The notes under the pieces: generated by a model
What the model was told of the DNA's origin: nothing
The model's database searches: none
Seen by the model: only the letters and a program-made list of their open reading frames with translations
Shown here: one piece after another, positions 1 to 64,000 of the stretch
Position numbering within the stretch: the stretch's first letter is position 1
Layout of the letters: every line of letters starts with the position of its first letter
Translations under genes and position numbers: made by a program
NCBI GenBank assembly: GCA_948144175.1
Contig: CANXME010002589.1
Coordinates: 62,001-126,000 of the forward strand
Length of the DNA stretch: 64,000 nt
Direction of reading: 5' to 3'
Source: Closterium sp. NIES-65
Lineage: Eukaryota; Streptophyta; Zygnematophyceae; Desmidiales; Closteriaceae

Positions 1-810
1 ACCCCATCCTCTCCGCCCCCCCACCCCCCCCCCCCCCCCCCCCCTCCTCCCCCCTTTTTACCCCCCACATCCCTCCTTCCACCATCCCCCACCCAACCGA
101 CAAATTTGGCCCGGTAGGGTCGTTTTGCCCTCGGTAGCGGGCTTGGTAGTGCTACCAGGCTCCGAGCCCCCTGCACGCGAGCTGGCTCCAGCTGTGCCAT
201 CCAACCCCCTCCACCCTCCACCACTCGATCATCGATCATGGCCAGTTACCTCAGGTTTTACGCGTGACCCTGCAATGCTGTCAATACACTTCTTGAATTC
301 GACATTTCAAGTGTAAGTCAAACATGTAACTTGTAATTTCCTATTTGCTAAAACACACCATTAGATTATGTACCTAGGCTGAATCATCAGCTTAAATATT
401 ACAGTGAACACTGAATCTTTAAACTTTATGGGTGGAAATCGCTGAACTCCCAGCTTCAGCTGATGGATCAGCCAACCCTGATCCAGACAAAATCCACTTC
501 TGTTCAGTGCCTTGTCATCTGCTACACATGGGCAACAAAGGGTTTGATTTCTTCACAGCCCTTTCATATGCAATGCCATGTCAGATGCGGTAGAGGAAGA
601 GTCTCTTGAGAGGAATGAAAGCTGGCGACAAAAGCGTGAGTATAAGGGGTTTTGAGAGAGAGTGGGGAGCGTAAAATCGTAATCCAGTGGCGATAAGGAC
701 CCTATGGTATGTACAAAGAAAAAAGGACTTGGGTGAAAAAAGAAGGGACTTGCACCCATGAACCCCATTGCTCACTCATCGACCCATCAACCGCACCAAC
801 CATTGCTGAC

Positions 811-1010
811 TTATCGACCCATGGCTGGCTGACTGACCCATGGTTGACTGATTGATTCATGGTTAACTGACTGACCCGTGCCTGACTTACTGACCCATGG
901 CTGACTGACTAACCCATGGCTGACAGACTTACCCATGGCTGACTGACTGACCCATGGCTGACTGACTGACCCATGGCTGGCTGACTGACCCATGGCTGAC
1001 TGACTGACCC
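811..1010. repeat. 19-bp minisatellite
   Basis: Unit GCTGACTGACTGACCCATG recurs every 19 bp (CCCATG at 913, 932, 951, 970, 989), about ten copies with substitutions towards the left edge. Confidence 0.9.
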
Positions 1011-1197
1011 ATTGAAGTCCCTTGATCTCACCATCACATCACACCATCACACAATCGTCCCATCACATCAGCACACGATCTTCCTGTCAACCCATCAGCC
1101 TATTACCCATCTTTCCATCAGACCATTACCCCTTCGGCCATCGTCTCGTAATCCCTGTAGGAGGATGGATAGGATACTGTGTGCAGGTGAGAAAGGA

Positions 1198-1480
1198 CGG
1201 GGATGAAACCAAAATGGGAGGGGTGGGAGGGGGGAAGGGGTGGGAGTCAGAGGAAGGGGCGTTAAGGGGGTGGGGTGAAAAGGAGGCGCTGAGAAACGGG
1301 AGGGAGGAAGGGGATGGAATCGAAAGGAGGAGAGAGGGTGGAGAGGGAGGGAGGATAGGGGGTAGAGCGGGAGGAGAGAGGAGGAGCGGGAGGGAGGATT
1401 GGGTGGGAATGATGGAGGAGGGGGAGGGAGAACGGGAGGGAGGAGGGGAGGTATGGGGGAGAGCCGTGGTGGGGGAGTAG
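1198..1480. repeat. Purine-rich low-complexity tract
   Basis: A GGGAGGA-type stretch with no fixed period. Open frames in it are compositional only. Confidence 0.7.
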
Positions 1481-2467
1481 GCAGCAGTGACAGGCCTTTT
1501 AAGTAGTTGTAATGCCTGTTCCCAAAGTACTCATTTGCCTGTCTGTAAACTTCTCATTAACACAACAGACCGACACTTGGCCTAATTGCTCCAATGTACC
1601 TAATAACGTAATAACTGAGCTTGATCAACGTTCACACCTCCTCACCATCGGCCCTCCTGCTGCTTCATTGGCACCTGTGACCCTCCCCGTGGTCCTGCAG
1701 CAGCAGAAGCGACCCTCCCTCCCTACTGCCAAGCACACAACCTGTTCTTCTGAAGGACGGACACAACCTTGACAAACCGAAGCTGCACCGAGCTAGCGCT
1801 GGCTGAGGCTGAGCCAGATTGGAGGAGCAGGTGGCCCGGAGCAACAGAGCCATGACCCCGTCGCCCCGACTCCTCTCTCTGCCCTTCTGTGAATCTTCGC
1901 CACTGCCCCTTCTCCCTCCTTGGCCCTGGTGGTGAGAACTGCCCTTTAGTGTTGGCCGACTAGCTTGTCACAGTCCCCAAGACCTCCGCCCCCCGGCCCC
2001 CTCCTGGTCTGCTTTTCACGAGCCTTTCCTACGCTGTGTCCTTTCACCCGCTCCTCCTCTGCTGTGTCCTTCTTCCTATGCCTCCCCTTCCTGGTACCCT
2101 GGCACCACGATCATGGGAGGGTACTCAAATTCCATATCAACACGTCCCAGGTCGCCCCATGCTCTTTAGTAATTCTTCTGTTTGCCTTGCTTTTGCTTAA
2201 TTTGTCTCTGCGTGTTGGTGTGTTGTAGGACTTTGTATTTATGTGGTGAATTATCTATTGTTGTTTGTGCCAGGCCTCTTCTGAACCAGGCCAGCCTGCC
2301 TGTGGCAAGTGTCAATGCTAACCCAAGTTTGTCTTACAGTTATGATGTGTTATCAAAGGTGAAACCTATGAGTTGAACCTAAACTTAACTGAAACCTGAA
2401 GTGTAACTTGCTCTAATAAGATAACACAATGATAATTATGAGAGTGAACTCTAGCCTATTCCAATAT

Positions 2468-2505
2468 CATCACAAAAATGTGTGTGTCTAGAAAACATTC
2501 GACCG
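2468..2505 (+). repeat. Left terminal inverted repeat of element A
   Basis: The first 12 bases, CATCACAAAAAT, are identical to the reverse complement of the right end (22,826-22,837) and to the tip at 53,717. After that, only loose similarity continues for about 25 bp (an AGAAA-type block). Subterminal DNA to about 2,600 has repeated ATCAT-type motifs. Confidence 0.7.
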
Positions 2506-2748
2506 TTTGGTTTGTTACCAAGGGTTTAAAAAACGTTTGACAATCTTTCAGAAATCATCTACATATCATTCGGATATCATTTTGTACTACCCAAATGTTT
2601 TGTTGATGTTTTAGTAATGGATTACCAATGTTTTGATGGTTGATGTGTCAAATGTTGTTTGTTGAGACAATACATAAGGCTTCATGAATAGGAGTATCAC
2701 AATTATACGATGTTATAGTCTAGAAAAACAGTCGCAATTTTGAAGGCA

Positions 2749-5700
2749 TTACCAGATGAACCTATTGAGGAGCTTCACATCAGGGTCTTTGCAGCATGGG
2801 ACGACATGCACGATGCTAAGAATGCAATCTGCATCTACAACTGCATAGTTGTAAGTGCCCTTCGTGGGCAGCAGTCGCTTGCAGCCTGTGTAGCGGCAGA
2901 CGCGCCGATCCTCCGTGTAGTACTCTATGTAGGCGGCCTTTTTTGCCACGCCATCTTTCACGTAATGGAACAGCATCAAGCAACGGCCGTACCAGTTGGC
3001 CCCTTTGCCAGATGGGTTTATGGCCACATCTGAAAAGTGCCTCTCAGCAGGGCTTGCTTTGACAAACTGCCCCTTCTCGGTCCACTCCATTCTGTCGTGC
3101 GGTGGGATTGCCATGGCTGTGTGCACCTGCGAGTAAACAAACATGGAACGCAACAAAACAATGGAAGGGTCGTGTTAGATTTCTCAAGGATGAGTTGCTA
3201 AGTGGTGCGTTGATACAACGGGTTTCCATGGCTGGGTTTTCCCATTACAACTGGTCTAAGACTGCTTGCGTTTAACAGGATGGTAGTGGCAGGTCTGCAT
3301 TGCAGGGGGCAATCTTATGATTCTCACACTGAGCACTTGTTCGCGGATTCCCTCCATGGTCAGCCGCTTCTTCAGGGCGCCCATCGCTTCATCTCCGTGA
3401 AGGAGGACGTAGCTCCTGAATACATCATCGAGGATGTTCCCCACGGTCATCTTCTTGTGTGTCTTTGTCATCACCCGGCGCCCAAGCGTGCAAGCCTGGG
3501 TAGGAAGGTGATGGATGCATGGTTTACATGGCGGCATAACAAGGCAGCAATTGAAGTGCAATGGGGACAACAGGAGGAGGGAGCAGTGATTAGGGACGAG
3601 TGGGTGGGAATAGGGGGCAGTACGAGAGGTCAGAGGGGGCAGCAACAGTAGGCATGTGAATAGGGGGACAAGTGCCAAGCGGGGGGGGGGGCTCAACGAA
3701 TTACAAAGATGGGCTGGATGGTTTAGCCAGTGGTGGAGCAAGGGTGGGAAGTTCGAGTGGGCGAGGGGTATAGCAGGAGGGTTTAGGTTCATGGGTGGAC
3801 AAGCGGGGGATCTTTTGAGAGCAGAACGGGATGTCAAGGGGGGCAGCACGAGGACACTTGGTGGGTGGACAAGTGGGGGAGCATGTGGGGGCAGAATGGG
3901 ATGTCAAGAGGGGCAGCAAGAAGATGGTTGGTCGGTGGACAAGTGGGGAAGCATGTAGGCGACAGAACGGGAAGCAAAGAGGGGCAGCAGGAGGAAGGTC
4001 GGTGGGTGGACAAGTGGGGAAGCATGTGGGGGCAGAACGGGATGTCAAGAGGGGCAGCAAGACGAAGGTTGGTGGGTGGACTAATGGGGAAGCATCTGGG
4101 GGCATTTAAGAGATGACAAGAGGGGGCAACGGGTTAAACATCCATGTGAGGCCCCGTGGGGGAGCATGGGAGTGCAGAACGGGATGTCATAAGTTTATGG
4201 TAGTCGGGTAAGGGCCAGCGGGGCTCAAGAGGATAGGCAAGGTTTAGCTTTAAAACAGGAGGTCATGGAGGGTAGTCGGCGGTTGGAGCAAGGGGGGACA
4301 AGTGGTGGATTGAAACGGCTTTGGGTTGTATTCAGTCTCACCTCCTTCATGGCTGTCTCGTAGGTTTTGTCCCCGCCGGCAGCCCGAGACAGCTGTCGAA
4401 CAACAGCTTGCTCGACATGCTTCTTCACAATCCTATCTTCCACACCCTTCCAGTTGGTGCCCCGAGATGGGCGCTTTACTGTTGTCTTGTGGGATTGCTC
4501 GTACCGGTTCGACGAGTACTCCTGTGGCAATCCGCGTGCGCGGATCGTCGGTGGCAGGTGCGATACAAGATGTACCTTCACAATAAACCACTTCGACTTC
4601 TGGTTGTCGAACGCTAGAACAAGCGCATCGACCATCCTGTATGGAATGTGTTATGGAGGATTGGAAGATACGGGGTTGGCGCAGTGGGGTGGTATGGAGG
4701 GGTTTACTGTGCCCCATACCCTCTCACATCCCCTCCTCCCCTCTCTCATGCCTTTCCGCCTTTTTTCATCCCCTCCCCCCTCCTCTCATATCCTCCCCCC
4801 CCCCCTCTCTCATCCCCTCCTTCCTTCTAATTGCCCCTCCATTCCCTCACTCTGTGCCCCTCCTCTTCTCTCTATGCCCCTCGTTGCCTCTCTCAGCCCC
4901 TCGTTGCCTCTCTCAGCCCCTCGATGCCTCTCTCAGCCCCTCGTTCCCTCTCTCAGCCCCTCATTCCCTCTCTCAGCCCCTCGTTCCCTCTCTCAGCCCC
5001 TCGTTCCCTCTCTCAGCCCCTCGTTCCCTCTCTCAGCCCCTCGTTCCCTCTCTCAGCCCCTCGTTCCCTCTCTCAGCCCCTCGTTCCCTCTCTCAGCCCC
5101 TCGTTCCCTCTCTCAGCCCCTCGTTCCCTATCTCAGCCCCTCGTTCCCTATCTCAGCCCCTCGTTCCCTCTCTCAGCCCCTCGTTCCCTATCTCAGCCCC
5201 TCGTTCCCTCTCTCAGCCCCTCGTACCCTCTCTCAGCCCCTCGTTCCCTATCTCAGCCCCTCGTTCCCTCTCTCAGCCCCTCGTTCCCTCTCTCAGCCCC
5301 TCGTTCCCTCTCTCAGCCCCTTGTTCCCTCTCTCAGCCCCTCGTTCCCTCTCTCAGCCCCTCTATCCCTCTCTCATCCATCCTTCCCTATCTCTGCCCCC
5401 CCTTTCCCCTCTTTCGGCCCCTCGTTCCCTCACTCTGCCCTCTTTCCCTCTCTTTTCCATTCTTTCTCTCTCTTTGCCCTTCTTTCACAAACTTTGCCCG
5501 CTGTCCCCGTTTCTCAGCCCCCATTTCCCACACACGGCCCCTTAGTCCCTCTTTCGGCCCCTCGATCCTCGCTCTGTCCCTCTTTCCCTCTGCGCAAGGA
5601 ACGCACATCCATTCACACTAGACTTACTCGCAGGAGACCTCCTCCATGCGCTCGAGAGATTCATCAGTGTGATACTCAGCCCGGATGAACTCCTTGTACC

Positions 5701-6655
5701 AGTCCGACATGAGCGTGATGGCATGTCGAATATCGGCGCGCTTGGGGAGGTCAATAATGAGGGGCAGCACTTGCATCATGGCACGGTGCTCCGACGCCGA
5801 GAAGCAGGCCGTCGTGGTGAAGTACGCCCACGCGGATGGGAGCCTCAGCAAAGATGCAGGGGTCACTGCCTTGATGATCTTGTAGCGTCTGCACGTACGG
5901 GATGCAATCAGGGTATCGGTTATGGGGGTGTGGGGCAGGGGGGGAAGGGGGAGGGAGGGGGGCAGGCGGGCGAGCAAGGGACGGGTGAAGGGGGGGGGGG
6001 AGTAGTTAGGTGCATCCAATCGCACCCTCATCTCCCCACTTTCTCTCTCACTGCCTCACTTTCCCCCCCTCTGCCCCTCTCTCCCATACTCTATGCCCCA
6101 CCCTTCCTCTCTCTGACCCTCGTTCCCACTCTCTGCCACATGATCACCTCGCTCCGCCCCTCGTTCCCTTTCTCTGCCCCAATTTGCCTCACTCTTACCC
6201 ACTTGCCCTCTCTCTGCCCCAATCTCCCTTTCTCTATTCCCAAATTTCCCCCTTCATTCCTCTCCTGCCCTCCCTATGCCCCGAGTTCACTTCTCTATGC
6301 CCCGCATTCACCTCTCTCTGACCCTCCTTCCCTCGTTATGACCCTCCTTCACTCCGTCGCTATCCCTCTCTCTACCGCGCATTCCTTCTTGGCTTCGTCT
6401 CTTACCCTCCCTCTACCCTGCATTCCTCCTTCGCGGAGTCTGTTTCCCTCTCTATGCCCACTTCCCTATGCCCCGCTCTCACCTCTCTCCGCCCCTCCTT
6501 CCCTCTCTCCGCCCCTCCTTCGGTCTCTCAGCCCCAAATTCCTTCTCTCTTCCCCACTGTCCCTTTCTCTGCCCCACTTTCCCTCTCTTTGCCCCACATG
6601 CACCTTCCTCTGACACTCATTCCCTCATCACGCCCCACCCTCTCTCTCTGCCTCG

Positions 6656-6693
<38 letters not shown>

Positions 6694-9600
6694 CCTCCTG
6701 CATGCTCTCCGCCCGGCATTCCACCACGCTACCCCTCCATCGCCCCGCCTTCTCTCACGCCCCGCCTTCTCTCACGCCCCGCCTTCTCTCACGCCCCGCC
6801 GTCTCTCACGCCCCGCCTTCTCTCACGCCCCGCCTTCTCTCACGCCCCGCCTTCTCTCACGCCCCGCCTTCTCTCACGCCCCGCCTTCTGTCACGCCCCG
6901 CCTTCTCTCACGCCCCGCCTTCGGTCACGCCCCGCCTTCTCTCACGCCCCGCCTTCGGTCACGCCCCGCCTTCTCTCACGCCCCGCCTTCTCTCACGCCC
7001 CGCCTTCTCTCACGCCCCGCCGTCTCTCACGCCCCGCCTTCTCTCACGCCCCGCCTTCTCTCACGCCCCGCCTTCTCTCACGCCCCGCCTTCTCTCACGC
7101 CCCGCCTTCTGTCACGCCCCGCCTTCTCTCACGCCCCGCCTTCGGTCACGCCCCGCCTTCTCTCACGCCCCGCCTTCTCTCACGCCCCGCCTTCTCTCAC
7201 GCCCCGCCTTCTCTCACTCCGCCCCGAAGTCACTTCTATTTGCCCATCCTTCCATCCATCTGCCCCTCCTACCCTCTCTCTGCCCCAGCATACCTCTCGC
7301 TGCCCCACTACCCCTCTCTCTGCCCCACTCTCCCCCTCTATTTGCCCCTCATTCCCTCTTCACGCCCTTCCTTCTCTCACTCTGCCCCGAAGTCACTACA
7401 CTCTGCCCCTCCTGCCTTCTCTTTGCCCCGCAAGTACTTATATCTGCCCCTCCATCCATCCCTCTGCCCATCTTTCCCTCTGGCTGCCCATCTTTCCATA
7501 TATATGCCCCGAATTCCCTCTCTCTGCCCCTCTCCCGCTCTCTCTTGGTGCCATATTCCCTCTCGTTGCCCCTCTTTCCCTCTCTCTGCCTCTGGTTCCC
7601 CCTCGATGCTCCTCTCTCTTGCCCTTATGACCCGCGCCCCACAGTGGTGTAAGGGAAACTTACTCGAGAAGTATCTTCCGTTCTGAGGGTTTCAATTTCT
7701 TCACGAGGCACCTCATTGCATGAAGCCAGAGCCCTGCCTCGATAATGTGCATGATGTCGGGTGTTTGGGCGAGATACGTGTTGCCCCACGAGGTTTTGGA
7801 GAACTCCCAATCCCACAGCAAGGACTGGCAGCAAAGGGGAGGGGAACGAGAAAAAGGGGGCCTGAAGGATCAGGGTGGGAAAGGGGGCCAGGAATGACTC
7901 ACGTGGACAGACTCACCCTTGGACAGCAAGGGTGGTACACGGCGAGGTGTCCACCTCCAGCCTAAGAGGGAGGGGGACGGGAGTTTAGTTGGAGGGGGTG
8001 TTTGTGAGCTCGCGATGCACAAAGGAGAAGTGGGCAGGGGAGAAACTGATCTTACAACCAATTGCATGGGAAGGTGAACGGGGGTGGGACCATGGTACCA
8101 CGGAACCATACAAACGTACGCACACAATCAATAGCGGTACCTTAACGAAGTGGGTCGAATACTTCTTCTTCAGACGGTTCAGTTCCTTCTTGGTTTCCGC
8201 TCCCTCCATTTTCTTGTACACAGCTTTTTGATCTCGGACGGTACGTGGAACGATCTCGTCATCCACGTCGCGAAGATTATCTCTCGTGACCATGCAGATG
8301 GAGCAAGGTCGGAAGGAGCTACATGACATGGTGCACGAAACCTTGTTGGACTCTGGATGGTCGTTCACGACTGAGTACAGCAGCGGGATGGCCACGTACT
8401 CAACCCCGTTGCTGTCCTCCACCTTCAAGCCCCCGCTGCGCGACCAAACATGAAATCATGCCATGTTGGTGGCTTTGGGGTGAGGAAATCAGGACTGAGA
8501 GCACGAAAGCAATGTTTAAAGGGGTCGGGCGTAACGGGACCAGAATGTGCACTCCAAATAACCACTGATGCAATACATGGCAAGGAGACTCTACGAAGCT
8601 ATGACATCTTTTCACGTTTGTAGAAGAACTTTAAGGGCAGCGTACCCGCGGAGCTTGGAAAGAGACTTCAGAGGCTGTAGCATGTATTCCGCCGCCAGTT
8701 GGAACACCCTAATCTTCTCCTCTGGCTTCAGGTCGGAGGGGATGTTAGGGAAGAGCCCCAACAGCTCGGTGCCGCCTTCCAACCAACGCGCCCATTCCGG
8801 TGTGTTACCGAATGACAACACGAAGGGGTGTGCTGATTGCCTACCATTGTAGGACAGGTTGGTTTGATCCGAATAGAGGATGATCGCCAACACGATTGCA
8901 CCGACCTTACGGACGCGGTCCTGTAAAGGGCGGGAGAGATCAGAGGGCTAAACACGGGGATCAGAGAGCAAAGGGCGAAGGTCAGAGAGCAAATGACGGA
9001 GCTAAGAGGGATAAGGGCGAGGGGTCGGAGTGAAACGGGAGGATTTCAGCGTGCAAACCGCGGAGATCACAGAGGAAAGGGCGGGAGATAGAGGGCAAAT
9101 TGCGGGAGATCAGACAGAAATGGGCGGAGACCTGAAAGCGCAGGGGGGAGATCAACGAGCAAAGTGCGGAGATCAGAGGGGAAAGGGCGGAGATCATGGG
9201 GCAAAGGGCGGGAGACTAGAGGGCAAAGGGCTGAGATGAGCGAGCAAAGTGCTGGAGATCGGAGAGAGAAAAAGGGCGGTGATCAGAGAGAGGAAAGAGG
9301 AGGAGGATCAGAGAGAGGAAGGGCTTGAGATCAGAGAGAGGAAAGGGCGGGAGATCATAGGGCAAAGGGCGGATCAGCGAGCAACGGCGTAGATCAGAGA
9401 GCAAACGGCGGAGATGAGCGAGCAAGGGGCGGAGAGTCCGTGAGCAAACGGCGGAGATCAGCGAGCAAAGTGCGGAGAAAGGAGAGAGGAAAGGGCGGAG
9501 ATCAGCGAGCAAACCGTGTAGATCAGAGAGCAAATGGCGGGGATGAGCGATCACATGGCGGAGATGAGCGATCAAACGGCGGATCTAAGAGAGAAAAGGG

Positions 9601-10617
9601 CGATAGGTCTGAGTGAAACGGGCGGATTCCAGTGAGCAAACGGCGGAGATCAGAGTACAAACCCGGCGATCGGGCGGAGGTCTGAGAGCAAGGGGGGGAG
9701 GACCGAGATCAAGAGCGAGGGGCGACAGAGGTCAATGACTTCGAGCTTTAGATGCTCACTAACCCACGCTTTAAGCATCCAGTCAGTATTGCCAGGCGTG
9801 CTGTAGCGTCTTTCACCCTCCACCTTCCACTCCTTCGGCTCGATGATGAATCCGCGTACTGCGGACATCTTCTTGAACATCACCTGTGCCAACTGCAGAT
9901 CGGAAAGAGCATTGTTTCATTGGTTCGTAAGGTAGATGCCATTCAATGAGTTGTTGACTAAGATACGCGACTGGTGAGGGGTGCGGCAGAATTAACTTGG
10001 GCGAGTAACACAAACAGAGAGAACAGCGTGAGACACACCACGTTAATATTGCGAAATCTGAAGGTGAGGAATCCCACTTCATGATCCACAGGGATCTCAG
10101 CCACTTGCCAAGAATGCTCCGGCCCCAACTCGAAGCTGCTTTCGTTCTTCTCAAGGTCCCTGTAAGTCGTCCAGCCTTCTAACTGTTCAACACTAATGCC
10201 CGGGATCCTGAAGATATCTATAAGGTCAGTTATGGCCCCATTCGTAAGCCCGTGTTTCCGTGCCAGAATGCATACTTCAGCCTTAAGATCAACGGGCTCT
10301 TCATCGTCATCCGATACCACCTCAAGGGTACTTTCGCAAGGCGCCTCAGCAGACTGTCCAGGTTTTTCTGAGATGGGAACTACTCTGTAAGCGGTTTCCG
10401 TCAATGGTAACTGCAGATTGGGTCGGGGAAGCGGTGCAGGCAGCAAAACGGGGACGGAATCCGAAGCGGCTCCAAGCTTTTTATGCTTCTGGCTCGACTG
10501 TTTTAAACGCAACTTTCTCTTCTGCGTCAGCTTGCACTTATCGCCATTGGATTGGTGGCTTCGAAGGGTCTGATAGCAGAAGAAGACATCGCCACAGTCG
10601 CACTTTTGACCCTTCAT
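2749..10617 (-). CDS. Plavaka/KDZ-like DDE transposase, ten exons, intact
   Basis: Exons (minus): 10,617-10,042; 9,892-9,764; 8,920-8,646; 8,435-8,141; 7,961-7,917; 7,824-7,664; 5,888-5,628; 4,636-4,342; 3,495-3,328; 3,126-2,749. Acceptors are AG and nearly all donors GTRAG-like. They sum to 2,583 nt, exactly 861 codons, with every junction in phase, so the 860-aa frame is open. The N-terminus has a C2HC-like finger (CDCG...H...C, residues 6-28), then a conserved block (ILARKHGLTNGAI). Exon 3 carries AIILYSDQTNLS (D253), which resembles the SDKTQLT motif of Plavaka transposases. Exon 4 has PCSICMV. Exon 6 has TPDIMHIIEAGLW (D463, H466), like the PD.LH motif. Exon 8 has SSNRYEQSHK (E627), the candidate catalytic Glu. 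The Asp/Glu roles are inferred. Introns 2, 6, 7 and 8 hold minisatellites. A divergent Ulp1 gene starts 0.94 kb upstream. A homologous first exon is at 63,325. Confidence 0.8.
3640..4190. repeat. ~70-bp minisatellite in transposase intron 8
   Basis: The marker GGTGGACAAGTGGGG recurs at about 3,863, 3,934 and 4,004, with a variant at 4,075, a period of 70-71 bp. Neighbouring partial units extend both ways. It lies wholly in the intron between exons 8 and 9. Confidence 0.85.
4870..5372. repeat. 20-bp minisatellite in transposase intron 7
   Basis: Unit TCGTTCCCTCTCTCAGCCCC, about 25 head-to-tail copies in exact 20-bp register with a few substitutions. Because 20 is not a multiple of 3, all three plus frames stay open, giving spurious Pro/Ser/Leu frames of about 400 codons. 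On the transcribed strand it reads as repeated G4 and G3 runs. Confidence 0.97.
5930..6740. repeat. Degenerate CTCTCTGCCCC-type repeats, transposase intron 6
   Basis: Irregular spacing of CTCTCTGCCCC-like blocks, ending in a (CT)n run near 6,658-6,690. It is probably an old, decayed satellite next to the sharp 17-bp array. No coding exon is seen. Confidence 0.65.
6738..7216. repeat. 17-bp minisatellite in transposase intron 6
   Basis: Unit TTCTCTCACGCCCCGCC, about 28 copies. Variants TTCGGTCAC and TTCTGTCAC recur in a patterned way, suggesting multi-unit duplications. It is flanked to about 7,640 by degenerate related sequence. Confidence 0.97.
8950..9710. repeat. Degenerate 20-25-bp minisatellite in transposase intron 2
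   Basis: Repeated GGCGGAGATCAGAGAGCAAA-like units with variable length and many substitutions, filling nearly the whole intron between exons 2 and 3 (8,921-9,763). Confidence 0.85.
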
Positions 10618-11560
10618 TTTTCAAACGTGATGTTGTGAGTTACGTAGGGAGCTTGTGCCTTTCATGAGATATAGCACCAACGTATTACTGTCGAGATGGT
10701 GTCAACATTGAAATCTACGTCCAGCAGCATGTCATGGATGGAGGGAATCTGTCCCAACAAACATACCCGGGCTGGCTCTGGAAATGAAAAGGGTTCACAA
10801 GAAATATGTTACTTAGCGTGAGAACCTACTCCACCCCGCATTGCAAAGGCGAATGAGCAGCTCCACGGTATGAAAATTTGATGTTTAGCGGATCACGAAG
10901 GTAACCGTGTGGTGTGCGAAGACAGTCACCGTGGGGTTAATAGTGTTCCGCAACTCCCTAGACACCTAAAAATATCTGGACACTACAGCATACTGGATGT
11001 CGAGTGTGCAGGGTTGACGTGGTGGGTGGCGAAACACCAAACCCGGAAGTGATTCTGACAACCCTAAAATTCCAACCAATCACGTATGATTACGTCATGT
11101 GTTGCTCAAGCCCAGGCAGGGTGATGAACCCTAATCGACCAAACTGCATTTCGTCTCAAAAATCCGACCGTTGAAAAGAGTCTCATCGTGCTGGATCTAC
11201 GTGTTTCTCGAGCTAATTCCGGAAACATTGGAGCGCACAATTCTTGGACCACAGCTGACTGGGCATTCCAGACCAGCGAGAATCAGAATCAGTCACTAGT
11301 GAAGGGAGGCAATCAAGCGTTAGCAACCATCCGCGTTCATGTCAGTCCACGTCATTTGGAATCTGACGGACCCAAAGGCAGCACCGAAACGTGGGTGTCG
11401 AAACTGTGTTGCGGAACCACATCATTGGGCGATGCCTCTTCAACCCCCCATACACCAGAGAGCTCACACAGTTCCAGGGATAGCACCAGCAGCCAGAACA
11501 CACTCCGTTGCATGACGATCTGAATCTCCAGTACCGCCAGCTCGTAGGTGATTCCATTCC
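10618..11560. promoter_or_regulatory. Intergenic space between divergent transposase and Ulp1 genes
   Basis: The start codons of the transposase (10,617, minus) and the protease (11,561, plus) face away from each other over 943 bp, so a shared bidirectional promoter is likely by position. I can point to no TATA box with confidence. Around 11,380-11,560 both strands have open stretches (a plus frame reading LFNPPYTRELTQ; an 89-codon minus frame), so an extra upstream protease exon is possible. Confidence 0.35.
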
Positions 11561-12698
11561 ATGGCTTCACGAGATGCAGCTTGTGATTTTCCCTTTCACC
11601 CGATTTCAATGCCTTTCCCATTTGGCGGAGCGTGGCTAGACGTCAGTGAGGAACACGCTAATAAGCTTAAACCCGGAGAATGGGTGACCGGAATCGTCAT
11701 CGACTGGCTGGGAGTGTGAGTTATGAGTTTAATTTCGTGAGAAGCCAAAGTAGGACTACTTTGTAGGTCTAAGACGCTTATAATGCGTTATGTTTCAACA
11801 ACCACAGGATGCTTCAATATGAGCACGGTCGCGACAACAAGATGTGGCTGTACAGTGGATCCTACTTCTGGAACTACGCTGGAAGGGACATTGCGAAGCG
11901 GGGTAACGCCCATCTTTTTGGGCTGGGGATATTCGACTACAACTATATTCTCGTCCCGATCAACAGCGAGTGGGTGTCAATCGCTTGAATTCCAGTCATT
12001 ATTTCGATCAACGACTATTTCTGACAGATACTCGCTCATCGCTTGTTGTAGGTATCATTGGAGCTTGGTCGTCATTGAGATAATCCCCAAACCAGATGAG
12101 AACATACCCATGACCTGCGTTCTCTGGCATGCGGATTCGTACGGATCCCACGAATCCGTGGACGCGCCTTTGCGAAGGTACTGTCAGAGGACGTCATGGG
12201 TGTGCATTCTATCGTAGAAGCCCGATCTCTAATCTTCCATTTGTGCTCCGTCATTCAGGTACTTAAGAAACGAGGTTATGAGGGTCTCAACTTGGATCCT
12301 TGATTCGGACGCAGATGCTTGGGCTGCGAGCATCCCTCTGCGCGTCGTCAAGGTGACCTCTGATCCCGTTGTCTTAAATGCCAGCTCTCAATCAACGACC
12401 CACCTTTTGACAGCCACGTGCATGTGCGAATGTGTGTTGACAGATTCCGTCGCAGACTAATGAGAATGACTGCGGTGTGTTCACGATGCGCGTGATGCAC
12501 ACACTTGTTGAAAACAAGTTCCATAACCTGGGTGCGTGTAAGCTTGTTGGTACACCGAGTAAGTGGCGCCGTCAGTACCTTCGCGACCTGAAGAAGTGGT
12601 CTGTCTTCTTCCTCGAAAATGCGTTGAACCAACCTCGAAACCAGGAGGAGGAGGTGGATGAGGAGGATGAGAAGGTGCAGGCGGATGTAGTGGAGTAG
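11561..12698 (+). CDS. Ulp1-type (C48) cysteine protease, five exons
   Basis: Exons: 11,561-11,715; 11,808-11,969; 12,052-12,177; 12,259-12,352; 12,444-12,698. They total 792 nt, in phase throughout, 263 aa. The fold order of Ulp1/SENP SUMO-processing proteases is visible: LKPGEWVTGIVIDW, then LVPINSE followed by HWSLVVIE (H108), LWHADSYGSHE (D134), and PSQTNENDCGVF (Q183, C189). This is the complete His-Asp-Gln-Cys set. A short acidic tail (EEEVDEEDEK) ends the protein. Ulp1-like genes are known cargo of several eukaryotic DNA transposon groups. Here it would cleave SUMO or a SUMO-like peptide, or process an element protein; the substrate is inference. The N-terminus is uncertain because further upstream exons are possible. 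In element B only the last exon survives (62,618-62,827). Confidence 0.8.
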
Positions 12699-12734
12699 GT
12701 GGAGGAGGAGTAGGAGGAAGAGGTGGAGGAGGAG

Positions 12735-13195
12735 GAAGAGGAGGCATGTGAAGCACGTGGGGCATGAATGGCGTGTGAGGTGTTTGAGGCATGTGATGCA
12801 TCGAGCCGGCATGTGAGGCATACGAGGTATACGAGGCATGAGAGGCAGAGCTCATGTGAGGAACATGATGCACGACGGGACATGTGAGGCACGTGAGGCA
12901 TGCGAGGCACGTGAGGCATGAGTGGCATGTGGGGCATTGTGCTGACATGTGATGCATGTGAGGCATACGAGGCATGGGAGGCGGAGCTCAGGTGACTCCC
13001 GTGAGGCACGTGTGGCATGTGAGGCACGTGATAAATCTGAGGCACGTGAGGCATGTGAGGCACGTGAGGCATGAGTGGCATGTGTGGCATCGGGTGAGGT
13101 ATCGTGGTGGCATGTATTCATGTGAGGCGTGTGAGGCACGTGAGGCATGTGAGGCATGTGTGGCACTTGCGGCACGTGATGTCGGTATGAGAGGC
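12735..13195. repeat. 9/18-bp minisatellite
   Basis: GTGAGGCATGTGAGGCACGT-like units repeat irregularly just after the Ulp1 stop. Because the period is near a multiple of 9, open His/Met/Pro-rich frames appear on the minus strand; I regard these as compositional. Confidence 0.85.
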
Positions 13196-13199
13196 GCAC

Positions 13200-13368
13200 C
13201 TTGTTATTGATGATGACCCAGCAGTCAACTCTCTTGTTAAGCCTCGCTACCTCCTCCTTGTATACACCTTGGTTTCTTAGGCAGCCTGTCAGTGGGATGA
13301 ACTTGTCGATAAAGTATGGATAAACGGGCAGGAGATATGGCAGATGAATAATGTCCGGCGAATGTGGT
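13200..13368 (-). other. Possible orphan coding exon
   Basis: The minus strand is open and looks coding: HLPYLLPVYPYFIDKF followed by LNKRVDCWVIINNK, with a possible AG acceptor at about 13,369 and a GTGCGC donor after 13,200. It lies antisense between Ulp1 and the unknown-family gene. I see no matching sequence in the equivalent part of element B (61,000-62,600) and no partner exons nearby. It could be a gene relic or chance. Confidence 0.25.
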
Positions 13369-13394
13369 CTTGTGGACCAACTGGATAGAGAACA

Positions 13395-13735
13395 AGGAGG
13401 TGTAGAGGACGGAGAGGTGCTGAGAACGGAGAGGTGCAGAGAAACGAGAGGTGTAGAGGACGGAGAGGTGCAGAGAACGGAGAGGTGCAGAGAACGGAGA
13501 GGTGCAGAGAATGGAGAGGTGCAAAGAACGGAGAGGTGCAGCGGACGGAGAGGTGCAGAGGACGGAGGAGAGGGGCAGAGAACGGAGAGGTGCAGGGAAC
13601 GGAGAGGTGCAGGGAAGGGAGAGGTTTAGCGAATGGAGAGGTGCAGTGGACTGGGTGAGGTAGTGAACAAAGAGTTGCAGAGGTTGTAGAGGTGCAGATT
13701 ACGGAGAGGTGCACATAATGGAAAGTGGACTTGGT
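13395..13735. repeat. 17-bp minisatellite
   Basis: Unit GGAGAGGTGCAGAGAAC, about 19 copies, some degenerate, between Ulp1 and the unknown-family gene. Confidence 0.93.
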
Positions 13736-13739
13736 CATT

Positions 13740-15250
13740 GCACTCAGCCATAGTACATTGACCTTGTCCCAGTGACTAGCTTTGCAAAAGGCAACTGGCT
13801 TGCATGTGCTGTTTTGCCAGGGAGATCAACAACTGTCTCAGCTGCATGTAACCACGTGTCTTCATGCTATTCTTCAGTAATGAAAATCACACGTCTATAC
13901 ATGAAGATAATCACAACCCATAGTAAACTGTAACGGTGAATTTGACAGGATTGCTTGGCTGTTCAAAATTTAAGCTACGGTGCATAGAGCAGAGATTTTA
14001 ATCGATTAACGACATCACTGTGTGCATCCTACTGATTTGTGTTGGTTATTTGTTAATGTTACGTGTGCAATTGAGTGAACGAACGAGAATTGCACTATCG
14101 AAGCAAGAGTACAATGAGCGAAGGCATGAGCGAAGGATTATATAGTGAAACAATAGTGGTAACGGTACTGGACTGTGGTTGTCGCGCGACGAGCCTGGGA
14201 CTGAGGTTGGGAAAGTGTCGAAGCGTAGGCCCGGAGCGCGGGTTACCAGCCGAGCCGTGAGGTCGGGATGCGATGTGCGAAAAGGGCGGGATGATGAATG
14301 ATGCGATGGTCGCGAGTGGTAACGGTGCTGACTGAGGTGCTACAGTGATGTACGCGTTGAGCAGGGACGCGAAGTAAGGAAAAGGGAATTTCCTTACAGT
14401 TAAAAACCAGTGTGTCCCCATGGAATATAAAGGCAGGACTGGACTCTATGAACCAATTGAGCGGATTTCCATGACGATTATACACCCAATTTCGAACAGG
14501 GTAGTACATGCCAATACTGTAGCATAGCGAGACTAGGCGTTTATACGCGCTGGAAATTCGGATGCGCCTCACACCCCACGCCTACGACACCTGCGCTCAT
14601 CACACCACTGAGCCGTTGCGACCGTGTCGCAATCGCTGTGCGGCGACTCACGTCGCCGCGATTTCAGGTGTTCCCTTGCACAATCACGCTGTGTCGACCT
14701 GTTGTACGTGGCTGCACGACGTTGTGCGACCACGAGCCCACCTTCCCTCTCTCGTGTAGTTCGCTGAGTAGTCGCAGCTGCTCATCGGGCATGGTACGTG
14801 ACTATTGTGATAATATACGTGCGGCACCTGTCGCGTTGCCTGTAATTCAGCAACACGAGGGAGTCGGGCAGCTCAAACTCTCACTCGTTGCCGCTGGTTT
14901 ATTTATCATAGGCCGTCCCTTTCGCACTTAGCGGCAAAACAATCAGCAGCGCGCCGTAGGTATCCAACGGACCATACAGTCAGTGGCGCGAACACGAGTG
15001 CAGTTTCTGGAAACCTGGCCAAAGCGTCATTACCTGTGACCGTGACCGTCTAGCTTCTTCCCATCTACAGTAACAGCCCATGTACCTGTGCTCTGGAGAG
15101 GCGGTGGATCTCGAAGGACCATCGTGCTTCTCTAAACCGCATGTTCAAACCCTCATCAGCCTGGTGCTGCTCATACGTGGTGGTTGGATCACGTACACCT
15201 GCTCCACCACCGTGTCTGGTACTCGGACCTCAGCAACCAACTGACATTTA
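13740..15250. other. Spacer upstream of the unknown-family gene
   Basis: Unique, moderately AT-rich sequence to about 14,050, then mixed. No coding exon is supported. It contains a perfect 8-bp hairpin at 14,640-14,659 (GCGGCGAC, loop TCAC, GTCGCCGC). It probably includes the promoter of the gene starting at 15,251, but I can name no element. Confidence 0.5.
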
Positions 15251-18200
15251 ATGCTAGTATCCGCTGGTGAGTCAAGTCACTATCTAATTCCTAACTTCCG
15301 TAACACGCCCGTCATGGGTGTGAACCTAGATCCAACAGTTCAAGCTCAAACCCTTAATGCGCAAGTAGGGGTTGTTGAGTTGCCTAGTTCTACCAAATCG
15401 CCAGATGAGAAGAGATATATGGAGGTAGTCACACCAGAGAAAACGGCCCAAGTCGTCAACGAGTATCGTAGGAGACATCCGTCCAAAGCTTGCAACAACA
15501 GCAAGTCAGGGGGCGATTCTTCATCTGAAAACGACTCCAGCCGTGACGGCGATGTGGAGTCATACGCAAACAAGGCTATTTCATCGCCCCCGAAACGGAG
15601 GGAACGGCGTATCAAGAAGTTGGAAGAATGCAACCCCAAAATAGGCCAGAAAGGTACGTGTTCACCGGATCCCACCAGCAATTATATGGCTCCTTGCGTA
15701 ATTTCTGGGATGCCTATAGGTTGTTACCGCGTATCCCGCTTACGTCACATGTGACTACTCATTTTTCTCTTTTTATGCTTTTCACAGCCGGGTCAGAAGA
15801 GAAGGGTCACTGCCGTCCGAGAGCAAAGCGCAGGAAGGGGAGGAGTGCGGTGGAGAGGGGCAGTTCTTTCCATCGTCAGGATAAGGTGGCATTGGCCGGT
15901 GGCGACGACGTGCTACAGTCTGGGCCTGCCAAAGACGGGGAGGGTAAGGGACGAGGGGCTGTAGGCGCTAAGGGCGACAGTGATGGGGAGCGCAAGGGAC
16001 GAGGGGCTGTAGGCGCTAAGGGCGACAGTGATGGGGAGCGCAAGGGACGAGGGGCTGTAGGCGCTAAGGGCGACAGTGATGGGGAGCGTAAGGGACGAGG
16101 GGCTGTAGGCGCTAAGGGCGACAGTGATGGGGAGCGTAAGGGACGAGGGGCTGTAGGCGCTAAGGGCGACAGTGATGGGGAGCGTAAGGGACGAGGGGCT
16201 GTAGGCGCTAAGGGCGACAGTGATGGGGAGCGTAAGGGACGAGGGGCTGTAGGCGCTAAGGGCGACAGTGATGGGGAGCGTAAGGGACGAGGGGCTGTAG
16301 GCGCTAAGGGCGACAGTGATGGGGAGCGTAAGGGACGAGGGGCTGTAAGCACTAAGGGCGACAGTGATGGGGAGCGTAAGGGACGAGGGGCTGTAAGCAC
16401 TAAGGGCGACAGTGATAGGGAGCGTAAGGGATGAGGGGCTGTAAGCACTAAGGGCGACAGTGATGGGGAGCGTAAGGGACGAGGGGCTGAAGTCACGTAC
16501 AAGCGGCGCAAGGTGGTTGACACGGGCGGTCACGACAGAAAAATGAGGAAGGCTCGCCAGGGACGGAAACGGTACGCTTCACCCAGATCGTCGTCCGGTT
16601 CCGAGGAGGGATCCAGCGACGGGGAATCTGGTAGTTCATCTGGCAGCGAATATGGGGACGAGGAGGAGGAGGAGGAGGAGGAGGAGGAGGAGGAGGAGGA
16701 GGAGGAGGAGAGTGAGGACCAAGATCTGGAGCCGGAAAGCGAGGAGGCGGATGAGGTGCGTCCCAAGAGAAAGGGGCGTGATCGGAAGGCCAAGAAGGGC
16801 ATTCCTAAGAGGAACCGTGACAAGGGTCGGGACAAGGGCCGTAAGGGGCGCGACAGTCGTGGGAAATCGCATGGCAACAACGGTCGCCGGCGTGTGGTTT
16901 CCCAGGTTGTCCGTGTGCGCCCCAAAGTGAAGCCCGAGCCTGAATTCTATGCGGAGATGGGAGTGAAAGCAACTGCTGCTCCTACTGGATATCTTGATCG
17001 TAAAGACCAGACCCGAAGGAGGCGTGACGATCGCGAGGACCCTTATGCTGCTCTCAGAGGGCCATCGCTAAATGCTGGGAAAGGAGCAGACCCGTTGCCT
17101 ACAGGGTCATGGCGTCATAACAAGGAGGGAAAAGACCCACTTGCGAAGCGTCTCGAGACACGGGATTCACCGGATCTTGATAAAGACGACTTTAAGCCCA
17201 AACGGTACGCTGACCCAACGGCCGCAGCAGCAAACGACGGTGTGGCAGGTGGGATGTGGGCAAACACATTGGGTGATTGTGGCGGAGTTATGGCTGGCTC
17301 TCCGTACGATGAACGTGACGAAAGGGGCGACGACTACACCTGGAAAAGGGATCCACACACGAACGAGGGGAGGGGTGAGAGCATGTGCACGCCCGGTGCA
17401 TCTGGTCGTCTCAATCCGGCTCGCCCCAAGACGGTGGAGCAGCTCACGCGAGAGCTTGAGCTAGCAAACAGCGAACTAGCAACCCTCAAGGCAAAACCAG
17501 CTTGCAATGGCGTCAAAAACCGCGGACCCCCTTCCCAAGTTCCTCCTCTGGCACCTTTGGCGAGCGACCCATCATCTGGGGGCCTCAGTCCCGAGGTAGC
17601 TGATGAGAGCACCCCGACAGAGGGCCAGCCCATTCGGCGCAGGCATGGAATGCCCACTCTCGAGAAACTGAGGGTGAGTGTGAGGGGCACTCTGCGTTGC
17701 TTTCATGCTCATTCGTAACCCCCTGCTAGCATCTTGCTATTCATGCTCATGTTAACCCCCCTTGCTAGCCCCACATTGTCCAGCATGTCGTTCCAAACCC
17801 CCTCTGCCTGCACTACGTCTGTTCTTGCTCATTCGTAACCCCCTTGCCAGCCCCACATTGTCATGGTTGTTAATTATAACCCCCTCTGCCTGCCCCACAT
17901 TTGATATGCTTGCCCCTCGCCACTGATTTCTTCTTGCCCTACCATCCCGTCCATTGTAGCTTCATTTTGTTGAGGCGCGGGACCGGATGTGCATGGAAGC
18001 GCCGGACCATGCGGTTGACTGGTACCCATCATTTGAACAGCGACTACAGGTTCTGTATGGCGTCATCAGTGAGACCCACATCATTTCTTACATGCAGCTG
18101 AAAGAGACAATGAAGGATCAGAACGTCGTTGCCGTCTTTAAACATGTGTGGACAGCATGGAAGAATGAACGGGGATTTCAAGTCAAGCGCGGTGTGCTCG

Positions 18201-21200
18201 AGAAGTTTGGAGTGAAGGTGGAGGGACTGCGTGCATCGCAGATCAAGCTGAGCACGAAGAGGAAGTGGAGGTTGTGGCGAAAATACAAACCGAGTGAGTC
18301 TTGACAATCAGCTATCCCGCTGCAACTACGTTGGTTTCGTCGCGTTGCTCATTCCCTTTGTCTTTTCAGATAGCACTTTTATTTCCTAAACCTGGCCCCA
18401 TCATGTCATGGTCACAAACCCGTCTGCCCTGCATTCCCCACCGCAGGTTCCTCGCCCAAACCCCTCTGCCCTGCCTGGCCCACCTCAGGATCGTAAACCC
18501 AAACTCTTCTGCCCTGCCTGCCCCACCTCAGGATCCTCACCCAAACCCCTCTGCCCTGCCTGCCCCACCTCAGGATCCTCACTCAAACCCCTCTGCCCTG
18601 CCTGCCCCACCTCAGGATCCTAAACCCAAACCCCTCTGCCCTGCCTGCCCCACCTCAGGATCCTCACCCAAACCCCTCTGCCCTGCCTGCCCCACCTCAG
18701 GATCCTCACCCAAACCCCTCTGCCCTGCCTGCCCCACCTCAGGATCCTAAACCCCAACCCCTCTGCCCTGCCTGCCCCACCTCAGGATCCTCACTCAAAC
18801 CCCTCTGCCCTGCCTGCCCCACCTCAGGATCCTCACTCAAACCCCTCTGCCCTGCCTGCCCCACCTCAGGATCCTCACCCAAACCCCTCTGCCCTGCCTG
18901 CCCCACCTCAGGATCCTAAACCCAAACCCCTCTGCCCTGCCTGCCCCACCTCAGGATCCTAAACCCAAACCCCTCTGCCCTGCCTGCCCCACCTCAGGAT
19001 CCTCACCCACTCTGCCCTGCCTGCCCCACCTCAGGACCCTAAACCCAAACCCCTCTGCCCTGCCTGCCCCACCTCAGGATCCTCACCCAAACCCCTCTGT
19101 CCTGCCTGCCCCACTACTTGGACCCTAACCCCCAGCCCCTCTGCCCTGCCTGCCCCACCTCAGGATCCTAAACCCAAACCCCTCTGCCCTGCCTGCCCCA
19201 CCTCAGGATCCTCACCCAAACCCCTCTGCCCTGCCTGCCCCACCTCAGGATCCTAAACCCAAACCCCTCTGCCCTGCCTGCCCCACCTCAGGATCCTCAC
19301 CCAAACCCCTCTGCCCTGCCTGCCCCACCTCAGGACCCTAAACCCAAACCCCTCTGCCCTGCCTGCCCCACCTCAGGATCCTCACCCAAACCCCTCTGCC
19401 CTGCCTGCCCCACCTCAGGATCCTAAACACAAACCCCTCTGCCCTGCCTGCCCCACCTCAGGATCCTAAACCCAAACCCCTCTGCCCTGCCTGCCCCACC
19501 TCAGGATCCTCACCCAAACCCATCTGCCCTGCCTGCCCCACCTCAGGATCCTAAACCCAAACCCCTCTGCCCTGCCTGCCCCACCTCAGGATCCTCACCC
19601 AAACCCCTCTGCCCTGCCTGCCCCACCTCAGGACCCTAAACCCAAACCCCTCTGCCCTGCCTGCCCCACCTCAGGATCCTCACCCAAACCCCTCTGCCCT
19701 GCCTGCCCCACCTCAGGACCCTAAACCCAAACCCCTCTGCCCTGCCTGCCCCACCTCAGGATCCTCACCCAAACCCCTCTGCCCTGCCTGCCCCACCTCA
19801 GGACCCTAAACCCAAACCCCTCTGCCCTGCCTGCCCCACCTCAGGATCCTCACCCAAACCCCTCTGCCCTGCCTGCCCCACCTCAGGTTCCTCGCCCAAA
19901 CCCCTCTGCCCTGCCTGCCCCACCTCAGGATCCTCACCCAAACCCCTCTGCCCTGCCTGCCCCACCTCAGGATCCTAAACCCAAACCCCTCTGCCCTGCC
20001 TGCCCCACCTCAGGATCCTCACCCAAACCCCTCTGCCCTGCCTGCCCCACCTCAGGATCCTCACCCAAACCCCTCTGCCCTGCCTGCCCCACCTCAGGAT
20101 CCTCACCCAAACCCCTCTGCCCTGCCTGCCCCACCTCAGGATCCTCACCCAAACCCCTCTTCCCTGCCTGCCCCACCTCAGGATCCTAAACCCAAACCCC
20201 TCTGCCCTGCCTGCCCCACCTCAGGATCCTCACCCAAACCCCTCTGCCCTGCCTGCCCCACCTCAGGATCCTAAACCCGAACCCCTCTGCCCTGCCTGCC
20301 CCACCCCAGGATCCTCACCCAAACCCCTCTGCCCGGCCTGCCCCTTCTTACGATGCCCAAACATACCTCCAAACACTGCCTGCCCCACTACTTGATGATA
20401 AAACATACCCCGTGCTTCCCCACATGGTTGTGCCTCCTTGTAGGAGGGAATGAGCGGGTCAGCTCGTGGGGGAACGACAGATCCGGGCTCCCTTTTGCCA
20501 ACGCCCGGTTTGTGGATGCGGTGAAGGCATCATTTCGGGATTACGCTGTTGGGCGCAGGCTGGCCCTAAAGACGTACCACATAGCCTGGTCACTCATGGT
20601 GGTGAGACTGGTTTTGTAAATCACATGTACTTGCCCTAATGCTCAATCTTTTCTATTGCACGTGAACGACTTGGGACCCTTGGGGGCTAACACCGGTAAC
20701 ATGCAACTCTGCCTTGCTGCTGGTCCCTGTAATCCAAACCCGTTTCAGATTGATCAAGGCTTGGCGCGCTTCAAGGAGACCGACATGAACCTGCCGAACT
20801 CCCACAGGAAAAACACTAGATGGATGAGGAGTTTGACTCGGGGGGTGCGGAGGATTGTAAGGGATCACTTTACACGCCACACCCCCGTGTACAACGCAGA
20901 GTTGCAGGGCTTCAAGTGGGGCACGCGTGGGCTCTATGTACATGAGTCCGGGTTTCAGGCGTTCCGGGGGACGGCTCAGGCTGATAACGAGGAGGAGGAG
21001 GAGGAGGAGGAGGAGGAGCAAGAGGATTTCAGTGAGAAGGAGGAGGAGGAGGAGGAGCAAGAGGAGGAGGAGCAAGAGGAGGAAGAGGAGGAAGAGGAGG
21101 AGGAGGATGAGGATGAGGAGGATGAGGAGGAGGATGAAGAGGAGGAAGAGGAAGAGGAGGATGATGAGCAGGGGGGGAAGGAGTTGAGAGGGAGCAGAAG

Positions 21201-21243
21201 GCACAAGAGAGGCAAAAACATGGGTGGCAGGAGGGGAAAGTGA
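15251..21243 (+). CDS. Transposon-borne acidic protein of unknown family, one in-frame stop
   Basis: Exons: 15,251-15,653; 15,788-17,673; 17,960-18,293; 20,444-20,601; 20,749-21,243. They total 3,276 nt (1,092 codons), in phase, except for one TGA at 16,432-16,434 (codon 350) where a repeat unit has TGA for CGA. Parts in order: Ser/Asp-rich N-terminus with EYRRRHP; a 48-bp (16-residue) K/G/D/E repeat; SSGSE acidic block; basic RKAKKG stretch; DPYAAL; a short coiled coil (VEQLTRELELANSELATLK); RRRHGMP. Then come conserved exons 3-5: RMCMEA, WKNERGF, LKTYHIAW, NSHRKNTRW, GFKWG and VHESGF, and a long poly-Glu tail. All five exon boundaries match the gene at 56,979-60,975, which lacks the tail. 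I recognise no known family. Nuclear DNA- or chromatin-associated function is suggested only by composition. An alternative start is 15,314. The stop makes this copy broken unless it is an assembly error. Confidence 0.75.
15945..16490 (+). repeat. 48-bp in-frame coding minisatellite
   Basis: Eleven copies of a 16-residue unit (KGRGAVGAKGDSDGER). The first eight are nearly identical; later ones read GAVSTKG. The start of the eleventh carries the TGA stop. It lies in exon 2 of the unknown-family gene. Confidence 0.95.
16659..16709 (+). repeat. GAG trinucleotide run (poly-Glu)
   Basis: Near-perfect (GAG)n encoding about 17 Glu residues inside exon 2 of the unknown-family gene. Confidence 0.9.
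18415..20350. repeat. 42-bp satellite filling intron 3 of the unknown-family gene
   Basis: About 45 copies of a 42-bp unit containing CCTCTGCCCTGCCTGCCCC and CTCAGGATCCT, alternating between a TCACCCAAACC and a TAAACCCAAACC variant. It makes this intron about 2.15 kb, against 183 bp at the same position in element B. Confidence 0.96.
20991..21170 (+). repeat. GAG/GAA/GAT coding low-complexity tract
   Basis: Encodes a Glu/Asp-rich C-terminal tail of about 60 residues in the last exon. The paralogue at 56,979 ends soon after the same VHESGF motif and lacks this tail, so the tail grew by trinucleotide expansion. Confidence 0.9.
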
Positions 21244-21414
21244 TGTGCAGGCGGACAAGGGGGCAAGCAGGACGGGTGGCAGTGGAGGAAGTTGGAGAGG
21301 CATCGGGTGAGGCAGGAGGGTATCGGTTAACGGGGAGAGCAGGGGCGTTTAACGGGTATGGATAAAGGAAAGGCATCAGGATAGGCAACAAGGGTAAGAA
21401 GCCGAGAGTCAACA

Positions 21415-21965
21415 AGGAAAGGCAGCAGGGGAGGCAACATAGAAAGGCACCACGGGAGGCAACAGGGAGAGGGAGCAGGGAAGGCAACATAGAATGACAG
21501 CAGGGGAGGCAACAGAGAAAGGCACCACGGGAGGCAACAGGGAGAGGGAGCAGGGAAGGCAACATAGAATGACAGCAGGGGAGGCAACAGAGAGGCAGAA
21601 TGGGAGGCAACATAGAATGGCAGCAGGGGAGGCAACAAAGGGAGGCAGCAGGGGAGGCAACATTAAATAGCAGCAGGGTAGGCAACAGAGAGAGGGAGTA
21701 GGGGAGGCAACATAGAATGGCAGCAGGCGAGACAACAGAGAGAGGCAGCATGGGAGGCAACATAGAATGGCAGCAGGGGAGGCAACAAAGGGGCAGGGGA
21801 GGCAACAAAGGGAGGCGGTAGGGGAGGCAACATTGAACAGCAGCAGGGTAGGCAACAGAGAGAGGCAGCATGGGAGGCAACTAGAATGGCAGCAGGGGAG
21901 ACAACAAAGGGAGGCAGCTTGGGAGGCAACATTGAATGGCAGCAGGGGGGAGGCAACATCCCGTG
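21415..21965. repeat. ~25-bp minisatellite 3' of the unknown-family gene
   Basis: GGCAACATAGAATGGCAGCA-type units alternating with GGCAACAGAGAGAGGCAGCA variants, with visible multi-unit duplication around 21,430-21,600. It lies between the stop codon and the right end of element A. A looser GGCAGCA-rich region continues to about 22,200. Confidence 0.9.
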
Positions 21966-22689
21966 GCAGTAGGGGAGGAGTGCATATTTAATATGCGACC
22001 GTTTTGCAGGTTGCCTGGGTGGCGGAGGAGCAGTGGAGGCAGCATGTGAGGCAGTAGTGGAGGAGCAGTGGAGGCAGCATGAGTAGCATCAGGGGGGGGA
22101 GGCCGGGAGGTAAGAGGGGAGTTCCAGGAGAGGCCCAATGTGGAGCAGCAGGAGCAGGCATGAGAGGAGACCGCATAGGGGGCAGCAGCGTGGAGACAGC
22201 AAGGGGACAGGAGTATAAGCAAGAGAGGAGACAGGAAGTGTGTAGCCGTGCAGGTTAGCATTAGATGGAGCAGTATCTGTAGTCAAGAACTCTCTAGGCC
22301 AAGAGCTGGAGAGATGGGGCGGGGCTGCATCCGATGATGGCTTGCGAAGTAGGTAGGAGGATGGTGCAGATTAATCCACCCTAGCAGGACTACGCAACGC
22401 GTGTTTAGGCAGCTGTTTTGTGTGCCAAGCCAACTCTGTAATGAGATTAATAATCATTGAGCAATGCATTCATGATGTGCGTGTACACCTAAGAATGGCT
22501 AATAGACCTTCCATCAAACAACGAGAATCACTTGATAAAGGTTCATATACAATCTTCTTGAACTTTGGTCCTAAGCTCTGCTAAAGAGTATATGAGTGGA
22601 AAGTAATCTCCCTGAACTCTCCGAACGAAGTCTTATACATCTCCGAAGAAACTCAGACAGACCCTAATCTGAAGGTAATACAAACATGT

Positions 22690-22837
22690 CATCACCTGCA
22701 AAGCATTCGACAAAGCATTCGAAAAAATGTTTATACTTTCACCGAAAAGCGTTTTGGCCCCTACGTTTTAAAAGCATTTGAAAATACTTCACCACAACTT
22801 TTTACAATAGGTTTCTGGTCATATGATTTTTGTGATG
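22690..22837 (-). repeat. Right terminal and subterminal repeat of element A
   Basis: Read on the minus strand it starts CATCACAAAAATCATATG and aligns with the left end of element B (53,717-53,870) over about 150 bp. Shared blocks include GTAGGGG, GAAAGTAT and ATGCTTTGCAG. Repeated ATGCTTT motifs look like subterminal transposase-binding repeats; that role is inference. Confidence 0.75.
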
Positions 22838-22902
22838 ATTGCCGTCACCATCCCCTCCTCCTGCTACCTCGTTGGTGCAGCATTGCTGGCACAGCAGCCA
22901 GC

Positions 22903-25900
22903 TCAGCAGCAGCAGCAACACAAGGACAGCCACAGTGCCAGCAGCAGCAATCCCAGCCATGGCTTCGCTGAATAAACCGCCCCTCCTTTGGAGGGAGAGG
23001 CGGAGGGTGCATTAGGAGCTGAAGTGGGAGGAGGTGGAGAAGGTGCTGGCGCTGGCGATGAGGAGGGTGCTGTCACTGGCGATGGTGAGGGTGCTGGCGC
23101 TGGTGATGGAGAAGGTGCTGGCGCTGGCGATGAGGAGGGTGCTATCACTGGCGATGGTGAGGGTGCTGGCGCTGGTGAGGGTGCTGGCGCTGGTGATGGA
23201 GAAGGTTTTGGCACTGTCGATGGGGACAATACAATAATGGGATCGGAAGATGAAGAAAGGGAAGGGAAAGGGAAATCAGACATGGGGATGACGGTGGGCT
23301 TGGTGAAAGTGGATGTGGCATCAGGCACATTTTGCACAGTGAGCGGTAGCAAAGAGAGGCATTGACGGGTTTAAATGGGTACTCTTCATTAAAAGCCAAG
23401 CGAAGGCATGCAACAGGATGCGGATGCGTGAGGATGCGTGATGCGTGACACTAGGAAATATTGTTCTATGGGTTCCTGATACCTGGAAAAAAAAATCTGA
23501 CACTGAAAAAGCTTGTTGAATGGGTGGCAATGTGGTGTTCATGCACTTGGCATGAGAGCAATGTAAGAATAGGCAATACAAATTGCAGCTACCTGCGTAA
23601 GAAGCGTCTCACCTGGTGGTGGCTTGTCACATGTGGTGCAGAAGGAGCCGCACTGGCTGCAGAAAGCACTTGAAGTGGTCTGTGGGACCACGCAGCTTCT
23701 GTAGTCAGGAGGGCATGTGATTGCAGTCGAAGACATGTTCCTGCATGTGCACATGGAGCATTTATAAAACAAAGAATCGGAAAAGGGTTTCAGCTCGAAG
23801 TGGAACGCTCTGAGGTTGCTATTGGAGTTGTATGGAACACATTGCAATACTCTACTATGCCAAGGTGTTATACAGGCTGAAAACAATGATGAGCCATACA
23901 TTTGCATATAACCGCCTTTTGAAGACGGCCTGACGTGGAGGTTTGGGTTGGGCCAGTCCAAGTTAGGTCCTTGTGTACCTCCTGCCTGTGGCCTTAAACA
24001 CTCTTTGGCTATGGTACACCACTGGAGCACCTTGTATACCTCCTCTTCATGAAACGCTCCAAGGCTGCTATGATGGACATTGCAACACTTGAGCATGCTA
24101 GAATGCCTTACAGGTACGTAAGATTAGTGAGACTTCCTATTGCTGGTGGGAGTTGGCCAGTGAGGTTGTTCTGGCTGATGTCACTGCAACGGATGGAAAT
24201 GGCAAATAAAAGTTGTATGAGACACAGTCAGGGCATCGCTAACAAGTTTTTTGTTGGTCAAATGTGCAGAGATTCAAGTACGAAGAAATGAACCAAGGAT
24301 GTAACACGGTTAATTGAGTTGTGGTGGGGATTTTTGTTCAACCAGCGTGACTGAGTCCAGTCAAGCATGTGCCTATAAAGCTAAACATGACATACTTTCT
24401 GGCCATGGAAAAGACATCTTGGACTCAACACAGGCCATTTTTCGGGCTGAAGAACGTTGAGCCAAGGAAGTCCAAGTTCAGCCTTTGGTAATTAATATAC
24501 CTCCTACCTCTATGGGCGCGAATGGTCCACTGTCTATGTCTCATCTGTGTTGCAAGCTGGATGCATTGTGAGATCCTTATTGTATCCTGATGCACGCTGT
24601 TATCTGTCATCGTTACTCTCATATATTCTCATATCTCACACTCATTGGTGCATGCAAAAAACTCCTTTTCATGACATTCCTCTCTTGACAAGCCGGCAAC
24701 AGGCAAGCCACACGAGCTTGTGGCTCCCCTCGGCTACACTTCATGGATAGGATCGCTGGCACTAAAAAACTGGCAGGACCAACCTTCGGCTCACGACAAG
24801 CTGGCCACTGGATGGCCATCAAACCATGATGGTCACCCACAGCTCATCACGAATTGGTTACAGGCCATTGCTCATGCGTTGCTCAGGCTCATCTCTGCAT
24901 ATGCCCGACTCTACATGATCACACTCATGTGTGCATGCTCCCACCACTCATACTCACAAATAGGTTAGCCTGTCCAAGGCACTGATGGAATCAGGAAGGG
25001 ATCCAGTTAAGCCATCGTCATACAGATTCCTGGTGCGCAGGTCGGTCCTTGTGTACCTTATGCCTGTGGCTTTAAACAAACTTGGGCAATGGTACTCGAC
25101 TGGAACACCTTGTATGCCTCCTCTTCATGAAATGCTCCTAGGTTGCTATGATGGACGTTGCAATACTTCAACATGCTAGAATGCCTTACAGGTATGAAAG
25201 ATGAGTGAGACTGCCAATTGCTGGTGGGAGTTGGCCAGCGAGGTTGTTCTGGCTAATATCACTGCAATGGATAGAAATGACAGGTAATAGGCAGAATAGA
25301 CACAGTCAAGGCATTGCTAACAAGATTTTTTTTGGTGTATACATGGAAGAGAGAGATTCAAGCACGAAGAAATGAACCAAGGATTGGTAGAAGGTAGTAG
25401 ACAATCAGAGAGGATATGGAAAGGGCATAGATTGTGGGAAGGTCTGCATATTTTAAGAGGCGATTTCAGGTTAGCCTGGTTAGTTGAGTTGTGTTGGAGA
25501 ATTTTGTTCAACCAGCGTGACTGAGTCCAGTCAAGCATGCGCCTAGAAAGCTTAACATCACATACTTTCCAGCCATGCAAATGACATCTTGGACTCTACA
25601 CAGGCCACTTGTCGGGCTGAAGAATTTTGAGTCCAGGAAGTCCAAGTTCGGCCTTTGGTAGTTCACATACCTCCTACCTATGGCCAGTGCAAGTTCTCTA
25701 TGGGCTTGAATGGTCCACTGTCTATGACTCATTTGTGTTGCAGACTGGATGCATTGTGAGCGCCTTGGCATATCCTGATGCACGCTCTCATCTGTCATAG
25801 TTACTCTCATATATTATCATATCTCACACTCATTGGTGCATGCGAAAACTCCTTTTCATGACATTCTTCTCTTGACAAGCCGGCAACAGGCAAGCCACAC

Positions 25901-27431
25901 GAGCTTGTGGCTCCCCTCGGCTACACTTCATGGATAGGATCGCTGGCACTAAAAAACTGGCAGGACCAACCTTCGGCTCATGACAAGCTGGCCACTGGAT
26001 TTCCATCATACCATGATGGTCACCCACAGCTCATCACGAGTTGGTTACAGGTCATTGCTCATGCCTTGCTCAGGCTCATCTCTGCATATGCCCATCTCTA
26101 CATGCTCGCACTCATGTGTGCATGCTCCCACCATTCATACTCACAGATAGGTTAGCCTGTCCAAGGCACTGATGGAGTCTGGAATGGATCCGGTTAAGAA
26201 ACTCTCATACAGATACCTGGTGGGAAGTGGAATGGAATGGGTGGAGAGCATTACAAATGATATGAGGATTACCCTAAACCCTAATCAATTCAAATGAGAA
26301 GAGGTCCATGCAACCCACATGTTTTCCAGCCGTGCCTACATGCATAGAGGTGATAGAAACCTGAGAGGTGCATTAGGGTAGCATATAACTATAGGTTCAT
26401 ATTGAACGCATGTCAATATGAGCCAAGCAAGGGAAAATGATGGAAACGGGGAAGGGGAGGTGGGGGTGATAAAGGTAGATTAGACAGCATTAACACCTTT
26501 TACCGCTTTCAAATGTCTGACTTCCCTTTCCACGTTTTCGTATGGATGAAACGTTCTATGGTGACATTTTGAAGAAGCGGATTTGCTTTTAATAGATGGC
26601 ACTGGCATTGTGAGTCTCATTCCGACACAGAGTTCTGCATGGGAACTCCAAACACGTAGCAACCTGTCCAGCAGACACCCAGAACACTCACTGCGAACGT
26701 TTCCACATCTCTCCTTCCACTTGCCCATTTTCTCTACTTCTCCCTTGACAGAATCCATCAGAACTGCTTTCCCACATGAACCTGCTGCAGTAGCAACTGT
26801 TGCCATGCCCCTCGGCATGTCTCCTAGTTCCCTGGCCTGGGTATGATAGAACTACTAGAACTGTGACTGTCCTGCTCGCTCTCTCCCTCAATAAAATCCC
26901 ATGTCTTCAACCATTTCAAACACTAGCAATATTAGCACATTAGTTGCGGGGTCATTCCAGAGATCCAAGGGAGTATGCTTTTTAATATTGTGTTGCAACA
27001 TGTAAGTCAAGCATGTGGAGGGACATGGTAGGGACGATTCCAAGAGCAGATAGCGAGTTTGGACGAGAGGAGGACCGTGGGATGAACGGTTCAAGAAGCA
27101 AGGGAGTGCACGTGAACAAAATTAAAACACAAAAAGTCGTCCAGGGAATGCATAGCCAGCAAGAGCTAACATGCCGAAATGTAACAAGGGATTGCAAATA
27201 CAGAGCACGCGGAATGGTGGAGAGAGGAAACAGAGGAACCAAAGTCAAGGCCAGCAAGTGCTGGTATGCACATGGGGGATGGAAGACCAGTCAGAGTTTG
27301 GTGCTCTCACATGCTGGTCACCATGCCTTGCGCATCGCACTCCACACCGTAGGCCAATCTGCAGTCCCCCCCAGCCACCCATCCAGAGAAAATCATCCCC
27401 CACGCTTGCTGCAAGTCCTGCAGGACTTGGA
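22903..27431 (-). CDS. LRR receptor-like gene 1 (four LRRs, membrane segment)
   Basis: Recognised exons (minus): LRR N-terminal cap 27,431-27,311 (VLQDLQQAWG, GGDCRLAYGVECD); LRR-A 26,216-26,145 (FLTGSIPDSISALDRLTYL); LRR-B 25,261-25,190 (NNLAGQLPPAIGSL); LRR-A 25,029-24,958; LRR-B 24,183-24,112; Cys-rich exon 23,854-23,613 (YKCSMCTC, SAFCSQCGSFCTTC); then a Pro/Ala/Ser stalk (about 23,300-23,000) and a hydrophobic stretch. All LRR exons are 72 nt and phase 2. In the stalk frame the end is LGLLLLALWLSLCCCCC and a stop at 22,903. One base over, IAAAGTVAVLVLLLLLSWLL continues to a stop at 22,802, inside the transposon end. The signal-peptide exon and the acceptor before the stalk were not resolved. 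No kinase follows. Family: plant-type LRR receptor-like protein, ligand unknown. Confidence 0.6.
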
Positions 27432-27744
27432 CTGGCGGCAGATGTGGGGGAAAGGGGGGCAGGAGGGAAAGAGAATGATAGAAGGAGGGGCTGTGTCGAA
27501 CACTTCTCTTCTCTCCCTTCTCACTCTGTTCCACACGATCGCGGAATGGACACATGTGACGGTGAAGTACCCAGAAACCGTGACTCGGACACTAAAAATG
27601 ATAAGCGTGAAGCATTATGCGCACAGAAGCATGGGCATAACGTGATCACTGGTTCATAGGAGGTTTTAACAGGGGAGGAGCTCAAATAGGAGGTAAGTGT
27701 CGTTGGAACGAGCGGTCCTGAGCTCCATTAGGCACAGCGAGAGA

Positions 27745-27865
27745 TTAAAAATAAAAATTTCCCCCACCCATCCACCCATAAAAAAAAACACAAAAAAAAA
27801 CACCCATGCCAATAATATAAAAATGAAATAAAAATAAAAATATGATTATATAATAATTTGCCATT
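27745..27865. repeat. AT-rich insert in array units
   Basis: An A-rich stretch of about 120 bp upstream of the LRR cap exon, also at 31,996, 36,247, 40,496 and 44,745. The outer gene 6 has unrelated short sequence at the same place (about 50,250-50,290), so it was gained, or replaced other sequence, before the array amplified. Confidence 0.7.
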
Positions 27866-28640
27866 GCTGCATCCACCCATGGCAGCAAGCTACCCAGGCA
27901 TAAAAAATCCCCCCTGAGCCTGCCGGAAGGAGAGGGGCCAAAATGGAGCAAGATAGAGAAAACACAAGGTGAGAGATGCACCCTGCTTCTGAGGGGGTGG
28001 GAGGGAAGAAGAGATTAATTGATCAGCTCATCAGCGTCGCGTGGTCTTCCCTCCCTCTCTCAAACACCGCACGAGATATAATTAGAGCAAAAAGATGTGA
28101 TGGGCAGGCATGAGGAAATTGTGTTCCACATGATGTGGTTGAGAGAATATTCGGGGAATCGCTATGCTGAGAAACGATTTGCACACTGCTGCAATTCAAA
28201 TCTTGAAATTGGCCGGTCAATCTTGATCATTGGATCATGGATCTGACGGACTCCGTGCATCGGATACGTGTGAAGCCGTGACTTGGCTGTAATGATCTGC
28301 CACCATGGCACGATGGTAACTGCCGCTGAAACCAGTAACATGTGCATGACACGTTTTGGTAACTGGAGCGGCATGAGCTTGACCAAAAGACGAACTTTGG
28401 TAGCGGAAGACACAGCGGCGGAATCGAGAAACTGTTACGGTCACAGTGACGAGGCGCGTTGGATGCCGAGGCCGAAGGCGTCCCGCATAGTGCCATCGTC
28501 ATGTGACACCTTCACGGAACCCTTCTGTAATGCACCAGGACTCCATAATACATGACATCTGTAAGGGCAAACAAATTACATAAACGATTGCAGGGGAGGG
28601 TTGGGGGCAGGGCGCGCGGCCGACTGAACGTCAAGTTCGC

Positions 28641-28992
28641 CTACAAGAACGAACCTTGGGAGGCGGCGAAAGGGACACCGCGTACTGGAGTTGAAGTGGG
28701 AGGAGGTGGAGAAGGTGCTGGTGCTGGCGATGAGGAGGGTGCTGGTGCTGGCGATGGGGAGGGTGCTGGCGCTGGCGATGGAGAAGGTTCTGGCACTGTC
28801 GATGGGGACGGTACAATAATGGGATAGAAGATGGAGAAAGGGAAGGGGAAAGGGAAATCAGACATGGGGATGACGGTGGGCTTGGTGAAAGTGGATGTAG
28901 CATCAGGCACATTTTGCACAGTGAGAGGTAGTAATGGAAGGCATTGAAGGGTTTAAACGGGTGCTACTCATTAAAAGCCAAGAGGAGGCACG

Positions 28993-29028
<36 letters not shown>

Positions 29029-31682
29029 CACATTTTATGACGATGTCTGATGCGTCACACTGAAAAGATTGTTCTATGGGTGCCTGATACCTGAAAACAA
29101 ATCTGACACTGGAAAAGCTTGTTCAATGGGTGGCAATGTGGTGTTCATACACTCAGCATGAGAGCAATGTAAAAATAGGCAGTACAAATTGCAGCTGCCT
29201 GCGTAACGAGCGTCTCACCTGGTGGTGACTTGACACATGTGGTGCAGAAGGAGGCACACTGGCTGCAGAAAGCACTTGAAGTGGTCTGTGGGACCATGCA
29301 GCTGCTGTAGTCAGGTGGGCATGTGATTGCAGTCGAGGATATGTTCCTGCATGTGCACATGGAGCATTTATAAAACGAGGAATCAAAAACGGGTTTCAGC
29401 TCGAAGTGAAATGCTCTGAGGTTGCTATTGGAGTTGTATGGAACACATTGCAATACTCTACTATGCCAAGGTGTTATACAGGCTGAAAACAATGACGAAC
29501 CATACATTTGTATATAACCGCCTTTTGAAGACGACCTGACGTGGAGGTTTAGGTTGGGCCAGTCCAAGTTCGGTCCTTGTGTTCCTCGTGTCTGTGGCTT
29601 TAAACACTCTTGGGCTATGGTTCACCACTGAAACACCTTGTATACCTCCTCTTCATTAAACGCTCCAAGGCTGCTATGATGGACATTGCAACACTTGAGC
29701 ATGCTAGAATACCTTACAGGTATGTAAGATTAGTGAGACTTCCTATTGCTGGTGGGAGTTGGCCAGTGAGGTTGTTCTGGCTGATGTCACTGCAACGGAT
29801 GGAAATGACAAATAAAATATGTACTAGACACAGTCAGGGCATTGCTAACAAGTTTTTTGTTGGTCAAATGCGCAGAGATTCAAGTACGAAGAAATGAACC
29901 AAGGAATTAACACTGTTGATTACGTTGTGGTGGGGATTTTCGTTCAACCAGCGTGACTGAGTCCAGTCAAGCATGTGCTTATAAAGCTAAACATGACATG
30001 GATGCGTTGTGAGAACCTTGCCATATCCTGATGCACGCTCTCATCTGTCATAGTTACTTTCATATATTATCATATCTCACACTCATAGGTGCATGCGAAA
30101 ACTCCTTTTCATGACATTCCTCTCTTGACAAGCCGGCAACAGGCAAGCCACACGAGCTTGTGGCTCCCCTCGGCTACACTTCATGGATAGGATCGCTGGC
30201 ACTAAAAAACTGGCAGGACCAACCTTCGGCTCATGACAAGCTGGCCACTGGATTTCCATCATACCATGATGGTCACCCACGGCTCATCACGAGTTGGTTA
30301 CAGGTCATTGCTCATGCCTTGCTCAGGCTCATCTCTGCATATGCCCATCTCTACATGCTCGCACTCGTGTGCATGCTCCCACCACTCATACTCACAGATA
30401 GGTTAGCCTGTCCAAGGCACTGATGGAGTCTGGAATGGATCCGGTTAAGAAACTCTCATACAGATACCTGGTGGGAAGTGGAATGGAATGGGTGGAGAGC
30501 ATTACAAATGATATGAGGATTACCCTAAACCCTAATCAATTCAAATGAGAAGAGGTCCATGCAACCCACATGTTTTCCAGCCGTGCCTACATGCATAGAG
30601 GTGATAGAAACCTGAGAGGTGCATTAGGGTAGCATATAACTATAGGTTCATATTGAACGCATGTCAATATGAGCCAAGCAAGGGAAAATGATGGAAACGG
30701 GGAAGGGGAGGTGGGGGTGATAAAGGTAGATTAGACAGCATTAACACCTTTTACCGCTTTCAAATGTCTGACTTCCCTTTCCACGTTTTCGTATGGATGA
30801 AACGTTCTATGGTGACATTTTGAAGAAGCGGATTTGCTTTTAATAGATGGCACTGGCATTGTGAGTCTCATTCCGACACAGAGTTCTGCATGGGAACTCC
30901 AAACACGTAGCAACCTGTCCAGCAGACACCCAGAACACTCACTGCGAACGTTTCCACATCTCTCCTTCCACTTGCCCATTTTCTCTACTTCTCCCTTGAC
31001 AGAATCCATCAGAACTGCTTTCCCACATGAACCTGCTGCAGTAGCAACTGTTGCCATGCCCCTCGGCATGTCTCCTAGTTCCCTGGCCTGGGTATGATAG
31101 AACTACTAGAACTGTGACTGTCCTGCTCGCTCTCTCCCTCAATAAAATCCCATGTCTTCAACCATTTCAAACACTAGCAATATTAGCACATTAGTTGCGG
31201 GGTCATTCCAGAGATCCAAGGGAGTATGCTTTTTAATATTGTGTTGCAACATGTAAGTCAAGCATGTGGAGGGACATGGTAGGGACGATTCCAAGAGCAG
31301 ATAGCGAGTTTGGACGAGAGGAGGACCGTGGGATGAACGGTTCAAGAAGCAAGGGAGTGCACGTGAACAAAATTAAAACACAAAAAGTCGTCCAGGGAAT
31401 GCATAGCCAGCAAGAGCTAACATGCCGAAATGTAACAAGGGATTGCAAATACAGAGCACGCGGAATGGTGGAGAGAGGAAACAGAGGAACCAAAGTCAAG
31501 GCCAGCAAGTGCTGGTATGCACATGGGGGATGGAAGACCAGTCAGAGTTTGGTGCTCTCACATGCTGGTCACCATGCCTTGCGCATCGCACTCCACACCG
31601 TAGGCCAATCTGCAGTCCCCCCCAGCCACCCATCCAGAGAAAATCATCCCCCACGCTTGCTGCAAGTCCTGCAGGACTTGGA
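28641..31682 (-). CDS. LRR receptor-like gene 2 (two LRRs, no membrane segment)
   Basis: Recognised exons (minus): cap 31,682-31,562; LRR-A 30,467-30,396 (YLYESFLTGSIPDSI); LRR-B 29,789-29,718 (NNLTGQLPPAIGSLTNLTYL); Cys-rich exon about 29,460-29,219; Pro/Ala/Ser stalk about 28,890-28,690 ending with the new tail PVRGVPFAASQGSFL and a stop at 28,641. Compared with gene 1, one A-B pair of LRRs is lost at the unit junction (30,000). The membrane segment is replaced by sequence that elsewhere lies upstream of the gene family (51,360-51,460). The product would be secreted if a signal peptide exists; the first exon was not resolved. It may be a functional short secreted protein or a decaying copy. 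Confidence 0.5.
29000..29028. repeat. Poly-A tract in LRR gene intron, variable between units
   Basis: 29 A here; 29 at 33,251, 27 at 37,502, 27 at 41,751 and 30 at about 46,000. It lies between the Cys-rich and Pro-rich exons and accounts for the 4,251 versus 4,249-bp spacing of units. Confidence 0.9.
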
Positions 31683-32891
31683 CTGGCGGCAGATGTGGGG
31701 GAAAGGGGGGCAGGAGGGAAAGAGAATGATAGAAGGAGGGGCTGTGTCGAACACTTCTCTTCTCTCCCTTCTCACTCTGTTCCACACGATCGCGGAATGG
31801 ACACATGTGACGGTGAAGTACCCAGAAACCGTGACTCGGACACTAAAAATGATAAGCGTGAAGCATTATGCGCACAGAAGCATGGGCATAACGTGATCAC
31901 TGGTTCATAGGAGGTTTTAACAGGGGAGGAGCTCAAATAGGAGGTAAGTGTCGTTGGAACGAGCGGTCCTGAGCTCCATTAGGCACAGCGAGAGATTAAA
32001 AATAAAAATTTCCCCCACCCATCCACCCATAAAAAAAAACACAAAAAAAAACACCCATGCCAATAATATAAAAATGAAATAAAAATAAAAATATGATTAT
32101 ATAATAATTTGCCATTGCTGCATCCACCCATGGCAGCAAGCTACCCAGGCATAAAAAATCCCCCCTGAGCCTGCCGGAAGGAGAGGGGCCAAAATGGAGC
32201 AAGATAGAGAAAACACAAGGTGAGAGATGCACCCTGCTTCTGAGGGGGTGGGAGGGAAGAAGAGATTAATTGATCAGCTCATCAGCGTCGCGTGGTCTTC
32301 CCTCCCTCTCTCAAACACCGCACGAGATATAATTAGAGCAAAAAGATGTGATGGGCAGGCATGAGGAAATTGTGTTCCACATGATGTGGTTGAGAGAATA
32401 TTCGGGGAATCGCTATGCTGAGAAACGATTTGCACACTGCTGCAATTCAAATCTTGAAATTGGCCGGTCAATCTTGATCATTGGATCATGGATCTGACGG
32501 ACTCCGTGCATCGGATACGTGTGAAGCCGTGACTTGGCTGTAATGATCTGCCACCATGGCACGATGGTAACTGCCGCTGAAACCAGTAACATGTGCATGA
32601 CACGTTTTGGTAACTGGAGCGGCATGAGCTTGACCAAAAGACGAACTTTGGTAGCGGAAGACACAGCGGCGGAATCGAGAAACTGTTACGGTCACAGTGA
32701 CGAGGCGCGTTGGATGCCGAGGCCGAAGGCGTCCCGCATAGTGCCATCGTCATGTGACACCTTCACGGAACCCTTCTGTAATGCACCAGGACTCCATAAT
32801 ACATGACATCTGTAAGGGCAAACAAATTACATAAACGATTGCAGGGGAGGGTTGGGGGCAGGGCGCGCGGCCGACTGAACGTCAAGTTCGC

Positions 32892-33243
32892 CTACAAGAA
32901 CGAACCTTGGGAGGCGGCGAAAGGGACACCGCGTACTGGAGTTGAAGTGGGAGGAGGTGGAGAAGGTGCTGGTGCTGGCGATGAGGAGGGTGCTGGTGCT
33001 GGCGATGGGGAGGGTGCTGGCGCTGGCGATGGAGAAGGTTCTGGCACTGTCGATGGGGACGGTACAATAATGGGATAGAAGATGGAGAAAGGGAAGGGGA
33101 AAGGGAAATCAGACATGGGGATGACGGTGGGCTTGGTAAAAGTGGATGTAGCATCAGGCACATTTTGCACAGTGAGAGGTAGTAATGGAAGGCATTGAAG
33201 GGTTTAAACGGGTGCTACTCATTAAAAGCCAAGAGGAGGCACG

Positions 33244-33279
<36 letters not shown>

Positions 33280-35933
33280 CACATTTTATGACGATGTCTG
33301 ATGCGTCACACTGAAAAGATTGTTCTATGGCTGCCTGATACCTGAAAACAAATCTGACACTGGAAAAGCTTGTTCAATGGGTGGCAATGTGGTGTTCATA
33401 CACTCAGCATGAGAGCAATGTAAAAATAGGCAGTACAAATTGCAGCTGCCTGCGTAACGAGCGTCTCACCTGGTGGTGACTTGACACATGTGGTGCAGAA
33501 GGAGGCACACTGGCTGCAGAAAGCACTTGAAGTGGTCTGTGGGACCATGCAGCTGCTGTAGTCAGGTGGGCATGTGATTGCAGTCGAGGATATGTTCCTG
33601 CATGTGCACATGGAGCATTTATAAAACGAGGAATAAAAAACGGGTTTCAGCTCGAAGTGAAATGCTCTGAGGTTGCTATTGGAGTTGTATGGAACACATT
33701 GCAATACTCTACTATGCCAAGGTGTTATACAGGCTGAAAACAATGACGAACCATACATTTGTATATAACCGCCTTTTGAAGACGACCTGACGTGGAGGTT
33801 TAGGTTGGGCCAGTCCAAGTTCGGTCCTTGTGTTCCTCGTGTCTGTGGCTTTAAACACTCTTGGGCTATGGTTCACCACTGAAACACCTTGTATACCTCC
33901 TCTTCATTAAACGCTCCAAGGCTGCTATGATGGACATTGCAACACTTGAGCATGCTAGAATACCTTACAGGTATGTAAGATTAGTGAGACTTCCTATTGC
34001 TGGTGGGAGTTGGCCAGTGAGGTTGTTCTGGCTGATGTCACTGCAACGGATGGAAATGACAAATAAAATATGTACTAGACACAGTCAGGGCATTGCTAAC
34101 AAGTTTTTTGTTGGTCAAATGCGCAGAGATTCAAGTACGAAGAAATGAACCAAGGAATTAACACTGTTGATTACGTTGTGGTGGGGATTTTCGTTCAACC
34201 AGCGTGACTGAGTCCAGTCAAGCATGTGCTTATAAAGCTAAACATGACATGGATGCGTTGTGAGAACCTTGCCATATGCTGATGCACGCTCTCATCTGTC
34301 ATAGTTACTTTCATATATTATCATATCTCACACTCATAGGTGCATGCGAAAACTCCTTTTCATGACATTCCTCTCTTGACAAGCCGGCAACAGGCAAGCC
34401 ACACGAGCTTGTGGCTCCCCTCGGCTACACTTCATGGATAGGATCGCTGGCACTAAAAAACTGGCAGGACCAACCTTCGGCTCATGACAAGCTGGCCACT
34501 GGATTTCCATCATACCATGATGGTCACCCACGGCTCATCACGAGTTGGTTACAGGTCATTGCTCATGCCTTGCTCAGGCTCATCTCTGCATATGCCCATC
34601 TCTACATGCTCGCACTCGTGTGCATGCTCCCACCACTCATACTCACAGATAGGTTAGCCTGTCCAAGGCACTGATGGAGTCTGGAATGGATCCGGTTAAG
34701 AAACTCTCATACAGATACCTGGTGGGAAGTGGAATGGAATGGGTGGAGAGCATTACAAATGATATGAGGATTACCCTAAACCCTAATCAATTCAAATGAG
34801 AAGAGGTCCATGCAACCCACATGTTTTCCAGCCGTGCCTACATGCATAGAGGTGATAGAAACCTGAGAGGTGCATTAGGGTAGCATATAACTATAGGTTC
34901 ATATTGAACGCATGTCAATATGAGCCAAGCAAGGGAAAATGATGGAAACGGGGAAGGGGAGGTGGGGGTGATAAAGGTAGATTAGACAGCATTAACACCT
35001 TTTACCGCTTTCAAATGTCTGACTTCCCTTTCCACGTTTTCGTATGGATGAAACGTTCTATGGTGACATTTTGAAGAAGCGGATTTGCTTTTAATAGATG
35101 GCACTGGCATTGTGAGTCTCATTCCGACACAGAGTTCTGCATGGGAACTCCAAACACGTAGCAACCTGTCCAGCAGACACCCAGAACACTCACTGCGAAC
35201 GTTTCCACATCTCTCCTTCCACTTGCCCATTTTCTCTACTTCTCCCTTGACAGAATCCATCAGAACTGCTTTCCCACATGAACCTGCTGCAGTAGCAACT
35301 GTTGCCATGCCCCTCGGCATGTCTCCTAGTTCCCTGGCCTGGGTATGATAGAACTACTAGAACTGTGACTGTCCTGCTCGCTCTCTCCCTCAATAAAATC
35401 CCATGTCTTCAACCATTTCAAACACTAGCAATATTAGCACATTAGTTGCGGGGTCATTCCAGAGATCCAAGGGAGTATGCTTTTTAATATTGTGTTGCAA
35501 CATGTAAGTCAAGCATGTGGAGGGACATGGTAGGGACGATTCCAAGAGCAGATAGCGAGTTTGGACGAGAGGAGGACCGTGGGATGAACGGTTCAAGAAG
35601 CAAGGGAGTGCACGTGAACAAAATTAAAACACAAAAAGTCGTCCAGGGAATGCATAGCCAGCAAGAGCTAACATGCCGAAATGTAACAAGGGATTGCAAA
35701 TACAGAGCACGCGGAATGGTGGAGAGAGGAAACAGAGGAACCAAAGTCAAGGCCAGCAAGTGCTGGTATGCACATGGGGGATGGAAGACCAGTCAGAGTT
35801 TGGTGCTCTCACATGCTGGTCACCATGCCTTGCGCATCGCACTCCACACCGTAGGCCAATCTGCAGTCCCCCCCAGCCACCCATCCAGAGAAAATCATCC
35901 CCCACGCTTGCTGCAAGTCCTGCAGGACTTGGA
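32892..35933 (-). CDS. LRR receptor-like gene 3 (array copy)
   Basis: Near-identical to gene 2. Exons: cap 35,933-35,813; LRR-A 34,718-34,647; LRR-B 34,040-33,969; Cys-rich about 33,711-33,470; stalk and tail to the stop at 32,892. One change in the Cys-rich exon turns KPVFDSS into KPVFYSS (near 33,633). A second change near 33,138 (GGTGAAAG to GGTAAAAG) lies just before the stalk. Confidence 0.5.
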
Positions 35934-37142
35934 CTGGCGGCAGATGTGGGGGAAAGGGGGGCAGGAGGGAAAGAGAATGATAGAAGGAGGGGCTGTGTCG
36001 AACACTTCTCTTCTCTCCCTTCTCACTCTGTTCCACACGATCGCGGAATGGACACATGTGACGGTGAAGTACCCAGAAACCGTGACTCGGACACTAAAAA
36101 TGATAAGCGTGAAGCATTATGCGCACAGAAGCATAGGCATAACGTGATCACTGGTTCATAGGAGGTTTTAACAGGGGAGGAGCTCAAATAGGAGGTAAGT
36201 GTCGTTGGAACGAGCGGTCCTGAGCTCCATTAGGCACAGCGAGAGATTAAAAATAAAAATTTCCCCCACCCATCCACCCATAAAAAAAAACACAAAAAAA
36301 AACACCCATGCCAATAATATAAAAATGAAATAAAAATAAAAATATGATTATATAATAATTTGCCATTGCTGCATCCACCCATGGCAGCAAGCTACCCAGG
36401 CATAAAAAATCCCCCCTGAGCCTGCCGGAAGGAGAGGGGCCAAAATGGAGCAAGATAGAGAAAACACAAGGTGAGAGATGCACCCTGCTTCTGAGGGGGT
36501 GGGAGGGAAGAAGAGATTAATTGATCAGCTCATCAGCGTCGCGTGGTCTTCCCTCCCTCTCTCAAACACCGCACGAGATATAATTAGAGCAAAAAGATGT
36601 GATGGGCAGGCATGAGGAAATTGTGTTCCACATGATGTGGTTGAGAGAATATTCGGGGAATCGCTATGCTGAGAAACGATTTGCACACTGCTGCAATTCA
36701 AATCTTGAAATTGGCCGGTCAATCTTGATCATTGGATCATGGATCTGACGGACTCCGTGCATCGGATACGTGTGAAGCCGTGACTTGGCTGTAATGATCT
36801 GCCACCATGGCACGATGGTAACTGCCGCTGAAACCAGTAACATGTGCATGACACGTTTTGGTAACTGGAGCGGCATGAGCTTGACCAAAAGACGAACTTT
36901 GGTAGCGGAAGACACAGCGGCGGAATCGAGAAACTGTTACGGTCACAGTGACGAGGCGCGTTGGATGCCGAGGCCGAAGGCGTCCCGCATAGTGCCATCG
37001 TCATGTGACACCTTCACGGAACCCTTCTGTAATGCACCAGGACTCCATAATACATGACATCTGTAAGGGCAAACAAATTACATAAACGATTGCAGGGGAG
37101 GGTTGGGGGCAGGGCGCGCGGCCGACTGAACGTCAAGTTCGC

Positions 37143-37494
37143 CTACAAGAACGAACCTTGGGAGGCGGCGAAAGGGACACCGCGTACTGGAGTTGAAGTG
37201 GGAGGAGGTGGAGAAGGTGCTGGTGCTGGCGATGAGGAGGGTGCTGGTGCTGGCGATGGGGAGGGTGCTGGCGCTGGCGATGGAGAAGGTTCTGGCACTG
37301 TCGATGGGGACGGTACAATAATGGGATAGAAGATGGAGAAAGGGAAGGGGAAAGGGAAATCAGACATGGGGATGACGGTGGGCTTGGTGAAAGTGGATGT
37401 AGCATCAGGCACATTTTGCACAGTGAGAGGTAGTAATGGAAGGCATTGAAGGGTTTAAACGGGTGCTACTCATTAAAAGCCAAGAGGAGGCACG

Positions 37495-37528
<34 letters not shown>

Positions 37529-40182
37529 CACATTTTATGACGATGTCTGATGCGTCACACTGAAAAGATTGTTCTATGGGTGCCTGATACCTGAAAACAA
37601 ATCTGACACTGGAAAAGCTTGTTCAATGGGTGGCAATGTGGTGTTCATACACTCAGCATGAGAGCAATGTAAAAATAGGCAGTACAAATTGCAGCTGCCT
37701 GCGTAACGAGCGTCTCACCTGGTGGTGACTTGACACATGTGGTGCAGAAGGAGGCACACTGGCTGCAGAAAGCACTTGAAGTGGTCTGTGGGACCATGCA
37801 GCTGCTGTAGTCAGGTGGGCATGTGATTGCAGTCGAGGATATGTTCCTGCATGTGCACATGGAGCATTTATAAAACGAGGAATCAAAAACGGGTTTCAGC
37901 TCGAAGTGAAATGCTCTGAGGTTGCTATTGGAGTTGTATGGAACACATTGCAATACTCTACTATGCCAAGGTGTTATACAGGCTGAAAACAATGACGAAC
38001 CATACATTTGTATATAACCGCCTTTTGAAGACGACCTGACGTGGAGGTTTAGGTTGGGCCAGTCCAAGTTCGGTCCTTGTGTTCCTCGTGTCTGTGGCTT
38101 TAAACACTCTTGGGCTATGGTTCACCACTGAAACACCTTGTATACCTCCTCTTCATTAAACGCTCCAAGGCTGCTATGATGGACATTGCAACACTTGAGC
38201 ATGCTAGAATACCTTACAGGTATGTAAGATTAGTGAGACTTCCTATTGCTGGTGGGAGTTGGCCAGTGAGGTTGTTCTGGCTGATGTCACTGCAACGGAT
38301 GGAAATGACAAATAAAATATGTACTAGACACAGTCAGGGCATTGCTAACAAGTTTTTTGTTGGTCAAATGCGCAGAGATTCAAGTACGAAGAAATGAACC
38401 AAGGAATTAACACTGTTGATTACGTTGTGGTGGGGATTTTCGTTCAACCAGCGTGACTGAGTCCAGTCAAGCATGTGCTTATAAAGCTAAACATGACATG
38501 GATGCGTTGTGAGAACCTTGCCATATGCTGATGCACGCTCTCATCTGTCATAGTTACTTTCATATATTATCATATCTCACACTCATAGGTGCATGCGAAA
38601 ACTCCTTTTCATGACATTCCTCTCTTGACAAGCCGGCAACAGGCAAGCCACACGAGCTTGTGGCTCCCCTCGGCTACACTTCATGGATAGGATCGCTGGC
38701 ACTAAAAAACTGGCAGGACCAACCTTCGGCTCATGACAAGCTGGCCACTGGATTTCCATCATACCATGATGGTCACCCACGGCTCATCACGAGTTGGTTA
38801 CAGGTCATTGCTCATGCCTTGCTCAGGCTCATCTCTGCATATGCCCATCTCTACATGCTCGCACTCGTGTGCATGCTCCCACCACTCATACTCACAGATA
38901 GGTTAGCCTGTCCAAGGCACTGATGGAGTCTGGAATGGATCCGGTTAAGAAACTCTCATACAGATACCTGGTGGGAAGTGGAATGGAATGGGTGGAGAGC
39001 ATTACAAATGATATGAGGATTACCCTAAACCCTAATCAATTCAAATGAGAAGAGGTCCATGCAACCCACATGTTTTCCAGCCGTGCCTACATGCATAGAG
39101 GTGATAGAAACCTGAGAGGTGCATTAGGGTAGCATATAACTATAGGTTCATATTGAACGCATGTCAATATGAGCCAAGCAAGGGAAAATGATGGAAACGG
39201 GGAAGGGGAGGTGGGGGTGATAAAGGTAGATTAGACAGCATTAACACCTTTTACCGCTTTCAAATGTCTGACTTCCCTTTCCACGTTTTCGTATGGATGA
39301 AACGTTCTATGGTGACATTTTGAAGAAGCGGATTTGCTTTTAATAGATGGCACTGGCATTGTGAGTCTCATTCCGACACAGAGTTCTGCATGGGAACTCC
39401 AAACACGTAGCAACCTGTCCAGCAGACACCCAGAACACTCACTGCGAACGTTTCCACATCTCTCCTTCCACTTGCCCATTTTCTCTACTTCTCCCTTGAC
39501 AGAATCCATCAGAACTGCTTTCCCACATGAACCTGCTGCAGTAGCAACTGTTGCCATGCCCCTCGGCATGTCTCCTAGTTCCCTGGCCTGGGTATGATAG
39601 AACTACTAGAACTGTGACTGTCCTGCTCGCTCTCTCCCTCAATAAAATCCCATGTCTTCAACCATTTCAAACACTAGCAATATTAGCACATTAGTTGCGG
39701 GGTCATTCCAGAGATCCAAGGGAGTATGCTTTTTAATATTGTGTTGCAACATGTAAGTCAAGCATGTGGAGGGACATGGTAGGGACGATTCCAAGAGCAG
39801 ATAGCGAGTTTGGACGAGAGGAGGACCGTGGGATGAACGGTTCAAGAAGCAAGGGAGTGCACGTGAACAAAATTAAAACACAAAAAGTCGTCCAGGGAAT
39901 GCATAGCCAGCAAGAGCTAACATGCCGAAATGTAACAAGGGATTGCAAATACAGAGCACGCGGAATGGTGGAGAGAGGAAACAGAGGAACCAAAGTCAAG
40001 GCCAGCAAGTGCTGGTATGCACATGGGGGATGGAAGACCAGTCAGAGTTTGGTGCTCTCACATGCTGGTCACCATGCCTTGCGCATCGCACTCCACACCG
40101 TAGGCCAATCTGCAGTCCCCCCCAGCCACCCATCCAGAGAAAATCATCCCCCACGCTTGCTGCAAGTCCTGCAGGACTTGGA
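37143..40182 (-). CDS. LRR receptor-like gene 4 (array copy)
   Basis: Near-identical to gene 2. Exons: cap 40,182-40,062; LRR-A 38,967-38,896; LRR-B 38,289-38,218; Cys-rich about 37,960-37,719; stalk and tail to the stop at 37,143. I saw no coding difference from gene 2. Confidence 0.5.
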
Positions 40183-41391
40183 CTGGCGGCAGATGTGGGG
40201 GAAAGGGGGGCAGGAGGGAAAGAGAATGATAGAAGGAGGGGCTGTGTCGAACACTTCTCTTCTCTCCCTTCTCACTCTGTTCCACACGATCGCGGAATGG
40301 ACACATGTGACGGTGAAGTACCCAGAAACCGTGACTCGGACACTAAAAATGATAAGCGTGAAGCATTATGCGCACAGAAGCATGGGCATAACGTGATCAC
40401 TGGTTCATAGGAGGTTTTAACAGGGGAGGAGCTCAAATAGGAGGTAAGTGTCGTTGGAACGAGCGGTCCTGAGCTCCATTAGGCACAGCGAGAGATTAAA
40501 AATAAAAATTTCCCCCACCCATCCACCCATAAAAAAAAACACAAAAAAAAACACCCATGCCAATAATATAAAAATGAAATAAAAATAAAAATATGATTAT
40601 ATAATAATTTGCCATTGCTGCATCCACCCATGGCAGCAAGCTACCCAGGCATAAAAAATCCCCCCTGAGCCTGCCGGATGGAGAGGGGCCAAAATGGAGC
40701 AAGATAGAGAAAACACAAGGTGAGAGATGCACCCTGCTTCTGAGGGGGTGGGAGGGAAGAAGAGATTAATTGATCAGCTCATCAGCGTCGCGTGGTCTTC
40801 CCTCCCTCTCTCAAACACCGCACGAGATATAATTAGAGCAAAAAGATGTGATGGGCAGGCATGAGGAAATTGTGTTCCACATGATGTGGTTGAGAGAATA
40901 TTCGGGGAATCGCTATGCTGAGAAACGATTTGCACACTGCTGCAATTCAAATCTTGAAATTGGCCGGTCAATCTTGATCATTGGATCATGGATCTGACGG
41001 ACTCCGTGCATCGGATACGTGTGAAGCCGTGACTTGGCTGTAATGATCTGCCACCATGGCACGATGGTAACTGCCGCTGAAACCAGTAACATGTGCATGA
41101 CACGTTTTGGTAACTGGAGCGGCATGAGCTTGACCAAAAGACGAACTTTGGTAGCGGAAGACACAGCGGCGGAATCGAGAAACTGTTACGGTCACAGTGA
41201 CGAGGCGCGTTGGATGCCGAGGCCGAAGGCGTCCCGCATAGTGCCATCGTCATGTGACACCTTCACGGAACCCTTCTGTAATGCACCGGGACTTCATAAT
41301 ACATGACATCTGTAAGGGCAAACAAATTACATAAACGATTGCAGGGGAGGGTTGGGGGCAGGGCGCGCGGCCGACTGAACGTCAAGTTCGC

Positions 41392-41743
41392 CTACAAGAA
41401 CGAACCTTGGGAGGCGGCGAAAGGGACACCGCGTACTGGAGTTGAAGTGGGAGGAGGTGGAGAAGGTGCTGGTGCTGGCGATGAGGAGGGTGCTGGTGCT
41501 GGCGATGGGGAGGGTGCTGGCGCTGGCGATGGAGAAGGTTCTGGCACTGTCGATGGGGACGGTACAATAATGGGATAGAAGATGGAGAAAGGGAAGGGGA
41601 AAGGGAAATCAGACATGGGGATGACGGTGGGCTTGGTGAAAGTGGATGTAGCATCAGGCACATTTTGCACAGTGAGAGGTAGTAATGGAAGGCATTGAAG
41701 GGTTTAAACGGGTGCTACTCATTAAAAGCCAAGAGGAGGCACG

Positions 41744-41777
<34 letters not shown>

Positions 41778-44431
41778 CACATTTTATGACGATGTCTGAT
41801 GCGTCACACTGAAAAGATTGTTCTATGGGTGCCTGATACCTGAAAACAAATCTGACACTGGAAAAGCTTGTTCAATGGGTGGCAATGTGGTGTTCATACA
41901 CTCAGCATGAGAGCAATGTAAAAATAGGCAGTACAAATTGCAGCTGCCTGCGTAACGAGCGTCTCACCTGGTGGTGACTTGACACATGTGGTGCAGAAGG
42001 AGGCACACTGGCTGCAGAAAGCACTTGAAGTGGTCTGTGGGACCATGCAGCTGCTGTAGTCAGGTGGGCATGTGATTGCAGTCGAGGATATGTTCCTGCA
42101 TGTGCACATGGAGCATTTATAAAACGAGGAATCAAAAACGGGTTTCAGCTCGAAGTGAAATGCTCTGAGGTTGCTATTGGAGTTGTATGGAACACATTGC
42201 AATACTCTACTATGCCAAGGTGTTATACAGGCTGAAAACAATGACGAACCATACATTTGTATATAACCGCCTTTTGAAGACGACCTGACGTGGAGGTTTA
42301 GGTTGGGCCAGTCCAAGTTCGGTCCTTGTGTTCCTCGTGTCTGTGGCTTTAAACACTCTTGGGCTATGGTTCACCACTGAAACACCTTGTATACCTCCTC
42401 TTCATTAAACGCTCCAAGGCTGCTATGATGGACATTGCAACACTTGAGCATGCTAGAATACCTTACAGGTATGTAAGATTAGTGAGACTTCCTATTGCTG
42501 GTGGGAGTTGGCCAGTGAGGTTGTTCTGGCTGATGTCACTGCAACGGATGGAAATGACAAATAAAATATGTACTAGACACAGTCAGGGCATTGCTAACAA
42601 GTTTTTTGTTGGTCAAATGCGCAGAGATTCAAGTACGAAGAAATGAACCAAGGAATTAACACTGTTGATTACGTTGTGGTGGGGATTTTCGTTCAACCAG
42701 CGTGACTGAGTCCAGTCAAGCATGTGCTTATAAAGCTAAACATGACATGGATGCGTTGTGAGAACCTTGCCATATCCTGATGCACGCTCTCATCTGTCAT
42801 AGTTACTTTCATATATTATCATATCTCACACTCATAGGTGCATGCGAAAACTCCTTTTCATGACATTCCTCTCTTGACAAGCCGGCAACAGGCAAGCCAC
42901 ACGAGCTTGTGGCTCCCCTCGGCTACACTTCATGGATAGGATCGCTGGCACTAAAAAACTGGCAGGACCAACCTTCGGCTCATGACAAGCTGGCCACTGG
43001 ATTTCCATCATACCATGATGGTCACCCACGGCTCATCACGAGTTGGTTACAGGTCATTGCTCATGCCTTGCTCAGGCTCATCTCTGCATATGCCCATCTC
43101 TACATGCTCGCACTCGTGTGCATGCTCCCACCACTCATACTCACAGATAGGTTAGCCTGTCCAAGGCACTGATGGAGTCTGGAATGGATCCGGTTAAGAA
43201 ACTCTCATACAGATACCTGGTGGGAAGTGGAATGGAATGGGTGGAGAGCATTACAAATGATATGAGGATTACCCTAAACCCTAATCAATTCAAATGAGAA
43301 GAGGTCCATGCAACCCACATGTTTTTCAGCCGTGCCTACATGCATAGAGGTGATAGAAACCTGAGAGGTGCATTAGGGTAGCATATAACTATAGGTTCAT
43401 ATTGAACGCATGTCAATATGAGCCAAGCAAGGGAAAATGATGGAAACGGGGAAGGGGAGGTGGGGGTGATAAAGGTAGATTAGACAGCATTAACACCTTT
43501 TACCGCTTTCAAATGTCTGACTTCCCTTTCCACGTTTTCGTATGGATGAAACGTTCTATGGTGACATTTTGAAGAAGCGGATTTGCTTTTAATAGATGGC
43601 ACTGGCATTGTGAGTCTCATTCCGACACAGAGTTCTGCATGGGAACTCCAAACACGTAGCAACCTGTCCAGCAGACACCCAGAACACTCACTGCGAACGT
43701 TTCCACATCTCTCCTTCCACTTGCCCATTTTCTCTACTTCTCCCTTGACAGAATCCATCAGAACTGCTTTCCCACATGAACCTGCTGCAGTAGCAGCTGT
43801 TGCCATGCCCCTCGGCATGTCTCCTAGTTCCCTGGCCTGGGTATGATAGAACTACTAGAACTGTGACTGTCCTGCTCGCTCTCTCCCTCAATAAAATCCC
43901 ATGTCTTCAACCATTTCAAACACTAGCAATATTAGCACATTAGTTGCGGGGTCATTCCAGAGATCCAAGGGAGTATGCTTTTTAATATTGTGTTGCAACA
44001 TGTAAGTCAAGCATGTGGAGGGACATGGTAGGGACGATTCCAAGAGCAGATAGCGAGTTTGGACGAGAGGAGGACCGTGGGATGAACGGTTCAAGAAGCA
44101 AGGGAGTGCACGTGAACAAAATTAAAACACAAAAAGTCGTCCAGGGAATGCATAGCCAGCAAGAGCTAACATGCCGAAATGTAACAAGGGATTGCAAATA
44201 CAGAGCACGCGGAATGGTGGAGAGAGGAAACAGAGGAACCAAAGTCAAGGCCAGCAAGTGCTGGTATGCACATGGGGGATGGAAGACCAGTCAGAGTTTG
44301 GTGCTCTCACATGCTGGTCACCATGCCTTGCGCATCGCACTCCACACCGTAGGCCAATCTGCAGTCCCCCCCAGCCACCCATCCAGAGAAAATCATCCTC
44401 CACGCTTGCTGCAAGTCCTGCAGGACTTGGA
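41392..44431 (-). CDS. LRR receptor-like gene 5 (array copy)
   Basis: Near-identical to gene 2. Exons: cap 44,431-44,311; LRR-A 43,216-43,145; LRR-B 42,538-42,467; Cys-rich about 42,209-41,968; stalk and tail to the stop at 41,392. A C-to-T change near 44,399 makes the cap read QQAWRMIF instead of QQAWGMIF. Confidence 0.5.
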
Positions 44432-45640
44432 CTGGCGGCAGATGTGGGGGAAAGGGGGGCAGGAGGGAAAGAGAATGATAGAAGGAGGGGCTGTGTCGAA
44501 CACTTCTCTTCTCTCCCTTCTCACTCTGTTCCACACGATCGCGGAATGGACACATGTGACGGTGAAGTACCCAGAAACCGTGACTCGGACACTAAAAATG
44601 ATAAGCGTGAAGCATTATGCGCACAGAAGCATGGGCATAACGTGATCACTGGTTCATAGGAGGTTTTAACAGGGGAGGAGCTCAAATAGGAGGTAAGTGT
44701 CGTTGGAACGAGCGGTCCTGAGCTCCATTAGGCACAGCGAGAGATTAAAAATAAAAATTTCCCCCACCCATCCACCCATAAAAAAAAACACAAAAAAAAA
44801 CACCCATGCCAATAATATAAAAATGAAATAAAAATAAAAATATGATTATATAATAATTTGCCATTGCTGCATCCACCCATGGCAGCAAGCTACCCAGGCA
44901 TAAAAAATCCCCCCTGAGCCTGCCAGAAGGAGAGGGGCCAAAAAGGAGCAAGATAGAGAAAACACAAGGTGAGAGATGCACCCTGCTTCTGAGGGGGTGG
45001 GAGGGAAGAAGAGATTAATTGATCAGCTCATCAGCGTCGCGTGGTCTTCCCTCCCTCTCTCAAACACCGCACGAGATATAATTAGAGCAAAAAGATGTGA
45101 TGGGCAGGCATGAGGAAATTGTGTTCCACATGATGTGGTTGAGAGAATATTCGGGGAATCGCTATGCTGAGAAACGATTTGCACACTGCTGCAATTCAAA
45201 TCTTGAAATTGGCCGGTCAATCTTGATCATTGGATCATGGATCTGACGGACTCCGTGCATCGGATACGTGTGAAGCCGTGACTTGGCTGTAATGATCTGC
45301 CACCATGGCACGATGGTAACTGCCGCTGAAACCAGTAACATGTGCATGACACGTTTTGGTAACTGGAGCGGCATGAGCTTGACCAAAAGACGAACTTTGG
45401 TAGCGGAAGACACAGCGGCGGAATCGAGAAACTGTTACGGTCACAGTGACGAGGCGCGTTGGATGCCGAGGCCGAAGGCGTCCCGCATAGTGCCATCGTC
45501 ATGTGACACCTTCACGGAACCCTTCTGTAATGCACCAGGACTCCATAATACATGACATCTGTAAGGGCAAACAAATTACATAAACGATTGCAGGGGAGGG
45601 TTGGGGGCAGAGCGCGCGGCCGACTGAACGTCAAGTTCGC

Positions 45641-45992
45641 CTACAAGAACGAACCTTGGGAGGCGGCGAAAGGGACACCGCGTACTGGAGTTGAAGTGGG
45701 AGGAGGTGGAGAAGGTGCTGGTGCTGGCGATGAGGAGGGTGCTGGTGCTGGCGATGGGGAGGGTGCTGGCGCTGGCGATGGAGAAGGTTCTGGCACTGTC
45801 GATGGGGACGGTACAATAATGGGATAGAAGATGGAGAAAGGGAAGGGGAAAGGGAAATCAGACATGGGGATGACGGTGGGCTTGGTGAAAGTGGATGTAG
45901 CATCAGGCACATTTTGCACAGTGAGAGGTAGTAATGGAAGGCATTGAAGGGTTTAAACGGGTGCTACTCATTAAAAGCCAAGAGGAGGCACG

Positions 45993-46032
<40 letters not shown>

Positions 46033-49000
46033 CATTTTATGAGGATGTCTGATGCGTCACACTAGAAAAGATTGTTCTATGGGTGCCTGATACCTGAAAA
46101 CAAATCTGACACTGGAAAAGCTTGTTCAATGGGTGGCAATGTGGTGTTCATACACTCAGCATGAGAGCAATGTAAGAATAGGCAGTACAAATTGCAGCTG
46201 CCTGCGTAACGAGCGTCTCACCTGGTGGTGACTTGACACATGTGGTGCAGAAGGAGGCACACTGGCTGCAGAAAGCACTTGAAGTGGTCTGTGGGACCAT
46301 GCAGCTGCTGTAGTCAGGTAGGCATGTGATTGCAGTCGAGGATATGTTCCTGCATGTGCACATGGAGCATTTATAAAACAAAGAATCGGAAACGGGTTTC
46401 AGCTCGAAGTGAAACGCCCTGAGGTTGCTATTGGAGTTGTATGGAACACATTGCAATACTCTACTATGCCAAGGTGTTATACAGGCTGAAAACAATGACG
46501 AACCATACATTTGTATAAAACCGCCTTTCGAAGACGGCCTGATGTGGAGGTTTAGGTTGGGCCAGTCCAAGTTCGGTCCTTGTGTTCCTCCTGTCTGTGG
46601 CTTTAAGCACTCTTGGGCTATGGTTCACCACTGAAACACCTTGTATACCTCCTCTTCATTAAACGCTCCAAGGCTGCTATGATGGACATTGCAACACTTG
46701 AGCATGCTAGAATGCCTTACATGTATGTAAGATTAGCGAGACTTCCTATTGCTGGTGGGAGTTGGCCAGTGAGGTTATTCTGGCTGATGTCACTGCAACG
46801 GATGGAATGGACAAATAAAAGATGTATTAGACACAGTCAGGGCATTGCTAACAAGTTATTTGTTGGTCTATACATGCAAGAGGTTTCAAATGTGCAGAGA
46901 TCAAAGTACGTTGAAATGAATCAAGGATATAACATGGTTAATTGAGTTGTGGTGGGGATTGTTGTTCAACCAGCGTGATTGAATCCAGTCAAGCATGTGC
47001 CTATAAAGCAAAACATGACATTATTTTTGGCCATGGAAAAGATATCTTGGACTCAACACAGGATATCTGTCAGGCTGAAGAAGGTTGAGCCAAGGAAGTC
47101 CAAGTTCGGCCTTTCGTAAATTATATACCTCCTACTTCTATGGGCGCAAATGGTCCACTGTCTATGTCTCATCTGTGTTGCAAGCTGGATGCATTGTGAG
47201 AGCCTTACTGTATCCTGATGCACGCTCTTATCTGTCATCGTCGTATATTCTCATATCTCACACTCATTGGTGCATGCGAAAACTCCTTTTCATGACATTC
47301 CTCTCTTGACAAGCCGGCAACAGGCAAGCCACACGAGCTTGTGGCTCCCCTCGGCTACACTTCATGGATAGGATCGCTGGCACTAAAAAACTGGCAGGAC
47401 CAACCTTCGGCTCACGACAAGCTGGCCACTGGATGGCCATCATACCATGATGGTCACCCACGGCTCATCACGAATTGGTTACAGGCCATTGCTCATGCGT
47501 TGCTCAGGCTCATCTCTGCATATGCCCGACTCTACATGATCACACTCATGTGTGCATGCTCCCACCACTCATACTCACAGATAGGTTAGCCTGTCCAAGG
47601 CACTGATGGAATCTGGAATGGACCCAGTTAAGCCATCGTCATACAGATTCCTGGTGCGCAGGTCGGTCCTTGTGTACCTTATGCCTGTGGCTTTAAACAA
47701 ACTTGGGCAATGGTACTCGACTGGAACACCTTGTATGCCTCCTCTTCATGAAATGCTCCTAGGTTGCTATGATGGACGTTGCAATACTTCAACATGCTAG
47801 AATGCCTTACAGGTATGAAAGATGAGTGAGACTGCCAATTGCTGGTGGGAGTTGGCCAGCGAGGTTGTTCTGGCTAATATCACTGCAATGGATAGAAATG
47901 ACAGGTAATAGGCAGAATAGACACAGTCAAGACATTGCTAACAAGATTTTTTTTGGTGTATACATGGAAGAGAGAGATTCAAGCACGAAGAAATGAACCA
48001 AAGATTGGTAGAAGGTAGTAGACAATCAGAGAGGATATGGAAAGGGCATAGATTGTGGGAAGGTCTGCATATTTTAAGAGGCGATTTCAGGTTAGCCTGG
48101 TTAGTTGAGTTGTGTTGGAGAATTTTGTTCAACCAGCGTGACTGAGTCCAGTCAAGCATGCGCCTAGAAAGCTTAACATCACATACTTTCCAGCCATGCA
48201 AATGACATCTTGGACTCTACACAGGCCACTTGTCGGGCTGAAGAATTTTGAGTCCAGGAAGTCCAAGTTCGGCCTTTGGTAGTTCACATACCTCCTACCT
48301 ATGGCCAGTGCAAATTCTCTCTATGGGCTCAAATGGTCCACTGTCTATCACTCATTTGTGTTGCAGACTGGATGCATTGTGAGAGCCTTGCCATATCCTG
48401 ATACACGCTCTCATCTGACATACTTACTCTCATATATTCTCATATCTCACACTCATTGGTGCATGCAGAAACTCCTTTTCATGACATTCCTCTCTTGACA
48501 AGCCGGCAACAGGCAAGCCACACGAGCTTGTGGCTCCCCTCAACTACACTTCATGGATAGGATCGCTGGCACTAAAAAACTGGCAGGACCAACCTTCGGC
48601 TCATGACAAGCTGGCCACTGGATGGCCATCATACCATGATGGTCACCCACGGCTCATCACGAATTGGTTACAGGCCATTGCTCATGCGTTGCTCAGGCTC
48701 ATCTCTGCATATGCCCGACTCTACATGATCACACTCATGTGTGCATGCTCCCACCACTCATACTCACAGATAGGTTAGCCTGTCCAAGGCACTAATGGAA
48801 TCAGGAATGGACCCAGTTAAGCCATCGTCATACAGATTCCTGGTGCGCAGTGGAATGGAATGGGTGGAGAGCATTATAAATCATATGAGGAAATGGGATC
48901 AATAATGATTGGTGACTCCATCAAGGTGGTTTGTGTACTATTTGGGAAGAGGTTCGTGCAGCCCACCACATGTTGTCCACCTGTGCCTACATGCATGGAG

Positions 49001-49932
49001 ATGATGGAAACCTGAGAGGTGCATTAGGGTAGCGCTTTTCTGGACTGAACGCCTTTCAATATGATCCACACAACGGAAACGGAGGGAAACGGAGAAGGGA
49101 GGGGGGTAATTAATGTAGGTTAGACAGAAGTAACACCTTGTACGGCTTGCAAATGTCTGACTTCCATTTCTGCGTTTTCATATGGACGGTTTGGTTCTGC
49201 GGTGACATTTGAAAGGAGAGCATTTGCTTTTGATAAATGGCACTGGCATTGTAAGTCTCGTCTCTACTTCTCCCTTGACAGTCTCCAACATAACTGCTTT
49301 CCCGCATAAACCTGCTGCAGTTACAACTATTGTTGCCATGCCCCTCGCCATGTCAACTATTTCCCTGACCTGAGCATGATAGAATTACTAGACATGTCCC
49401 TATCCTTCTCTCTCATTCCCTCTATAGATCCCAAAGTCTCAAACTATATAAAACATAACAATATTAGAACATTAGATGCGAGGTTATTCCAGACTTTTAA
49501 GGGAGTATGTTTCTGAATCTTGTAAATTAAGCACGTGGAGGGACATGGTCGGGGCGATTCCAAGGGTTTAACAGATCAGATAGTGGGTTTGGATGAGAGG
49601 AGGACCGGGATGAATGGTTCAAGAAGCAAGGGACTGCAAGTGAACAAAATCAAAACAACAAAAGGCGTCCAGGGAATGCATGGCCAGCAAGAGTTAACAC
49701 GCCAAAGTGCAAATACAGAGCATGCAGAATGGTGGAGAGAGGAAACAGAGGACAGCAAAAGTTGGGGCGCACATGGGGGATGCAAGACCAGCTAGAGTTT
49801 GGTGCTCTCACATGCTGGTCACCATGCCTTGGGCATCGCAGAACACACCGTATGCCAAGCTGCAGTCCCCCCCAGTCACCCACCCTGAGATTCTCCGGAC
49901 CCACGCTTGCTGCAAGTCCACCAGGACTTGGA
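45641..49932 (-). CDS. LRR receptor-like gene 6 (four LRRs, outer copy)
   Basis: Exons (minus): cap 49,932-49,812 (VLVDLQQAW, GGDCSLAYGVFCD); LRR-A 48,839-48,768; LRR-B 47,882-47,811; LRR-A 47,650-47,579; LRR-B 46,792-46,721; Cys-rich about 46,460-46,220; stalk and replacement tail to the stop at 45,641. It keeps the A-B-A-B order of gene 1 but has the truncated tail of genes 2-5. Its 5' half is diverged from the array, with substitutions throughout 47,000-51,100. A possible first exon with a short hydrophobic start (MFSLSCSSLAPLIPAASA) lies near 50,430, unproven. Confidence 0.55.
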
Positions 49933-52150
49933 CTGGTGGCAGATGGTGGGGGAAAGGGGGGCAGGAGGGCAAGAGAATGATAGAAGGTTGTGTCGCACCC
50001 TTCTCATCTCTCCCTTCACACTCATAAGCCGTGCCACACGATTGCAGAATGAACACATGTGATGGTGAAGTACCCAGAAACCGTGATTCGGAAATTGAAA
50101 ATGCTAAGCGATAAGCATCATGCGCACAGGAGCATGGGCATGACGTGATCACTGATTCATAGAAGGTGTGAACACGAGAGGAGGTCAAATAGGAGGCAAG
50201 TGTCGTTGGGGAATGAGTGGTCCTGAGCTCCATTAGGCACAGCGAGTAAATAAACTACGACTACTCGTGGTTGTTAATGACCCACGACGCCTTGCCATTG
50301 CTGCATCCACCCATGGCAGCAAGCCACCCACACATTATATCTCCCCTCTGTGCTTGCCTGTAAGTCCAGCCAGCAGGAGTTGCACTGGCAGCAGGGATGA
50401 GAGGGGCCAAACTGGAGCAAGATAGAGAAAACATGGGAGAGATACGCCCTGCTTCTGAGGGGGTGGGAGGGAAGACGAGATGAATTGGCCAGCTCATCAA
50501 CGTCGTATGGCCTTCGCTCCCTCTCTCAAACCCTGCACCAGATATCTTTAGAGAAGACAGGTGTGATGGGTAGGCTGCACGAGGAGATTGTGTTCCACAG
50601 AAACGATTTGCACACTGCTGCAACTCCAAACTTGAAACTTGGCAGGTCAAACTGCTAAGCATCACGCGGTTGATCATGGACAGATGTGTGAAGCGCCATG
50701 ACTTGGCTATAACGATCCGCCGCCATGGCACGATTGGTCACTGCTGAAACTAGTAGCATGTGCATGACGTTTTGGTACCTGGAGCGGCATGGGATTGACC
50801 AAACGACGTACTTCAAGTACCTAAGTTAGGTAGCGGAAGACACAGCAGAATCGAAAACTGTTACTATCGCAGTGACGAGGCGCTGGGCCGCCGAGGCAGA
50901 ATGCGTCCCGCGTCATCGTGGTGCCATCGTCGTGTGAGATTTCCATGGAACCCTTTCTGTAATGCACTAGGACTCCATAATACATGACATTTGTAAGGGT
51001 AACAAAATACGGAAATGATTGGAGGGGAGGGCCCCCCTCTAAAAAGGCATGTCCCACATCTGTCCCTCGAAACGTTTTCGGGATGGATGTGAGACAAAAC
51101 CGAAGGTGACCCACAACTAAAAAAGTCTATACAGTAATCTCAGCCAGAATCTAGGATCGAGCTCGGGTCTCCCGATCACACGTCAACCCGATGGAATTTT
51201 CGGACAGATATAACACAGACTAAATTTTGAAAAAAGTTTAGTTTCAACCCAAACAGTTCGATCGCACGAACTCACCCCGAAGATACTTTGGGGACAGTTT
51301 AGGGTTCCAAGACAGGGCAATCTAGGGTCAGCTCAGGGACAGCGCCTTTTTGGTGATGGGGGTCGAGGCAGGGGCCGCACCGCGGCCGACTGAACGCTTA
51401 GCATCATTCTACAAGGACAAACCTTGGGATGCGGCGAACGGGACACCGTGGACTGGAGAAACATAGGCGAGATACGTCAGCAAGAGTACGCTGAGCCGAA
51501 TGATGCGTCCCTTGCTGTCCGTTGCCATCGTGGTGCGGCGAGAAGCTGTGCGCAAATAGTAGCAGTTTTAAGCGTCCAGAGTAACGCAAGAATATCTGTA
51601 GACAGATCAGGTAAAAAAATGATGTTACCTGGAATGCAGACGACTATGAAGATAGCAAGTTAGGAATGAGACTAACAGTGGCAGGGAGGAGAGTGGGAGT
51701 TGAAACTAAAGTCCCATTTTTTTTGCCAAGATCTGCTACGCAATTTTCTTTGTGGCTGCGAGAGGCCAACATCGCTGGCGAGGTCGAATTCGCGAATTGC
51801 GACTTCCCATTCAGCTGTAAAATGTGGATCTCGACAGATGCGAACGTAATGTCAAGTTACCCTGCTTTGCGGATTCCAAGGTGACACGAGTTTCGTGCAA
51901 TGGTGGCGTGGCATGCCAGCAGGGCGTGTCGAGCTCCCAAAAATCTCGCCAGGTCTGCCAGCCAGACGAATCAGGACAGCAGCTGACCCTGTTTGACGAA
52001 CAACGACCTCCTCATTCGCTCTCGCAATAACGGGAACGAAACGAAACCCTAACAACCACTAGAGCAAAAGATACATAGTGCTTTCAGCATACGGATTGTG
52101 GCAGACCAGGGACTTAGCGATCGATCGAGCTGGGACGTACCTTTTTGCAA
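49933..52150. other. Upstream flank of LRR gene 6
   Basis: 49,933-51,100 is a diverged copy of the array spacer (27,430-28,600). 51,360-51,460 (GCGGCCGACTGAACG, then CCTTGGGATGCGGCG) matches 28,610-28,690 and its array copies, where it is fused to the Pro-rich stalk. The rest, to 52,150, has no supported gene. Confidence 0.6.
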
Positions 52151-52154
52151 TCTA

Positions 52155-52268
52155 GTATTAAGGTCGACTAATAAGGTCGAGTAATAAGGTTGACTAATGA
52201 AGGTCGAGTAATAAGGTCGACTAATAAGGTCGAGTAATAAGGTCGACTAATAAGGTCGAGTAATAAGG
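52155..52268. repeat. 13-bp minisatellite
   Basis: Alternating AATAAGGTCGACT and AATAAGGTCGAGT units, about nine copies. Confidence 0.95.
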
Positions 52269-52269
52269 T

Positions 52270-53165
52270 CGAGTTGACTCGTTTAATCGTACGAGATGGC
52301 AAGTCTACTCGTTATGGTATGTCAGAACGGGTAAAAACATCGGATTAAAGAAGGGAGACATCACTCTCGCACCTCTTCCCCCGCCCCACGCCTTACCCTC
52401 TTACTATCGCACATCCCCCCTGTGTGACGCCGCCGCCAACATTGCGAGAAGCGCGAATGCACGATTGACAGGAGGCATTCGAGAGAGAAACGGCAGATAT
52501 TATTTTCTCCCGCTCTCCTCCCGCAGCCCCCTGCCCATTCCTTGCACCCAAGGAAACGCCATTCCTTACTGAGTCCTTCTTTTTGTAACCGCGCTGTGAT
52601 GTAATCTCAAAGCACAGTCTCAAGAGGAACGCCTATCTTGCTTTGTCGTTTGGATTCCGTATGAGCTGAGGACGTAATTCGCCAATACTGCTGTTCGTCA
52701 TCCTTAATGCGGCTTCCTATTGGCGGCAGTGACTAAAGCCGAGGAAGTCGTAGCGCCGCGTGGATTGTGAGAGGCGAGTGGCGGCGGCGAGGCGAGCATC
52801 ACAGGCGTCGGAGCTGGCACGAGCAGCGAATTGAATGGCGAGCGGCATCATCATTTGACGGTGCTGGTGGGAGAGTTGTCTTCTCCCCACACTCTTTCTT
52901 CTGGCCCTTTCAAGTTCCACTCCTTTCCGTGCACCTTCCTCACCACCCTTCCCTTTTAAGGCGCCTCAAAAGTCACCTTCCTCATCACCTTCCCTCCATT
53001 CCGTGCCTCTCTCCTGCCTGCCAGTCCTTCCTTGGTTGGTACCTTCATTCGTTCCATCCCTTCAGGACCTCTCTTTTGGCGCGGTGTGGCAAGTGGCAGT
53101 GGAGTGCTGAGGTATGCAGACATGTGGAGTGGTGTGGAGTGCATGTGTTGTTTCTGTGAGGTTGG
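52270..53165. other. Spacer between LRR genes and element B
   Basis: Unique sequence. A 130-codon plus frame at 52,767-53,159 has an Arg-rich start and low-complexity end. CTATTGGCGG at about 52,719 would be an inverted CCAAT box. I cannot support a gene. Confidence 0.45.
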
Positions 53166-53169
53166 GGGG

Positions 53170-53660
53170 GGGGGGGGAGGGGTGAGCATGGGACGACGGG
53201 GGAGAGGGACAGGGGAGAGGGATGGGGGAGAGGGACAGGGGAGAGGGACGGGGGAGAGGGACAGGGGAGAGGGACAGGGGAGAGGGACAGGGGCGAGGGA
53301 CGGGGGAGAGGGACAGGGGAGAGGGACGGGGGAGAGGGACAGGGGAGAGGGACAGGGGAGAGGGACGGGGGAGAGGGACAGGGGAGAGGGACGGGGGAGA
53401 GGGACAGGGGAGAGGGACGGGGGAGAGGGACAGGGGAGAGGGACAGGGGAGAGGGACGGGGGAGAGGGACAGGGGAGAGGGACAGGGGAGAGGGACAGGG
53501 GAGAGGGAGGTGAGGGGGAAAGGAGGGGGGAGAGGAAGGGGGACGAGGAGGTGGGGAATGGATGGGGGAGAGGAGGGGGGACGAGGAAGGGGGGGGGGGG
53601 GGAGGGGGGGGGGAGAAAGGGGGAAAAGAGGGGGTGAGAGGAGGGGGTGAGGGGATTGAG
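53170..53660. repeat. 13-bp G-rich minisatellite next to element B
   Basis: Units AGGGACAGGGGAG and AGGGACGGGGGAG, about 25 clean copies to 53,510, then irregular G-rich sequence to about 53,660, only about 60 bp from the transposon tip. The plus strand has dense G runs able to form quadruplexes. Confidence 0.95.
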
Positions 53661-53716
53661 AGGGACAAGTCCCGAGAGGGGTTAGGGAGGTCGAGACAGA
53701 TAGGATCAGAGGGGGG

Positions 53717-53870
53717 CATCACAAAAATCATGTGGCGGAAAACCTCTCATGAAGTGTTTTTGTTGTGTTTTTGCAGATGATTTGAAGATGTAGGGGTCGG
53801 TACTTTTTTCGAAGAAAGTATCGAACTTTTTCCAGATGATCTGTCAGATGCTTTGCAGATGATTGGAGTG
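53717..53870 (+). repeat. Left terminal and subterminal repeat of element B
   Basis: Tip CATCACAAAAAT, then GTAGGGG, GAAAGTAT and repeated CAGATGAT/ATGCTTTGCAG motifs shared with 22,690-22,837 in reverse complement. Confidence 0.75.
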
Positions 53871-54239
53871 TTTTTAAACAGTTTCGAAATGGTTGTGAGG
53901 AACTTCTCATTGTGTTTGGGATAACTTGTTTAACTTATATTATGTGCTTCAAATTTGGACTTGGAAAATGTTTGCTATTTACTTTTATATGCATATAAAA
54001 ATCTTGGAAAGGGTTTATGGGGTAAAATGCATAAACATAATCGGTGTTTGAAAAACCCTGTTGGTAGTTTCTTTAGCACTTTCCATAAATACACCGTAAG
54101 AGGGAAGGCATGTACGTGTAAATCATAATATTAGCTTGAAAAGGGTTACAACACATTAGAGGCCTACTTAATCTCTGGTGGTTCTGCTCTACTCTACTAA
54201 TCATCCTAGGTTAATGACACCTGCACTACTACTACCCGC

Positions 54240-56950
54240 CTGTGGTTCCCCTGCTCCCCTCCCTGTTTTGGTTTCTCTCCTCCCTTCCCTGCTGTGGTTC
54301 CTCTGCTCCCCTCCCTGCTGTGGTTCCTCTCCTCCCTTCCCTGCTGTGGTTCCTATGCTCCCCTCCCTGCTATGGTTCCTCTCCTCCCGTCCCTGCTGTG
54401 GTTCCCCTGCTCCTCTCCCTGCTGTGGTTCCTCTCCTCCCCTCCCTGCTGTGGTTCCCCTGCTGTGACTCCTCTCCTCCCTTCACTGCTGTGGTTACCCT
54501 GCTACCCTCCCTGTTGTGGTTCCTCTCCTCCCTTCCCTGCTGTGGTTTCACTCCTCCCTTCGCTGCTGTGGTTCCCATGCTCCCCTCCCTGCTATGGTTC
54601 TTCTCCTCCCTTCCCTGCTGTGGTTTCCCTACTCCTCTCCCTGCTGTGGTTCCTCTCCTCCCCTCCCTGCTGTGGTTCCCCTGCTCCTCTCCCTGCTGTG
54701 ACTCCTATCCTCCCTTCCCTGCTGTGGGTACCCTGCTACCCTCCCTGTTGTGGTTTCTCTCCTCCCTTCCCTGCTGTGGTTCCCATGCTCCCCTCCCTGC
54801 TATGGTTCCTCTCCTCCCTTCCCTGCTGTGGTTCCCCTGCTCCTCTCCCTGCTGTGGTTCCTCTCCTCCCCTCCCTGCTGTGACTCCTCTCCTCCCTTCC
54901 CTGCTGTGGTTACCCTGCTAGCCTCCCTGTTGTGGTTCCTCTCCTCCCTTCCCTGATGTGGTTCCCATGCTCCCCTCCCTGCTATGGTTCCTCTCCCCCC
55001 TTCCCTGCTGTGGTTCCCTTGCTCCTCTCCCTGCTGTGGTTCCTCTCCTCCCCTCCCTGCTGTGACTCCTCTCCTCCCTTCCCTGCTGTAGTTACCCTGC
55101 TAGCCTCCCTGTTGTGGTTCCTCTCCTCCCTTCCCTGCTGTGGTTCCTATGCTCCCCTCCCTGCTATGGTTCCTCTCCTCCCGTCCCTGCTGTGGTTCCC
55201 CTGCTCCTCTCCCTGCTGTGGTTCCTCTCCTCCCCTCCCTGCTGTGGTTCCCCTGCTCCCCTCCCTGCTGTGACTCCTCTCCTCCCTTCACTGCTGTGGT
55301 TACCCTGCTACCCTCCCTGTTGTGGTTCCTCTCCTCCCTTCCCTGCTGTGGTTTCACTCCTCCCTTCGCTGCTGTGGTTCCCATGCTCCTCTCCCTGCTA
55401 TGGTTCCTCTCCCCCCTTCCCTGCTGTGGTTTCCCTACTCCTCTCCCTGCTGTGGTTCCTCTCCTCCCCTCCCTGCTGTGGTTCCCCTGCTCCTCTCCCT
55501 GCTGTGACTCCTATCCTCCCTTCCCTGCTGTGGTTACCCTGCTACCATCCCTGTTGTGGTTTCTCTCCTCCCTTCTCTGCTGTGGTTCCCATGCTCCCCT
55601 CCCTGCTATGGTTCCTCTCCTCCCTTCCCTGCTGTGGTTCCCCTGCTCCTCTCCCTGCTGTGGTTCCTCTCCTCCCCTCCCTGCTGTGACTCCTCTCCTC
55701 CCTTCCCTGCTGTGGTTACCCTGCTAGCCTCCCTGTTGTGGTTCCTCTCCTCCCTTCCCTGCTGTGGTTCCCATGCTCCCCTCCCTGCTATGGTTCCTCT
55801 CCCCCCTTCCCTGCTGTGGTTCCCATGCTCCTCTCCCTGCTGTGGTTCCTCTCCTCCCCTCCCTGCTGTGGTTCCCCTGCTCCCCTCCCTGCTGTGACTC
55901 CTATCCTCCCTTCCCTGCTGTGGTTACCCTGCTACCCTCCCTGTTGTGGTTTCTCTCCTCCCTTCCCTGCTTTGGTTCCCATGCTCCCCTCCCTGATATG
56001 GTTCCTCTCCTCCCTTCCCTGCTGTGTTTCCCCTGCTCCTCTCCCTGCTGTGGTTCCTCTCCTCCCCTCCCTGCTGTGACTCCTCTCCTCCCTTCCCTGC
56101 TGTGGTTTACCTGCTCCCTACCCTGTTGTGGTTTCTCTCCTCCCTTCCCTGCTGTGGTTCCTCTGCTCCCCTCCCTGCTGCGGTTGCCATGCTCCCCTCC
56201 CTGCTATGGTTCCTCTCCTCCCTTCCCTGCTGTGGTTCCCCTGCTCCTCTCCCTGCTGTGGTTCCTCTCCTCCCCTCCCTGCTGTGACTTCTCTCCTCCC
56301 TTCCCTGTTGTGGTTTCTCTCCTCCCTTCCCTGCTGCGGTTGCCATGCTCCCCTCCCTGCAATGGTTCCTCTCCTCCCTTCCCTGCTGTGGTTCCCCTGC
56401 TCCTCTCCCTGCTGTGGTTCCCCTGCTCCTCTCCCTGCTGTGGTTCCCTTGCTCCCCTCCCTGCTGTGGTTCCTCTCCTCCCCTCCCTGCTGTGGTTCCC
56501 CCGCTCCCCTCCCTGCTGTGACTCCTATCCTCCCTTCCCTGCTGTGGTTCCTCTCCTCCCCTCCCTGCTGTGACTCCTCTCCTCCCTTCCGTGCTGTGGT
56601 TCCTCTCCTCCCTTCCCTGCTGTGGTTCCCATGCTCCCCTCCCTGCTATGGTTCCTCTCCTCCCTTCCCTGCTGTGGTTCCCCTGCTCCTCTCCCTGCTG
56701 TGGTTCCTCTCCTCCCCTCCCTGCTGTGGTTCCCCTGCTCCCCTCCCTGCTGTGGTTCCTATCCTCCCTTCACTGCTGTGGTTACCCTGCTACCCTCCCT
56801 GTTGTGGTTTCTCTCCTCCCTTCCCTGCTGTGGTTCCCCTGCTCCTCTCCCTGCTGTGGTTCCTCTTCTCCCCTCCCTGCTGTGACTCCTCTCCTCCCTT
56901 CCCTGCTGTGACTCATATCCTCCCTTCCCTGCTGTGACTCCTCTCCTCCC
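54240..56950. repeat. 26-bp satellite, about 104 copies, with higher-order structure
   Basis: Units of the form TGCTGTGGTTCCTCTCCTCC plus six more bases, every 26 bp, from after the element B end to 30 bp before the stop of the unknown-family gene. Variant order around 54,200-54,580 recurs 806 bp later (31 units), so long blocks were duplicated. All large open frames here are compositional. Confidence 0.97.
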
Positions 56951-56978
56951 TTCCTTGCAATTCCACCATTCCTCTCCT

Positions 56979-59900
56979 CTAGACGTGCCCTGCCGCCACC
57001 CTCCTTGTCGGATAGCGGGGCTGCGGTCTTGGCCTATACTGGTCGAACCCCGACTCATGGACGAACAAGCCGAAATCCCCCCACTTAAACCCCTTCATCC
57101 GTGGGTCGTAGATAGGGTTCACCTGGCTGAAATGATCCGTCACCGCCCGCTTCACCGCCCTGCGGATGCTTGCCACCCACCGCGTGTTCTTTCGGTGGGA
57201 GTTTGTGAGGTTCATCGTCGACTTCTTGACCTTCGACAAGCCGTAGTCAATCTGCATTGTCAAAATAGGGGAGCATGGACAGACTCAAGCACGATAAGTG
57301 TGAGAGGTCGGAATCATGTGGGTCAATCACAACATCCAGTGAAGTACGCCATGGTGATAGAGTGTGAGAATGAAAGGTGATAGAGGAGTGGGGCAACTTC
57401 TGAAAGGAAGAGGAAACCACATAGTGTTTGGAAACACAGGAGGGGAAGGATACTGATGGGTACTGCATGGACGTGGGGGAATTGGTGAAAAATATTAACA
57501 ACGTAAGCCCGTGAGTGGAAGCGTGAACCCAGAGTGGGCGCACCTCCCCTGGGCAGGTGGATACCAAGGTCTCAAGAAGCACCTGAGAGGGAGATGGAAA
57601 CACGGGGGTTTAAGGTTTACACGGGATGGCACGGGTTTACCAAGGAGAAAAGTGTGGGATGAGAAACAAGTAAAAGGACCCTCACAAGCCACTCACCACC
57701 AAGATAATCCAGGCAATATGATACGCCTTCAAGCATATGTCGTTTCCCACGGCAAACTCACCGAAGGCGTCCATTGCTGCGTTGAAGAAGATCTCGTTGC
57801 CGAACGGGAGATCAGTAACCTCAGCATTTCCCCATGTGCTCAGTTGGGCGTCCGCACCTGCAACACACTCGAACGAAGGTGGTTAAAGGGGCGGGGTGTG
57901 GAAAGGGTGGATGGGCTGGCGAATCACAGGTTTGTACAACGGTCTATGGAAAATGAACGCCAAGATATGGAGTACGGAATATGGGGTGTGGGGGGAGGGG
58001 GGGGAGGGTGGGGGAAAAGGTCATGCAGGTGTTTACTCACTCGGGCCATACTCCCCCCATAGTTCCTCCTTGAGATCGGTGTCGACGTGGATTTCCGCTG
58101 CCCGCAAGCCACTCATGGGAACTCCCAACCCCTCGAGCACGGTCCGTTTGATGTAGAACCCACGTTCATTCTTCCACTGCGTATACATGCGCTTGAATGC
58201 ATCCCTCCGTGTTTTATCCGCCATGGCCTCTTTCAGCAATATCAATTGAACCACATAGTGCTCGGAAATGACTTCGTGCAAAACAAGAATCCGCTTCTCA
58301 AAGCTTGGGTAGAACGTGACAAGATGGTCCTCAGCTTCCATACACATGCGCGTCCGAGCATCTTCCATGTAGAGCTGTTAATTATGGAGTTAAAGTGAGA
58401 CACAATGTAAAGGTAAACCACTAAGACAGCGGAACTGCAAATTTAACCATCTTAAAAGAAAAGCCAGAGGAAACTGGAATTGTATGAGCCATGGATGAAC
58501 CATTGCCACGGATGGGCCAGCCACTGGGATTGGAAACCAGGAGATTGATTATGATAAGAGCATAGCAAAGACTGAAACCGGCTCGTGAAACAGCAGGTAA
58601 AACCAGGGACTATGAATGAGACTGAGCAAATGCACGGATTGGAATAAGAGAATGAGAATGCTGGGAGCCATTTGGGTGATAAAGATGGGTGAACCAGAAC
58701 ATGATAAAGAGGGGTATACCAGAGGATGAGGAGGGTTGAACCAGAAAATAAGGGCAATGTGTAAACCAAGAAATGGGAATGTGGGCTAAACCATAGATTG
58801 TGAATGAGAAAAAGTCACGGTAGAGAATGAAACCATCGAATGAAAACAGAGAGTGGGAATGACTAGACAAACAAAGAATGATTATGCACGGTTGGGAATA
58901 AATGGATGAGGTAATCTGCAGGCCAGCGAGTAGGGTGCAGCAATCGGTAGGGGATAGGGGTGGCACTTACCTTCAGGTTGGTCGCGTTTGGCATCCCATG
59001 CCTCCTGTTGATGGGAGTGCCTTGAACATCACTCTCCGCCACAGCGCCCGGCATTTCGGGCGGCTCAGTTTGTTCACTGGAGATCGAGGTAAGTGGCGGG
59101 ACTTGCGTCCCGTTTCCCCCACGGTCCACCGAAGGTCCCCGACCGGCCTTAAGCTCTGCAATCTGCCGATTTGCTTCCTGCAAAGCCTGGAAGAGCTGCT
59201 GCATGGAATCATTAGGGGTGCTGCATGAGGGAATGATGGGCACTCCGCCAGCGTCGAGCGGGGAATTGCCTCTTGCCGATGCAAACGGGGGAGGAGTTGC
59301 TGGGTCAGAGCGTCCAACTTTCCTTTCATCATTGTACCAATCTCCAACACCACCCGCCTCACCATCATTCCCCCCCAGCCCCCCACCACAGGCCGGATCG
59401 TCACTACCACCGAATGGATTGTGCGTGTTGTCATGCTGCTGGCCAGCGTTGTCACGCACACTCCGATCTTGAAATCTAGATGCTCTCTTTCCCAATCCTG
59501 AGGTGGAAGCAAGGGCAGCATACGGATCGTTGGTTGCTGCCCGTTTCATCCGAACGTTCTCCCGACGATTCGACGGACCAGCATCATCCGAGTCCACCAT
59601 GGTCCTCATCTCATTGTAGAAGCCAAGATCCTGTCTCACAACAGGACGCTCCTTACGACGCCGCCGGGTGTACCCCTCAGTATCTGCTAGCTTTCCTTGA
59701 GCACACTCTCTACGTCTCTGCCGTTTACGTCCACTACCAGCCTTACCACCGGTTGCATGACCACGCTTTCCGCTAAAGCGGTGGCTGCGCGCACCTCGTG
59801 CCCTCCCCCCTCTCCTACCGTCGTCATCACTCCCGGACCCAGATTCAACGTCATCACTCTCGTCCTCTTCCTCATCATACTTCTCCTCACTCCCGGATGA

Positions 59901-60975
59901 GCTCCCTGATTCCTCCTCAGAACTATCTTCTCCATCAGAAGATTCGACCTCAGCAACGGCCTTCTTTCCAGCCTTTCTGGACCGTGCCTTCACCCTCCCT
60001 GACACCCCCCTCTGATCTTCTAGCTCCGCGCCACGGCTCTCCCTCCCACCCTCCGAATGCCCTCGAACATTGTGTGCATCGGCCGCACGAACACCTGCTG
60101 GAGTAGAGGGAGAAGACGCATCATGCTTCATATCACGCTCTCCCTCACGCTTCACCCCACGCTCCCCCACACGCTTCACATCACGCTCTCCCTCACGCTG
60201 TCCCTCTCGCTCTCCCTCACGCTCTCCCTCTCGCTCTCCCTCACGCTCTCCCTCACGCTCTCCCACACGCTCAGCCTCACGCTCTCCCTCCTGCCTGCCC
60301 TCACGCCTGCCTTCACGCCTGCCCTCAAGCCCTCCCTCACGCCTGCCCTCACGCTCCCCATCACGCTCATCCCCACGCTCATGCCCTTTCTCTGGCAGTT
60401 GCTCCTTGTCATCTACATCTTCAACAAGTCCTGTTGCACCAGCGGGGTCCTGTCTTTCTTTTTTCTTTTTCTTGGCTCCAGCGAGGGTACCTACAACACG
60501 CATGAAGGACGATACGCTCAGTTAATAGGAGGGCAGCACCTCTCTGGATTGGGTGCGACTACATCCAGGTTATTAACGAGCAACTTTAAGACATACAAAG
60601 TTGAAGAAGCTGGATAAAAGCTCATTGCGTACCTTTCCTCCCTGTAGCAGGTTTGCACTGGTCCAACGGCTTCAGCTTTCGACCATTCCTCCGCCCGCGT
60701 GAACCGCCGCGTCTAACCTTGCCATCGTATGCCTCTTCTTCAGATTCCTCACTATCCGATGAAGATGCCCCTTCCGATTCAACCTGGGCATCGCGTGCAG
60801 GAAGTGTGTTCTTCCGACGATACCGCACAACTAGCTGGGAGGTAGCTTGAGGCGTCATCTTGTCGTGCAAGTTCTGTCCTGCGTCGGGTTTCGCGTCGCC
60901 CGAGGGATGTAGAGCTCCAGCGCTACCGAGGAGCGCACTAGCAGTGGCCTGTTCAGTAACGATTATGTCCGCCAT
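56979..60975 (-). CDS. Transposon-borne acidic protein of unknown family, intact copy
   Basis: Exons (minus): 60,975-60,633; 60,490-58,971; 58,374-58,041; 57,857-57,697; 57,251-56,979. They total 2,631 nt, in phase, 876 aa with no internal stop. Order: MADIIVTEQ start; RYRRKNTLP; Ser/Glu block; KKKKKERQD; an EGER-type repeat (about 60,140-60,370); SSEEESGSSSGSE; basic stretch; DPYAALASTSG; coiled coil (MQQLFQALQEANRQIAELK); NRRHGMP; exon 3 RMCMEAEDHLV, WKNERGFYIKR; exon 4 STWGN, LKAYHIAW; exon 5 NSHRKNTRW, GFKWGDFGLFVHESGF. Exon boundaries equal those of the gene at 15,251. Exons 3-5 are the conserved core. No known family is recognised. Its place beside the transposase in two diverged elements suggests a role in element biology, which is inference. 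Confidence 0.8.
60140..60370 (-). repeat. In-frame EGER-type coding repeat
   Basis: 6/12-bp units encode GEREGEREGER-type sequence in exon 2 of the unknown-family gene. It sits where element A has its 48-bp K/G/D/E repeat. The DNA units are unrelated, but the encoded charge and glycine content are alike. Confidence 0.85.
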
Positions 60976-61005
60976 GCTTCTATCAATTCCGCTAAACAAG
61001 CCCAA

Positions 61006-62617
61006 TTAACGGCTACAGAACAGAGCTGTGCATCCCTAAGGTTTATATATTCTTTAAATATGCCTTAGAGACGCAAGGAACAGCAGCGCGCGATCTGGAC
61101 GTGCCTGCCAGAACAGCAGCTCGCAAGCGCACTACGTGCCCGCGAAACGCGCTGACCAAAGTCCTGCGAGATAGAACAGCCGCGAAACGCGCCATTGCTG
61201 GACGCGCCGTCAGAGAACAGAACCGCGGCGCCAAAGCAGGACGAGCCCACTACGAGACCCGCAGCGCCGCGCCAAGTGGTACGACTACGAGAACAGCACC
61301 GCCGCGTCTAGCAGGACGTGCATACTACGAGAACAGCATCGCCGCGCCAAACAGTACGAGTCTACTACGAGAACAGCACCGCCGCGCCAAAGCAGGACGT
61401 GCCTACTACGAGAACAGCTCCGTGACGGCTATTACGTGGCTAGCACTAACAGCTCTCACTTTGCATCGAGTGCCAGAGGGAACATCGGCATTGACTAACA
61501 GATAGCATTTGCTTGACGTGCCTACCGTAGAAGGCGTTCGTGAGGAGAACAACACTGCTACCAGCTAGACAAACTGGGTGCTTCGGACGTGGAGGGTATC
61601 GTCGTCTCAACTCCCCTCCTGAGCATCGGCATCAATGCTTTGTTCCTGTAACGAATTCTCATATGGCAGCACGACGGGTGGTGGTGGTGGATCGCAACAG
61701 TTTAACTGCCCTTGAAGTTGCAAGGGACGCGCTGGCAATGAGCCATTTTTTCAAATCATAGATTACAGCAGCCTAATAGGGCTAGAACGCCTAAGCCCGA
61801 ACTAGGAAGTAATTACTACACGCGTGAGTACGGGAACTGAACCAGGCCTTGCCGCGCAACAAAATAACAAGGAAAAAAAAAACACAATGCATTGTGACAG
61901 CAGCAAATTGGCAGCGCATTGTCGGCGCATTGGAGCCGTGATGGATTTCGAACATCGCGGTTCGGGAAGGCCCCTCGTGGTTACGTTGAAACTTCGATCA
62001 CGTGGCACCACTCTTTGTAGCGAGGATGTATAACGTCTGGCGATATATGAATATGACGAGTTTGGGTAATATTGGAATCCTTGTACCTAGCCTCATTTCA
62101 AATCTAGGCAAATCAAAGGGTGTTTAGAAACAACAATCCTTCACGCATAAACTAGCACTCTCGAAAACAACATATACGGTATCTCCCACAAAAACATCAT
62201 CGGCAAGATAGGGTGAATACTAGGCGTGAGTGACTTACATCGACTTGGCGAACGTCGATAAACACTATGCAATTGTTGAGAGCAAGCACAGTTAGTTTCA
62301 CACCAACAACTGGCTTGCCAAGTAGATGTAACAGCCCTGGTGAATATGAAAGCTGCAGAGTGACCTCATTACTACGTTCATGGGCCGATGCATACCACCT
62401 TATCTAGGGTGCGGCAGTAGAACGATATTGTGTTTACCTTAGGTGCATGTGATTGTGTTGGAGCGGGTCCTGACACTATGTAATGGATTGCGTAGAGCTC
62501 ACCGTCTGGTGTAAAACAGTTACCATACTGTCAGGCAAGTTTGCATCAAACGTTGAGGGTGACGATGCAGCAGAACGTCAGGTGCAAATGCATGTCACCA
62601 ACTACTAGCAAGCAGAC
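61006..62617. other. Spacer in element B without supported genes
   Basis: Holds a ~40-bp repeat at 61,240-61,430, then unique sequence with no coding stretch I can defend. It probably includes the promoter of the minus-strand gene starting at 60,975. Confidence 0.5.
61240..61430. repeat. ~40-bp short tandem repeat
   Basis: TACTACGAGAACAGCA and CGCCGCGCCAAA alternate with spacing of 40-41 bp, about four to five copies. Confidence 0.85.
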
Positions 62618-62827
62618 TTAGGGGTATCGATCAGCCTGAATCAAAGAGCTTGCTTTGTCATAGACACAGGACCACCTAGCCAAATCGTGACGATATTGGC
62701 GCCTCCACTGTCTTGGCGTCCCGACCAAGTCACACGCATTCAAACTGCCAAACTTGGTCTCGACAAGCGTATGAATGACACGCATCACAAAAACGCCACA
62801 GTCATTCTCGTTGTCCTGCTGACGCAC
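62618..62827 (-). pseudogene. Ulp1-type protease, last exon only
   Basis: The minus strand reads VRQQDNENDCGVFVMRVIH and QWRRQYRHDLARW to a stop at 62,618, with an AG acceptor at 62,828. It is clearly the Cys exon of the protease at 11,561-12,698. The 500 bp upstream, up to the transposase start at 63,325, holds a minisatellite and no His or Asp exon, so the catalytic set is incomplete. It is best read as a deletion remnant, although the exon itself is undamaged. Confidence 0.75.
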
Positions 62828-62969
62828 CTGCAGAACGAACAAGAATCAAGTGGCCCATAAAAGGCGTTATCATGAGCAGCTTTTAGCTGTGAAGCACGCA
62901 TCCCATGCCTGTCCATGTGCAGCACTCAACTCCCCCTTCCCTACACATCTGCGCATCCCATCCCATGAG

Positions 62970-63170
62970 AAAGGAGGGCTGGAAGGCGACGAGGAGGAGG
63001 AAGCGAGGAGAGGAGGGCTTGAAGGCAACGTGGAGGAGGAAGCGAGGAGAGGAGGGCTGGAAGGCAACGAGGAGGAGGAAGCGAGGAGAGGAGGGCTGGA
63101 AGGCAACGAGGAGGAGGAAGCGAGGAGAGGAGGGCTGGAAGGCAACGAGGAGGAGGAAGCGAGGATGTTC
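62970..63170. repeat. 39-bp minisatellite upstream of transposase B
   Basis: Five copies of a unit containing GGAGGGCTGGAAGGCAACGA followed by GGAGGAGGAAGCGAGGAGA. A multiple of three, so plus frames stay open through it and run into the transposase frame. Confidence 0.95.
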
Positions 63171-63324
63171 AGACTCAGATCGCCAATTCGTATTCGCGCC
63201 AAACCCTTCCCTCGTAAAATACCGACCATTCGACAGGCGCTATCTCATTCTTGTGCAGGCTTACCATTCACATATCAAACTGGTGTGCCAAACACCCTTT
63301 CAGTCTTACGGACAGATCTGCTCG

Positions 63325-64000
63325 ATGGAGCCTCAGGCTTGTGAGTTTTGCAATAAGCGCGTGTACTGCTATCAATACGTAAGTAGCCATCAAGCTAACC
63401 ATGACGGCTGTAAGCGGGCCCAAAAACGCAAGGCTGAAGAGGAAGCTAAACGTAATAAGCTAGACCGTGGCGTTGAAAAGCAGTATACCTCTGTACCGTT
63501 AGCAACAGCCACCCTTCCCGCGCCAGCGCATTCAATTCCCTTAGCGGCACTTCCGAACGCAGTAGAGCAGCACCCGCAGCCGGCAGAGCGAGTTACTGAT
63601 GCGGTTCGTACGTGCAGCACCACACTCGTGGTGGAAGAAGCTCCCACAGAGGAAATTCTCGATGTTAAGGCAGAAATATGCATTTTGGCACGATCTCACG
63701 GTCTTACCAACGGGGCGATAAACGACACAATACAGTTAGTTAGACATCCGAAATTAGATCCAAAGCAGCTGGACGATTGGAACAGCTACAGGGACCTAGA
63801 GAAGTATGAGAACAGCTTTGATCTTGGAGCGGAGAATGAATGGATCGTTGAGGAGATCGAAGTTGATCACGAGGTTGGGTTTCTCACCTTCAAGCGCCGA
63901 AATGCGATAACTGTGAGTGTATCCATGCGTGCGGGGTCACGTTTGTCACAGTAGAATGTGTTTTGTGAGACCGACTAAACCATCAGTCCAAATGGAACCA
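63325..64000 (+). CDS. Plavaka/KDZ-like transposase of element B, first exon (partial)
   Basis: Exon 63,325-63,912 (588 nt, 196 codons, phase 0), then a GTGAGT donor and intron to the window end. MEPQACEFCNKRVYCYQ gives a C-x2-C...H...C finger. DVKAEICILARSHGLTNGAI and DHEVGFLTFKRRN match the first exon of the transposase at 10,617 (576 nt), including its splice phase. The open frame extends upstream to 62,905 through the 39-bp repeat, but the ATG at 63,325 is where homology starts. Whether the rest of the gene is intact cannot be seen. Confidence 0.75.

Follow-up and report, generated by a model that had tools for sequence, protein, structure and literature searches.

The window analysed here (the whole 64,000-nucleotide stretch of a contig of the zygnematophyte alga Closterium sp. 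NIES-65) contains two copies of a five-exon gene that matches no recognised protein family and that is linked across the genome to a Ulp1-type protease gene and, in one group of copies and its nearer relatives, to a Plavaka transposase gene. We regard it as practically certain that this gene, hereafter the third gene after the transposase and Ulp1, is a real and selected part of the element that carries it. Our tentative reading of its product is a nuclear, element-specific accessory factor, comparable to TNPA or VANC, which would act on the repeats of its own element beside Ulp1. Accessory genes of CACTA-related transposons are already known from plants and fungi, but this one lacks any Pfam or PDB match and is kept beside Ulp1 in more than 100 listed places of a single genome. 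The function of the Ulp1 domain captured by plant MULEs is called unknown in PMC13317346, and a constant partner gene offers a handle on that question.

A third gene inside a PlavakaB-type transposon

By its sequence, the element around the first copy (element A) is classed as a PlavakaB-type DNA transposon (Table 1). Its termini are of the form CATCA..TGATG (at 2468 and 22837), a form also present at 53717 at the right end of the element around the second copy (element B), and fungal PlavakaB elements are described with the same termini and with target duplications of 2-3 bp (PMC12730594). AT flanks both outer sides of element A, although in a single element two bases may agree by chance. The exact terminal 12-mer occurs three times in the window (2468, 22826 in reverse and 53717)—that is, at both ends of element A and at the right end of element B—while a looser terminal pattern gives 3 matches against 1.42 expected, which is not significant by itself. 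The right ends of the two elements agree at 71% over 147 aligned columns. The left end was read in element A alone, and the right end was sought in 20 fetched A-type loci; it was located in 13 of these, and in all 13 homology ends at the same base. These 13 right ends have nine different flanks in total: the nine loci ending in GATG show eight of them, and the four ending in GACG all have one common flank. A-type copies with a common flank are probably segmental duplications, so that neither the copies nor the linkage counts given below all represent independent insertions.

Within element A, a minus-strand transposase gene is followed by a plus-strand Ulp1 gene and then by the plus-strand third gene, bearing out the neighbourhood given in a preliminary description of this DNA. 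With exons joined by eye, the transposase matches PF18759 at 81.3 bits (cut-off 26.3; E 9.8e-23), and the protease matches PF02902 at 42.9 bits (cut-off 20.7; E 6.5e-11); what we take to be the His, Asp and Cys triad of the latter can be seen by eye as YHW, HAD and NDCG. The transposase gene of element B would lie outside the window. Element A is also rich in minisatellites, as in the 42-bp array that occupies part of intron 3 of the third gene.

The same description had placed a five-exon gene at 15251..21243 and had claimed a second copy with every intron position kept. Both claims hold: copy B lies at 60975-56979 on the minus strand, and all four introns have equal positions, and also equal phases (1,0,1,0), in copies A and B. 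The exons are predictions, with splice sites placed by eye and by script, not from transcripts. The spacing between exons 3 and 4 varies among third-gene copies.

Table 1. Positions of elements A and B, their genes and other features in the window
Feature	Position	Strand	Remarks
Element A, PlavakaB-type DNA transposon (classed by sequence), ~20.4 kb	2468..22837		terminal inverted repeat CATCACAAAAAT; putative 2-bp target duplication AT
Plavaka transposase gene, element A, several exons	2752..10617	-	Pfam PF18759; splicing approximate, by eye
Ulp1-type (C48) cysteine protease gene, element A, several exons	11552..12695	+	PF02902; splicing approximate, by eye
Third gene, copy A, exon 1	15251..15653	+	
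Third gene, copy A, exon 2	15788..17673	+	48-bp tandem repeats, in-frame TGA
Third gene, copy A, exon 3	17960..18293	+	conserved core begins
42-bp minisatellite within copy A intron 3	18415..20344	+	
Third gene, copy A, exon 4	20444..20601	+	
Third gene, copy A, exon 5	20749..21243	+	core end, then poly-Glu tail
Right terminus of element A	22691..22837	+	carries 12-mers like GCATTYGAMAAA
Right terminus of element B	53717..53863	+	four TCATCTG-type 12-mers; left end of element B beyond window
Third gene, copy B, exon 5	57251-56979	-	without poly-Glu tail
Third gene, copy B, exon 4	57857-57697	-	
Third gene, copy B, exon 3	58374-58041	-	
Third gene, copy B, exon 2	60490-58971	-	
Third gene, copy B, exon 1	60975-60633	-	
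Last exon of Ulp1 gene, element B	62621..62827	-	69-aa stretch, C2291:124621-124827

The predicted protein begins with the product of a short exon 1, followed by an exon 2 product in which tandem repeats are accompanied by a Ser-rich acidic region, by stretches of basic residues, by three heptads and by an RRHGMP motif. The heptads form a short, coiled-coil-like stretch with hydrophobic a and d positions (V,L,L and L,A,L in copy A; M,L,I and L,A,L in copy B), and parts of exons 1 and 2, among them the heptad stretch and RRHGMP, look alike by eye in the two copies. Exons 3-5 encode a C-terminal core of about 240 residues, which in copy A is followed by an acidic tail. The protein had been called acidic, and this fits the tail of copy A (pI 4.05); it does not fit the whole A protein (pI ~6.7-6.8), the basic A core (10.5) or the neutral B core (6.8). 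The B protein, taken from exons 2-5, has a pI of 6.6, and the core of a related database protein, P0009, one of 9.45. Several relatives likewise have acidic, Ser-rich stretches in their exon 2, and the third protein also carries basic clusters.

Constraint on the core and intactness of copies

The C-terminal core reported for both copies is indeed conserved. Over 243 codons the cores of copies A and B show 50% identity; pN is 0.333 and pS 0.779, against 0.73 and 0.71 in a shuffled baseline, which indicates that synonymous sites are saturated whereas amino acids are constrained. An artefact of low complexity was thereby ruled out, the core being ordinary sequence conserved at the protein level over saturated synonymous sites. 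This constraint is visible between A and B and not within the recent burst of A copies: among near-identical A copies (up to 17), nine core substitutions separate the others from the window's copy, and eight of the nine replace amino acids, so that no constraint is seen, although so few substitutions tell little about rates within this group.

We examined intactness in the window's copy together with the 20 fetched A-type loci. Of the fetched loci, 17 have exon 3 and 14 have exons 4 and 5; one of the three loci without exon 3 is cut by a contig end. Exon 2, delimited by boundary strings, was readable in 19 copies and is open in 16 of them, its length taking 12 values between 1772 and 2162; those not open are the window's copy, L028 and L032. 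The window's copy has an in-frame TGA within the 48-bp repeats (16432-16434), which is absent from the 18 other readable copies and goes unmentioned in the preliminary description. Because these 48-bp repeats and the GAG repeats of exon 2 change length by threes, the keeping of its frame is weak evidence of selection. For exons 3-5, all splice strings are present in 15 of the 21 copies, and all of those 15 but one (L019), hence 14, have a spliced core with no stop codon.

Linkage to Ulp1 and transposase across the genome

We searched the Closterium sp. NIES-65 assembly (874,075,685 bases in 2400 contigs), in which the window is C2291:62001-126000, and obtained at least 200 matches with the A core and at least 194 with the B core, scoring 150 candidates for each. 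The listed matches supplied at least 102 exon-3 places from the A-core search and at least 35 further ones from the B-core search; the 137 places listed are those used below. Among the matches listed, the third gene falls into groups with about 96%, 62%, 59% and 50-55% identity to A, and with 79-99% and about 65% identity to B.

For Ulp1, 150 places were listed, 140 with at least 51 bits and 10 more distant. A third gene lies downstream, on the same strand and within 20 kb, of 116 of the 140 listed places with at least 51 bits, and of none of the 10 distant ones; conversely, a related Ulp1 lies upstream, on the same strand and within 20 kb, of 116 of the 137 listed third-gene places, leaving 21 without a listed Ulp1 partner. 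When positions were shifted by +100, -100, +200 and +300 kb as a control, 6, 6, 0 and 0 linked pairs of Ulp1 and third gene were obtained. Broken down by bit-score band, linkage was 32/32 for B-like Ulp1 and then 17/22, 29/36, 34/39, 2/7 and 2/4, and at 16 of the 140 listed Ulp1 places a third gene occurs within 20 kb but differs in orientation or lies on the opposite side.

Linkage to the transposase, assessed with 104 listed third-gene places (two of them exon-5 matches) and a chance expectation of about 1% per point, covers the A group and its nearer relatives, so that the co-occurrence with Plavaka transposases which the preliminary description had proposed to check was found there. Transposase copies at 95-98% have a third gene within 40 kb in 28 of 33 cases, in each of which it is encoded by the opposite strand and lies 5' of the transposase. 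Of the 27 copies at 86-91%, 25 have one at this distance, with the opposite strand used in 23 cases and the 5' side in 22. Of 30 places with a B-type third gene, 4 have a listed transposase at up to 40 kb, and in none of the four is the arrangement the expected one.

When the A group is compared with the group at 62%, identity is about 90% in a stretch of the transposase, about 67% in the last Ulp1 exon and about 62% in exon 3 of the third gene. As different stretches are compared, the contrast is an indication only, but it suggests that the cassette of Ulp1 and third gene either evolves more quickly than the transposase or undergoes exchange.

Searches for relatives and known domains

The claim that the gene belongs to no recognised family is confirmed by the searches. 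The A and B cores match no Pfam family, and the B core matches no PDB sequence; nor did the core turn out to be a known host domain found mostly outside transposons. Across 14 third-gene proteins, Pfam returned nine single-member matches at chance level (best E 0.36). No known DNA-binding domain was matched in Pfam or PDB, Myb/SANT being absent from the 14 proteins by Pfam. Structure models were poor (pLDDT 55.1 and 38.0), and a fold search with a model gave no match (lowest E 0.8). Two further ideas were discarded: an internal repeat between the core halves (hhalign probability 0.1), and kinship with DUF6532, for which Pfam gave no match.

A search beyond Closterium, which had also been proposed, was made in the form of three protein-database searches, based on shared 5-residue words and limited length ranges. 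They returned 18 clusters related to the third gene, all from Closterium (strains NIES-53, 54, 64, 65, 67, 68 and Naga37s-1), and at this word-search sensitivity nothing outside Closterium was found among 5.8 billion proteins, which leaves room for distant homologues elsewhere. In the mostly open-access texts consulted on Plavaka, Ulp1 transposons and Closterium genomes, no description of the third gene was found.

A possible element-specific accessory factor

We suggest, as a tentative explanation, that the third protein is a nuclear accessory factor specific to its element. The C-terminal core of about 240 residues would recognise a repeated sequence of that element, either the subterminal 12-mers or the internal minisatellites; the short heptad stretch would allow the protein to pair with itself, and the charged N-terminal part would contact other proteins. 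Together with the co-encoded Ulp1, the protein could then assemble the transposase at the element's ends, open the element's chromatin, or both, in the manner of TNPA in En/Spm and of VANC in VANDAL elements. The preliminary description had suggested, as one example, a SUMO-regulated DNA-binding protein, of which both the DNA binding and the SUMO regulation are hypothetical.

Several observations favour this explanation. The ends of the element are sharp, the gene is linked to Ulp1 and to the transposase, the core is constrained between A and B, and exon 2 and the core are open in most readable copies. Heptads occur in both A and B, the protein carries basic clusters, and its core is basic in A and in P0009. 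In addition, 12-mers occur at shared positions in the right ends of both elements, 52, 111 and 123 bases from the terminus, with a fourth at 134 that has two mismatches in element A; the variants differ between the elements (mostly TTCG or TTTG in A and TCTG in B). With a pattern chosen after inspection of the ends, sites with at most one mismatch number three at the right end of A, four at the right end of B and none at the left end of A, where there are four sites with two mismatches, a number that 11 of 300 shuffles reach. Since the right ends are homologous anyway, the shared 12-mer positions may reflect ancestry. The gradient of divergence from third gene to Ulp1 to transposase is reminiscent of the fast-evolving TNPA-type proteins (PMC2613891), although fast divergence is common to Ulp1 as well and could reflect swapping of the cassette. 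Against the explanation stand the lack of a recognised DNA-binding fold, the neutral core of B, the left end of A with no good site, the unconstrained recent A copies, the weakness of frame-keeping in exon 2 as evidence, the shared flanks, the Ulp1 places with another arrangement and the 30 B-type places for which no listed transposase fits.

Known systems provide several points of comparison. In maize En/Spm, TNPA binds subterminal repeats and, along with TNPD, is required for the element to transpose; from one element to another it varies greatly (PMC2613891), and Plavaka is now related to CACTA elements (PMC12730594). Like TNPA and TNP1 of Antirrhinum Tam1, whose elements have subterminal repeats at their ends, the third protein is encoded beside the transposase of a CACTA-related element, here with candidate subterminal repeats, and like them it shows little similarity between elements (PMC2613891); in contrast, TNPA is a splice product whereas the third gene is a separate gene, and the likeness is one of organisation, DNA binding by the third protein being putative. 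VANC of Arabidopsis VANDAL elements removes DNA methylation from its own kind of element, its targets often form tandem repeats (PMC5735166), and some VANC genes carry a Ulp1 domain (PMC13317346). The third gene resembles VANC, including the Ulp1-carrying KIU forms, as an accessory gene in elements whose tandem repeats differ between relatives (PMC5735166, PMC13317346); VANDAL elements, however, are MULEs and not Plavaka, Ulp1 is a separate gene in the Closterium element, and the likeness is one of description only.

Among nearer or similarly organised elements, fungal Plavaka share the transposase family and the PlavakaB termini, and their 2-3 bp target duplications may be compared with the putative AT duplication of element A (PMC12730594), but the accessory gene that some of them carry encodes a TET/JBP dioxygenase, and the words Ulp1 and protease are absent from the main text of that source. 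The Plavaka giant repeats of Amoebidium are likewise long and combine a Plavaka transposase with additional genes, but these genes are in tandem, intron-poor and in many cases for tyrosine recombinases (PMC11244446). Nuwa, a Harbinger element, encodes a DNA-binding helper with Myb/SANT beside its transposase (PMC12730594), from which the third protein differs in that Pfam finds no Myb/SANT in the 14 proteins.

Alternative explanations

The third protein might instead be a partner or substrate of Ulp1 with no specific DNA binding of its own, which would bring the SUMO protease to the host's complexes for silencing or repair, or would itself be kept free of SUMO. We consider this unlikely, although less so than the alternatives that follow. 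It would suit the same-strand pairing with Ulp1, complete at the B-like Ulp1 places, the greater divergence of both genes than of the transposase between the two groups, and the recurrence of acidic Ser-rich stretches in exon 2 of relatives. Copy A also contains 10 psi-K-x-E/D motifs against 3.9 in shuffles; eight of these, however, are copies of one repeat unit, with two others, and copy B has three against 1.8. Moreover, the core has no conserved acceptor site of this kind (the best column holds it in three of five rows and it is absent from copy A), and cleavage of SUMO by this Ulp1 is itself putative.

A more far-reaching reading, doubtful in our estimation, is that Ulp1 and the third gene form a portable anti-silencing module, in which the third protein would find the fast-changing repeats of the element and bring the SUMO protease to them, thereby undoing SUMO-dependent silencing. 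If true, Plavaka elements in a sister lineage of land plants would have arrived convergently at a counterpart of VANC and KIU in Arabidopsis VANDAL elements.

C48-type proteases process capsid proteins in adenoviruses and Polintons, and the third protein could by analogy be a structural, polyprotein-like partner, such as a nucleoprotein or coat-like component processed by the co-encoded protease. The upstream, same-strand position of the C48 gene and the large, repetitive and charged N-terminal part would fit, but we found no capsid-like match in Pfam or PDB, and an unsystematic look at the element revealed no packaging or replication gene. We consider this explanation improbable.

The least probable explanation, to which we give very little weight, is that the element carries the gene as a mere passenger, or as one captured from the host, and gains no function from it: the word-based searches found no homologue outside Closterium, no function is known, three A-type loci lack exon 3 (one through a contig end), recent A copies show no constraint and some third genes have no listed Ulp1 partner, but the gene forms several groups at about 50 to 98% identity, in each main group the majority of places show the linkage to Ulp1, its core is strongly constrained between A and B, and the status of the 21 unlinked places as host genes is putative.

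Third-gene proteins in sequence databases

One of the proteins recovered from the databases, P0016 of NIES-65, is nearly identical to part of copy A. Related entries are recorded as 'unnamed' or 'hypothetical' Closterium proteins, are mostly partial and belong to transposons; they could inflate gene-copy counts in a species group that is studied for copy-number variation.

Plavaka lineages and third-gene copies across the genome

Further Plavaka lineages are abundant in Closterium, since its genome holds at least 133 matches to the Pfam Plavaka transposase domain (PF18759), many of them within frames of 500-800 aa; the third gene was not found at eight PF18759 loci searched with short (1.5 kb) flanks. 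At one locus (L019) fetched for its A-type element, a relative of element A, a B-type end lies near that element, and the two types can therefore nest or abut. In some relatives of the third gene, the genome search gave exons 3 and 5 open frames of equal length (376 aa), a sign that these copies may have lost introns; several such matches cluster on a single contig (C2187).

Repeats within and between the two elements

The distance from third-gene exon 3 to exon 4 varies among A-type copies from ~1.35 to 3.3 kb. Minisatellites, with units of 17 to 42 bp, differ among the introns and spacers of elements A and B. Between the elements lies a tandem array, in which sampled stretches of the units were mostly 99-100% alike and the 210-aa and 140-aa frames matched no Pfam family. 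A separate reverse-strand stretch looks leucine-rich-repeat-like by eye.

Coordinates of repeats and other features (window positions unless a contig or locus is named)
Feature	Position	Strand
Third-gene relatives, exons 3 and 5 with equal frame length (376 aa)	C2187:651375-652472; C1769:1595892-1596989	
B-type element end	L019:716-730	
Minisatellites, introns/spacers of both elements	4803-5453; 6741-7217; 8936-9655; 18415-20344; 54240-56958	
Tandem array, ~five 4.25-kb units	25845-47600	
Putative leucine-rich-repeat-like stretch	24100-24200	reverse
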